Assembly (NCBI GenBank): GCA_028283625.1
Contig: JAPWKG010000026.1
Coordinates: 186,001-250,000, forward strand
Origin: Acidobacteriaceae bacterium
Lineage (GTDB): Bacteria; Acidobacteriota; Terriglobia; Terriglobales; Acidobacteriaceae
DNA: 64,000 bases
Reading direction: 5' to 3'
Below, piece after piece: positions 1 through 64,000 of this stretch (positions are counted from its first letter, which is position 1; every line of letters starts with the position of its first letter). The notes beneath the pieces were generated by a model that worked only from the letters and a program-made list of their open reading frames with translations, had not been told where the DNA came from and ran no database searches. A program made the translations under genes and the position numbers.

Positions 1-2117
1 GGGTTGATGGTCGCGACAAAATCGCCAAGAGAGCTCACAAAGACAGGGTTGTTCAGAAGCGCCTGCATGTAACGCTCAAGCGCTTCCTCGTACTCGCGAT
101 TATTGGCAACCCAGCTTGTACGTACCTTGGCCTCGCGCATGGCTTTCTGCATGTAGCCGGAGAGGCGTTCGTAATCGATAGGCCAGGCGCCGACCATTGT
201 TTGAAAGAGAAACCACTCTGTGCCGCCGTCGATGGCCGGATCGCGATCCTGGGCACCCATGGCGCTCCATGCCTTGGCGGCGGCCGCGAACTCGTCAGGA
301 ATCTCGCTGAGAACCAACAGGCGCGCGCGTACATCATCGGCACGTTTTGTGTCATGCGTGCTGAGCGTGGTCATCGTGCTTGGGAAAGTGCGCTGCATCT
401 CAAGCTGATACCCGTGGAACTCATCGAGGGAAAAGCCTTCGCACTCAGGATTGCCGCCCACTTCATTCATCGCGGTCAGGCGATTTGAGCAGTAGAAGGC
501 TGTGTCTTCCACGCCCTTGGCCATGACCGGGCTGGTGAACTGCTGAAAGCGATAGACGAACTCACTCTCCGCCTTGCCGGTTGTCTCCAGCATGAGTACG
601 GAGCGCATGAAGTCAAAGAGCGAGGGGTCGATGTCTTGCCGGTTGCTCTTTGCCGCTTCGATGGCCTCTGTGATTGGCTCGCGATCCTCATCACAGATTT
701 CGTTGCGCTCTGGCACGATGTAGGTACGATAGATGGCAAAGCAGGAGGCAACCTCGCGGATGGAACGACGCAGCTCCGCGCGGGTGAAGTCACGATGCTC
801 GCGGTTGCTTTCACAGATGGTGACAAAGAGCTCTGCGAGCCGGTTGACGTCACTACCGAGAGCTTCCTGCGTGACGGCAAGTTTCTTGTCATGCGCCAGT
901 GATGCGAAGGCAACACTGTCTCCGGTAAAGGCCGCGTAGTGGCCGCCGAGCTCCTTGAGGCCATCGGGGTAGACCAGCGTTCCCAGAACGAGGTTCATGA
1001 AATCGTAGCCGCTGGTGCCTTCAATGGGCCACTCGGCACGCAACCACTCGCCAGGCTCAAGAATTTTTTCGCCGATGATCCATGCTTCGGGGGCCGCTGC
1101 GCGAAGACGTTGAAAGTAGGCGAGCGGGTCGCGTAGACCGTCCGGATGGTCCACGCGCACGCCATCAAGCAGGCCTGCTTTGAGCCAGCGCACGATGAGA
1201 GCGTGCGTTTCATCGAAGACGTGATCGCGTTCGACGCGCAGGCCGATCAGGGTATTGACGTCGAAGAAGCGACGATACCCTAGCTGTTGATCTGCAGCCT
1301 TCCAGTACGCAAGCCGGTAGTTCTGCGTGGAGAGGAAGGCATCGAGATCATCCGGGGTTGCGTTGAACTCCTTGACCGTTCGATCGATAGCCTGGCAGGC
1401 TCCCTCTTCTTCGGCGCAGAGGCGTTCAAGCAGCTTGTTGAGCACACCTTTATCACGATGCCGTGCGAGAATAACGCGCCGGTCCCAATACTCTGCCTGC
1501 GGAAGCCGCGCGTAGCTGGCGGCGAGGAAGCTGAGAGTGTCGTTCTTTGCATAATCAGCCGCACGGGCAAGCACGGGCGCAAGCGATTGAGGTGCGACCG
1601 GGAGCGATTGGCCGGAGGCTTCTACGGTAAACAGCACGCCGTTCCGGACAAGGCGAATACCGCCTTCTGCGAGTACGCGGCCATATTGGGCGGCGAGGAT
1701 TGGCACAAGCACCTTGTCGCGCAGGCGTTCTTCGTGCGATTGCCACTCGATATCGAAGAAGCTCGCATAGCGGCTGTTTGTGCCGTTCTCGAGCACGTCC
1801 CACCAGTAGCGGTTCTGTTCGGCCAGGCTCATGTGGTTGGGCACGATATCGAGAATCTGCCCAAGCTCAAGCTCTTGCAGCCTAACGCAGAATCGCTCAT
1901 GCGCAGGTTCCCCACCGAGCTCTTCGTTCACGCGACGGTGATCGACAACGTCGTATCCGTGCATGGAGCCAGGGGCTGCCTGGAGATAGGGCGAACAATA
2001 GACATGCGAAACCCCCAAGGCTTTGAGGTATTCCGCTACAGCAGAAGCATCATCGAACGTGAAGCCCTTGTGCAACTGCAGGCGATATGTGGACGCGGGC
2101 TTACGCGGCAACAGCAT
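1..2117 (-). CDS. treY: Malto-oligosyltrehalose synthase (GH13 TreY), 3' end truncated by window start
   Basis: Not in the ORF track because it has no stop inside the window. Reverse-strand reading from ATG at 2117 gives MLLPRKPASTYRLQLHKGFTFDDASAVAEYLKALGVSHVYCSPYLQAAPGSMHGYDVVDHRRVNEELGG..., with GVRVDHPDGLRDP and THDTKRADDVRARL, typical of TreY. Confidence 0.9.
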   Translation of the reverse strand, partial: MLLPRKPASTYRLQLHKGFTFDDASAVAEYLKALGVSHVYCSPYLQAAPGSMHGYDVVDHRRVNEELGGEPAHERFCVRLQELELGQILDIVPNHMSLAEQNRYWWDVLENGTNSRYASFFDIEWQSHEERLRDKVLVPILAAQYGRVLAEGGIRLVRNGVLFTVEASGQSLPVAPQSLAPVLARAADYAKNDTLSFLAASYARLPQAEYWDRRVILARHRDKGVLNKLLERLCAEEEGACQAIDRTVKEFNATPDDLDAFLSTQNYRLAYWKAADQQLGYRRFFDVNTLIGLRVERDHVFDETHALIVRWLKAGLLDGVRVDHPDGLRDPLAYFQRLRAAAPEAWIIGEKILEPGEWLRAEWPIEGTSGYDFMNLVLGTLVYPDGLKELGGHYAAFTGDSVAFASLAHDKKLAVTQEALGSDVNRLAELFVTICESNREHRDFTRAELRRSIREVASCFAIYRTYIVPERNEICDEDREPITEAIEAAKSNRQDIDPSLFDFMRSVLMLETTGKAESEFVYRFQQFTSPVMAKGVEDTAFYCSNRLTAMNEVGGNPECEGFSLDEFHGYQLEMQRTFPSTMTTLSTHDTKRADDVRARLLVLSEIPDEFAAAAKAWSAMGAQDRDPAIDGGTEWFLFQTMVGAWPIDYERLSGYMQKAMREAKVRTSWVANNREYEEALERYMQALLNNPVFVSSLGDFVATIN

Positions 2118-2267
2118 TCTCCTGGTTGTTGGTTCGGGCCCGAAGGCGCACACAGTTTCGCCGCGTCGCGTAAGCGATTGCATCCCAATAGCGGCGGTGT
2201 CTCTCCTTGATAGGAGTCCGAAAGGGGTGTCGGGGTTGCATTCAGCCTGTATCTGCTTTGCTTTGCG

Positions 2268-4118
2268 TTAGTTGAGCTCCACAAAGGGCCCTGGTTTCCA
2301 CTGGTCGTTCAGGGTGAATGCGGTGTGGACCAGCGCGATATGGGAAAGAGCCTGAGGGAAGTTCCCCAGCATGCGTTTCGCCTTTGTGTCGTACTCCTCA
2401 CTGAGGAGACCCACATCGTTTCGCAGCGAGAGGAGCCTCTCGTAGAGCTGCCGGGCATCGTCACGACGGCCGATGATGTGCAATGCGGAGGCGAGCCAGA
2501 AGCTGCAGGCAAGGAAGGTGCCTTCACTGCCGCTAAGTCCGTCTTTGAATTTGCTGGTGTCGTAGCGCTGCACAAGACCATCGCGCAGCAGGTACTTTTC
2601 AACCGCTTCGACAGTCCCGATCATGCGTGGGTCATCCGGAGGAAGAAAGCCGATATGCAGCATCTGCAGGCAGGCGGCGTCGATCGTATCGGAGCCATAG
2701 CTAAGAGTGAAGGAGTTCAGCTTTTTATTGAACCCCTTGCTGCAGATTTGCTTGTGCAGCAGGTCTCGGTTCTTGCGCCAGCGCTTCACGTCGCCTTTGC
2801 CGTCATAACGTTCGTAGTGCTTTACCGCGCGGTCGAGCGCGACCCATGCCATGGCTTTGGAGTAGACGAAGTGCTTTCTTCCGCCCCGGACCTCCCAGAT
2901 GCCTTCGTCGGGCTGCTGCCAGACATCGCAGACGCGGTCGACAATGTTTGCCTGCAACGCTGTGGCGGGAGTGCGCAGGTCGTCCAGGGCGTCGGGAATA
3001 TGATTGAGCGCGATAGCCACCTCGCCATAGACGTCAAGCTGGAACTGTTCGATGGCTGCGTTGCCGATGCGTACGGGCCGTGACCCCTCATACCCGCTCA
3101 GCCAGGAGGCTTCCCACTCAATCAGGTTGCGCTCTCCGTTGATGCCGTAGAGCGCCTGAATCTGATCGGGAGAACCGGCGATGGCGCGCAGCAACCACAG
3201 GCGCCAGTTGGTGGCTTCTTCGGTATAGCCCGCGAGGATAAGTGCGAGGAGTGTGAAGGCCGTATCGCGCAGCCAGCAGAAGCGGTAGTCCCAGTTGCGT
3301 TCGCCGCCGATTTGCTCCGGGAGGCTGGTAGTAACCGCAGCCACCATACCGCCTGTTGGTTTATACGTGAGGGCTTTGAGCGTGGCGAGGCTACGTGCAA
3401 CGACATCTTTGTACGGTCCCTGATAGGTGTTCTGCTGTGCCCAGCGGGTCCAGTATGCGATGGTGTCTTCGAGCTCGTCCTGCGCGTTGGTCTTCCCAGG
3501 ATCTTCTGCATTCGAAGGAGCATAGGTCATGCAGAAGCTGACCTCCTGTCCTTCATGCAGTGTGAAATCGCTCACCGTAGCGAGGTCTTTGCCTTCCAGC
3601 TCGGCGGTTACTCCGGAGCTGCAGCTTGTGCGCAGCACGATCATGTTTGGGCCGGCTACGGCGCGTAGTTTGCGATCGTACTGTGTGACCCACGGAACGG
3701 TCAGTCCGTAGTCGAACCGCAGCTTCAGGTCCATGTGCATCTTTACAGTGCCTCGAACACCTTTGACGATGCGGATGAGGTGAGAGAACTCGCCGCGTGG
3801 CGGCATGAAGTCGGTGACACAGACTTCGCCTTCCGGTGTGGTGAAGGTCGTTTCGAGAATGAGCGTTGTGTCGCGATAGCGGCGCGTACTGACAGCCTGA
3901 TCGCTGGCAGGAGCAAGACGCCAGTAGCCGTTGTCTTCCGTGCCAAGCAGCGAGGCAAAGCAGGCAGGCGAGGCGAAGTGTGGCCAGCACAGCCAATCAA
4001 TCGAACCGTTGCGGCTGACGAGTGCTGCTGTGTGCAGATCGCCGATCAAGGCATAGTCTTCAATGCGAGAGGCGAAAACCTGCTTCGCCGCTTCGTGCTT
4101 TTTCCCGAGACCGAACAA
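2268..4118 (-). CDS. GH15 family glycoside hydrolase (glucoamylase/trehalase-like)
   Basis: 616 aa ORF; RIEDYALIGDLHTAALVSRNGSIDWLCWPHFASPACFASLLG N-terminus and GGERNWDYRFCWLRDTAFTLLAL motif. Confidence 0.9.
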   Translation of the reverse strand: MFGLGKKHEAAKQVFASRIEDYALIGDLHTAALVSRNGSIDWLCWPHFASPACFASLLGTEDNGYWRLAPASDQAVSTRRYRDTTLILETTFTTPEGEVCVTDFMPPRGEFSHLIRIVKGVRGTVKMHMDLKLRFDYGLTVPWVTQYDRKLRAVAGPNMIVLRTSCSSGVTAELEGKDLATVSDFTLHEGQEVSFCMTYAPSNAEDPGKTNAQDELEDTIAYWTRWAQQNTYQGPYKDVVARSLATLKALTYKPTGGMVAAVTTSLPEQIGGERNWDYRFCWLRDTAFTLLALILAGYTEEATNWRLWLLRAIAGSPDQIQALYGINGERNLIEWEASWLSGYEGSRPVRIGNAAIEQFQLDVYGEVAIALNHIPDALDDLRTPATALQANIVDRVCDVWQQPDEGIWEVRGGRKHFVYSKAMAWVALDRAVKHYERYDGKGDVKRWRKNRDLLHKQICSKGFNKKLNSFTLSYGSDTIDAACLQMLHIGFLPPDDPRMIGTVEAVEKYLLRDGLVQRYDTSKFKDGLSGSEGTFLACSFWLASALHIIGRRDDARQLYERLLSLRNDVGLLSEEYDTKAKRMLGNFPQALSHIALVHTAFTLNDQWKPGPFVELN

Positions 4119-4262
4119 ACATCCTCCAGGGGAAACGCATCCGTTTCCATGTATGGATTAGGGTAAGAGTGGTAGCAGTATCGACTGCACTCATCGGGTT
4201 GGATGCGTGTAACGCATCTGAAGCATAAAAGGATTCGAGCAACAGGCAGGAGAAGGACGTAC

Positions 4263-6152
4263 ATGAAGCCGAGCGAAGGCCGTAACCGTGTTGTGATTGA
4301 GGATGTTCAGCCGTCAGTCGATGCAGGACGATATCCGGCCAAGCGAACGGTTGGCGACGTGGTGAAGGTTCGTGCAGCGGTCTTTGCCGATGGGCATGAT
4401 CATGTTGCGGCCCGAGTGCTGTACAAGCCGGTAACAGAGAAGAAGTGGCGTACGATTCCTCTCGCCTCTGAAAGTAATGATCTTTGGGAAGGCGAGTTCA
4501 TCGTGGACGCGATGGGCGCCTGGGTCTTTACCGTAGAGGCCTGGATTGATCACTTCGACACGTGGTCCCATGATCTGGAGAAACGTCTTGGAGCGCAGGC
4601 TGCAGGCGAGCAGGATATCCCTCTGGCGTTGCGCATTGGAGCCAACTGGGTTGAGGCTGCTGCCGGACGGGCCAAAGGTGCGGATGCGAAGGCGCTGAAG
4701 CTTGCTGCTGTGCAGCTGCGCGCGCTGGCTGATTCCAACGTTCCTGTTTATGAATCGCCGATCAAAGGTGAGCTTGTTGCGTTGATGGAGAAGTATCCAG
4801 ACCTGAGCTACGCCTCTACGTTTGAGACTCAGTTGCCGGTGTGGGTTGATCGTGAGCGTGCCCGCTTCTCTTCCTGGTATGAGTTGTTTCCGCGCTCTTG
4901 CTCTCCGATTGAAGGCCGTCACGGCACGCTGAAGGATGTCGAGGAACGGTTGCCGGAGATTGCTGCACTGGGGTTTGACATTCTTTATCTGCCGCCGATT
5001 CACCCGATTGGCGTGCAGTTTCGCAAAGGCAAGAACAACGCTGTCAGCGCAGAGCCCGGGGATGTGGGGAGCCCGTGGGCGGTCGGAGCGCAGGAGGGTG
5101 GGCACACGGCGATTCTGCCTGAGCTTGGAACCTTCGCAGACTTTGACGATTTGGTGAGTGCTGCACAGATGCATGGACTGGAGCTTGCGCTGGACATTGC
5201 GTTCCAGTGCTCGCCGGATCATCCGTGGGTGAAGGAACACCCGGACTGGTTTCTTGTGCGTCCGGATGGGACGATTCAGTATGCGGAGAACCCGCCGAAG
5301 AAGTACCAGGACATCTATCCGCTCAACTTCGAATCGAAGGATTGGAAGGGGCTGTGGGAGGAGCTGAAGAGCGTCTTCCTCTTCTGGATCGCCGGGCTGG
5401 GTGTACGCATCTTCCGCGTCGATAATCCGCACACCAAGGCGTTGCCCTTCTGGGAGTGGTGCATGGCAGAGGTGCAAGGCGAAGCATCCGGACGCGATCT
5501 TCCTCGCCGAAGCGTTTACGCGTCCGCATGTGATGTACCGGTCTGGCCAAGCGCGGCTTCACGCAGAGCTATACGTACTTCACCTGGCGCAATACGAAGC
5601 CGGAGCTCGAGGAGTACTTCACGGAGCTGACGCCGACCCGGTTCGGGAGTTCTTCCGGCCGAACGTGTGGCCGAATACGCCGGACATTCTGCACGCAGTT
5701 CCTGCAGGAGCCGATGGGCAAGCGCCGCGCGATGTTCCAGTTCCGCGCGGTGCTGGCGGCGACACTGGGCGCGAACTACGGCATCTACGGGCCGGCCTTC
5801 GAGCTGATGCGAAGCCACCTGCCGGCTGCGCGCGGGCAGCGAGGAGTATCTGGACAGCGAGAAGTATCAGCTACGGCACTGGGACCGGGGACAAGCCGGA
5901 TTTCGATTGCACCGTTGATCGAGCTCAGCGGATGGCAGTGATGTGGTGCTTACGGTGGTGAATCTGGATAACGCGCAGGAACAGACCGCATGGCTCGATC
6001 TGGATATGGAAGCGCTGGGCCTGCCGTGGCAGGGCGACTTTGAGGTGGAAGACCAGCTTACGGGTGCTCGCTACACGTGGCATAACCAGTGGAACTACGT
6101 GGCGTTGCGGCCATGGGAAGCGGTTGCGCATGTATTTCAGATTGTGAAGTAG
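4263..6152 (+). pseudogene. glgE: Alpha-1,4-glucan:maltose-1-phosphate maltosyltransferase (GlgE), multiply frameshifted between about 5470 and 5945
   Basis: N-terminal MKPSEGRNRVVIEDVQPSVDAGRYPAKRTVGDVVKVRAAVFADGHDHVAARVLYK and YLPPIHPIG; fragments IFLAEAFTRPHVMY, GFTQSYTYFTWRNTKPELEEYFTELT, EFFRPNVWPNTPDIL and FQFRAVLAATLGANYGIYGPAFEL lie in different frames. Confidence 0.85.
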
Positions 6153-6222
6153 GCAACGCGCATCGTTTCGGGTAGGAAGGTGCATCCAAGAGCCGAGAGA
6201 GTCCGTACGGAGAACCCGCGAA

Positions 6223-9603
<3,381 letters not shown>

Positions 9604-9620
9604 GGGAACGAACGATTACG

Positions 9621-10832
9621 ATGGCTACTGCTTCCATCCCAACGCCTGAGACCGAAGCTGTTCCGGTAACGCAGCCGCCTGTGCCCGAGGGCGCGGTTCT
9701 GGTGTGTCTGCCAACGATCTCTGCTGAACTGCTGCCTGCGGTGGTTCAGCATTTGCGCAGCGCGTTTGCCGATCTTCCGCTCCTGCTGGCAGGAGTTCCG
9801 GCTTCGGGTGAGTACGCGAGTGTGGAGTATCTCTCTGCTCGGCCGCAGCTTGGCTGGGTTCTGGCGTCACGCGATTATGCTGCGGCTGCGGCTCTCTCCG
9901 CTCAATACGAACCTTCGGCAGTGCTGCTGTTGGGCACCGACGCCCTGACGCTTTCGGAGGAGTCGCTCCGGGCGTTGGTCGAAACGGTTCGAGGCGGCGT
10001 GGATCTGGCCTTGCCGCGTTACAAGGTCGGGCCGAGCGATGCTCTGGTTTCCCGCGCTTTGATGTACCCGCTTACGCGCGTTCTGTTTGCCGTGGACATT
10101 CACTTTCCTTTGCCTGCGGACGCGGCGCTATCACCACGCTTGCTGGCGAGACTGTCGTTTGTCGCGGGGCGAAGTGCGGGGCCGCAGGGAACGGAGTCGT
10201 TACTGTGGCCGGTGGCGGAAGCTGCGATCGCAGGACTGGCGATTCGAGAAGTGGAGATGCCGGCACGCGTGCTTCCTGCGCCGACGGAGAGTGATCTAAA
10301 TGCTGTGCTGGCCTCTGTCGCCGGATCCTTGTTTGCCGATGTGGAGGCGAAGGCTACGTTCTGGCAACGCGCTCGCAACATCACGCAGACACCGATCGCC
10401 TCTGCGACGGCTGATCAGAGCGTTTCAGAGTCGAGTGCTGATTTGCAGGAGATCTCTGCGATGATGGATGCCTTCCGGTTGGCATCCAACAATCTGGGAG
10501 AGATCTGGGCGCTTGTGCTGCCTCCGCAATCGCTGCTGGCGGTAAAAAAGCTGGCGCGCATGAGCCCGGAGGAGTTCACGCTGGATGCGGGGCTGTGGGC
10601 TCGCATTGTGTATGACTTTGCGTTGGCATTCCATGCGCGCACGCTGAATCGCGGGCATCTGCTGGGAGCGATGACGCCGTTGTATCTTGCCTGGGTGGCA
10701 TCGCAGATTCGTGCTGCCGGTGAGAATGAGGAACGTGCTGCTCGGCTGGCTGAAGCGACCGCGCAGGGCTTTGAGCGAGAAAAGCCTTACTTCGTTTCAC
10801 GCTGGCGATGGCCGGATCGCTTCAACCCCTAG
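9621..10832 (+). CDS. Hypothetical protein immediately downstream of TreS-Mak
   Basis: 403 aa ORF, 18 bp after treS-mak, same strand; no family recognised with confidence. Confidence 0.7.
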   Translation: MATASIPTPETEAVPVTQPPVPEGAVLVCLPTISAELLPAVVQHLRSAFADLPLLLAGVPASGEYASVEYLSARPQLGWVLASRDYAAAAALSAQYEPSAVLLLGTDALTLSEESLRALVETVRGGVDLALPRYKVGPSDALVSRALMYPLTRVLFAVDIHFPLPADAALSPRLLARLSFVAGRSAGPQGTESLLWPVAEAAIAGLAIREVEMPARVLPAPTESDLNAVLASVAGSLFADVEAKATFWQRARNITQTPIASATADQSVSESSADLQEISAMMDAFRLASNNLGEIWALVLPPQSLLAVKKLARMSPEEFTLDAGLWARIVYDFALAFHARTLNRGHLLGAMTPLYLAWVASQIRAAGENEERAARLAEATAQGFEREKPYFVSRWRWPDRFNP

Positions 10833-10871
10833 GCTCTTGAAGATTCGGAACCACGGAAAGGATTCATCCCG

Positions 10872-11606
10872 ATGGGACAGCAAATCGTAGACGCACTTAG
10901 CCAGTCGATGCACCGCGCAGTGGTGATGCTGGTCAGTTTTCTGCCAGGGCTTGTGGCCTTTGTCGTGGCAGTGGTGTTGTTGTGGATTCTGGGCGCGTTG
11001 TTGAGCGCGCTGGTGCATAAGGTGCTTACTGCGATCCACTTCGACGAACGCATGGGGAATCGCTCGGCCACGGAGTTTGCGCCAAGTACCTCGCCGACGC
11101 TGCTGCTTTCCCGCGGCGTCTTGTGGGTGTGCCTGTTTGTCGGAGTGGTGATCGGTATCTCGGCGTTCGGAGAGGCGTTTGCCAACTCAAACTTCTCCCT
11201 GGTGCTGTTGCCCTACTTTACGCACCTGATTGGAGCGGCGCTGATTTTGTTTTTCGGCTCGCTGGTGGCCAGATTCCTGGCGCGCAGTGTGCTGATCGGC
11301 TCAGTGAACGCGCAGCTGCAGTATGCCAGGTTTCTTTCGTTAGGCATCAAGTGGCTGGTGTTGGTGCTGGCTGCGGCGATGGCTCTGGATCATGTGGGCG
11401 TGGGTGGCTCGATCATCGATCTGGCCTTCGGAATTCTCTTTGGCGGCATTGTTCTGACGCTGTCGCTGGCGGTGGGACTCGGTTCGCGCGACCTGGTCTC
11501 GCGTTCCATTGAGAAGACCATGGAGAAGCCTGCAAACCCTGCCTCCGGAAGTGTCTCCCCGATCAATGAGGCTGATCCTTCAAGGCCGCGTCTGCGGCAT
11601 TTCTAG
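10872..11606 (+). CDS. Membrane protein with mechanosensitive-channel-type TM helices
   Basis: MGQQIVDALSQSMHRAVVMLVSFLPGLVAFVVAVVLLWILGALLSALVHKVL; several TM helices followed by AVGLGSRDLVSRSIE. Confidence 0.6.
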   Translation: MGQQIVDALSQSMHRAVVMLVSFLPGLVAFVVAVVLLWILGALLSALVHKVLTAIHFDERMGNRSATEFAPSTSPTLLLSRGVLWVCLFVGVVIGISAFGEAFANSNFSLVLLPYFTHLIGAALILFFGSLVARFLARSVLIGSVNAQLQYARFLSLGIKWLVLVLAAAMALDHVGVGGSIIDLAFGILFGGIVLTLSLAVGLGSRDLVSRSIEKTMEKPANPASGSVSPINEADPSRPRLRHF

Positions 11607-11633
11607 GCGGCGGCGCGCTATACTGCAGCCTGC

Positions 11634-11888
11634 ATGCAGCAGGAAGATATTTACGCGCAACTGACCTCGATCTTTCACGACCTCTTCGACGACGAATCCA
11701 TCGTGCTGTCGCCGAGCCTGACCGCCGCTGATGTTCCTGAGTGGGACTCGTTTAATCACATCAACCTGATTGTGGCGGTAGAAGCGCGATTTGGCATCAA
11801 GTTCCAGACCGCTGAACTGGAGTCAATGCAGACGGTCGGGCACCTGGTGGATCTGATTCAGAAAAAGCTGGTGGCTCAGGGGCGCTAG
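11634..11888 (+). CDS. Acyl carrier protein-like
   Basis: 84 aa; EWDSFNHINLIVAVEARFGIKF contains the D-S-F phosphopantetheine attachment context. Confidence 0.8.
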   Translation: MQQEDIYAQLTSIFHDLFDDESIVLSPSLTAADVPEWDSFNHINLIVAVEARFGIKFQTAELESMQTVGHLVDLIQKKLVAQGR

Positions 11889-11905
11889 CAGGAACTCAAG
11901 CAAAG

Positions 11906-11937
11906 AGGGCTTCGCCTGCACATTGCAGCGAAGCCCT
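11906..11937. terminator. Hairpin between convergent genes (ACP and TPR protein)
   Basis: agggcttcgc ... gcgaagccct with inner ctgca/tgcag stem, followed by ttct. Confidence 0.6.
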
Positions 11938-11957
11938 TTCTGTCTCTGCTGGCTGGT

Positions 11958-12266
11958 TTAGCGCAGTTCGTCTCGCATGGCGCTCATTTCGCTGGTGGCA
12001 TGCGCGTTCCCGGTGCGTTCGGCGGCAGTGAGGCCGGCGTCCAGCCGTTGCAGGGCCTCCTGAGGGCGTCCCATCTTGAGCAGAAGCTGTGCCGACATCT
12101 GGTAGGCCGGCACGTAATCCGGGTTCTTCTCGGTGGTGAGCAGGTATTCGGCGAGAGCTTCCTCATGGCGCTCCTCGGCGGCGTAGGCCATGGCCAGCCC
12201 GTAGCGGGCAAAGCTGTCGGCAGGGTTCATGCTGAGGATCTCGGTGAGTGCTGCGATCTTGTCCAT
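11958..12266 (-). CDS. Tetratricopeptide repeat protein
   Basis: MDKIAALTEILSMNPADSFARYGLAMAYAAEERHEEALAEYLLTTEKNPDYVPAYQMSAQLLLKMGRPQEALQRLDAGL, TPR pattern. Confidence 0.8.
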   Translation of the reverse strand: MDKIAALTEILSMNPADSFARYGLAMAYAAEERHEEALAEYLLTTEKNPDYVPAYQMSAQLLLKMGRPQEALQRLDAGLTAAERTGNAHATSEMSAMRDELR

Positions 12267-12359
12267 GAGACCTATTTTCTTCCCCTTCGCGGGAAAAGCC
12301 AACGAGGAGGCCGGCGGAGCCCTTTCCCGTTGAATCGAGGCGAGATTTAGAATAAAAGC

Positions 12360-12884
12360 ATGAACGATCCTGTAGTGTCGCGGACGGTTGCAGAGTCACA
12401 AGCAGAGCGCAGTGAGATTATCTTTCCGAACGATGTAAACCCGTTGGGGAACCTGTTCGGTGGGCGTTTAATGCAGTTCATCGATCTGGTGGGTGCGGTA
12501 GCAAGTGTGCGCCACTCCGGTGCGGTGACGGTGACGGCGAGCATGGATCACCTGGACTTTGTCAGCCCGGTGAAGGTGGGAGAGCTGCTGATCCTGAAGG
12601 CGAGCGTGAACCGCGCGTTCAAGACCTCGATGGAGGTCGGTGTGAAGGCGATGGTCGAGGATGTACTTGGCACGGGCAAGATGCGGCATGTGGCAACGGC
12701 GTATCTGACGTATGTTGCGGTCGATAAGCTGGGTAAGAAGATGGACGTGCCGGTGGCGGTGCCTGAGACGGAGCATCAGAAGCGGCGCTTTGCGGATGCC
12801 GCGGCGCGTAGGGAGATGCGTGCCGGGGAGATGTTGCGCAAGAAAGAGCTGCGCGCTACGTTGCCGCCGGAGTGGCACGTTTAA
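12360..12884 (+). CDS. Acyl-CoA thioesterase (hotdog fold, YciA/BACH-like)
   Basis: SEIIFPNDVNPLGNLFGGRLMQFIDLVGAVASVRHSGAVTVTASMDHLDFVSPVKVGEL. Confidence 0.85.
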   Translation: MNDPVVSRTVAESQAERSEIIFPNDVNPLGNLFGGRLMQFIDLVGAVASVRHSGAVTVTASMDHLDFVSPVKVGELLILKASVNRAFKTSMEVGVKAMVEDVLGTGKMRHVATAYLTYVAVDKLGKKMDVPVAVPETEHQKRRFADAAARREMRAGEMLRKKELRATLPPEWHV

Positions 12885-12916
12885 TCGCTGGTTTGAGAAG
12901 AGAACAGGAAGAGCGT

Positions 12917-13750
12917 ATGGGACACAGTGGACAGGGAATGCCGCAGGGGCCGATGCCGTTGCCGGGAATCGAATGTGTCGTTGCAGTGGGATCAGGCAAG
13001 GGCGGGGTGGGAAAGACCACCGTCGCGGTGAATACGGCGATTAGCCTGGCGAAGCTGGGCTACAAGGTCGGCTTGATCGATGCAGATATCTACGGGCCGA
13101 ACGTGCCCACGATGTTAGGCCTTACGCGCCAGCCTACGGTGCTGCCCGGCAATCGGATTGAGCCGCTGACGGCGCACGGCGTGAAGTTCATGTCGATTGG
13201 CCTGATCTCGCCCGGCGATAAGCCGATGGTGATGCGTGGCCCGATGCTGCACGGCATCATCCGGCAGTTTTTGCAACAGGTAGAGTGGGGCGAGCTGGAT
13301 TTCCTGATCGTCGATCTGCCGCCGGGAACGGGTGATGTGGTGATTTCCCTGGTGCAGACGGTTCCTCTTACAGGCGCGGTGGTGGTCAGTACGGGATCTT
13401 CCGTTGCGCTGGAAGACGCACGCAAGGCCTTGGAGATGTTTGGTCAGGTGAACGTCGAGGTCCTGGGGCTGGTGGAGAATATGAGCCAGATGACGTTACC
13501 GGATGGCACGGTTCTCGATATCTTTGGGGCCGGCGGTACGGAGCAGACGGCCAAGCAGTTCGGGCTCGCCTTTTTGGGTTCCATCGACATGGACCCGGAG
13601 GTGCGCCAGAACGGCGATCGCGGTATGCCCGCGGCGTTGGCTGGAGACGAGTCGGCTCGTGCGCAGGAGTTTCGCTCCATTGCGGCCAAGGTGGCGGAAC
13701 GCGCCAAAGCCGTGGCTGCCAAGAGCGAGGATGTGCTGGAGATTCTGTAA
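12917..13750 (+). CDS. mrp: Mrp/NBP35 family ATP-binding protein
   Basis: VVAVGSGKGGVGKTTVAVNTAISLAKLGYKVGLIDADIYGPNVPTMLG deviant Walker A; LIVDLPPGTGD. Confidence 0.9.
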   Translation: MGHSGQGMPQGPMPLPGIECVVAVGSGKGGVGKTTVAVNTAISLAKLGYKVGLIDADIYGPNVPTMLGLTRQPTVLPGNRIEPLTAHGVKFMSIGLISPGDKPMVMRGPMLHGIIRQFLQQVEWGELDFLIVDLPPGTGDVVISLVQTVPLTGAVVVSTGSSVALEDARKALEMFGQVNVEVLGLVENMSQMTLPDGTVLDIFGAGGTEQTAKQFGLAFLGSIDMDPEVRQNGDRGMPAALAGDESARAQEFRSIAAKVAERAKAVAAKSEDVLEIL

Positions 13751-13803
13751 GAAAGAGGACCGCTTGCGACCTTTGGCCGCGGCGGTTGTCTAATTGAGTT
13801 GCG

Positions 13804-14883
13804 ATGGCGAATGCAGGCACATTGACGGCGAGGCAGCGCGAGGTGCTGGTGGCGATTGTAGAGGACTACATCGCCACGGGAGAGCCAGTGAGCTCTGGTG
13901 CGGTGGCTCGTTCCAGCCGGATAGCCTCCGGGGCGGCAAGCCCTGCAACGATTCGCAACGAGATGGCGGCGTTGGTCGAGGCTGGTTTGCTGGAGCAGCC
14001 GCATACTTCGGCGGGGCGTGTACCTTCCGCTGCCGCGTTTCGGTTGTATGTTGAGGCGCTGAACGGAGGGATCGCAGCGCGCCTGCCTGGGTTGTCGCGC
14101 GCGGAGCTTGAGTCCCGGATTGATTTGGGGTTCGCTGGTGTGGCCGGCGGTCAGGCTTTGCTGGAGCGTACGTCGCAGGTGCTCGCCATGCTTTCGAGCG
14201 GGGTTGGTGTTGCGATGGGGGTAGCTCCTGCAACGGATCTGCTCGAACACGTGCATTTTTCGCGGCTTACACAGAATCGTGTTTTGGCGGTGCTGGTGAC
14301 GCGTGGCGGCATGGTGCGCGACCGGATGCTGGCACTCGAACGCGATCTCTCAAGCCTTGAGCTGGAGATGGCATCCAACTTTTTGAACGAGCACTTCCAC
14401 GGCTGGTCGCTCGACGCGGTGCGGTTGGAGTTGGCGCGGATGGTGGAGCGTGAGCGCAGCGACTACCAGAGAATGTTGAGCGCGGCACATGAGCTGTGGG
14501 CGCATGCGCTGCCGGCGAAGGTAATGCAGGCCGTCTTCGTGGAAGGCGTTGCGAACCTTGTCGGTGAGGGAGAGGATCGTGGGCATTTGCGCGCGGTTCT
14601 GGCCGCGCTGGAGGCGAAGGAACGCTTGGTCGATCTGCTGAACGCCTATGTCGATGCGCAGCAGGAGACGGTGCGCGTTGTCTTTGATTTGGAGCGTACC
14701 GCTCCGGAGATGGCCGGGCTGGTGCTGGTGGCGGCGCCCGCGCGGGTGGCCGGTGACAGCCTGGCGACCGTAGGGGTGATCGGACCGAAACGGATGCACT
14801 ACGAGAGCACGATGAATGCGGTGGGCTACATTGCCGGTTTGTTCGATCGTGTACTCGATATGGGACGTGCAGAACGGTTGTAG
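13804..14883 (+). CDS. hrcA: Heat-inducible transcription repressor HrcA
   Basis: LTARQREVLVAIVEDYIATGEPVSSGAVARSS...SPATIRNEMAALVEAGLLEQPHTSAGRVPS; IGPKRMHYESTMNAVGYIAGLFDRVL. Confidence 0.93.
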   Translation: MANAGTLTARQREVLVAIVEDYIATGEPVSSGAVARSSRIASGAASPATIRNEMAALVEAGLLEQPHTSAGRVPSAAAFRLYVEALNGGIAARLPGLSRAELESRIDLGFAGVAGGQALLERTSQVLAMLSSGVGVAMGVAPATDLLEHVHFSRLTQNRVLAVLVTRGGMVRDRMLALERDLSSLELEMASNFLNEHFHGWSLDAVRLELARMVERERSDYQRMLSAAHELWAHALPAKVMQAVFVEGVANLVGEGEDRGHLRAVLAALEAKERLVDLLNAYVDAQQETVRVVFDLERTAPEMAGLVLVAAPARVAGDSLATVGVIGPKRMHYESTMNAVGYIAGLFDRVLDMGRAERL

Positions 14884-14901
14884 CAAAAGGACGCAACGAC
14901 G

Positions 14902-15516
14902 ATGCGTGTCAGAGATTGGTTCGCGCAAAGAGCGCGAACGGCTGGAAAGGAAACAGAGATGAATACTCAGGAAGAAAAGAACGACGTGCACGAGGTTCCG
15001 GCAGCGGAACAGGAAGCAGCAGCCGTGGAAGCGGTCGCGGCCGAAGGAAGCCAGCTGACGGAGCTGGAACAGGTGAAGGGCGAGCGAGATGCTTTGCTGG
15101 ATCGCTTGGCTCGTTTGCAGGCGGAGTTTGATAATGCCCGCAAGCGCGAGGTGAAAGAGCGTCAGGACGCGCGCGATTACGCGGTACAGGGTACGGTAGA
15201 GCCATTCCTGAGCGTGATGGATAACTTTCAGCTTGCGTTGAAGTCCGGCGGATCTGCGGATCAACTGCGCATGGGTGTGGAGCTGATTCTGAAACAGATG
15301 GAAGATGCTTTGCGCGGTCTGAATGTGACAGCGGTTGATGCTGTCGGAGCAGAGTTCGATCCGCGTGTGCATGAGGCGCTCGGTTCCGAGGAGCGTGCGG
15401 ATGTGCCGGATCACCAGGTGATTGAAGAGGTTCGTCGCGGCTACAAACTGCGCGACAAGCTTCTGCGTCCTGCGCTGGTAAAGATTGCGACAAACTCGCA
15501 GCAGCGCGAAGCCTAA
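14902..15516 (+). CDS. grpE: Nucleotide exchange factor GrpE
   Basis: [45 protein letters not shown] ... [44 protein letters not shown]. Confidence 0.92.
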
Positions 15517-15562
15517 CAACAGTTCAACAGGCGCAAAGCCTGATTTTTGCAGGGAAAACGAG

Positions 15563-16708
15563 ATGGCTGCAACGATGAAGATGGATTATTACGAGGTTCT
15601 GGAAGTCGAGCGCACGGCGTCGGACACGGAGATCAAGACCGCGTATCGCAAGCTTGCGATGAAGTGGCATCCGGATCGCAATCCGAACAATCAAGATGCT
15701 GAAGAAAAGTTCAAGGAGTGCTCGGAGGCTTATGGCGTTCTGAGCGACTCCGAGAAGCGCGCAGCGTATGACCGTTACGGCCATGCAGGCGTGGGCGGTG
15801 CAGGCGGATTCGGCGGAGGAAGCCCCTTCGGACAGGGAGGGCCGTTCCAGCAGGGTGACCTGGGAGATATTTTCGGTGACCTCTTCGGCGAGATGTTCAA
15901 CATGGGCGGAGCTCGCGGTGGCCGTCCTTCACGGGCGCAGCGTGGCCGCGATATTCAGTACGAGCTGGTGCTGGAGTTTGAGGAAGCGGTCTTCGGTGTT
16001 CAGCGCGAGATCAAGATTCGGCGCGCGGAGACGTGCGAGGACTGCAGCGGATCAGGCTCGGAGAACGGAAAGCAACCGGAGACCTGCCAGCAGTGCGGCG
16101 GTCGGGGACAAATCCGTTCCCAGCAGGGTTTCTTTTCCGTGGCGCGTACCTGCCCGATCTGCTCCGGAACGGGGCAGGTGGTGAAGAATCCGTGCAAGAG
16201 CTGCCGGGGGGATGGTCGCACGCAGAAGGAACACACCATACAGGTAAAGGTTCCGGCAGGCGTTGAGAATGATACGCGCATCCGTTACGGCGGCGAGGGA
16301 GATGCGGGTAAGTTCGGCGGGCCCAGTGGCGATCTCTACGTTCTGCTCGAGGTGAAGTCGCATAAGTTCTTTGAGCGCGAAGGCGATGATCTGCATTGCG
16401 TTATGCCGATCAGCTTCCCGCAGGCTTCGCTAGGAACGGAGCTTGAGATTGAAACGCTGCACGGCGTTGAGATGATCAAAATCCCGGAGGGAACGCAGAG
16501 CGGTAAGGAGTTTGTGCTGCGGGGCAAGGGGGTGCCGCACTTGAACGCGCATGGCAAGGGTGACCTTGTCGTAGAAGTTCGGGTGCAGACGCCGAAGCTC
16601 AACAAGCAGCAGAAAGAGCTGATGCGCCAGTTGCAGGAGACGCTGACGGTTGAGAATAAGCCTCACTCGCGGGGGCTCTTCGAAAAAATGAAGGAGATGT
16701 TCAGCTAA
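15563..16708 (+). CDS. dnaJ: Molecular chaperone DnaJ
   Basis: [39 protein letters not shown] motif, G/F region and CxxCxGxG zinc-binding repeats. Confidence 0.95.
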
Positions 16709-16727
16709 TCAAGCGTCATCTCAAGGG

Positions 16728-16779
16728 ACACAAAGGACGAGGGCGGAGTCTGTACAGACTCCGCCCTCGTCCTTTGTGT
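16728..16779. repeat. 52-bp perfect palindrome between convergent dnaJ and rsmE (possible bidirectional terminator)
   Basis: acacaaaggacgagggcggagtctgt|acagactccgccctcgtcctttgtgt; the arms are exact reverse complements with no spacer. Confidence 0.95.
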
Positions 16780-16791
16780 GGCGTATGCCGG

Positions 16792-17529
16792 TTAGAGGAA
16801 TGCTCCGCAAACCGAGAGCGCAGCAATGACAGCGGTTTCCGCGCGCAGAATGCGCGGTCCCAACGTGACGGGTTGCCATTGATTTTGCTGGAAGAGTTGC
16901 ATCTCGTCCTGTGTCCAGCCGCCTTCCGGTCCGACAGCGAAAGCGAGAGCGCGATTTTGCTCTGCATCGGGTGCGTTGCGCAATTGCTGTGCTTCCAGTG
17001 CTGCTCGTAACGTGTTCTCTTCTTCTGTTTCGGCCAGCAGAAGCTTGTGTGGAGCCAGCGGGAGCTTGAGTGCGGCGCTTAGCGGCATAGGGTCATCGAT
17101 GTCGACGAGATCAGAGCGTCGCGATTGTTTGGCGGCTTCAAGCGTAATACGCCGCCAGCGTTCAACCCGCTTTGCTGCGGCATGAGCAAGATGCTTCTCG
17201 GTCCTACGCGCCAGCACTGGTGTGATGCGAGCAGCGCCAAGCTCTGTTGCTTTCTCCAGACCCCATTCGTAGTGATCGAATTTGATCACGGCCAGCAGCA
17301 GGTGAACGGGCATGGCGGCATCTGTTTCCAGCTGCTCACCAAGTTCGAAGGTGACTGCAGTTTCGGTTACGTCTGAGATCGTTGCGCGATAGAGGAAACC
17401 ACCGGCGACGACATCGTACTGTTGTCCGGCCTGCGCACGGAGAACGCGTGCAAGGTGGTGAGCCTGCTCGCCGGTGAGCGATGCGGTGGTGTCGTTGTAG
17501 TGGTCTGCGATAAAACGTCGGCGTGTCAT
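16792..17529 (-). CDS. rsmE: 16S rRNA (uracil(1498)-N(3))-methyltransferase RsmE
   Basis: MTRRRFIADHYNDTTASLTGEQAHHLARVLRAQAGQQYDVV ... AVGPEGGWTQDEMQLFQQNQWQPVTLGPRILRAETAVIAAL. Confidence 0.9.
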   Translation of the reverse strand: MTRRRFIADHYNDTTASLTGEQAHHLARVLRAQAGQQYDVVAGGFLYRATISDVTETAVTFELGEQLETDAAMPVHLLLAVIKFDHYEWGLEKATELGAARITPVLARRTEKHLAHAAAKRVERWRRITLEAAKQSRRSDLVDIDDPMPLSAALKLPLAPHKLLLAETEEENTLRAALEAQQLRNAPDAEQNRALAFAVGPEGGWTQDEMQLFQQNQWQPVTLGPRILRAETAVIAALSVCGAFL

Positions 17530-17579
17530 GCAACGACAGGATACATTGCGAAAGGTGCATGAATACTGGCGAAAAACAC

Positions 17580-17608
17580 TTCGGGGAGCGCTTCTCGCGC
17601 TCCCCGAA
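17580..17608 (-). terminator. Intrinsic terminator-like hairpin, best read on the minus strand
   Basis: ttcggggagcgc-ttctc-gcgctccccgaa (12-bp perfect stem, 5-nt loop); minus-strand readout continues gtgtttttc. Confidence 0.55.
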
Positions 17609-17814
17609 TGTGTTGCCTTTATTTGTTGCTTTGCCTGGTTAGCGTTTGCCTGCGCTCCCATGATCGATGTGTTTCGCATCGACGCTGCTCTCATTCGCAT
17701 GAGGCAACTATCGAAGGTATAGATTTTGTGCGCACCAGAGTCAAGAGAAAAGTGGAAAAGTGAACGAGGATTTTTTGTGGCGCTCGATGAGCGGAACCCG
17801 TTTGGAGCGAAGCA

Positions 17815-19119
17815 TTACGGAAGAGGATTGAGTTGATTGCGCGTCGCTCGGCGAGCAAGCGCCATCAGTATGCCGAGCAGTAGCAGCGCGCCGAGATACA
17901 TATAGCTTTGCAATAGGTTCCAACCTCGGTAGTGCCAGAGCATATTCGTAGCGGAGAGGGAGTTGAGCATCAGGAATGCAGCAAGCCCTGTGAGCCAAGG
18001 ACGTTTATCCTGTTGTGCGCCATAGGCGAACCAGAGCCACGCGAAGATGCCGAGCACAATGCCGTAATGGTGTTCCCATGCCATGGGGGAAGAGGCAACG
18101 GAGACAAGGCCAATCGCGGCAAGATCGGCACTGCTTCCTTTCAGCTTGCCCCAAGGAAAGAAGAGTGCGAGGCAAAGCAGCGTTAGCGCTGTCGTCACGG
18201 TGAGGCGATAGACCCACGGGATGTACGGTGTGTACACGTAGGGCGTGTACCCAATGTTTTCACCGTTGAAGATCATGCGATTGACGGTGCCGAACATGGA
18301 TTGGTTGCCGTAATGGGACTGCGCTTTATGCGAGAGCGAGGCGAGGACTTTCAGATAATCGAGGTTGTTGTGCAGGCCGAAGACCGCAACCGCGAGAGCG
18401 AAGAGCACGGCGCCGGAGACAAGGAACGCAATGGCCGCGTTCCAGCGCTTGCGCATCAGCATCCAGATGAGGATCAGGACGTACTGCGGTTTGACGCAAG
18501 TGAGGATGCAAGCGGTGATACCGGAAGCCCTTTCGTTGCCGTTTGTCCAGAAGACGAGCAGCAGAGCGAAGCCGAAGGAGAGAAACGTTTGCGCGTTGCC
18601 GAGAGAAAAACCCTTCAAGAGCGGGTAGCAGAAAAGCACTGCGAGGCAAACGGCAACGATGGCGGGCCAGCGCAAGGACTCCCCGCGTTTTGCGAGAAGA
18701 CGACGTCCCATGACGAGAGCACACACTGCGATTCCCAACACGGCAAGAAAGCTGCCGAGGGCGAGCAGGTGCAGCATTGTGGGATCGGCGACGCCAAGTT
18801 TGCGCAGTGCGACGAGGGGGAGAAGACTCGCGAGAGAGTAGATCAGCGTGTCATAGAGAGGCGCGAAGTAGAGCGGCTTCGTGGGGAAGTCGTGGAAGTA
18901 GTCGAGCGACTTCATCATCGGTAGCCAGGAGTCTGTCCACTGATGCAGGTGCCAAAGGTTAGAGACATCACGATGAATGTTGCCAGGGTTGCCGAGCCCA
19001 GCAACACGACAAAGAAACCACTGCGCAAAGTTCGCGGTGAAAAGAGAACCGAGCACAAAGAGCAGGAGCCGCATCGAGTGCGTGCGGTCTGCAGAAGACC
19101 TCGTTGCCATGCTGGACAT
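17815..19119 (-). CDS. Membrane glycosyltransferase, GT87/DUF2029-like
   Basis: 434 aa polytopic protein; GITACILTCVKPQYVLILIWMLMRKRW and SPMAWEHHYGIVLGIFAWLWF motifs typical of GT87. Confidence 0.75.
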   Translation of the reverse strand: MSSMATRSSADRTHSMRLLLFVLGSLFTANFAQWFLCRVAGLGNPGNIHRDVSNLWHLHQWTDSWLPMMKSLDYFHDFPTKPLYFAPLYDTLIYSLASLLPLVALRKLGVADPTMLHLLALGSFLAVLGIAVCALVMGRRLLAKRGESLRWPAIVAVCLAVLFCYPLLKGFSLGNAQTFLSFGFALLLVFWTNGNERASGITACILTCVKPQYVLILIWMLMRKRWNAAIAFLVSGAVLFALAVAVFGLHNNLDYLKVLASLSHKAQSHYGNQSMFGTVNRMIFNGENIGYTPYVYTPYIPWVYRLTVTTALTLLCLALFFPWGKLKGSSADLAAIGLVSVASSPMAWEHHYGIVLGIFAWLWFAYGAQQDKRPWLTGLAAFLMLNSLSATNMLWHYRGWNLLQSYMYLGALLLLGILMALARRATRNQLNPLP

Positions 19120-19251
19120 GGGCTGATTATAGGTCTGAGCTGGAAACGGACGAGAGAATATCGCTAAGACGGTCTGCGTGCGCGTTGGGGGTGTGCTGTG
19201 TGCAGGTAGAGTGCGTCCCCGGTGCGACGCACTCTCAGTTGACCGGATTGC

Positions 19252-20766
19252 CTAACATTCAATGATGTTTAGTGCCAGACCAGCAAGTGAGGTTTCCTTG
19301 TAGCGCGATTGCATGTCCATGCCGGTGCGGTACATCGTGTCGATGACCTGATCGAGCGAAAGTTTATGCGGTCCTGGGTCATGCATGGCGAGGCGAGCGG
19401 CGTTGACAGCTTTGACCGCTCCCATGCCGTTGCGTTCAATACAGGGAATTTGGACGAGTCCGCCGATGGGGTCGCAGGTCATGCCAAGGTTATGCTCCAT
19501 GGCGATCTCAGCAGCGTGCTCTACAGCGTTGTTGTCTCCACCGAGGGCTGCGACGAGTCCTCCAGCGGCCATCGAGCAGGCTACACCAACCTCGCCCTGG
19601 CAGCCGACTTCGGCGCCGGAAATGGACGCGTTTTCTTTGTAGAGAATGCCGATAGCTGCCGCGGTAAAGAAGTAACGCAGGAGACCGGCACGCTTTTCCG
19701 GCTCGGTCAGTGTTGTGGAGCCATGATGCAGGAAATAGTAGGCGATGGCGGGTACGACACCGGCAGCACCATTTGTCGGAGCGGTGACAACACGACCGCC
19801 GGCGGCGTTCTCTTCATTGACGGCCATGGCGACGAGCGTCACGCTGTCGAGAGGCGCGAGAGGGTCACGCGCCATGCCTTCACGGTCGAGCCTTTTGAGG
19901 CGGGCTGCAAGGCCAGGAGCGCGGCGGCGTACGTTCAGGCCACCGGGCAGCGTGCCTTCCGTCGCAATGCCACGCTCGATGCAATCGCTCATCGCCTGCC
20001 AGAGCGTGAGCACGGCTGCTTCAATCTGCTCGCGTGGTGAGAGGGCGTGAATGTCGATGACGTCGTGCAGTTCCGGGCGCTCTGCGGAAACGATGCGGTC
20101 AAGGCGGCGCACGATAGTGGGATCGCTGAGAAGAGCCACTTCATTGGCACACATGAGCTCAGCGATGGTGAGCTCGTGGCTCTGTGCCGTGCGGAGCAGC
20201 TCTGCGGCAGAGGAGAACGGATACGGTACGGTTCGTTCAAACGACGCGGTGGGGTGCGCGAACTCTTCGTCTGAGAGGATGAAGCCGCCACCGATCGAGT
20301 AATAGGTCTGGTTGTAGAGCATCGATCCGTCTGCGGAAAATGCGGTCAGGGTCATGCCGTTGGGGTGCGTGGCGATTTCGCCCGGATACATCTGCTCGCG
20401 ATGGAGGAGCAGATGCTGTTGTGGATCGAAGTGGAGGTCGTGCTCGCCCATGAGCAGGAGCCTGCGCTCGTCGCGTATGCGCGCGAGCATGGCTTCGATG
20501 CGATCCAGTGGAACGGTATCAGGAGATTCGCCGAGCAGTCCGAGCAGGACAGCACGATCTGTGCCGTGCCCGATACCGGTCAGGGCAAGAGAGCCATACA
20601 GGTCGACGCGTAGCGAGACCACAGACGAGAGCGGATGCGTCGTGCTGAGCTCGCGCACAAAGCGCAGTGCGGCGCGCATGGGACCAACCGTGTGCGATGA
20701 GCTGGGACCGATACCTATTTTGAAAAGTTCAAAGAGACTGGTTTGCAAAGAGCCTCCAAAGCCCAT
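19252..20766 (-). CDS. sdaA: L-serine ammonia-lyase
   Basis: SLFELFKIGIGPSSSHTVGPMRAALRFV; GSVTLVAMAVNEENAAGGRVVTAPTNGAAGVVPA; ENASISGAEVGCQGEVGVACSMAAGGL; GGLVQIPCIERN. Confidence 0.95.
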   Translation of the reverse strand: MGFGGSLQTSLFELFKIGIGPSSSHTVGPMRAALRFVRELSTTHPLSSVVSLRVDLYGSLALTGIGHGTDRAVLLGLLGESPDTVPLDRIEAMLARIRDERRLLLMGEHDLHFDPQQHLLLHREQMYPGEIATHPNGMTLTAFSADGSMLYNQTYYSIGGGFILSDEEFAHPTASFERTVPYPFSSAAELLRTAQSHELTIAELMCANEVALLSDPTIVRRLDRIVSAERPELHDVIDIHALSPREQIEAAVLTLWQAMSDCIERGIATEGTLPGGLNVRRRAPGLAARLKRLDREGMARDPLAPLDSVTLVAMAVNEENAAGGRVVTAPTNGAAGVVPAIAYYFLHHGSTTLTEPEKRAGLLRYFFTAAAIGILYKENASISGAEVGCQGEVGVACSMAAGGLVAALGGDNNAVEHAAEIAMEHNLGMTCDPIGGLVQIPCIERNGMGAVKAVNAARLAMHDPGPHKLSLDQVIDTMYRTGMDMQSRYKETSLAGLALNIIEC

Positions 20767-20806
20767 GCTATTGTAAGCACTATCGGCCCCCAGAAAATTT
20801 AAAAAG

Positions 20807-21982
20807 GTGTCTCCTATGACAGAGCATGCTCAGGCGACAGGAGCAGGGATGAATGTGCGCCATACGCTCGCGTTGCCTTCGTCTCAGCATCAGATTGATG
20901 GTTTACAGGTCGTACGTGCAAGTGCCGTAATCGTCGTTGCATGGGGCCATGCTGGTCTGCCCTTTTTTACGCCCAGGACCGGATTGTTGCCGGACCTGGG
21001 CATCTTCGGTGTGGACCTGTTTTTTGTTCTCAGCGGCTTCATCCTTTCGTTGGGAATTCTCCGCTCAAAGCGTTCCCCAGGAATGGATGCCGCGCAGCAC
21101 TTCTTCCTGCGCCGTCTTATACGGATTTACCCGATTTACTGGATCTTTGCCGGGGTGGGATTGCTCATCCAGGCGCATCGCCATGCACCATATTTCTCCC
21201 ACTTTTGGGCGAGCCTGTTGTTGGCGCCCTTTCCGGATTACCCGAATCTCTTTTTGGTCGTTGACTTCAGCTGGACACTCGTTTTTGAGATGTTCTTTTA
21301 TCTGCTGCTTGCCGCGATACAGTTTCTGACGGTGCGTAGAGCTGTCGTCAGTTCGATCGGGATCCTGTGTCTTCTCGTTGCCGTTGGCGAGGCGCTGCCT
21401 ACGATATGCAAGCCTTTTGCTGTCGTAGTGTTCAACCCAATTCTGCTTGAGTTCGTTCTCGGCATGCTGATCGCGGTTTCTTACAAAGCATTGGGTGCGC
21501 AAAAGATGGCCGGACGCATTCTTTTCTGCCTTGGCGTGGCGCTTGCGATTTTTTTGCGAATAAAGCTTTTTGTGACTCCTTCGATGCAGGCCATCCTTCT
21601 GGACAAAGGCGTGTTTACGCAGGTAGCTACCTGGGGAATCGCTGCGATGTTGGTTGTCGGTGGAGTCGTGTTCTGGTCGCCTCGCTGCGATGGGCGAGTG
21701 GCGAGGATTGCAGTAATTCTGGGCAATGCTTCGTACTCGGCCTATCTCGCATCAGGCGTCGTCATCCTTTACTCCACCATGATGCTCAAGAAAGTGTTCG
21801 GCGCATCTCGCTTTGACGCATTGGCTCCGAGATTTCCAGCGCAGGTCGGGATCGTTTTGGCGATTCTTTGCGTTGGCTGGCTTTGTTATCAGTTTGTTGA
21901 ATGGCCTCTGTTGCATCGAATGCAGCGCTGGTTGAAGAGAGAACGTAGCGCATCGTTTACGGAAGTTGCTGAGTGCAGTTGA
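20807..21982 (+). CDS. Acyltransferase 3 (OafA/YrhL-like) family membrane protein
   Basis: IDGLQVVRASAVIVVAWGHAG ... LGIFGVDLFFVLSGFILSLG ... FFLRRLIRIYPIYWIF. Confidence 0.9.
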   Translation: MSPMTEHAQATGAGMNVRHTLALPSSQHQIDGLQVVRASAVIVVAWGHAGLPFFTPRTGLLPDLGIFGVDLFFVLSGFILSLGILRSKRSPGMDAAQHFFLRRLIRIYPIYWIFAGVGLLIQAHRHAPYFSHFWASLLLAPFPDYPNLFLVVDFSWTLVFEMFFYLLLAAIQFLTVRRAVVSSIGILCLLVAVGEALPTICKPFAVVVFNPILLEFVLGMLIAVSYKALGAQKMAGRILFCLGVALAIFLRIKLFVTPSMQAILLDKGVFTQVATWGIAAMLVVGGVVFWSPRCDGRVARIAVILGNASYSAYLASGVVILYSTMMLKKVFGASRFDALAPRFPAQVGIVLAILCVGWLCYQFVEWPLLHRMQRWLKRERSASFTEVAECS

Positions 21983-22823
21983 TGTAGGCGGCGGCTGCGC
22001 TGAAGCGTACCGGTTGCTTGTCGTCCTCAAGTAGAGGCGCGAGCGCTGTGGCGTAGCGTCGATCATGTGTCTTACCGAGAAAACGAGCGCCTGTGGCCCG
22101 AACGCCCTGGTCTTTGTCGCTCAGCGCATCCATCAGATAGTCGCGAGAAGCTGGTGTGTGGGCTTCGGCAAGCAGCTCGAGTGCAATTGAGCGGGAGGTA
22201 TCGGTACCGCTTTTGCGGATATATTCGATTGCCATGATGGAGAAGCCGAAGGGGCCGAGCAGCATGCCGGCGCCTTGGGTGACACCGAGCTTGGCCATCG
22301 TGGCTGGGCTGTGCATGGTGGAGGACATCTGATGCTCGGCGCCGTGGATGAGGGTGGGCTTGGTCTTGCGGTCGCCGGATACGATAGCGTCAAGAATGTC
22401 TTCTCCGCTGTGATCGTGGAAGTCGCGCCACAGGATTACCGCTGCTGTGTAAACGACCTGGGGTTCCGGGTCATCCAGTAGTTTGTGTGCGTTCGGGAGT
22501 AGCCGCGAGGCTTTGGCATGGCCGGCGGCGACGAGGGCTGCGGAGCGGACGTCAAGATCCGGATCCTTCATGGCCTGAGCGATGAGCCGGTTCGCGCGGG
22601 CGCTTTGTCCGAGATCGGAAAGTGCAGAAAGCGCCTGTGTTCTGACCTCCGGGCGCTTGTCCTCCAGTACAGCATCGGAGAGCATCTTCCATGCCTCTTG
22701 CTGCCGTTGGGCGAGCGTTTCAGGCTTGGCTGGTGCTGGGGAGGCAGGCTGGTCCTGTGCCTGGAGCGAGAGGGCGAAAGCGGTAAAGAGCGCGGCAGCC
22801 GTGAGGCGCAGTGTGGCTTGCAT
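21957..22823 (-). CDS. HEAT-repeat domain protein with signal peptide
   Basis: MQATLRLTAAALFTAFALSLQAQ signal; EVRTQALSALSDLG, DLDVRSAALVAAGH, DKDQGVRATGARFLGK repeats. Confidence 0.8.
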   Translation of the reverse strand: MQATLRLTAAALFTAFALSLQAQDQPASPAPAKPETLAQRQQEAWKMLSDAVLEDKRPEVRTQALSALSDLGQSARANRLIAQAMKDPDLDVRSAALVAAGHAKASRLLPNAHKLLDDPEPQVVYTAAVILWRDFHDHSGEDILDAIVSGDRKTKPTLIHGAEHQMSSTMHSPATMAKLGVTQGAGMLLGPFGFSIMAIEYIRKSGTDTSRSIALELLAEAHTPASRDYLMDALSDKDQGVRATGARFLGKTHDRRYATALAPLLEDDKQPVRFSAAAAYINCTQQLP

Positions 22824-22962
22824 AAGGTGACGTTCTCCGAAGCGAGGTGAGGCTCCTACGCTAGGACGTTTTCAGGCAACACGGAGATGTATGCCGGTGC
22901 GTTGCTGGTGCTAGACTGGCGAAACTTTACGGCCTCAATGGCAGCAACAGGCGGTTTCCACG

Positions 22963-24546
22963 ATGCTCTTTAAAACGCGCAGCGCGGCTGTGTATGGGAT
23001 CGACGCGCACCTGATCGATGTGGAAGTGGACTTTGTGACGCACGGCGGGGAAGAGTCCTCCTGGTCCATGGTTGGGCTGCCGGACGCGGCGGTGCGTGAG
23101 AGCCGCGATCGTGTGCGTTCGGCGATCAAAAACTCCGGTTTCGAGATGCCGGCGACTCGGATCACAATCAACCTGGCGCCTGCCGATCTGAAAAAAGAAG
23201 GCTCAGGGTTCGATCTGCCCATGGCGGTGGGCATTCTGGGAGCTTATGGCGCGTTGGCAAATCGGGAGCTCCATGACGTTGTGTTGGTGGGGGAGCTGGG
23301 ATTAGATGGGGCACTGCGCGCCGTGCAGGGAATGTTGCCGATTGCCATGGCGGCGAAATCTGCAGGGCTACGTCACCTGATTGTTCCTGCAAGCAATGCG
23401 CGTGAAGCGGCGGTGGTGGAGGGGCTGCAGGTGTGGCCCGTGCGCTCTTTGCTGGAGGTACGCGAGCTGCTGAACAGTATGGTGCAGGGGCAGGGTGTGC
23501 TGGCTCAACCGCTGCGGGTGGATTCGCGGGCAATGCTCTTTACACAGGACGATAGTGCGCCCGACTTTTGCGATGTACGCGGCCAGCACGTTGCCAAACG
23601 AGCGCTGGAGGTTGCGGCCGCAGGCGGGCATAACATTCTGATGATTGGGCCCCCGGGCTCGGGCAAGACGATGCTGGCCAAGCGGCTGCCGTCGATTCTG
23701 GCTCCTCTGCAGTTTGACGAGGCGTTGGAGACGACGAAGATTCATTCGGTTGCGGGCGTGCTGAATCGCGAGGATGGAATGGTGACGCACCGGCCCTTTC
23801 GTGCGCCGCACCATACGATCTCCGACGCAGGCCTGATTGGCGGAGGTGCTATGCCGCGCCCGGGCGAGGTTTCGCTGGCGCACAACGGGGTGCTGTTTCT
23901 CGATGAGCTGCCGGAGTTTCCGCGCAACGTGCTGGAGGTGATGCGGCAACCGTTGGAGGACGGCCATGTGACGATTGCGCGGGCTGCGATGAGCCTTACC
24001 TTTCCTGCGCGCTTCATGCTCGCGGCAGCGATGAATCCTTGCCCGTGCGGCTATTACAACGACAAGAGCCGCGAGTGCATGTGCACGCCTCCGATGATTC
24101 AACGGTATGTCTCGAAGGTAAGTGGTCCGCTGTTGGATCGTATCGATATCCATATCGAAGTGCCGGCTGTGCAATACAAGGAGTTACGCGGTGCGCAGGC
24201 TGCAGAGGGTTCGTCAGAGATCCGGCAGCGTGTGTTGCAGGCCCGTGAGCGTCAGAGAGCTCGCTTTGCGTCCGTTTCGCAGCCCGGAGTGAAGCGCGCG
24301 AGGAGAATCTTTTCGAACGCACAGATGTCGACGGGCGAAATTCGCACATTTTGTGAATTAGGTCCAGATGCGGAGCGTCTGCTTGAACGCGCAATGCAAC
24401 AGCAGGGGCTGAGTGCACGTGCACATGACCGTATTTTGAAGGTTGCACGCACGATTGCGGACCTGGAAGGGGCTCCTACAATTTCTTTGCCGCACATTGC
24501 AGAAGCTGTGCAATACCGGACGTTAGACCGAAGTTATTGGTCGTAA
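22963..24546 (+). CDS. comM: YifB/ComM family Mg chelatase-like AAA ATPase
   Basis: [24 protein letters not shown] ... [29 protein letters not shown] ... [34 protein letters not shown] ... [11 protein letters not shown]. Confidence 0.93.
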
Positions 24547-24694
24547 TCCTCCGGGGTGGGGTTTGCATGAGGTGCCGGAAGGTGTATTCCTCAAAGAGAG
24601 AGTTGTTTTTTGACCTGGTGTGATCGAGTGAGCCGCGGGAGTGTCCTGCGTGCGAGAAAATAGAGAGGTCAAGACAGCAGGAAAGGTGGAGAGG

Positions 24695-25987
24695 ATGTCC
24701 GGAGTGCAAGCTGCGGCGGGCAAGAAACGCCCACGCGTGATTGTTGTAGGAGCAGGGTTTGGTGGAATTCGTGCAGCACAGGCGTTAGGAAAAATGCCGG
24801 TCGATGTGACCGTCATTGATCGAAGAAATCACCATACGTTTCAACCTTTGCTCTATCAAGTTGCGCTGGCGGTACTTTCGCCCGGAGATATTGCGCAGCC
24901 TATTCGGCAGATTTTGCGCCATCACAGCAATATCGAAGTCACCATGGACGAAGTTGTGCGCTTCGATCTGGACGCGAAGCGTGTGTATCTGAAGTCGGAT
25001 GCGGTGATGGTGTACGACTACCTGGTCATTGCCACGGGCTCAACGCACAGCTACTTCGGCCATGATGATTGGGCGGACAAAGCTCCTGGGTTGAAGACAG
25101 TCGAAGATGCTACGGAGATTCGCCGCCGTGTTCTGCTGGCATTTGAACTGGCCGAACGGCAGATGCTGGAGGTTGGTTCTCATCCTCCGCTGAACTTTGT
25201 CGTCATTGGCGGCGGACCAACAGGCGTGGAGCTTGCGGGCGCGATCTCAGATATTTCCCGCCTCTACATGACGAAGGATTTTCGTCACATCGATCCGAGT
25301 GAAGCGAATGTGCTGATTCTGGAAGGTTCACCACACATTCTGGGAGCGTATCCTCCGGATTTGCAGAAGAAGGCGATTGAGCAGCTCACGAAGCTGAATG
25401 TACGCACCCGCACGGGCAAGCACGTAACCGAGATCGGCGAAGGGTATGTGATGCTGGGCGAAGAGCGCATTGAGAGCGTATGTACGCTGTGGGCCGCAGG
25501 TGTGCAGGCCTCGCCGCTGGGCAAGATGCTGGGCTTCCCGGTGGACCGGAAAGGCTCGGTCCTGGTCGATCAGTACCTGAACCCTCCGGGACATCCCGAG
25601 GTCTTTATCTGTGGCGATCTGGCGCACGTGGAGCAGGACGGAAAACAGGTTCCAGGAGTAGCGCAGCCCGCGATGCAGATGGGAACCTATGCCGCAAAGC
25701 GTATCGGACAGCTCGTAGCAGGCCGGGACCAGGGGCAGAAGGGCTTCCGCTACTTCGACAAGGGAGATATGGCCACGATCGGCCGTAAGGCTGCTGTAGC
25801 CCGCATTGCGTGGCCGTTCAAGGCCAACTGGTCAGGCTTCATGGCCTGGATCGTCTGGCTGGTGGTACATGTCTTCTTCCTGATCGGCTTCCGGAACCGC
25901 TTCTCGGTGTTCCGGCAGTGGACATATACGTACATCGGCAAGCAGGAAGGCGTTCGTCTGATTGTTGGCTCGCATGATCTGCCGGGC
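24695..25987 (+). CDS. NAD(P)/FAD-dependent oxidoreductase (NDH-2 type), 3' end replaced at the chimeric junction
   Basis: RVIVVGAGFGGIRAAQALGKMPVDVTVIDRRNHHTFQPLLYQVA; C-terminal FRNRFSVFRQWTYTYIGKQEGVRLIVGSHDLPG runs into foreign sequence. Confidence 0.9.
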
Positions 25988-26000
25988 CGGTGGCGTACTC
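25980..26000. other. Probable chimeric join between Acidobacteriota-like and Rhizobiales-like sequence
   Basis: ndh reading frame loses family similarity after GSHDLPG; the next gene lacks its 5' end; gene repertoire changes here from one lineage to the other. Confidence 0.75.
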
Positions 26001-26463
26001 GGCTGCCGCCGCAACGCCGGCCGTCGTTCAGGCCTATTGCCCTCAGGTCGTGATGCTCGAGCAGAACGCCGTTTATCAGGTTTATGCCAAGGGCGGCCAG
26101 GACGATCCGAGCAAGCTCCTCTATCAGGCCTCCTTTAATGACGTGACGCGTCAATGCACGGCAAACGAAACGACGATGACCATCAACGTCGTCGCCCAGG
26201 GCCGTATCGTCCAGGGACCGGCCGGCACGCCGGGTTCGGTCACCCTGCCGGTCACCGTCGAAGTGGTCGATGGCGACAACGTCATCTATTCCCAGAAGGT
26301 GGCTTTCCCGGTCAACATGCCGGCCGGCGGTTCGCAGTTCATCTTCTCCAAGGCCGATGTGCAGATCCCGAACGCCCAGGGCGGCGCCTCCCGCTTCACC
26401 CGCGTCCGCCTCGGCTTCGACAGCACCCCGGCCAAGCCGATCAAAAAGGGCAAGCGCGCCTGA
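25990..26463 (+). CDS. Conserved rhizobial-type hypothetical (likely exported/lipoprotein), 5'-truncated at the junction
   Basis: ATPAVVQAYCPQVVMLEQNAVYQVYAKGGQDDPSKLLYQASFNDVTRQCTANETTMTINVVAQGRI; expected signal/lipobox N-terminus is missing. Confidence 0.75.
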   Translation: MAYSAAAATPAVVQAYCPQVVMLEQNAVYQVYAKGGQDDPSKLLYQASFNDVTRQCTANETTMTINVVAQGRIVQGPAGTPGSVTLPVTVEVVDGDNVIYSQKVAFPVNMPAGGSQFIFSKADVQIPNAQGGASRFTRVRLGFDSTPAKPIKKGKRA

Positions 26464-26628
26464 CGGAGGTCAGGCCAGCGCGTGACGTACTGCCGCGCAA
26501 CGGAAATTGAAGCGCGGCAGCGGCATCCTGGATGTCGTCGTTAAACATCCGTTAACCATAATTCCTTAACTCATATTAGCAGATCATTAAGGGCGCTTCG
26601 TCTTTAATGGGGGCTGGGTGAGGTGGGA

Positions 26629-29411
26629 ATGGCTGACACAGCGATTTCGGCAGGCGCAAGGCGGCGCCTCAGGCTCTGCACGGCGATGGTCTCGCTGGTG
26701 TGGATGATGCCGGCTGTCGCCTCGGCACAGTCGACCTGGACCGGCGCCTCCGGCAATGATTTCTCCAATGGTGCCAACTGGACGCCGTCTGCGCCCGGTA
26801 CATCCGATGCCGCTGCGATCGGCTCCGGTGCGCCCACCGTTTCCACCAATGCCACGGTCAATTCGGTCAATGTCACCGGCGGCACGCTGCATGTCGATGC
26901 CGATCTCTCCGCATCCGGCGGCACCAGCCTCTCCGATCCCGGCCGCATCGAAATCTCCACCGGCGGGCAACTGACCTCAAATGTCGAGATGACCGGCGGC
27001 AATCTCGCCAATTCGGGCACGCTCGACGGCACGCTTCACATGACCGGCGGCGAGACCGTCAATGACGGCACGATCACGGCTAAGACCACGCTCGACGACG
27101 GCAAGCTCACCAACAATTTCGTCGTCAGCGACGTGGATGTCGCGGCCGCCGCCGAATTCGTCAACAATTCCGGCGCGACGGCTGGAAACGTCACCAATGC
27201 CGGCGCCGCGTCGAATGCCGGCACGATCGCCTCGCTCACCAATACCGGCGGCTCCTTCACCAACAATAGCGGCGGCACGATCACCGGCAATACGGTGATC
27301 ACCGGTGGCACGGTGACCAATAATTTCACCGTCTCGGCAGTGGATGTCATGGCGGCGGCGATCTTCGTCAACAATACCGGCGCGACGGCCGGCGCCATCA
27401 CCAATGCCGGCAACACATCGAATGCCGGCACGATCGCCTCTCTCACCAATACCGGCGGTTCCTTCACCAACAATAGCGGCGGCACGATCACCGGCAATAC
27501 GGTGATTTCGGGCGGCACGGTGACCAACAATTTCACCGTCTCGGCGGTTGATGTGATGGCGGCGGCGATCTTCGTCAACAATACCGGCGCAACGGCCGGT
27601 GCCGTCACCAATGCGGGCAACGCGTCGAATGCCGGCACGATCGCCTCGCTCGCCAACACAGGCGGCACCTTCACCAACAATGGCGGCGGCACGGTTACGG
27701 GCAACACGGTGATCACCGGCGGCACGGTGGTCAACAATTTTGCCGTCACCGATGTGGATGTTGCTGCCGCTGCCGCCTTCGTCAACAATTCGGGCGCGAC
27801 GGCCGGCAATGTCCTGAATGCCGGGACGTCCTCCAATGCCGGCACCATCGCCTCGCTCACCAATACCGGCGGAACCTTCGCCAATTCCGGCACCATTACC
27901 GGCGCTGCGAGCGTCACGGGTGGCACGCTGGTCAATGACGGTTCGGTCGGCGGCGCAATCGATATCGGCACCGACGGCGTGCTCGCCGGCTCGGGCGCGA
28001 TCGGCGGTCTCACCGTTGGTTCGGGCGGCACGTTTGCGCCGGGCCGGGCATCGCGACCGTTGCGGTCAACGGCAATGTCACCTTCGAAAAGGGCTCGACC
28101 TATCAGGTGGAAACCGACGCGACCGGCATTTCCGACCGCCTGGATGCGGCCGGTAAAGTGACGATCGACGGCGGCACGGTGGAAATTCTGGCCGGCGCCG
28201 GCACCTATGCGCTCGATACCACCTACACGATCCTGACCGGTGACGGTGTTGCCGGCAAATTCGACGACGTGACCTCGGATCTCGCCTTCCTCTCGCCGAT
28301 CCTCACCTATGATCCGACATCGATCACCCTCGATCTCTATCGCAACGATGTCGATTTCGCCGACGTCGCCAGGACCGCCAATACCCGCGCCACGGCCAAT
28401 GCCGTTCAGTCGCTCGGCACCAGGGATTCGGTTTTCCTCGGCGTGCTGCCGCTCAGTGCAGACGGCGCGCGTGATGCATTCTCGCAATTGAGCGGCGAAC
28501 TGCACGCTTCGCTGAAAAGCCAGCTGCTGCAGCAGGCAGGCATTGCCCGGGAAGTGGTGATCGAGCGGATGAAGGGCGATGTTCCGACCACCGAGACCGA
28601 TGGCGGCGCAAGCATCTGGATGACCGGTATCGCCGCAACGGACCACATCGATGGCGACGGCAATGCGGCCGGCATAAACGGCCATGTGGCAGGACTGTTT
28701 GCCGGCATCGATAGCGACGTGTCGGATCACTGGCGTGTAGGTGGCCTCCTTGGCTACACCAACGCCTCGGCAGGTCGCGATGCCGATTGGGACAGTTACC
28801 ACGCCGGTCTGTATGCGTCGGCGGAATGGGGCGCGCTCAACTTCACCGGTGGGGCGATCTATTCGAAAAACGAGATCTCGACCACACGCAATCTCGCCTT
28901 TGGCACGTTCGAGGATGACCTGAAGGCCGATTATTCCAGCGCCACCCGCCAGGTCTTTGCCGATCTCGGCTGGCGCGAGAAGCTCGGCCCGGTAACGCTC
29001 GAACCCTTCGCAAACCTCGCCTACGTCAATCTCGACACGAACGGTTTTCACGAGAAGGGCGGCGCGGCGGCCCTGTCAGGCAGTGGCGGCACGGATGATG
29101 TGACGTTGACGACGCTCGGCCTCAGATGGTCGGCGGATATCGGCAGCACCGATCTGCCGGCAAGCTTTTCAGGCACGCTCGGCTGGCGCCACGCGATCGG
29201 CGACCTGACACCGTCGTCGCGTTTTGCATTTTCGACCGGCAGTCCCTTCATCATCGAAGGCGTTTCGCTGCCCCGCGATACGGCGGTCGTGGAAGCGTCG
29301 CTGTCGGCAAAGGTCACAAGGACAGCGCGGGTCAAACTCACCTATTCCGGCGAATTCGCCAATTCCTTCGCAAGCCATGCTGCGAAGGCAAGCCTCGTCG
29401 TCGATTTCTGA
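26629..29411 (+). pseudogene. Autotransporter outer-membrane beta-barrel protein with repeat-rich passenger; frameshift at about 28045
   Basis: Passenger of repeated NTGGSFTNNSGGTITGNTVITGG; continues in a second frame as GIATVAVNGNVTFEKGSTYQVETD...ILTGDGVAGKFDDV...; C-terminal barrel ends ...AKASLVVDF. Confidence 0.85.
27112..27900 (+). repeat. 207-bp (69-aa) tandem repeat, about 3.8 units, in autotransporter passenger
   Basis: Equivalent NNF codons at 27112, 27319, 27526 and 27733, spaced exactly 207 bp. Confidence 0.95.
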
Positions 29412-29420
29412 CGTGTAAGC

Positions 29421-30110
29421 TTAGATCGCTTCAGCCCATTCGCCGAGTGCAGCAACCGTCGCCGGCAGGTCCTGCATGCGCGAGATCACCGTTTCCGCGC
29501 CGGCATCGGTCAGCCGGTCGGCATGGCTCGGATAGCTGTGCGATGCGCCGGTAAAGCCGACCACCTTCATGCCGGCGGCTCTTGCGCCATGAATGCCGTG
29601 GGTCGAATCCTCGATGACGAGGCAGCGCGAGGGATCGACGCCGAACTGTTCGGCACCATGCAGGAAGATGTCCGGCTTCGGCTTCACCCGGTCCGGCCCG
29701 AGATCCTTGGCCGAATAGATATGCGGCGCGAAATAGGGCTTCAGCCCGACCTTGGTCAGCATCATGTCCAGCCTTGCGCTGGACGAGTTGGAGCAGATGC
29801 AGCGCTGCGTCGTCAGCCGTGCCAGCGCGAACCGGACGCCGTCAATGATCTTCACGTCGCGGGCCAGTCGGGCATCGAGCAGCTTTTCGGATTTGTCGAG
29901 CAGCGAGGCGGAAAGCGGAATGTCCGCCTCCTTCTCGACGGCGAGAAGGATGTCCTTCCAGGTCAGCCCGGCAAAACGTTCGCCCATTTCCTCGACGCTG
30001 ATCGGATAACCGGCTTCCGTCAACAGGCGGGATTCGACCTGCGCCGCGATGATTTCGGAATCGACGAGCACGCCGTCGCAATCGAAGATGATGAGGTCGA
30101 AACCGCTCAT
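29421..30110 (-). CDS. HAD-superfamily hydrolase (phosphoglucomutase/phosphatase-like)
   Basis: MSGFDLIIFDCDGVLVDSEIIAAQVESRLLTEAGYPIS ... CICSNSSSARLDMMLTKVGL ... VKPKPDIFLHGAEQFGVDPSRCLVIEDSTHGI. Confidence 0.9.
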   Translation of the reverse strand: MSGFDLIIFDCDGVLVDSEIIAAQVESRLLTEAGYPISVEEMGERFAGLTWKDILLAVEKEADIPLSASLLDKSEKLLDARLARDVKIIDGVRFALARLTTQRCICSNSSSARLDMMLTKVGLKPYFAPHIYSAKDLGPDRVKPKPDIFLHGAEQFGVDPSRCLVIEDSTHGIHGARAAGMKVVGFTGASHSYPSHADRLTDAGAETVISRMQDLPATVAALGEWAEAI

Positions 30111-30212
30111 GAATGGGATATCCTTTAAAGACGTCAGCCGCCTTCTATCGGAACGATGGTAGAAGCTCAACAGACGCGGCCGCATGGCAGGGTCGAACAA
30201 TGTGGGAAGCTG

Positions 30213-30905
30213 TCAGTTATGTGGTGCCGAGCGGAAATTGCAGCAGGAATTTTCGCTCGCCTTCGGGGTGAAGAGAACCGCGCGGCTATCGTCGCTGCGC
30301 CGCGCCCAGCCCTGGTCGAACATCCGGGACAACAGCGCCTTGCCGAGCGTGCCGGCCAGATGCGAGCGCCGTTCGCTCCAGTCCAGGCAGGATTTGCACA
30401 AGGGCCGGCGGTTGGAGGCGAGGCGGGACAGATCGATGCCGAAGGCCTCGAACTGCGCATAACCTTTCGGCGTCACCGACAGGTTCTCGCCATCCGTTTC
30501 GATCTCGCCGCGGCAGACGAAACTGTCGAGCATCCGCACCCCGAAATCGCCGGCCAGATGATCGTAGCAGACCCGCGCCTTTCTGAGCGCCGGGTCCTTG
30601 GGGCCGGGCCGGTAGCGCAGATGCCCGCGGCTTGCGGCAAACCCCATGATCGTTTCGAGAAGCGCGCCCGTCGCCGCATCGGCAAGGGTGAAATAACGAT
30701 GCCGCCCCTGTTTGCGCTGAACGATCAGCCCGCCATCCTCGAGCTTGGAAAGATGCGTGCTCGCGGTCTGCAGCGTCACGCCGGCCGCCTGCGACAGCTC
30801 GGTCGCCGTCAGCGCCTTGCCGCCGATCAGCGCCGTCAGCATGTTGGCGCGCGCGGGATCACCGATCAGCGTGCCGATGCGGGCTATGTCCGGTCCTTCT
30901 TTCAT
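30213..30905 (-). CDS. ArsR family winged-helix transcriptional regulator
   Basis: MKEGPDIARIGTLIGDPARANMLTALIGGKALTATELSQAAGVTLQTASTHLSKLEDGGLIVQRKQGRHRYFTLA. Confidence 0.9.
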   Translation of the reverse strand: MKEGPDIARIGTLIGDPARANMLTALIGGKALTATELSQAAGVTLQTASTHLSKLEDGGLIVQRKQGRHRYFTLADAATGALLETIMGFAASRGHLRYRPGPKDPALRKARVCYDHLAGDFGVRMLDSFVCRGEIETDGENLSVTPKGYAQFEAFGIDLSRLASNRRPLCKSCLDWSERRSHLAGTLGKALLSRMFDQGWARRSDDSRAVLFTPKASENSCCNFRSAPHN

Positions 30906-30938
30906 GGCGCGCATCCTCCCACATTTTTGGCCTCCATA

Positions 30939-30956
30939 CTTCGATCGTAGTCGAAG
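30939..30956. promoter_or_regulatory. Candidate ArsR operator
   Basis: cttcga-tcgtag-tcgaag inverted repeat in the intergenic region between divergent arsR-like and NIPSNAP genes. Confidence 0.5.
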
Positions 30957-31019
30957 CATCCTTGTGCGGCAACATGGCAGAAATGGCCGGTCACGAGGAC
31001 AAAAAACAAGGGAAATGCC

Positions 31020-31361
31020 ATGATCACCTGTTTCATCCGCTACGAGATCGATCCGTTCAAGCGGGACAAGTTCGCCGATTATGCCCGCGCCTGGGGCCAG
31101 GCGATCCCGCGCAACGGCGCCGAGCTGATCGGTTATTTCGGCCCGCATGAAGGTTCGGCCACCACCGCCTACGGCGTCTACAACATCGAAAACCTTGCCG
31201 CCTATGAGGCCTATCGTGCCAGATTGGCCGCCGATCCGCTGGGCCTGGAGAATTACGAATTCGCCAAACGGGAACGGTTCATCCTCAGGGAAGACCGTAT
31301 CTTCCTCAAGAACCTGTCTTTGCCCCACGGCGCACCAAGGGAGGTTTTGTCAAAGCCATGA
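31020..31361 (+). CDS. NIPSNAP family protein
   Basis: MITCFIRYEIDPFKRDKFADYARAWGQAIPRNGAELIGYFGPHEGSATTAYGVYNIENLAAYEAYRARLAADP. Confidence 0.85.
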   Translation: MITCFIRYEIDPFKRDKFADYARAWGQAIPRNGAELIGYFGPHEGSATTAYGVYNIENLAAYEAYRARLAADPLGLENYEFAKRERFILREDRIFLKNLSLPHGAPREVLSKP

Positions 31362-31705
31362 TTGCCGTCATCTTCGAAGTCGTGCCCTATATGGGCGAAC
31401 GCCACCGTTATCTGGATCTTGCCGGAGACCTGCGCTCCGAACTGGAAAAGATCGACGGTTTCATCTCGATCGAACGTTTCGAAAGCCTGACCATGCGCGG
31501 GAAAATCCTGTCGTTGTCCTTCTGGCGCGACGAGGAGGCGGTGAGGGGATGGCGCAATGTCGAAGCGCATCGCGCCGCCCAACAGGCCGGCCGCAACGGC
31601 ATCTTTGCCGATTACCGGCTGCGCATCGGCCATGTGCTGCGCGACTACGGCATGTTCGAACGCGCCGAGGCGCCGGCCGACAGCCGGGGCGTCCATGCGG
31701 CGTAA
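31358..31705 (+). CDS. Antibiotic biosynthesis monooxygenase (ABM) family protein
   Basis: MIAVIFEVVPYMGERHRYLDLAGDLRSELEKIDGFISIERFESLTMRGKILSLSFWRDEEAVRGWRNVEAHRAAQQAGR; overlaps the upstream stop. Confidence 0.85.
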   Translation: MIAVIFEVVPYMGERHRYLDLAGDLRSELEKIDGFISIERFESLTMRGKILSLSFWRDEEAVRGWRNVEAHRAAQQAGRNGIFADYRLRIGHVLRDYGMFERAEAPADSRGVHAA

Positions 31706-31711
31706 CCGGCC

Positions 31712-33417
31712 TCAGCTGTAGCGTGCCTCGGCAAGATCGATCTCGCGGATGAGTTTGCGGGCGATCTCCTCGGACACTTTCCGGGCGCGGCTGAGGCGAA
31801 AGATCTCGTCGCGCTCGGCCCGAAGGGCGGCTAGCCTCAGCCGTTTGTCGACGTCTTCCATCCGCCGCACCTGTTCCGCCTCGTCGCCGATCTTCGACCG
31901 TCCGTCGATACGCTGCCGGTAGAGTTCCATCAGGCGGGTGCCGACATCGCCATAGAGGTCGGCATCGGTGCGGCCTTCGCTCATCGCGTGCTGCAGCTTT
32001 TCGATCATCCGGATCGCCGCTTCGGACGAGGCGATACGCGCGGTATCCTCTTCCTTGTGGTGATCGGGTTCGGGCGGCAGTTCGAGGTTCTTGAGCAGGA
32101 AGGGCAGGCCGATGCTGGCGGCGATCAGCGATACGATGATCACGCCGGCGGCCAGGAAGATCGCCAGATCACGCGCCGGGAAGGGCGTGACGCCGTCGCC
32201 GAGAAAGAAGGGCAGCGTCAGCACACCGGCAAGGGTGATCGCCCCGCGCACGCCGGCAAGCGAGGTTGCCACAAGCAGCTTCCAGTGCGGCCTGCGGATC
32301 TGCTGGCCACGCCGGGCAGCGCGGAACATGGTGAAATGCAGCGACACCCACACCCAGGCGAAACGCAGGATGGCGAGCGCGACATTGATGGCGATCACAT
32401 AGCCGATCAGCCAGAGCGGGTCGATATGGCCCGTCTCGGTGACCACTTTGGCCGCCCCCGAAACGATGCCCGGCAACTGTTCGCCCAGCAGCACGAACAT
32501 CGTGCCGTTGAGCGCAAACTGCACCGTATCCCAGACCGCATTGCGCCGCACGCGGGTGATCGCCAGCGCCTGGCCTCTCAACTCGCATAACTCATGGTGA
32601 CGCCGGCAGCGACCGCGGCAAGAATGCCCGAACAATGCAGATGTTCGGCGATCAGATAGGCGCCGAAGGGAATGAGCAGGCTGATGAGGATCTGCGCGCC
32701 CGGCTCTTCGCCGAGTTTTCTGGAAACCGTATCCTTCACCCGCACCACCAGCCAGGTAACACCGAAACCGATGGCCACGCCGCCGATCGCCACCCACAGG
32801 AAGGTGCCGACCGCATCGGTCACCGAAAACGCGCCGGTGACGGCTGCGGCCACCGCAAACCGCATGCAGACCAGGCCCGACGCATCGTTGAGCAGCGATT
32901 CCCCTTCGAGAATATGCATCAGCCGCGGCGGGATGGTGACGCGCTGGGCGATTGCCGAAACCGCGACCGGATCGGTCGGCGAAACGATGGCCGCCAGCGC
33001 AAAGGCCACCGCCAGCGGCATGGCCGGGATCATCCAGTGGATGAGGAAGCCGAGCCCGATCACCGTGAACACGACAAGCCCGAGCGCCAGTTCCAGGATC
33101 ACCGCCTTGTCGCGGAAAAGCCCTTCCTTGGGGATGCGCCAGCCATCGAGAAACAGAAGCGGCGGCAGGAACAGCAGGAAGAAGATATCCGGCTGCAATT
33201 CGACACCGCCGCCGGTGACACCGGCAATCGCCGCCCCAAGCGCGATCTGGATCAGCGGCAACGGAATGGCAAGCGGCAGCAGGCGTGAGATCGTACCGCT
33301 GAGGATGACGGCGAGCAGCATGACGAGCCCGATGGTGATGCTTTCCAAGTCTTCGAATACCTGTTCCGTTCGCAATGTTTCCTTGAATAGGAAGCGAATG
33401 CGGGAGATGCAAGGCAA
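31712..33417 (-). pseudogene. Na+/H+ antiporter (NhaP/CPA1 family), single-base frameshift at about 32585
   Basis: N-terminal frame: SITIGLVMLLAVILSGTISRLLPLAIPLPLIQIALGA...VSPTDPVAVSAIAQRVTIPPRLMHILEGESLLNDASGLV...MSYA; C-terminal frame: ELRGQALAITRVRRNAVWDTVQFALNGTMFVLLGEQLPGI. Confidence 0.85.
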
Positions 33418-33470
33418 AGGGGCGGGAAAAACGGGAGAGCGCGGCTTCGGTGCGAACCGAGATGATCAAG

Positions 33471-33809
33471 CTATGGTCTGGCGATCGTCATCATCCGTTC
33501 AATTGCCGATTTCAGTTGAGGCAAATCGTGCTGGATGGCGTCCCAGATCACGTCGCTGGCGATTCGATGATATTCGTGGCGCAATACGTTTCCCATGCCG
33601 CGGATCGAACTCCATGGGATGTTTCGCTCGGTATCAAGCAACTCCGCTGGGATGTGCCGGCTTGCTTCCGAAATGATCTCGATAGCCCGCTGGATTCCCA
33701 GAAAGACCATGAATTCAGCCTCGATTTCCTCTCTGGTCCTTGGCCGTTTTCTCGATCCTTCGAAATCATCAAGAATTTCATCCAGAACGATCGTTGCATC
33801 GCGCGCCAT
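33471..33809 (-). CDS. HepT-like ribonuclease toxin (DUF86)
   Basis: 112 aa; ARDATIVLDEILDDFE ... SSIRGMGNVLRHEYHRIASDVIWDAIQHDLPQLKSAIE resembles the HepT R-(4-6)-H motif; stop/start overlap with the antitoxin. Confidence 0.8.
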   Translation of the reverse strand: MARDATIVLDEILDDFEGSRKRPRTREEIEAEFMVFLGIQRAIEIISEASRHIPAELLDTERNIPWSSIRGMGNVLRHEYHRIASDVIWDAIQHDLPQLKSAIERMMTIARP

Positions 33810-34105
33810 CAGAAAATCCGTGTCGCCGAGTGCTCGATCCCGTCTTTCAGCATGGGATGAAGGCTGTCGCGGGTCGTCACGTCTATCTCGGTCGAGAACT
33901 CCTCTTCGAGAAACAGCTTTATGCCGATCAGATCGAACAGCGAAAACTTCTTCGTCCCATCATAATCGATGAACAGGTCGAGGTCGCTTTCCGCACCGGC
34001 CTCGTCGCGGGCAACCGAACCGAACAGGTAAAGCGAGGTCGCGCCGAGCGCCTTGATGGCGTCGGCCTTTTGCGTCAGCTTCTCGATCGCCTCGGTCCGT
34101 TTCAT
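33809..34105 (-). CDS. MntA-like nucleotidyltransferase antitoxin
   Basis: LYLFGSVARDEAGAESDLDLFIDY = GSx10DxD minimal nucleotidyltransferase motif; upstream of and overlapping the HepT ORF. Confidence 0.8.
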   Translation of the reverse strand: MKRTEAIEKLTQKADAIKALGATSLYLFGSVARDEAGAESDLDLFIDYDGTKKFSLFDLIGIKLFLEEEFSTEIDVTTRDSLHPMLKDGIEHSATRIF

Positions 34106-34281
34106 GGATACAACTCTAGCGCATCGGCGAAAAAAGCGGAAAAGATTTCGTAAAATCCACGCTGCACATCAGCCCGTGCCGGCAAGCCATTGGAACATTT
34201 TCTAGAAATCGGACGGGTGCTTCAGCTTTTGGTAACCAGAATGAGTAACCATAACAGTCAGTAAATTCGTTTTATGTATAG

Positions 34282-35427
<1,146 letters not shown>

Positions 35428-35497
35428 ACCACCAGCCGAACCAGATCGATCCTTTCCTCTTCCGGTTTTGTACCTCTAGTCCCGGAAGAGGATCATC

Positions 35498-35534
35498 GGC
35501 GCCCGGGCGGCTGTGCCCGGGCGCCATTTTTTTT
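35498..35534 (+). terminator. Rho-independent terminator of ccrM
   Basis: ggcgcccgggc-ggctgt-gcccgggcgcc followed by attttttttgg. Confidence 0.93.
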
Positions 35535-35543
35535 GGACCTAAG

Positions 35544-35843
35544 CTAGAAGAACCGCGTTCTGTTCAGCCGCACGCGATCGGCAAGCAGCGCAAGTCTGCT
35601 CGCCACATAGATCCCGCTTTCCATCACGCTGATCCTCACCGCACCGTCCGCCTCGAACGTGTCCACGGTCGTATCCGTCACCGCGCCGTCGAGAAAATCG
35701 GTTGTCACCGTCAATCGCCGGCCCGAGCGTGAGACCGTCACCCTCTTGCACAGGCCGTCCCTCATTTCGAAGGCAAAACTCTGCTCGAAATAATCGGATG
35801 ACATCTCGACTGTATCTGAGTTTCTGTCAGGATGAAGATACAT
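35544..35843 (-). CDS. Small hypothetical protein
   Basis: MYLHPDRNSDTVEMSSDYFEQSFAFEMRDGLCKRVTVSRSGRRLTVTTDFLDGAVTDTTVDTFEADGAVRISVMESGIYVASRL; no overlapping better ORF. The start is approximate. Confidence 0.5.
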   Translation of the reverse strand: MYLHPDRNSDTVEMSSDYFEQSFAFEMRDGLCKRVTVSRSGRRLTVTTDFLDGAVTDTTVDTFEADGAVRISVMESGIYVASRLALLADRVRLNRTRFF

Positions 35844-36013
35844 GGAAGCCTGCTTGGCGAACACAGTTTCGCTATACCGGGAAAGACGACTTGCAGTTGC
35901 GCATCCGCCGGGTAATCTGACTATGAATCCATCCTGATGGATGGTGAAATTGCACTGAAATTAGTAAAATGTTTTTCACCTGTAAACCAATTTCCACTCA
36001 GAGTTACATGTAG

Positions 36014-36778
36014 ATGAAAATTCTACTCTCGGACGATGTCGCGGGCAGGATCGAATCCAAGCTTGCCAAGTTTTCGCGTAGCTGGGCGAAGCTGGGTCTC
36101 GATCCCCTGCGGCAGGCGGTTTGCTTCAAGGTTCTTGTTCTGTGCGAGATGCTTGGCGGCAGGACGTTGGCCGCCGATGCCGTCGATCTGGCCGACAACA
36201 CGCTCGACAATTACCGCCATGGCAAGAAGGACCCGACCTTCGCCAAGCTGGAACTGATGGCCGACAAGGCTGGGATTGCCGCGCGTTATCTGGGCGGGGA
36301 GTGGTTCTTCGAGAAGGACGCCATACGGATCGAGCTTTCCGGGCGTGGTGGTGTTTCGCGTTTTACCGCGCCGCCCGGTCTGATGGACAATCCGACCCAA
36401 CCCTATCTGCACGGCTATGACGAGATCGTGCCGTCATTCGCGGCGGCCGACGTGATCGAGCAATATTGGGCAAGGCTCGGGCTTGATCCGGCCTCGCTTT
36501 CGACAGTGCTGGCGGAAGGCGACAGCATGATGCCGACCATTGCCGATCAGTCGCCGGTCTTCCTCGATACCGGCGATCGCGGTCTCGTCGATGGCGCGAT
36601 TTATGCCATCAAGGTCGATGGGCGGCTGATCATTCGCCGTGTCCAGCGGCTGATCGGCGGCGGGCTGCAATTGCTGGCCGACAATGCAAGCGCCTATCCG
36701 CCCCAGGAAATCGGCGAAAAAACGCTCGCCGATCTCGATATTCTCGGCCGCGTGCGCAGCGCCGCCGTCACCTGCTGA
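36014..36778 (+). CDS. LexA/S24-like transcriptional regulator
   Basis: N-terminal HTH-like (TLAADAVDLADNTLDNYRHGKKDPTFAKLELMADKAGI) and S24 region LAEGDSMMPTIADQSPVFLDTGDRGLVDGAIYAIKVDGRLIIRRVQRL. Confidence 0.8.
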   Translation: MKILLSDDVAGRIESKLAKFSRSWAKLGLDPLRQAVCFKVLVLCEMLGGRTLAADAVDLADNTLDNYRHGKKDPTFAKLELMADKAGIAARYLGGEWFFEKDAIRIELSGRGGVSRFTAPPGLMDNPTQPYLHGYDEIVPSFAAADVIEQYWARLGLDPASLSTVLAEGDSMMPTIADQSPVFLDTGDRGLVDGAIYAIKVDGRLIIRRVQRLIGGGLQLLADNASAYPPQEIGEKTLADLDILGRVRSAAVTC

Positions 36779-36788
36779 TATTGCGAAC

Positions 36789-37403
36789 CTAGATCGCCAC
36801 GCCGTGGGCGATCAGATCCTTGCGCAGGGTTTCGGCATCGGTGAACTGCACGGCTTTCCAGCCGGCCGCGCGTGCGCCTTCCACATTCACCATCGTATCG
36901 TCGATGAAGATCGACTTTTCCGGCGCAAGGCCGAAATCCTTCGCATGCCGCTCGTAGATCGCCACGTCCGGCTTGATCAGCCCGATCTCGCCCGACACGG
37001 TTACGCCGCGCGTCGCATTGAGGAACGGAAAAATCCCGCGCGCCTCGACAAATGTATCGGCGGCGAAATTGGTCAGCATCGTCACGTCATGGCCCTTGTC
37101 GATCAGTTCGAGCATCAGGGCCACGGAGCCGTCATAGGCATGCGGCACCATCTCGTGCCAATGCTTGCGGAAGGCGCGGATATGCTCTTCGCGATCGGGA
37201 TGCTGCGCGATCAGCAGCGCCTCGGCCTCTTCCCAGGTGCGGCCGCGATCCTGCTCGATGTTCCAGTCATGGGTGCAGATGTTCTGGAAGAACCATTTGC
37301 GCTCGTCGGCGTCGGGAATGATGCGGGAAAAGGGAAGGTTCGGGTCGTAATGGATGAGAACCTTGCCGATGTCGAAGACGATATGGTCGATCTGGCCTGC
37401 CAT
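36789..37403 (-). CDS. HAD family phosphatase
   Basis: HIVFDIGKVLIHYDPNLPFSRIIPD ... GLAPEKSIFIDDTMVNVEGARAAGWKAVQF. Confidence 0.9.
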   Translation of the reverse strand: MAGQIDHIVFDIGKVLIHYDPNLPFSRIIPDADERKWFFQNICTHDWNIEQDRGRTWEEAEALLIAQHPDREEHIRAFRKHWHEMVPHAYDGSVALMLELIDKGHDVTMLTNFAADTFVEARGIFPFLNATRGVTVSGEIGLIKPDVAIYERHAKDFGLAPEKSIFIDDTMVNVEGARAAGWKAVQFTDAETLRKDLIAHGVAI

Positions 37404-37416
37404 GATGGTTCCTGAA

Positions 37417-38520
37417 TCAGCGTTTCACAAAGGCGGTTGGAATAGCCTGACTGATTACCTTTTTCATGACAGTCGGCAAAGCCTGTTCGTCGAGTTCCTC
37501 GACCGCCACCCACCAGCCCGCTGGCGCGTCCGCGGTCGCGATGCGGCTGCGATAGACCGAAAGCCTCAGCTCGAAATGGGTGAACACATGGGTGATGACC
37601 CCGCAAGGCTGCCAGTCGGCATCGAAGGGCGCGTGTTCCGAACCCGTTCCGCCGTCGATCCGCGCGGTCCAGGCGGTCGTCGGCACTTCCGTCATGCCGC
37701 CAAGCAGACCGGTCTCGACCCGTCGCCGCAAAAGGATGGTGCCTTCGTCGGTGACGGCGACGAAAGCCGCCCCGACACGCACCGGCTTATCCTTTTTCTT
37801 GGCCTTCACCGGAAAACGCTCAGGGTCGTGCTCGCTGAGCGCCAGACAGTCGTCGCGGAAGGGACAGAGCGCGCAGGCAGGGCGTTTCGGCGTGCAGATG
37901 GTTGCCCCCAGATCCATCATCGCCTGGGCAAAATCGCCCGGCCGGTCCGAAGGCGTCAGTTCGCGCACCTTTTGTTTCATCAGCGGTTTGGAGCCGGGCA
38001 GGGGGGCGTCGATCGCAAACAGGCGCGAGATCACCCGCTCGACATTGCCGTCCATCACGGCCGATTGCCGGTTGAAGGCTATGGCCGCGACAGCCGCCGA
38101 CGTATAGTCGCCAATCCCCGGCAGGGCTCTGAGCCCGTCCTCGGTATTCGGGAAAATGCCGTCATGGTCGTTGGCCACCGCTTCGGCGCATTTTTTGAGG
38201 TTGCGGGCGCGGGCGTAATATCCGAGCCCCGCCCATGCGGCCATCACGTCGTCTGAAGGGGCAGCGGCAAGATCCGTCACCTTCGGCCAGCGGTCGAGAA
38301 ATTTGGCGAAATAGGGTTTGACCGCCTGCACCGTGGTCTGCTGCAGCATCACTTCCGACAGCCAGATATGGTAGGGATCGGCCCGTTTCCCGGCTTTGGC
38401 CGCAGAAGGGCTCACCCGCCAGGGCAGTTCGCGATGGTGCCGGTCATACCAGGAAAGCAGCCTTGTCGCGTGGGCGCGGTGGAGGTGGGGGAGAGCGTAT
38501 CGAGCATCGTTTGCCGTCAT
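37417..38520 (-). CDS. mutY: A/G-specific adenine glycosylase
   Basis: LLSWYDRHHRELPWRVSP...YHIWLSEVMLQQTTVQAVKPYFAKFLDRWP...LPGIGDYTSAAVAAIAF; Cys cluster CTPKRPACALCPFRDDC. Confidence 0.95.
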   Translation of the reverse strand: MTANDARYALPHLHRAHATRLLSWYDRHHRELPWRVSPSAAKAGKRADPYHIWLSEVMLQQTTVQAVKPYFAKFLDRWPKVTDLAAAPSDDVMAAWAGLGYYARARNLKKCAEAVANDHDGIFPNTEDGLRALPGIGDYTSAAVAAIAFNRQSAVMDGNVERVISRLFAIDAPLPGSKPLMKQKVRELTPSDRPGDFAQAMMDLGATICTPKRPACALCPFRDDCLALSEHDPERFPVKAKKKDKPVRVGAAFVAVTDEGTILLRRRVETGLLGGMTEVPTTAWTARIDGGTGSEHAPFDADWQPCGVITHVFTHFELRLSVYRSRIATADAPAGWWVAVEELDEQALPTVMKKVISQAIPTAFVKR

Positions 38521-38546
38521 GGGGGATCTTGCCCTATACTTGTAGA

Positions 38547-39119
38547 ATGAATGCGCCGGCATCAAGGACGGCCAAGTCGCAACAGACCGGTTATCCAGTC
38601 ATGATTAAGCCCGCCAAGAGAACGCCCTTCCAGCGCAAGGGCGCAAATCAGATCGCCGAGATCGCCAACGGCCTCATCGATCCGGTGCTGGCCAAGCGCG
38701 CCGGCATTTCCACCGCACTGCTCGGCTCCTGGGACGAGATCGCCGGCGAGGAATTTGCCGATTGCACCCGGCCGGAAAAGATCGTCTGGGCCCGCAATGA
38801 CGGTTACCGCGACGACGGTTATACGCCCGGTACCCTGACGATCGCCTGCGAAGGCGCCCGCGCGCTTTTCCTCACCCACGCGCAGGGAGAGCTGATCGGC
38901 CGCATCAACGCCTTTTTCGGCTTTCCGGCCGTGCGCCAGATCCGCATCGTCCAGAAACCGGTCTCGCCGCAGGTCAAGCATTCGAAGACCCCACGGCCGC
39001 TGAAGGGCGAACCGGCGCAAAAACTGCACGACATGATGGAAGGCATCGAAAGCGAGGCGCTGCGCAAGGCGGTTGAGCGGCTGGGGACTGCGGTTCTGCA
39101 GCAGAAACGGGGACGGTAG
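38547..39119 (+). CDS. DUF721 domain-containing protein (DciA-like)
   Basis: QIAEIANGLIDPVLAKRAGISTALLGSWDEIAGEEFADCTRPEKI...GTLTIACEGARALFLTHAQGELIGRINAFFG. Confidence 0.85.
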   Translation: MNAPASRTAKSQQTGYPVMIKPAKRTPFQRKGANQIAEIANGLIDPVLAKRAGISTALLGSWDEIAGEEFADCTRPEKIVWARNDGYRDDGYTPGTLTIACEGARALFLTHAQGELIGRINAFFGFPAVRQIRIVQKPVSPQVKHSKTPRPLKGEPAQKLHDMMEGIESEALRKAVERLGTAVLQQKRGR

Positions 39120-39134
39120 GCTCCCGCTGCGAAC

Positions 39135-39313
39135 CCCCTCACCAACAAAATCTAGCACTTAGCCTTTGGCTAAGATGCTGATTTTGTAACCTCTCCCACC
39201 AAGGGAGAGGTAGGGCGTCGAGAGTGCGGCACTGTATCTCTCCCCCTTGTGGGAGAGAAAGCGATTTCAACATCTTAGCCAAAGGCTAAGTGTTAGAAAT
39301 CGCAAGTGAGGGG
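39135..39313. repeat. Intergenic mosaic palindromic element (RIME-like/MITE-like)
   Basis: Outer cccctcac/gtgagggg; 22-bp perfect inverted repeat cacttagcctttggctaagatg (39156-39177) / catcttagccaaaggctaagtg (39271-39292); inner cctctcccaccaagggagagg and ctctcccccttgtgggagag stems. Confidence 0.85.
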
Positions 39314-39454
39314 ATTTTCTCCGGTATCGAATGCCCCAACAACCGCAATTTGTCACAATTCTTTGAAGTAAGTTACGTATCGGCAACTTGCCGGGGAGGA
39401 AGCGCCGGGATACGGAGTTTCCGACCTAAAAGATTCCTTGAACACGGGTGTTCC

Positions 39455-40156
39455 ATGCTTTTCACCGATATGACCACGACCCGGCGCGCCCTTCTTGGCG
39501 GTGTGGCCGTCACTGCCCTCGCTCTGGCGCTGCCGCTCGGCGTGACTGACGCCTTTGCCCAGGAGAAGCCGGAATCCCAGGGCGATGTCGATATGGCTGC
39601 CGTCCTGAAGCCGGGTCCTCTGCCGGAAATGTCGCTCGGCAAGGCTGATGCGCCGATCAAGATCGTCGAATACATGTCGATGACCTGCCCGCATTGCGCC
39701 AATTTCCACAACGTCACCTTCGATGCGATCAAGACCAAATATGTCGATAGCGGCAAGGTCCAGTTCACCATCCGCGAATTCCCCTTCGATCCGGTTGCCA
39801 CCGCCGCCTTCATGCTGGCACGCAGCAATCCGCAGAAGCCGGAAGAGCTTGCCACGCCGGAACAGTATTTCGCCATGGTCTCCATGCTGTTCAAGCAGCA
39901 GCGCGCCTGGGCGGCCCCGGCCGACAAGGATGTCCGCAACGCCCTGATGCAGACCGTCAAGATCGCCGGTTACACACAGCAGAGTTTCGAGACCTGCTTG
40001 ACGAACCAGAAGCTTCTCGATGAAATCAACAATGTGGTAAAGCGGGCGGCGGATGAATTCGGCGTCAACTCCACGCCTACCTTCCTGATCAACGGGAAGA
40101 AGTATTCTGGAGACATGTCGGTTGATACCATGTCGGCGCTTCTCGACAGCATCTGA
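39455..40156 (+). CDS. DsbA family thioredoxin-fold protein, exported
   Basis: TTTRRALLGGVAVTALALALPLGVTDAFA signal; APIKIVEYMSMTCPHCANFHNVTFDAIKTKYVDSGKVQFTIREFPFDPVATAAF; NSTPTFLINGKKYSG. Confidence 0.9.
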   Translation: MLFTDMTTTRRALLGGVAVTALALALPLGVTDAFAQEKPESQGDVDMAAVLKPGPLPEMSLGKADAPIKIVEYMSMTCPHCANFHNVTFDAIKTKYVDSGKVQFTIREFPFDPVATAAFMLARSNPQKPEELATPEQYFAMVSMLFKQQRAWAAPADKDVRNALMQTVKIAGYTQQSFETCLTNQKLLDEINNVVKRAADEFGVNSTPTFLINGKKYSGDMSVDTMSALLDSI

Positions 40157-40193
40157 TAACATCCTCTCTGTCGAGTGGGTGAGGGGCGTGGCA

Positions 40194-43100
40194 TGAAATT
40201 CAACAAGCTGCGCCTCGTCGGGTTCAAGTCCTTCGTCGAGCCGACGGAATTCATCATCGAGCGCGGCCTGACCGGTGTGGTCGGGCCGAATGGCTGCGGC
40301 AAGTCCAATCTTGTCGAAGCGCTTCGCTGGGTGATGGGCGAAAACTCCTACAAGAACATGCGCGCGTCCGGCATGGACGACGTCATCTTTTCCGGTTCCG
40401 GCAACCGCCCGGCGCGCAACACCGCCGAAGTCGGGCTTTATCTCGATAATTTCGATCATACCGCCCCCGCCGTCTTCAACGATGCCGACGAGATCCAGGT
40501 CACCCGCCGCATCGAGCGCGAGAACGGCTCCGTCTACCGCATCAATGGCAAGGAAAGCCGCGCCAAGGACGTGCAGCTTCTGTTTGCCGATGCCTCCACC
40601 GGCGCCCGCTCGCCCTCCATGGTGGGGCAGGGCCGCATCGGTGAGTTGATCAATGCCAAGCCGCAGGCCCGTCGGCAGCTGCTCGAAGAGGCGGCCGGCA
40701 TTTCTGGCCTGCATTCGCGCCGCCACGAGGCCGAGCTTCGCCTGCGCGCCGCCGAAACCAATCTCGAACGGCTGGAAGACGTCGTCGTTCAGCTGGAAAG
40801 CCAGATCGAGAGCCTGAAACGCCAGGCCCGCCAGGCCAACCGCTTCAAGGCGCTGTCGGCCGATATCCGCGCCCGCGACGCGATGCTTTTGCATATCCGC
40901 TGGGTCGAGGCCGAACAGGCAGAGCTTGAGGCACAGACCGCGCTCAACCAGATCACCAACGTGGTTGCCGAAAAAGCGCAGGCGCAGATGGAAGCCGCCA
41001 AGAACCAGGCGATTTCCAGCCTGAAATTGCCGGAACTGCGCGAGGACGAAGCCAAGGCCGGTGCCGCCCTGCAACGCCTGCAGATCGCCCGCAGCCAGCT
41101 TGAAGAAGAAGCCGGTCGCCTGCTGAAACGCCGCGACGAGCTGACCCGCCGGCTTGCCCAGCTGGCCGAAGACATTCGCCGCGAGGAACAGCTCGCCGCC
41201 GACAATACGAGTTTTCTCGCCAAGCTGGACGAGGAAGAGGCCGAACTCAACGACATGCTGGCCGATAGCGGTGCCGAAAGCGCCGATCTGCACGAGGCTT
41301 TCGAGGCGGCCGGCGCGACGCTTGCTGAGAGCGAGCAATTGCTGGCGGCCATTACCGGCGAACGCGCCGAGGCTGCTGCCGGCCGCAACCAGCTGGAACG
41401 CCTGATCCGCGACCTTGCAGAGCGCCGCCAGCGCCTCGACCGCCAGCGGCAGGACGCGGCAGCCGAACTCGATGCCGTCACCGGCCGGCTCGCAACGCTG
41501 GACGATCCGGCCGAAAAGGCCGAACTGGTCGAAGCCGCCGAGATCGGCCTCGAAGATGCGACCGCCGCCGCCGAAGATGCCGAATCTGCCCTTGCCGCCA
41601 CCCGCGCCGGGGAACTTGCCGCCCGCCGTCCGCTGGAAGATGCAAGGACGGCGCTGAACGGCTTGCAGACCGAGGCCCGCACCATCTCGAAAATGCTGGC
41701 CGCCGGCGCCACCTCCGGCGATTTCGTGCCGGTGGCAGAAATGGTCCATGTCGAACGCGGTTACGAGGCAGCCCTTGGTGCAGCCCTCGGTGACGATCTG
41801 GAAAGCCCGGTCGATGCCGCAGCTCCCACTTATTGGGCGATGAACGGTGATCCTTCGGCTGACCCCCGCCTGCCGGATGGTGTTGAGCCGCTGTCTTCCC
41901 GCGTCACCGCCCCGCCGGAACTTGCCCGCCGTCTCGCCCAGATCGGCATCGTCTCGGTGATAAGGCCGCGGCCCTGATGGCGTCGCTCAAGCCCGGCCAG
42001 CGGCTGGTGACCAAACAAGGCGCCGTTTATCGTTGGGATGGCCATGTCACCGGCTCCGAAGCGCCGGGTGCCGCAGCGCTCAGGCTTTCCCAGAAGAACC
42101 GCCTCTCCGAACTCGAAGCCGAGATCGACGAGGCCCGTGATGTGCTTTCCGAATGCGAAAGCCTGCTGGCCGATGCGCTCGCCGAAATCGCCTCCAGCGA
42201 GCGCACGCTCTCCGATGCCCGCGACCGGGTGAGGTTAGCCACCCGCCAGGTTAGCGATGCCCGCGAGGCGCTGGCCGCGGCCGAACGCGCATCCGGCGAT
42301 CTGATGCGCCGCCGCGATGTCGTGTCCGAAGCGCTGAGCCAGGTCGATGGGCAGATCGAGGACATCGAGGTCCAGGGCGAAAACGCCCGGATCGAACTCG
42401 AAAACGCCCCCGATATTTCCGATCTCGATACCCGTCTGCTGAACCAGCAGGCGACGGTCGCGACCGATCGCGGCCGTCTGGCCGAAGCCCGCGCCAGCTA
42501 TGAGGGCCTGAGCCGCGAGCTGGAAGCCCGCAAGCGCCGCATCGCCGCCATTGCCCAGGAGCGGTCTTCCTGGAAGGCCCGCGCCGACAGCGCCGCCCGG
42601 CATATCGAAAGCCTGCGCGAACGCGAGGAAGAGGCGCGCGACGAGATCGTCGAGCTGGAGGCCGCCCCCGAAGAGGTGGACGATCGCCGCCGCAACCTGC
42701 TCTCCGAATTGCAGAAGGCGGAGGAAGCCCGCCGCAATGCCGCCGACCAGCTGGCAATTGCCGAAACCCGCCAGCGCGAGGCCGACCAGAAGGCGGCGAC
42801 CGCGCTGTCCGAACTCGCCGACGTGCGCGAAAAGCGCGGCCGTGCCGAGGAGCGTCTCGTTTCCGCTGCCGAAAAACGCCACGAAAGCGAACAGCGCATC
42901 CGCGAGGCATTGAATGTCTCCCCGCCGGAAGTGCTGCGCCTCACCGGCCTTCAGCCCGGCCAGCCGCTGCCGGATATCCGCACCATCGAGCGTGACGTCG
43001 ATCGCCTGAAGATGGAGCGCGAGCGCCTGGGCGCCGTCAATCTGCGCGCCGATGAGGAGCAGAAGGAGCTTTCCGACAAGCTCAATACCCTGACCCGCGA

Positions 43101-43653
43101 GCGCGACGATGTGGTCGATGCGATCCGCAAGCTGCGTGGCGCCATCCAGAGCCTCAACAAGGAAGGCCGCGAACGCCTGATCGCCGCTTTCGATGTCGTC
43201 AACGCCCAGTTCCAGCGGCTGTTCACCCACCTCTTCGGTGGCGGCACGGCCGAACTGCAGCTGATCGAATCGGAAGATCCGCTCGAAGCTGGGCTCGAAA
43301 TCCTCGCCCGTCCGCCGGGGAAGAAACCGCAGACCATGACGCTTCTGTCCGGCGGCGAGCAGGCGCTGACCGCCATGGCGCTGATCTTCGCCGTCTTCCT
43401 CACCAATCCGGCGCCGATCTGCGTGCTGGACGAAGTGGATGCACCGCTCGACGACCACAATGTCGAGCGCTATTGCAACCTGATGGACGAGATGGCCGCC
43501 TCCACCGAGACGCGCTTCATCATCATCACCCACAATCCCATCACCATGGCCCGGATGAACCGTCTTTTCGGCGTCACCATGGCCGAACAGGGTGTCTCCC
43601 AGCTGGTCTCCGTCGATCTGCAGACGGCCGAGCTGCTGCGCGAAGCGGTCTGA
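40194..43653 (+). pseudogene. smc: Chromosome segregation protein SMC, one-base frameshift at about 41958
   Basis: MKFNKLRLVGFKSFVEPTEFIIERGLTGVVGPNGCGKSNLVEALRWVMGE; second frame carries hinge remainder [31 protein letters not shown] and [41 protein letters not shown]. Confidence 0.93.
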
Positions 43654-43924
43654 TCGAAAGATCGGATTCGTAGAGCGGGAAACGCGGCATCTCGGTAAAA
43701 TGCGCTCCTCGGCTCAGGCGTCCGCTCGGACCGCAAAACTTTTCGCATCCCGATTGATAGTCATCATATCTACGTTGTTTCACCCATATAGGGGATGCGC
43801 GGCATGTGGTATATGGCTACATGAAATGATGAATTCGCGGGGGCTGGGGGGCGCCTTTCAGGTGCAAAAGCCGATCTGTCGAATATCTACCCCCCGCACA
43901 GGTTTCCTGTCCTGTGCGGAAAGG

Positions 43925-43957
43925 CTTTGCGGGGCCGAGTGATCCGGCCCCGCAAAG
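43925..43957 (+). terminator. Terminator-like hairpin downstream of smc
   Basis: ctttgcggggccg-agtgatc-cggccccgcaaag, 13-bp perfect stem, followed by tctttatat. Confidence 0.75.
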
Positions 43958-44121
43958 TCTTTATATCCCTCCGATTATCTCCCTTCCCACCCACACACCT
44001 CTCCTTTATGCGCCAAATTGCCGGTTGCGGATTGTTGCGCCGCACCATATTGCTGCCGTGTTGATTTCCCAACCTATTGCAAAAGCTCTGGATTCAGAGA
44101 AGATTGGCCACGGAGGAAGGC

Positions 44122-46794
<2,673 letters not shown>

Positions 46795-46881
46795 ATTTCC
46801 CTCCTGCAGCACTGCTCCCGATCGCGAAGCCCGCCGGATATGTTATGCTGGTTTCCTGGCGGCAAACCTTGGGAGGGGACG

Positions 46882-47240
46882 ATGCCACGCCTGGACCATG
46901 TGAATATCCACACCCGTGATGCACCCGCCATGCTCGGTTTCCTGAAAACCATGCTGGGCGCAGAGGAGGGGTTTCGCCCGCCCTTCGACGTTCCGGGCCA
47001 TTGGCTTTACCTCGACGGCCATCCGGCTATCCACCTCAACATCGTCGAGCGCGAGAAAACTTTCCGCCCGGCATGCTCAACCACGTCGCCTTCGCCTTTT
47101 ATGACCGGGCCGAGATACTGGAAAAGGTGAAAGCCACCGGTTTTCGCTACGAAGAAGATATCATCCCGGGAACCGACATAGGCCAGATTTTCGTCTACGG
47201 GCCCGAGGGGATCAGGATCGAACTGCAATACCGGCGGTGA
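46882..47240 (+). pseudogene. VOC/glyoxalase-family protein, frameshift at about 47065
   Basis: MPRLDHVNIHTRDAPAMLGFLKTMLGAEEGFRPPFDVPGHWLYLDGHPAIHLNIVERE in one frame, then PPGMLNHVAFAFYDRAEILEKVKATGFRYEEDIIPGTDIGQIFVYGPEGIRIELQYRR in another. Confidence 0.85.
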
Positions 47241-47244
47241 GCGC

Positions 47245-47520
47245 TCACGGGCGATGCACATAGACCGGCCGCGTCACGATCACCGTCGGCCCCCAGAACA
47301 TCGCATCGTTGCGATCCATCATCGAGCGGCTCTCGGCGCGGCGGTCGAGATCGAGGTCAAGCAGGCAGCGGGCCATCGCATCGGTATTCGGACGGAAGCC
47401 GTAGGAAGCACAGGTTTTCTCGTCCGCCGCTCGCCGTTCCTCCGGCGTCATCGTCTGGCAGGAGGCCAGGAGCGCAAGCAGGACGGAGGAAAGCAGGATA
47501 CGGGAAAAACGCATGGTCAT
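47245..47520 (-). CDS. Small lipoprotein
   Basis: MTMRFSRILLSSVLLALLASCQTMTPEERRAADEKTCASYGF, lipobox LLASC. Confidence 0.7.
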   Translation of the reverse strand: MTMRFSRILLSSVLLALLASCQTMTPEERRAADEKTCASYGFRPNTDAMARCLLDLDLDRRAESRSMMDRNDAMFWGPTVIVTRPVYVHRP

Positions 47521-47694
47521 GCTCCAGAGGATTCGGCGAAGGAAACCATCTTTTAGAATTGAGACCTATCATGTCAAATTCCCTGTCCTTGCTCGAAATA
47601 TTGACGTGTAGCTCGCCATGCGCAGCACCAGCTCACCAGTCTCGCTAAAGTTTGAGATGCGATCTGTTCTACAGCTTAGAAAAGTTGGTGCCCC

Positions 47695-48564
47695 ATGTCG
47701 GAAATGTTGCTGAAGAATTTTTACTACGGAAATGAAATCAATGACCCTGACGCGCTGATGTTCTGGCCTCGCCAGGCGCTGGGTCAAGAGTTGTCCGACG
47801 AGCAACTCAACCGCATTCAAAGCAATGTTACCCAGTTCTTTTCCACGAAGCTCGGCGGAAATTTTGGCGGATCGATTACCGCAGGGGACGCAACTGTGAT
47901 TGCGGCGATCATGGAAATGGTTCGTCCAGTCGAAATGATCGAAATAGGTGTCGCGGCGGGTTTCTCTTCGGCTTTCATCCTAGCCTATGCGGCCGTCTCC
48001 GGACTGGTGAAGGATCGCACCTATCTCCACAGCATCGATCTGAATGTCGAGCTTAAGCCAGGTCAGTTGGTCGGCAACTATGTCCGTGAAAACTACCCGG
48101 CATTGCTTCCCTTTTGGGATTTCAATACGCGGCAGACCAGTGCAACGATGCTGGATAAAACCTTCGACATCAAATTGCATGGTGACGGTCCCGTTGTTGC
48201 GTTTGTCGATGGCGGGCACGAACACCCCTGGCCGCTGATCGACATCATCTACCTCTATCACAAGCTCCCGCGCGGCAGCTGGGTGGTGATGCAGGATGTC
48301 CAGATGATGGAGCGTTGGATTGCCGACATGGTGGTTTTGAATTTCCCGATCCCACCCTCGCAGCGCGGCGTGAACTATGTTGCGAGCCATTGGCCCGGGA
48401 CCAAAAAGCTTGGCTTCAAGATGGCCTATAACAGCGCGGCAATCTGCCTTGATATTCCTGAATGGCAGTTTCGCGGTTTCATAGAGGAATGCTGCAGATA
48501 TCCCTTCGAGACGGATTTCGATCGGCAGGACTTGCTCAAGCGATATTCGAGTGGTGCGAGGTGA
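47695..48564 (+). CDS. Class I SAM-dependent methyltransferase-like protein
   Basis: VRPVEMIEIGVAAGFSSAFILAYAAVSGLVKDRTYLHSIDLN ... VVAFVDGGHEHPWPLIDIIYLYHKLPRGSWVVMQDV. Confidence 0.65.
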   Translation: MSEMLLKNFYYGNEINDPDALMFWPRQALGQELSDEQLNRIQSNVTQFFSTKLGGNFGGSITAGDATVIAAIMEMVRPVEMIEIGVAAGFSSAFILAYAAVSGLVKDRTYLHSIDLNVELKPGQLVGNYVRENYPALLPFWDFNTRQTSATMLDKTFDIKLHGDGPVVAFVDGGHEHPWPLIDIIYLYHKLPRGSWVVMQDVQMMERWIADMVVLNFPIPPSQRGVNYVASHWPGTKKLGFKMAYNSAAICLDIPEWQFRGFIEECCRYPFETDFDRQDLLKRYSSGAR

Positions 48565-48927
48565 CTTAAGTCACGACCATGCGGAGATGCACCACACGAC
48601 CCCGATGAGGACCTAATGGCCGTCGCCATCGGAAGGAGATTCTCCGTCAACTCTCTCCATCCCGGTCATGGTGGTGGAGAGAGGGAAGCGCCGGCGTCTT
48701 CCGGCTCTTTTCGGATCATTTGGCAACCATATCCTTCAGCTTGGAGATGGCATGCGTTCGGGGCAGGGCATCTGCCGGCAAGACGCGCGGATGGACGCCA
48801 AAATCCGTTTTCAAGCCGGACCGGCATAAAGACCACCCGCATCATCCACGGCGCTTTGAGATTCCATTTCTTCGCCACCTGCCTTACACAGTCATGACCG
48901 CTATCGCCCGGAGCTTGCGCCGCCTTC

Positions 48928-49823
48928 ATGACAGTCCGTTTCGTCCGGCCCGTGTCCCATTCCTGCCTATCTCGGACGACGTCTCGCTCTGTCCGCGCTT
49001 CTCCTGTTTGTGATCGTCACGCTCGCCCATCGTTTCGGCCCGCTGAGCGAACCGACCTTCCTGGCGCTGCTGCTGTTGTCAGCCGCGATTGCCGCAGCCT
49101 CCTTGCCTCTGTCGCTTTTCGGTCTCGCCCGGCTCTGGCAGGTCGGCGCAGACGGCGGTATCGCCGCCACCAAGGGGCTGATCTATGCGGCGCTGCCGCT
49201 TGGCGTCGTCCTTCTACGGGGCGGTGCAATATTATAGCTTCCCGGCACTCTACGACGTTTCCACCGATCTTGCCGATCCGCCGGCCTTCATCACCGAATT
49301 TCATGCCGACCAGCAATGGCTGCCGCGGCAGGCAGCACCGGCTGCCGGCGAGCGGCGGGTGCAGCTTGGTGCCTATCCCGGCCTGATCGGCCGGCGTTAC
49401 GAAGGCGCGCTCGACCGTGTGTATGACGGCGTGCGCAAGGCAGCGCTCTCTTCCCGCATCACCATCGGCAAGACGCAAGGGCTGTCGCTGGTGGAACCGG
49501 ACCTGACCGAACGGGCAGCCCCCAAGGATGACCAGGCGCCGGTGCCGGATGTCGCCCCGATTCCCATGGCGCGACCGGAACCCTCGCTCGATCCGGCGCT
49601 TGGCAGCGTCGGCGACGTGTTGCTTCAGGGCCAGACCCGCACGCTGATCGCCGGCCTTCGCTTCGATGTGGTGATCAGGCTGCGCGAAGACGCCGAAACG
49701 ACCTCGGTCGATATCCGCGTCGTTTCCCGTTACGGCCCGCATGACCTGGGTTTCAGTGCCGCGATCGCCGAGGATTTCCTCGACCGGCTGGACCAGGAAC
49801 TTCTCGGCCTTGCGGGCGGCTGA
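48928..49823 (+). pseudogene. DUF1499 domain-containing protein, two frameshifts (about 48970 and about 49205)
   Basis: Fragments MTVRFVRPVSHS / YLGRRLALSALLLFVIVTLAHRFGPLSEPTFLALLLLSAAIAAASLPLSLFGLARLWQVGADGGIAATKGLIYAALPLGVV / FYGAVQYYSFPALYDVSTDLADPPAF... in successive frames. Confidence 0.75.
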
Positions 49824-49829
49824 TCTGTC

Positions 49830-50744
49830 TTAAGAAACAGGCCGGTAGAGACCGGCCAGCGAAGGCGGTCCATCCGTCGCCACGCGGCCTTTTTCGATCA
49901 GGTCTTCGATATGGGCGAGAACCGAAAGGGCGGCCGCCCCATGCAGCCGCGGATCGGTCTTGGCATAGATGGTTTTCACCATGTCGGGGATCAGCCTATC
50001 GCCGGCGCGGATGCGCTCCATCACCGCCCGCTCGCGCATCCGCCGATGGGTGCGCAGGCCGCGAAGAAACGAGGCCGGCTCGCGCACCGGGCCGCCATGG
50101 CCGGGAAAATAGATGCGGTCGTCGCGGGCAAGCAGCTTTTCGATCGAGGTCATGAAATCGGCCATCGACCCGTCCGGCGGTGCGACGATCGTTGTTGCCC
50201 AGGCCATCACATGATCGGCGGAAAACACGATGCCGGTGCCGTCGAGCGCAAATGCCGAGTGATTGGCGGTATGGCCCGGCGTATGGATCGCCGAAAGCGA
50301 CCAGCCATCGCCGTCGATCACCTGCCCGTCGCCGATCGCGATATCGGGCAGGAAGGCGCTGTCGGCGCTTTCCGCAAACGGGTTCACCTCACCCTCGTGC
50401 AGCAGGCGTGCCGCCCGATGCGGACCTTCCGCCACCGTCAGCGCCCCGGTTGCGGCCTTGAGGCGTGCGGCAAGCGGCGAATGATCCCGGTGCGTATGGC
50501 TGACGAAGATATGGCTGACCGGCCGCCCGTCGATCGCCGCCATCAAGGCCTCGAAATGCGCTTCGTCCTCGGGGCCCGGATCGATGACGGCGAGCGTCGA
50601 CTTGCCGACGATATAGGAATTCGTGCCGTGAAAGGTGAAAGGCGAGGGGTTGTTGACGGTGATCCGGGCAACGCCGTCTGCGACTGGAACCGCAATGCCG
50701 TGCGCCGGCAGAAATTCGGTGTCGAAGTCGATGTCGTTTGCCAT
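49830..50744 (-). CDS. MBL-fold metallo-hydrolase (LACTB2-like)
   Basis: NPSPFTFHGTNSYIVGKSTLAVIDPGPEDEAHF ... ISHIFVSHTHRDHSPLAARLKAATGA-type motif, HTPGHTANHSAFALDGTGIVFSADHVMAW. Confidence 0.9.
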   Translation of the reverse strand: MANDIDFDTEFLPAHGIAVPVADGVARITVNNPSPFTFHGTNSYIVGKSTLAVIDPGPEDEAHFEALMAAIDGRPVSHIFVSHTHRDHSPLAARLKAATGALTVAEGPHRAARLLHEGEVNPFAESADSAFLPDIAIGDGQVIDGDGWSLSAIHTPGHTANHSAFALDGTGIVFSADHVMAWATTIVAPPDGSMADFMTSIEKLLARDDRIYFPGHGGPVREPASFLRGLRTHRRMRERAVMERIRAGDRLIPDMVKTIYAKTDPRLHGAAALSVLAHIEDLIEKGRVATDGPPSLAGLYRPVS

Positions 50745-50810
50745 ATCTTTCTCTCGTCCGCCTGCTCATGCCGCCGCAACCATGCCTTAGAGCCTTTCCT
50801 GGTTAAATTA

Positions 50811-50882
50811 GGGGGGAGAGGTTGTCAGGGAAAGGGGGCGACGGGGGCGGGGGTGGGGGGGGGGGGAAGGGGGAAGGGGGGG
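50811..50882 (+). repeat. G-rich low-complexity tract with a long homopolymer, inside an inverted repeat
   Basis: ggggggagaggttgtcagggaaagggggcgacgggggcgggggtgggggggggggg...; flanked by agagcc..ggttaaat (50789-50808) and atttaaccggctct (50890-50903). Confidence 0.9.
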
Positions 50883-51046
50883 CGCCGGGATTTAACCGGC
50901 TCTAGCACCGCTTGTCTGGTCCTGCATGGGCAAATACATGCATTGGGAAAATAGGCGGAAGATGAAAGATTGCCGTTGAGGGCAAAGGAAAGCTTTGCTA
51001 GAGGAGACGCTTGATCTGCGGTTTTTGACAGCCGTCAGTGAAGTGT

Positions 51047-51121
51047 TGGGGCGTAGCCAAGCGGTAAGGCACTGGTTTTTGGTACCGGCATCCCCAGGTT
51101 CGAATCCTGGCGCCCCAGCCA
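51047..51121 (+). tRNA. tRNA-Gln (anticodon TTG), CCA encoded
   Basis: TGGGGCGTAGCCAAGCGGTAAGGCACTGGTTTTTGGTACCGGCATCCCCAGGTTCGAATCCTGGCGCCCCAGCCA; acceptor tggggcg/cgcccca, anticodon loop tttTTGgt, T-arm GTTCGAATC. Confidence 0.95.
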
Positions 51122-51194
51122 CAATCTCGATTTATCCCACCTTGATTGAGGCCGCGATCGATAACGATCTGGCGGCTCTCTGCAGATTAATGCC

Positions 51195-52187
51195 TCAGAC
51201 AAAGGCATTGTAGGTGGTCGGGTTCATGCGTCTGATTTGTCTCAGCACACGGTAGGGCACGCTCGACTTCGTGACGATGTAGCGCGGCGAGGTTTTTCCG
51301 CCGAAGCCGGAAAACAGCAGGATCGCGCCGGCATTGCTGATGCCGTCGAAATCGAACACGTAACCCATCGATATGGCCGACTGGATTGCGTTCCAGATCA
51401 ACAGCGGCACCACCCCGTTACCCGCATCCGGATCCCTGGTCGACATCAGGTAATAATAGGTATTGTTGTCCCAGACGCAGAAGATCGCCGCCTTGACGTC
51501 TCCCGTGCCGTATTCGCGCGCCATCAAGACATGACCGCGACCGCGTTCCATCGCCTTGATCGCGACTTCCCGGCAGATGTCGAAATCGATATTGGCCCGC
51601 ATGTGCTTCTTTTCCAGATGCGCATTGGCCAGATGGAAAAAGGCTTCCGGGTCCGAGCTTTCATAGACGTCGAATTTTTCGGCCGCCCGGCGGATCACGT
51701 TTCGCGTCTTGTCGCGCATCGCCTTCCAGATGGCCGATTCCGGCAGGGGCTGGATCTCGAAGGTGAACTGCACCTCGACATTATAACCCTGCGCCTGGAA
51801 GGGCAGGGCGTCGCAGACGCCGCGATGCATCTTCTGGCGGAAGGATGACAGCGGCGGCAGTTTGCGGATCAGTTCCTGGGTTATCGAGTGACGCTTGACG
51901 TATCGATTGGCCTCGCTGCCCCCGCCATCATTGATGCCGGGTCCGAGGAAATGGGTCAGCGTCGGCATATTGCTGCTCGACAGCCCGTAACGGGAATTCA
52001 CCATATAGGGAAGACGTCCGACGGTGCGCCCGCCATCCCTGACTTCGACGAAATCGACCCGGCCGCGCGTCGATGCGTCCAGCCACCAGTCTTCGTGAAA
52101 TATAGTTGGTCTCAGGCAGTCGAATGCATTTACGGCAGTAACCTTAAGTCGGCTCTGCTGGTCAATACTCTGGCTACGCGTGATCAT
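51195..52187 (-). CDS. GNAT/FemAB-like acyltransferase (BioF2-like domain)
   Basis: DWWLDASTRGRVDFVEVRDGGRTVGRLPYMVNSRYGL...KTRNVIRRAAEKFDVYESSDPEAFFHLANAHLEKKHMRANID...YYYLMSTRDPDAGNGVVPLLIWNAIQSAISMGYVFDFDGISN. Confidence 0.75.
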   Translation of the reverse strand: MITRSQSIDQQSRLKVTAVNAFDCLRPTIFHEDWWLDASTRGRVDFVEVRDGGRTVGRLPYMVNSRYGLSSSNMPTLTHFLGPGINDGGGSEANRYVKRHSITQELIRKLPPLSSFRQKMHRGVCDALPFQAQGYNVEVQFTFEIQPLPESAIWKAMRDKTRNVIRRAAEKFDVYESSDPEAFFHLANAHLEKKHMRANIDFDICREVAIKAMERGRGHVLMAREYGTGDVKAAIFCVWDNNTYYYLMSTRDPDAGNGVVPLLIWNAIQSAISMGYVFDFDGISNAGAILLFSGFGGKTSPRYIVTKSSVPYRVLRQIRRMNPTTYNAFV

Positions 52188-52550
52188 CGAATCTAGGCCT
52201 CAATACTATAGATTCTGATTTTTTGATGTTATGTGAACCTGCAATTCAGTTTATTTACACTTTATTCACGATGTAACTTAGATGAAAAAAACAGAATGTG
52301 AATAACCTTATCCGTATTTCTTGGACGAACCTTGAGCCGGGTAATGCTTTCCGTCACCGCCGCACCTTGGTTGGCGCCAGATTCAAGCCGCAAATTCAAC
52401 GGCTTAAAAATCTACCTTTGCGTGTATATTGTCGCGATCAAGCTCTAAAAAAACAACAAAGACATCCGTACGTTGAGAAAAATAGCCGGAATCCGACGTG
52501 ATCGGGAGGCGGGGACGATCGTCCTCCGCAGTGCCCGGCACAAAACCACA

Positions 52551-53675
52551 TCACGAAAGTTTTTCGCCGGCCGAACTGGAGGGGGCTCTGCTCGCCTGGC
52601 TTGCGGGCAGGGAAAGCTCCGGCTGTGCCATGGCGGAACGGTAGACATTCGATGTCTCCCGCGCCACGCGCTCGATGGTCAGCGTCTCGATCCGCAGCTG
52701 GCTGCGTTCCTGCCAGGTGTGGAGCGTGTCGGGATCGGCCAAAAGATCGGCAAGCGCCGCGGCAAGCGCGTCCGGCGCACCGGGCGGCACGAGCAGTCCG
52801 GCCTCGCCGAATTCCAAAAGCTGCGGAATGCCGTCGACACTGGTCCCGACAATGGCGCAGCGCGCCTCGCGCGCTTCCGAAATCACCAGCGGGGCAGGGT
52901 CGGCAAGCGAGGGCAGCACGAAGATGTCGGCCGCCGCCATATAGGGATAGGGATCGTCGATCGCGCCGACGAAAACGATCGCATCGCCGCTGTCGCTTCC
53001 CGCCGCAAGGTCACGGTAGTCCTTTTCCATCGGCCCGCCGCCGATCACATAAAGCCGTGCGGCGGGATAACGTTTGTGGATGGTGTTGAAGGCAGCGATC
53101 AGGTCCGGCAGGCCCTTGCGGGGATGCAGGCCGCCGACGAACACGATATTGGGCTTTGCGATATCGGCCGGAACGGTGCTGCGGGTCGCAAAGCGGGCAG
53201 CCCCGATCGTGCCGTTCAGCACCACGCGCAGCTTGTTTGCCGAAACGCCGCGGTTTTGCATCGACCGTCTGACGCTGTCGCTGACGGCGATCACCCTTGT
53301 GCCGAGCCCCATCAGGATGGCGCTTTTTTCAAACTCGTTATGCACGGTGGTGATCAGGGGCACGCCGGAAAGCTTGCAGACCGGATAGGCAAGCACGGCG
53401 CTGGTCATCATATGGGCGTGGATCACGTCGGGCTTCCACGCTTTGACATATCCTTTCAGCGCCCAGAGCGAGCGAAGCACCACCGGCACCCGCCGCTCGT
53501 GGTCGAGATGGCGGGTTTCCACCTGGTTTGCCGCAAGCAGCCGGTCGAAATCGCCGCCGCCGCTGGCAATGCACACGTCATGGCCCTGCCTCTTCTGCTC
53601 GCAGGCGAGATCCACCGCCGCATGCACATGGCCGTTCAGCCGGTTGGTGTGGTTGAGAAGATGCAGGATACGCAT
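52551..53675 (-). CDS. Glycosyltransferase family 4
   Basis: MRILHLLNHTNRLNGHVHAAVDLACEQKRQGHDVCIASGGGDFDRLL ... NIVFVGGLHPRKGLPDLIAAFNTI ... DIFVLPSLADPAPLVISEAREARCAIVGTSVDGIPQLLE. Confidence 0.92.
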   Translation of the reverse strand: MRILHLLNHTNRLNGHVHAAVDLACEQKRQGHDVCIASGGGDFDRLLAANQVETRHLDHERRVPVVLRSLWALKGYVKAWKPDVIHAHMMTSAVLAYPVCKLSGVPLITTVHNEFEKSAILMGLGTRVIAVSDSVRRSMQNRGVSANKLRVVLNGTIGAARFATRSTVPADIAKPNIVFVGGLHPRKGLPDLIAAFNTIHKRYPAARLYVIGGGPMEKDYRDLAAGSDSGDAIVFVGAIDDPYPYMAAADIFVLPSLADPAPLVISEAREARCAIVGTSVDGIPQLLEFGEAGLLVPPGAPDALAAALADLLADPDTLHTWQERSQLRIETLTIERVARETSNVYRSAMAQPELSLPASQASRAPSSSAGEKLS

Positions 53676-53766
53676 GTCGGATTAACTCGCGCTGACACAA
53701 ACAAACTGTACTCGAACATTCTGACCGGGTCCGGCCAGGACCGTATCCAAATGCCGCGCCCGCCCT

Positions 53767-55128
53767 TCAGGCCGGCTGCGGCTCCGGATGCCGGTAATCC
53801 AATGCTTCCTCGACCTCAAGCGTCGAGACCCTGGCCGTCGGCTGGTAGTTGAATGCGCCATGCCGGCCGAAGGATTCTATGCCGTATTGCTTCAATGTCT
53901 CGATTTGCTGCCGTGCATCGGCCGCCGCACCATGGACGTAGATCGGATAGGCATTGTCAAGCACATGTCCGCCCTCGAGCCTCAGGTCGCCGTCGAATAT
54001 CCCGTTCTTCGCCACGTGCTGGCGAAACTCCGCCTCGGCAAGCGCGATGCTGGTGATGGTGTCGTTCGCCACCACCTCGACGGCGAAATATTCGCGCCCA
54101 TCCGTCGGTCCATAAAAATCCGAATAGACGGTCAGCCGCTTCCAGGCGGCCTCATAGGAAAAATTGTAGAGGATCGACTGGTCGAACCCCCGTTTTCCCG
54201 CAAAGCTGAAATAGAGGCTGATCAGCGTGATCGTCTGCAGCGGCCGTTTCTGTTCCAGGCCGCACAGATCGCAAAGGTTATTGATCGGGATGGTCGAGAT
54301 CATCCGCGGCGCGGTCACCGTCTTGCCGCAGGACGAGGTCACGACGAACCGGTCGCCATCGATCTTTTCGAGTTTCGTGATGTCCATGCCGAGCTTGAAG
54401 CTGACGCCGTTCTGGCCGAGTGCCCGTTTGACCGGCTCGTAAAGCGTCGCATAACCGGCCTTCGGCCGCGCCAGCTGTTTGTTCGGCACATGATCGACCG
54501 ACGGCTTTTTCGGCAACAGCTTGCGCAACAGGTTCGTCAGCGACGAATTTTCCTTGATCCAGAGCATGCGCTTCTGCGCCAGTTCCAGATCGATATAATC
54601 CGGTGCCACGCCGTAGAACCGCGCCATGTAGTTTTCCAGCCCGGACCGGCGCAGCAGGTATTCGCCGATCCAGTAGGCGGCAAAGTCCTTGGCATTGCGC
54701 ATCGTCTTGCCGCGCAGCCGGGCAAACAGGACGGAAAACAGAATGCGGCCGATCACGACGGGTCCGGCGGCAAGAATGTCGTCCTTGACCGAGATCGGAT
54801 AGGTGGTGACCTTGCGCTGCGGGTTCAGCCGCCCCCAGGATGGGTGGATATGGACGTAATGATCCAGCAATTGGGGGAAATGCTTCACCAGCGGCGAGTC
54901 ATCCTGGAAAATCAGGCTGCCGACATCGAAGGTAAAACCGTCGCGAGACCAGTCGATATGGTTTCCGCCCACGCGATCATAGCTGTCGATCACCATGATG
55001 CGCGCCGTGTTCTGCTTAACCAGCACCGATGCGGCCACAAGGCCACTGACGCCGGCGCCTAATATGATCGCATCGACGGTTTCGGTATCGACTACCGTCT
55101 CCTCTTGCAACTCCCAGAGATCATTCAT
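53767..55128 (-). CDS. FAD-dependent amine-oxidase/UDP-galactopyranose-mutase-like protein
   Basis: DAIILGAGVSGLVAASVLVKQNTARIMVIDSYDRVGGNHIDWSRDGFTFDVGSLIF; RMISTIPINNLCDLCGLEQ. Confidence 0.8.
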   Translation of the reverse strand: MNDLWELQEETVVDTETVDAIILGAGVSGLVAASVLVKQNTARIMVIDSYDRVGGNHIDWSRDGFTFDVGSLIFQDDSPLVKHFPQLLDHYVHIHPSWGRLNPQRKVTTYPISVKDDILAAGPVVIGRILFSVLFARLRGKTMRNAKDFAAYWIGEYLLRRSGLENYMARFYGVAPDYIDLELAQKRMLWIKENSSLTNLLRKLLPKKPSVDHVPNKQLARPKAGYATLYEPVKRALGQNGVSFKLGMDITKLEKIDGDRFVVTSSCGKTVTAPRMISTIPINNLCDLCGLEQKRPLQTITLISLYFSFAGKRGFDQSILYNFSYEAAWKRLTVYSDFYGPTDGREYFAVEVVANDTITSIALAEAEFRQHVAKNGIFDGDLRLEGGHVLDNAYPIYVHGAAADARQQIETLKQYGIESFGRHGAFNYQPTARVSTLEVEEALDYRHPEPQPA

Positions 55129-55568
55129 CGATTCTCCTTCACGTTTAGTTGAAGGGTAAACAATACTGCTTCGGAATATCACGCCGCATTAATATTAACA
55201 ATAATTCTCGGAATGAAACATATAAATTCACCAGTATTTCCGGAATGTCTGTTGATTAGTCGATAAATCCTAGAAAAAACATGGGCTTGAATTTAATTTA
55301 TATTTTGTATCTACAAGTGAATTGCGCCATCCATGTATTGGTGATCAAGTGTTTACCGGAGGTGGCGTGGCAGGATTGTTCCATCTGCGCCTATGCTGTT
55401 GTTTTGACTTTGCATGTGCGTATCTCCGTGCCTTTCCGGACCGGTATTGTTGACGGCGGGCGCACGGAGCGATCTATCCGGTAGTGCTGCGGCAGGAGGA
55501 GGTCTCTATCCTCGGTTTTGTCGATAGAGATGTGTCAGCGGTCTTTGTTGTATGGGGTTTGGCCGTCT

Positions 55569-57012
55569 ATGCTTGCATTTGCTACATTGCGAGGTGCGTC
55601 GTGGCTGGTTTTCTCCAGGCTCATCGGCCGCCTCATCGATTTTCTCAACCTGCTCATTCTGGCGCGCCTGCTCGTGCCGGCCGATTTCGGTGTGACCGCG
55701 CTCGCCATGGCGCTGGTGCTGATCATCGACACCGTGCTGGAAGTGCCGGTGACCCAGGCGCTGGTGCGGCTCATCCGCAATCGACAAGACGCATCTCGAT
55801 ACCGGCTTCACGCTTGCCATGCTCAGAAGCGTGGCTGTCGCCGTGCTGACCATCGGCTGCGCCTGGCCTTATTCCTGGCTGAATGGCGATCCGAGCCTGT
55901 TTCCGGTGGTCTGCGTTCTCACCATCGGCACGGTGGCCAAGGGGTTCTACAGCCCGGCCATGGTCCATTTCGTCCGCAATATCGATTTCCGGCCGACCTT
56001 TCTGGCTGAGACGCTGAGCAAGATCTGCGGCCTGGCCGGCGCGATGATCGTCGTGTTCAGCGATGGCGGCCATTGGGCGCTGGTCGCCAATTACGTCGTT
56101 GCCGCCAGCGTTACCTCTGTCATGTCCCATGTCTTTGCGCCCTATCGGCCGGCTCTGTCCTTTGCCCGTATCAGCGATTTCGCCGGCTTCATGGGCTGGT
56201 TCACATCCTCGCAGATCGTCTCGGCGCTGAACTGGCAATATGACCGGTTGATGATCGGCGCCTATGTGCCCGACAAGGCCCTGCTTGGCCGTTACACGGT
56301 GGCAAACGATGTCGCCATCCTGCCGTCGCAAAGTCTTATCGGACCGGCCCTGCAGCCGCTGATGGCGGCTTTTTCGCGCATGAGTTCCGATCGCGGCCGG
56401 GTCAGTCTGGCTTTCCTGAAGGCGATCAGGATCGCCATGCTGATCTGCGTGCCGGCCTGCCTCGGCATCGCGCTCACCGCGGATCTGGTGACCAATCTAC
56501 TGCTCGGGCCGAAATGGGCCGAGGCCGCACCCTATCTGGCGCTGCTGTCGGTTTCGATGTTGCCCATGCCCTATCTGCAGACGCTGAATTCGATCAGTCT
56601 GGCGCTCGATCGCCCCGACGTGCTGTTCCGCCTCAACCTTCTCGATTTCGTTATCCGCACGGCGACGATCACCGCCGGTTTCTATTTCTTCTCGATCGAG
56701 GGCGTCGTTTATGCGCGCCTGGGCATGGCGGTGCTGATGAGTGCCGTCTATGCCATTCAGGTTCGCAGCCTGCTGAATCTCGGTCTGCGGCTACAACTGG
56801 CCAACCTTTGGAAGGTCGGTGTGGCGGGGGCCGTGATGGTCGCTGCCGTCCACTGGCTGCGGCTGCAGCTCGCCTCGGCCACTATGCCGGATATCGTCCA
56901 GATGATGCTCATCGCAGCTTTCGGCGCGGCAAGTTATGGCGCGGCGCTGGTGGTGCTCGGCCTTCGGCTGAAGCTCGGCGGCGGCCGGTTCGAAGTGTTC
57001 GACGCGCGATAA
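55569..57012 (+). pseudogene. Polysaccharide flippase (Wzx/PST, MATE-like), frameshift at about 55775
   Basis: MLAFATLRGASWLVFSRLIGRLIDFLNLLILARLLVPADFGVTALAMALVLIIDTVLEVPVTQALVR in frame 1, IDKTHLDTGFTLAMLRSVAVAVLTIGCAWPYSWL... in another. Confidence 0.88.
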
Positions 57013-57348
57013 GGAAATCGCGCCTGCGTTGTATCTCCGGCCTGCCGGGATGATGGTCCCGACCGCCTGCAGTATGCGTTTCTGAGGCAATGGCGGCCGC
57101 TGCCGGCCTGCTTGACCGGCGTTCGGGGCTGAACGTTCCGGCTCTCTTTGCTCAATTCTTGATCAACCGGTTTTATTCTTGTCGCATGTATATTTAAATC
57201 TTAACAAGTAGTAAAAACCCCTTGCTCATCCCCTTGAAGTATGTTTTTCTTCTTATATCGCGTGAAATTGCCGGCATTCAAGTTTAGTTTGTATTTCAAT
57301 GCGGCGTCCATCTTGGTGGATCTCGCAGAGCGGGTGGCGTGTTTTACT

Positions 57349-58122
57349 ATGAAGGCAGTGATTTTGGCGGGCGGTCTTGGAACAAGACTGTCTGAGGAGA
57401 CATCGACTGTTCCAAAGCCTTTGGTTGAAATTGGCGGTCAGCCGATTTTGTGGCACATCATGAAGATCTACGCCGCGCATGGCGTGAAGGACTTCATCAT
57501 CTGCTGTGGTTACAAAGGTCATCTGATCAAGAAGTTCTTCGAGGACTTCCGGATGCGTGGATCGAGCGTAACTTTCGATCTTGCATCATCGGATGTCACC
57601 TATCTTGATCCTCCCTGCGAAGACTGGCGCGTGACGCTGGCCGATACCGGGGCGGAAACCATGACCGGCGGCAGGCTTGCCCGCATCCGGCATCTGCTCG
57701 GCAACGAGCCGTTCTTCATGACCTATGGGGATGGCGTCGGCGATATCGACCTGACGGAGCTTTTGAAGTTCCACCAGGATCATGGCAGGAGCGCCACCGT
57801 CACGGCGGTGCAGCCGGTCGGGCGTTTTGGTGCCATGTACCTGCAGGACCAGGACCCGCGCGTCCATGCCTTCAACGAGAAGCCGGAAAACGGCGGCACC
57901 TGGATCAGCGGCGGTTTCTTCGTCCTCGATCCCTCGGTTCTCGGCCTGATCGAAGGCGACGAGGTGATGTGGGAACGCGGGCCGATGGACGAGCTGGCCA
58001 AGCAGGGCGAGCTGATGGCCTATCGCCATCACGGTTTCTGGCATCCGATGGATACGCTGCGTGACAAGACCGTGCTGAACGAGATGTGGGCATCCCGTTC
58101 GGCGCAGTGGAAAGTCTGGTAG
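57349..58122 (+). CDS. rfbF: Glucose-1-phosphate cytidylyltransferase
   Basis: MKAVILAGGLGTRLSEETSTVPKPLVEIGGQPILWHIMKIYAAHGVKDFIICCGYKGHLIKKFFEDF ... GDGVGDIDLTELLKFHQDHGRSATVTAVQP. Confidence 0.95.
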   Translation: MKAVILAGGLGTRLSEETSTVPKPLVEIGGQPILWHIMKIYAAHGVKDFIICCGYKGHLIKKFFEDFRMRGSSVTFDLASSDVTYLDPPCEDWRVTLADTGAETMTGGRLARIRHLLGNEPFFMTYGDGVGDIDLTELLKFHQDHGRSATVTAVQPVGRFGAMYLQDQDPRVHAFNEKPENGGTWISGGFFVLDPSVLGLIEGDEVMWERGPMDELAKQGELMAYRHHGFWHPMDTLRDKTVLNEMWASRSAQWKVW

Positions 58123-58140
58123 TCTTCTGGGAGAGGCGTC

Positions 58141-58701
58141 ATGAACTTCACCTCTCTCGGCGGCTCGGATGCGAAGGTCATCGACCTCAGGGTTCACGCT
58201 GACAATCGCGGCAGCTTCGCCCGCGTCTGGTGTACGCAACTGTTCGAGGATGCCGGCATTACGTTTTCGCCGGTCCAGGGAAATACCTCGCTGACGAAAA
58301 CGCGTGGCGCCGTCCGCGGCATGCATTTCCAGCGGGCGCCGCATGCGGATGCCAAGGTGGTGCGTTGCAGTCACGGCCGCATTCATGACGTGGTCGTCGA
58401 TCTGCGCGAAGGATCGCAAACGCTGGGTGAAAACTTCCATGTCGAACTCGGCGCCGAGGATGGCAGGATGCTTTATATCCCCGCCGGTTTTGCCCACGGC
58501 TTCCAGGCGATAAGCGAGGATGCCGTCGTCGAATATCTGATGGGCGTGGCCTATCATCCGGAACTCTACGACGGCGCGCGCTACAATGATCCGCTCCTGT
58601 CGATCGAATGGCCGGAGCCCGTCACGGAAATTTCGGAGAAGGATCTGGCCTGGCCGGATCTTGAGGGGCGTCTGCCCTTTCTCCGACGGAGCGCTGCATG
58701 A
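58141..58701 (+). CDS. dTDP-4-dehydrorhamnose 3,5-epimerase-like (RmlC fold) protein
   Basis: DNRGSFARVWCTQLFEDAGITFSPVQGNTSLTKTRGAVRGMHFQRAPHADAKVVRCSHGRIHDVVVDLREGSQTLGENFHVEL...YIPAGFAHGFQAISEDAVVEYLM. Confidence 0.9.
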   Translation: MNFTSLGGSDAKVIDLRVHADNRGSFARVWCTQLFEDAGITFSPVQGNTSLTKTRGAVRGMHFQRAPHADAKVVRCSHGRIHDVVVDLREGSQTLGENFHVELGAEDGRMLYIPAGFAHGFQAISEDAVVEYLMGVAYHPELYDGARYNDPLLSIEWPEPVTEISEKDLAWPDLEGRLPFLRRSAA

Positions 58702-60044
58702 TGCTGGATGGAGTATTCAAGATCGCCGGCCATAACGAGCCAGGAAATGACGGGGGAGGTATCGCGCCGCCGCTCGACATGATGGCCTTGCTGAAGGCCC
58801 TGTTTCCGCTGCCGCGCAGCCTCACCGGCGATGGCGTCCGCGCAACCCTGCAGGGCTTGAGGGCGCATATCCCGCTCGACATCCACGAGGTCGCCACCGG
58901 TACCAAAGTGTTCGACTGGGACGTGCCGCGCGAATGGAATATCCGCGGCGCCACGATCAAGACGCTCGACGGCCGCGTGCTGGTCGATTTCGCCAACAAC
59001 AACCTGCATGTCGTCGGTTACAGCGTGCCGGTCTCCGGCACTTTTTCCCGTGAGGAACTGGCCCGCCATATCCACACGCTTCCCGACCAGCCGGATGCGA
59101 TCCCCTACCGCACCTCCTATTACGCCGAGAACTGGGGTTTCTGCCTGCCGCACGCGCTGTGGCAGACGATGCTGGACGAAAGTTACACGGTCGAGATCGA
59201 CAGCACGCTGGCCGATGGCGCGCTCACCTATGGCGAACTTTTGTGTCCCGGCGAGACGGACGAGGAGATCCTGATCTCCGTCCATATCTGCCATCCGAGC
59301 CTTGCCAACGACAACCTGTCGGGCATCGTGGTCGCCGCCGCATTGGCGCAGCATTATCTGGCAAAGCCGGTGCCGCGCCTCGGCATCCGTTTCCTCTTCC
59401 TGCCGGCCACGATCGGCGCCATCACCTGGTTGGCGCGCAACGAGGACCGGCTTTCAAACATCGTCCACGGCCTGGTGCTGACCTGCATCGGCGATGACGG
59501 GCCGTTCCATTACAAGAAAACCGTTGATGGCGCCGTCGTCGATCGCGCCGCAGACCATGTGCTCAGCCACAGCGGTCATGCCTTCGAGGTGATGGAGTTT
59601 TCGCCCTATGGTTATGACGAGCGGCAATATGGCTCGCCCGGCATCGCACTGCCGGTCGGCTGCCTGATGCGCGCCGTCCATGGCAGCTTTCCGGAATATC
59701 ACACCTCGCTCGACAATTGCGATTTCGTCACCGGCGAAGCGCTTGCCCAGTCTTTCCGCCTGCTCACCGATCTCATCGATCTTCTGCAGCAGAACCGCAC
59801 CTACGCCCGCGTCGATGGACGCGGTGAACCGCAGCTTGGAAGGCGAGGGCTCTACCGCGCCATCGCCGGCCAGAAGGAAGCCGGCGGTGCCTCGCAGATG
59901 GACCTGCTCTGGGTCCTCAACCAATGCGACGGAAAACGCTCGCTTCTCGATATCGCGGACCGTGCCAAGGCGCCGTTTTCGCGCATACGGGCCGCAGCCG
60001 ATTTATGTTTGGACGCTGAATTAATCACGGAGGTTAAGCCATGA
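58698..60044 (+). CDS. DUF4910 domain-containing protein (M28-like peptidase fold)
   Basis: LFPLPRSLTGDGVRATLQGLRAHIPLDIHEVATGTKVFDWDVPREWNIRGATI ... GELLCPGETDEEILISVHICHPSLANDNLSGIVVAAALA ... HTSLDNCDFV. Confidence 0.88.
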   Translation: MMLDGVFKIAGHNEPGNDGGGIAPPLDMMALLKALFPLPRSLTGDGVRATLQGLRAHIPLDIHEVATGTKVFDWDVPREWNIRGATIKTLDGRVLVDFANNNLHVVGYSVPVSGTFSREELARHIHTLPDQPDAIPYRTSYYAENWGFCLPHALWQTMLDESYTVEIDSTLADGALTYGELLCPGETDEEILISVHICHPSLANDNLSGIVVAAALAQHYLAKPVPRLGIRFLFLPATIGAITWLARNEDRLSNIVHGLVLTCIGDDGPFHYKKTVDGAVVDRAADHVLSHSGHAFEVMEFSPYGYDERQYGSPGIALPVGCLMRAVHGSFPEYHTSLDNCDFVTGEALAQSFRLLTDLIDLLQQNRTYARVDGRGEPQLGRRGLYRAIAGQKEAGGASQMDLLWVLNQCDGKRSLLDIADRAKAPFSRIRAAADLCLDAELITEVKP

Positions 60045-61318
60045 CCATTGCCAGCATTCAGGTGGAAGCCTCTTTGCCGAAATCGGGCCGCATTACCGCG
60101 TGCCGATCCTGCGGCGGCAGCCATCTCGACACCATCCTCGATCTCGGCAACCAGCCGCTCGCCAACGCGCTGCTGGAGCCGGAACAGCTCGGCCTGCCCG
60201 AACCGCTTTTCCCGCTCGAAGTGATCCTCTGCCAGGATTGCGGTCTGGCCCAGGTGTCGGAGGACGTGCCGCCGGAAATCCTGTTCGGTCAGGATTACCC
60301 TTACTTCTCCTCTTTCATTCCGGCTCTGCTCGTTCACAGCCGCGAACATGCGCTCGATCTGATCGCCGAACGTGGCCTGACCGCCGACAATCTCGTCGTC
60401 GAGATCGCCAGCAATGACGGCTATCTGTTGAAGAACTTCGTCGAACACGGCATCCCGGTTCTCGGCATCGACCCGGCCTCCGGCCCGGCCAAGGCGGCGA
60501 TTGCCATCGGCGTGCCGACCGTCATCGATTTCTTCGGCCGCGACGTGGCAACCAGGCTTGTGGCGGAAGGCAAGCGCGCCTCCGTCATGCTCGCCAACAA
60601 CGTGCTGGCCCATGTCAACGACATCAACACCTTCGTCGAAGGTTTCTCGATCCTGCTTGCCGATGACGGCATTGCCGAATTCGAGTTCCCCTACGTCAAG
60701 GACCTGATCGAAAGCTGCGCCTTCGATACGATCTACCACGAGCATTTCTTCTATTATTCGCTGGCAGCGCTCGAGCCGCTGATGGGCCGTCACGGGCTTT
60801 ATCTCAACGATGCCAAGAAGCTCGATATCCATGGCGGTTCGCTGCGTCTTCGGGTCTCGAAGACCGAAGGCAAGTCCGCCCGGCTGCAGGCAATGCAGGC
60901 CGAGGAAGACGCGATGGGCCTGACCGGTTTCGATTGTTACCGCGATTTCGGCCTGCGCGTCGAAGGCATTCGGGATGGCCTGCGCAAGATGCTCGGCGCC
61001 TTCCGGGAGGAAGGCAAGACGGTTGCCGCTTACGGTGCCGCCGCCAAGGGCGCAACGCTGTTGAACTTTGCCGATCTGCCCGCCGGCACGATTTCCTACG
61101 TGGTCGACCGCAACACCCACAAGGTCGGCAAATACATGCCGGGCGTGCGCCTGCCGATCAAGCCGGTCGAAGAACTGCAGACCGCGCCGACCGATTACCT
61201 GCTGATCCTGCCCTGGAACTTTGCCGACGAGATCGTCGTGCAGCAGGCGGACTATCACGCCAAGGGCGGCATCTTTTTAAAGGCGATCCCCTATCCGCAG
61301 GAGATCGAGATCGCCTGA
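60041..61318 (+). CDS. SAM-dependent sugar C-methyltransferase with N-terminal zinc-binding domain
   Basis: CRSCGGSHLDTILDLGNQPLANALLEPEQLGLPEPLFPLEVILCQDCGLAQVSEDVPPEILFGQDYPYFSSF ... LVVEIASNDGYLLKNFVEHGIPVLGIDPA ... VAAYGAAAKGATLLNF. Confidence 0.92.
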   Translation: MTIASIQVEASLPKSGRITACRSCGGSHLDTILDLGNQPLANALLEPEQLGLPEPLFPLEVILCQDCGLAQVSEDVPPEILFGQDYPYFSSFIPALLVHSREHALDLIAERGLTADNLVVEIASNDGYLLKNFVEHGIPVLGIDPASGPAKAAIAIGVPTVIDFFGRDVATRLVAEGKRASVMLANNVLAHVNDINTFVEGFSILLADDGIAEFEFPYVKDLIESCAFDTIYHEHFFYYSLAALEPLMGRHGLYLNDAKKLDIHGGSLRLRVSKTEGKSARLQAMQAEEDAMGLTGFDCYRDFGLRVEGIRDGLRKMLGAFREEGKTVAAYGAAAKGATLLNFADLPAGTISYVVDRNTHKVGKYMPGVRLPIKPVEELQTAPTDYLLILPWNFADEIVVQQADYHAKGGIFLKAIPYPQEIEIA

Positions 61319-61422
61319 CGCCCGGCCTTTTCGGGCCGGCCGATACAGTTGAACATCCCGGCTGCCGCTTATGCGGCGGCCGGAAACCTCACCACCATCA
61401 CAAGCGTCATCAGGGGTCCATC

Positions 61423-62469
61423 ATGCGTATCTTGATCACCGGAAACATGGGTTATATCGGCCCTGTCGTGGCAGCACATTTTCGCTCGGTTTGGCCGGAT
61501 GCCGAACTGATCGGTTTCGACACCGGCTATTTCGCCCAGTGCCTGACGCTGCCGGACGAATTCCCTGAGCGCGTTCTCGACAAGCAGATCTTCGGCGACG
61601 TCCGCGATTTCCCGGTCGAGCTTCTGGACGGCGTCGATGCGGTCGTGCATCTGGCGGCCCTGTCCAACGATCCGATCGGTGCCCGTTTCGAAAAGCAGAC
61701 CGATGGCATCAATTACCGCGCCAGCGTCGATATCGCCAGCGCCGCTGCCGAAGCCGGCGTCAAGAGCTTCGTGTTTGCCTCCAGCTGCAGCGTCTACGGT
61801 TATGCCGAGGGCGGCCCGCGCAAGGAGACCGACGCGCTGTCGCCGCTCACCGCCTATGCCCGCTCCAAGATCGCCACCGAACAGGCGCTGGAACAGCTGG
61901 AAGCGCCGGACATGGCGATCACCTGCCTGCGTTTCGCCACCGCCTGCGGCCAGTCGCCAAGGCTGAGGCTCGATCTGGTGCTCAACGATTTCGTCGCCAC
62001 CGCGCTGTCGACCGGCGAGATCAAGGTGCTGAGCGACGGCACGCCCTGGCGGCCGCTGATCGACGTCAAGGACATGGCGCGCGCCATGGAATGGGCGATC
62101 AAGCGCGATATCGACAATGGCGGCCAGTTCGTCGCCATCAATGCCGGCCGCAACGAAAACAATTACCAGGTCTTCGAACTTGCCGAAGCGGTGGCCAAGG
62201 CCATCCCCGGCACCAGCGTTTCGATCAACAAGGATGCGCCGCCGGACCTGCGCTCCTACCAGGTCGATTTCACCCGTTTCGCCAACGCAGCCCCCGATCA
62301 CCAGCCGGCCGTTTCCCTGTCGGAATCGATCACCCGTCTTGTTGACGGCCTGACGATCGCCAAAGCGGCCGGCCGTGAAGTCGTGCCGGCGGCAGCCAAG
62401 CGGCTTGCCACGCTCGAACGCCTCATGGATGCGGGGCGCCTTTCGGACGACGTGCGCTGGGTCAACTGA
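61423..62469 (+). CDS. NAD-dependent epimerase/dehydratase (extended SDR)
   Basis: MRILITGNMGYIGPVVAAHFRSVWPDAELIGFDTGYF ... VVHLAALSNDPIG ... FASSCSVYGYAEGGPRKETDALSPLTAYARSKIATEQAL. Confidence 0.93.
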   Translation: MRILITGNMGYIGPVVAAHFRSVWPDAELIGFDTGYFAQCLTLPDEFPERVLDKQIFGDVRDFPVELLDGVDAVVHLAALSNDPIGARFEKQTDGINYRASVDIASAAAEAGVKSFVFASSCSVYGYAEGGPRKETDALSPLTAYARSKIATEQALEQLEAPDMAITCLRFATACGQSPRLRLDLVLNDFVATALSTGEIKVLSDGTPWRPLIDVKDMARAMEWAIKRDIDNGGQFVAINAGRNENNYQVFELAEAVAKAIPGTSVSINKDAPPDLRSYQVDFTRFANAAPDHQPAVSLSESITRLVDGLTIAKAAGREVVPAAAKRLATLERLMDAGRLSDDVRWVN

Positions 62470-62508
62470 ACGGCCGAGTAAGGGTGACAAGGGAATGATG
62501 ATAAGGGA

Positions 62509-63846
62509 ATGACGATGGAGCATCAGGGATACGCGATCTTGGGCGGTGGCATGGCCGGTTTCGGCGCAGCCAACGTTCTGTTTGCCAATGGCATAAAGGC
62601 ACGCATCTACGACAAGCGGTCGAGGCCCGGTGGCCTGACCTCGAGCTTCGGCAATGGCGACGGTTTCGTGTTCGACGAAGGCGTCCACATTTCCTTCACC
62701 AAAAACCCGCGGGTCAAGGATCTCTTCGCGGAATCGACCGGCCAGCAGTTCGAGATCGGCAATGTCTATTGCAACAACTACTGGCAGGGACACTGGATCA
62801 AGCATCCGGCCCAGGTGAACCTGCATGGCCTGCCGGCCGATCTGGTGGTCAATTGCATCAAGGATTTCATCGAGGCGCGGCAGATCGAAAATCCGAAGAT
62901 CGCCAATTACGAGGACTGGCTGCTTGCCGCCTTCGGCAAGACCTTCGCCGAAACCTTCCCGGCCGTTTATACCCGCAAATATCACACGACCGGCGCTGCC
63001 AACATGTCGACCGACTGGCTCGGCCCGCGCCTCTACCGGCCCAATCTCGAAGAAGTCCTGCGCGGTGCGCTGGAACACGAACCGCTCGATGTCTTCTATG
63101 TCAACGAGTTCCGCTATCCGACACTTGGCGGTTTTGAATCCTTCATCAGCGGCTTTTACGACAAGGCCGAGGTTCTCTGCGATCACGAGATCGCGGCGAT
63201 CGACGTCAAGGAAAAGCGGCTGACCTTCAAGGACGGCACGACGCATGATTACAAGAAGCTGATCTCGTCTCTGCCGCTTCCGATCGTCATCCCGCTGATC
63301 AAGGGTGCGCCCGACGATGTTCGCGAGGCAGCGGCAAAGCTTGCCTGCACCCAGGTCGTGGTCGTCAATATCGGCCTCAACCGGCCGATCGAAACCAAGC
63401 CGCAATGGTCCTATTTCTACGATGAGGACATCCCGTTCGCGCGTGTCAGCTATCGTGGAAACCTGTCACGCAAAAGCGTGCCGGATGGCTGCGGCGCGCT
63501 GCAGGCGGAGATCTATTTCAGCGAGAAATACCGCCCGCTGACCGGCAGCCCGGATGCCTGGATCGAACCGGCGATCGACGCGCTGATCAAATGCGGCATC
63601 GTCCTGTCGCGCGAAGAGATCATCCACCAGAGCGCGATCATGCTGCCCTTCGGCAATGTCATCTTCGATCTGGACCGCAAGGCCGCCGTCGAGACCGTCC
63701 ATGCCTATCTCGACGAGATGGGCATCGAATATTGCGGTCGTTTCGGCCAGTGGGGTTACATCTGGACGGATGCCGCATTCCTCAGCGGCGAACGGGCGGC
63801 GCGTTCGGCGCTCGGCCTGTCCAGCATGGTCGAGGAACAGGGTTGA
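62509..63846 (+). CDS. FAD-dependent protoporphyrinogen-oxidase/UDP-galactopyranose-mutase-like protein
   Basis: YAILGGGMAGFGAANVLFANGIKARIYDKRSRPGGLTSSFGNGDGFVFDEGVHISF ... KLISSLPLPIVIPLIKGAP. Confidence 0.8.
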   Translation: MTMEHQGYAILGGGMAGFGAANVLFANGIKARIYDKRSRPGGLTSSFGNGDGFVFDEGVHISFTKNPRVKDLFAESTGQQFEIGNVYCNNYWQGHWIKHPAQVNLHGLPADLVVNCIKDFIEARQIENPKIANYEDWLLAAFGKTFAETFPAVYTRKYHTTGAANMSTDWLGPRLYRPNLEEVLRGALEHEPLDVFYVNEFRYPTLGGFESFISGFYDKAEVLCDHEIAAIDVKEKRLTFKDGTTHDYKKLISSLPLPIVIPLIKGAPDDVREAAAKLACTQVVVVNIGLNRPIETKPQWSYFYDEDIPFARVSYRGNLSRKSVPDGCGALQAEIYFSEKYRPLTGSPDAWIEPAIDALIKCGIVLSREEIIHQSAIMLPFGNVIFDLDRKAAVETVHAYLDEMGIEYCGRFGQWGYIWTDAAFLSGERAARSALGLSSMVEEQG

Positions 63847-63889
63847 TAGGGCATAACCGCCATATCTGCGACGCGGCGGGGGCTGTTCG

Positions 63890-64000
63890 ATGAGCATCCC
63901 GCCCGTCGGCATATTCACGTTGATCATCGGCATCATCTGCCTTTTGTCCGGCTACCGGGCAACGGCGATTGCCTTTTGCATGATGACGGTGTTCGGCGGC
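63890..64000 (+). CDS. Partial membrane protein, possibly O-antigen ligase/polymerase (Wzy-like)
   Basis: Reads MSIPPVGIFTLIIGIICLLSGYRATAIAFCMMTVFGG to the window end; two hydrophobic segments; context is a polysaccharide locus. Confidence 0.4.
   Translation, partial: MSIPPVGIFTLIIGIICLLSGYRATAIAFCMMTVFGG

Follow-up and report, generated by a model that had tools for sequence, protein, structure and literature searches.

Introduction

Chimeric reads are documented in nanopore sequencing (PMC6156371), and chimeric contigs are documented for metagenome assemblers working on short, long or hybrid reads (PMC11261854). A contig of a metagenome-assembled genome that is an interspecies chimera is characterized by an abrupt join of unrelated genomes in coding sequence and by a composition step, and the bin that contains it by several such contigs and duplicate loci. 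The second described system to be considered is the genomic island or integrative element, in which a foreign block adjoins host DNA.

Here we analyzed a stretch of 64,000 nucleotides (the window), corresponding to bases 186,001-250,000 of the 264,497-bp contig C4 of an Acidobacteriaceae bin. The bin comprises 3.007 Mb in 31 contigs and is 84.8% complete and 1.82% contaminated. C4 shares with interspecies chimeric contigs the abrupt join within coding sequence and the composition step, and its bin shares the several affected contigs and the duplicate loci; no difference from this type of system was found, the comparison being by sequence and not by reads. Like a genomic island, C4 has a foreign block adjoining host DNA. 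Unlike an island, it has no integrase, no attachment repeats and no second boundary, and the cargo consists of core genes in donor order. We conclude that the contig is almost certainly a chimera that arose during sequencing or assembly and not by gene transfer.

Results

The join lies inside two truncated genes

The gene for a type II NADH dehydrogenase (NDH-2; Pyr_redox_2 and NDH2_C) occupies positions 24,641-25,987 on the forward strand and lacks its 3' end. The listed open reading frame starts at 24,641, and homology is seen only from about 24,695. The frame reads ...GVRLIVGSHDLPG to 25,987 and then continues as RWRTRLPPQ... until a stop at 26,053. In seven congener genes examined, the residue directly after LPG is W (7/7) versus R in the window, and the C-terminal 18-31 residues that follow LPG in the congeners are missing. 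A second NDH-2-like gene is located on the same contig (C4:40,112-41,242), with 68% DNA and 64% protein identity.

Translation of the frame that is open from 25,990 gives VAYSAAAATPAVVQAYCPQVVMLEQ..., which is the body of a Rhizobiaceae lipoprotein with about 74-85% identity to its closest relatives. This gene (25,990-26,463, forward strand) has lost its signal peptide and lipobox. All 51 relatives are alphaproteobacterial records, the best of them in Rhizobium/Neorhizobium, and they have intact N-termini (e.g. VFGKISRGVLAVSLVAALASCNSSS...); the roughly 40 residues with the lipobox are absent from the window. Upstream, the rhizobial frame is closed by a TGA at 25,975-25,977, and the sequence common to both partners is therefore at most 13 bp (25,978-25,990).

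Homology to congener DNA stops by 25,990, past which no match was found in 24 congeners. Rhizobial homology starts at 26,003, with no rhizobial match upstream of it. The join was accordingly placed at 25,978-26,003, with host DNA to about 25,987 and rhizobial DNA from 25,988-26,003. It was not found in relatives of either partner in the congener and rhizobial comparisons. No run of N and no direct repeat of at least 8 bp common to both sides was present at the join; inverted matches over it reached no more than 8 bp, which is chance level. Among the proteins nearest the join there was no integrase, transposase or other mobility gene, and no integrase family occurred among the proteins scanned. 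No tRNA is located at the join; the only tRNA of the window, at 51,047, lies within conserved rhizobial gene order. A search of phage records for a phage link at the join gave no match. The preliminary description of this DNA had reported an abrupt join in two truncated genes, with NDH-2 cut after ...RLIVGSHDLPG, at a boundary lacking integrase, transposase, tRNA and direct repeat. The truncation of NDH-2 and of the rhizobial lipoprotein gene agrees with that report, and so do the protein, tRNA and repeat checks at the boundary.

The two sides of the join differ in origin

The host part of C4 in the window extends over positions 1-25,987. Four congeners contain blocks that match positions 5,990-25,980, and C4 carries host-type 4-mers throughout before the join. 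These sequence matches assign the left half to the bin's own genus. The genes on the 3' side of NDH-2 in congeners are, in order, one for a small protein, one for a branched-chain aminotransferase (ilvE) and one resembling marC, after which comes an rRNA operon; the names ilvE and marC are our own reading of the proteins. Both of these named NDH-2 neighbours are absent from the bin, and the native continuation of the NDH-2 locus was therefore not recovered. Elsewhere on this side, the treS-maltokinase gene and a second host gene leave and re-enter frame relative to the congeners (window 5,500-5,840 and 6,950-7,080), and these frame losses are probably sequencing indels.

The Rhizobium-type chromosome segment occupies positions 26,003-64,000 of the window and runs on to the contig end, 52.5 kb altogether. 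Colinearity with the chromosomes of Rhizobium smilacinae, R. wenxiniae and relatives extends over this whole length, with an identity of about 70-87%, and is broken only by small local differences. The segment has core chromosomal genes only, among them ccrM, DciA/DUF721, DsbA, smc, ppdK and tRNA-Gln. The genes past the join had been described as rhizobial on the basis of ccrM, DUF721 and DsbA-smc-ppdK, and the colinearity bears this out. The rhizobial smc (40,193-43,647, forward strand) contains a frameshift near 41,956 that splits it; an intact smc of the host is located on contig C25. A rhizobial autotransporter gene at 26,629-29,408 contains, at 27,060-27,935, an array of tandem repeats with a unit of about 207 bp. 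Its reading frame shifts at about 28,040. The block was also considered as plasmid-borne. This was rejected; no plasmid record covered 80% of the 25 kb tested, and the best matches were multi-megabase replicons of Shinella and Sinorhizobium.

Composition changes at the same place. GC skew drops at 26 kb from about +0.11 to about -0.06, and the 4-mer log-ratio flips sign at 26 kb and stays flipped to the contig end. A tetranucleotide profile had been proposed as a check of the join, and 4-mer composition does switch there. Another proposed check, that the remaining halves of the cut genes might occur on another contig, gave a negative outcome: in addition to the absent ilvE and marC, a search of 1.66 Mb of bin sequence did not recover the 10 kb that natively lie upstream of the rhizobial segment.

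Similar joins occur on four other contigs of the bin

The 4-mer scan took in C4 and C16 in full and the two ends of every one of the 31 contigs. Within this sequence it revealed five blocks of clearly deviant 4-mers, each reaching a contig end, on C2, C4, C10, C14 and C16. On C2, Rhizobiaceae DNA occupies 1-11,611 and host DNA follows from 11,609, with TonB_C and HGSNAT_cat genes cut. On C16, rhizobial DNA extends from about 245,970 to the contig end; here a host pro-kumamolisin-type protease gene enters a periplasmic binding protein gene that lacks its signal peptide, so that both genes are cut. The first ~12,150 bases of C14 are phage DNA with tail, lysis and helicase families (PHROGs), and the genes cut are those of a PadR regulator and a phage DNA helicase. 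A plasmid search with this block yielded no match. The block at C10:1-9,520 has deviant 4-mers, and its conserved genes match both rhizobia and congeners. Ethanolamine ammonia-lyase genes lie in this block, and an FGE-sulfatase gene is cut.

Two of the joins have a second copy of the adjoining host locus within the bin. Bases 9,520-11,488 of C10 recur at C18:5,720-7,460 with 98.8-100% identity, and bases 11,609-13,277 of C2 recur at C16:1,667-1 with 94% identity. In both pairs the copies match up to the breakpoint and are wholly different past it. As read from these sequences, the C10 and C2 joins are contradicted by the second host-locus copy. The C2/C16 pair, at 94%, could represent two strains, and this is harder to reconcile with the near-identical C10/C18 pair. 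Unmerged contig-end overlaps at 82-99% were also observed (C12/C1, C12/C23, C10/C26 and C27/C30), consistent with noise or a mixture of strains in the assembly.

Discussion

For C4, sequence comparison establishes where each side comes from, the colinearity with Rhizobium chromosomes and the truncation of both genes. Misassembly or chimerism had been put forward as the simplest reading of the join, and this is strongly supported by the native rhizobial stretch and the four similar joins in the bin. It is the rest of the bin that marks the join as an artefact, two of these four additional joins having a second host-locus copy that continues differently. C4 to about 211,988 (212 kb) derives from the bin's own genus, and the remainder to 264,497 from a Rhizobium/Neorhizobium-type chromosome, presumably out of the same sample. 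The two are joined bluntly, each within an unrelated gene.

Granted an artefact, the physical cause was probably a chimeric long read, in which two molecules were ligated or read as one, and which the assembler may have accepted at low coverage. An automatic count gave 6 frame changes in conserved genes in 42 kb on the right (one of them in smc) and 0 on the left. Error rate was rejected as a discriminator of the two halves, as on inspection the two left-hand genes mentioned above also lose and regain frame. Indels on both sides of the join, together with the imperfect contig-end overlaps (82-99%), suggest a noisy long-read assembly. Chimeric reads would fit since the joins are blunt and share no k-mer.

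The artefact could also have arisen by another route, either a de Bruijn-graph join via a shared k-mer or a join made during scaffolding or gap closing. This we regard as possible but rather unlikely. In its favour, chimeric contigs are produced by short-, long- and hybrid-read assemblers alike (PMC11261854). Against it, the overlap at the C4 join is at most 13 bp, and on C2 the rhizobial match extends to 11,611, with the host copy beginning at 11,609. There is also no N run at the C4 join, and the indels on either side of it point to long reads.

A real and very recent transfer would have joined 52 kb or more of Rhizobium chromosome to the host chromosome within NDH-2 by illegitimate recombination (end-joining), with no mobile element involved. 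We consider this extremely improbable. The loss of the cut NDH-2 would be covered by the second NDH-2-like gene at C4:40,112-41,242, which speaks for such an event. Against it, only a single boundary is visible, the block reaching the contig end. What the block carries is core chromosome that keeps the gene order and composition of the donor. The lack of an integrase family among the scanned proteins, and of a tRNA or repeat at the join, also speaks against transfer, and the rhizobial smc is redundant with the intact host gene on C25. Furthermore, four other contigs of the bin are joined in the same manner to different kinds of DNA, and duplicate host loci contradict two of these joins. Transfer via a mobile element or att site was rejected, the join being devoid of tRNA, mobility family and repeat. 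Horizontal transfer is not needed to explain the C4 join.

For the chimera reading, the consequences are those of data hygiene. The bin passes the usual measure (84.8% / 1.8%), yet at least three of its contigs join rhizobial to host DNA, and the same bin additionally contains one phage join (C14) and the C10 join. Studies of gene content or gene transfer that make use of this bin would assign a rhizobial ccrM, a second smc and ppdK to the wrong organism.
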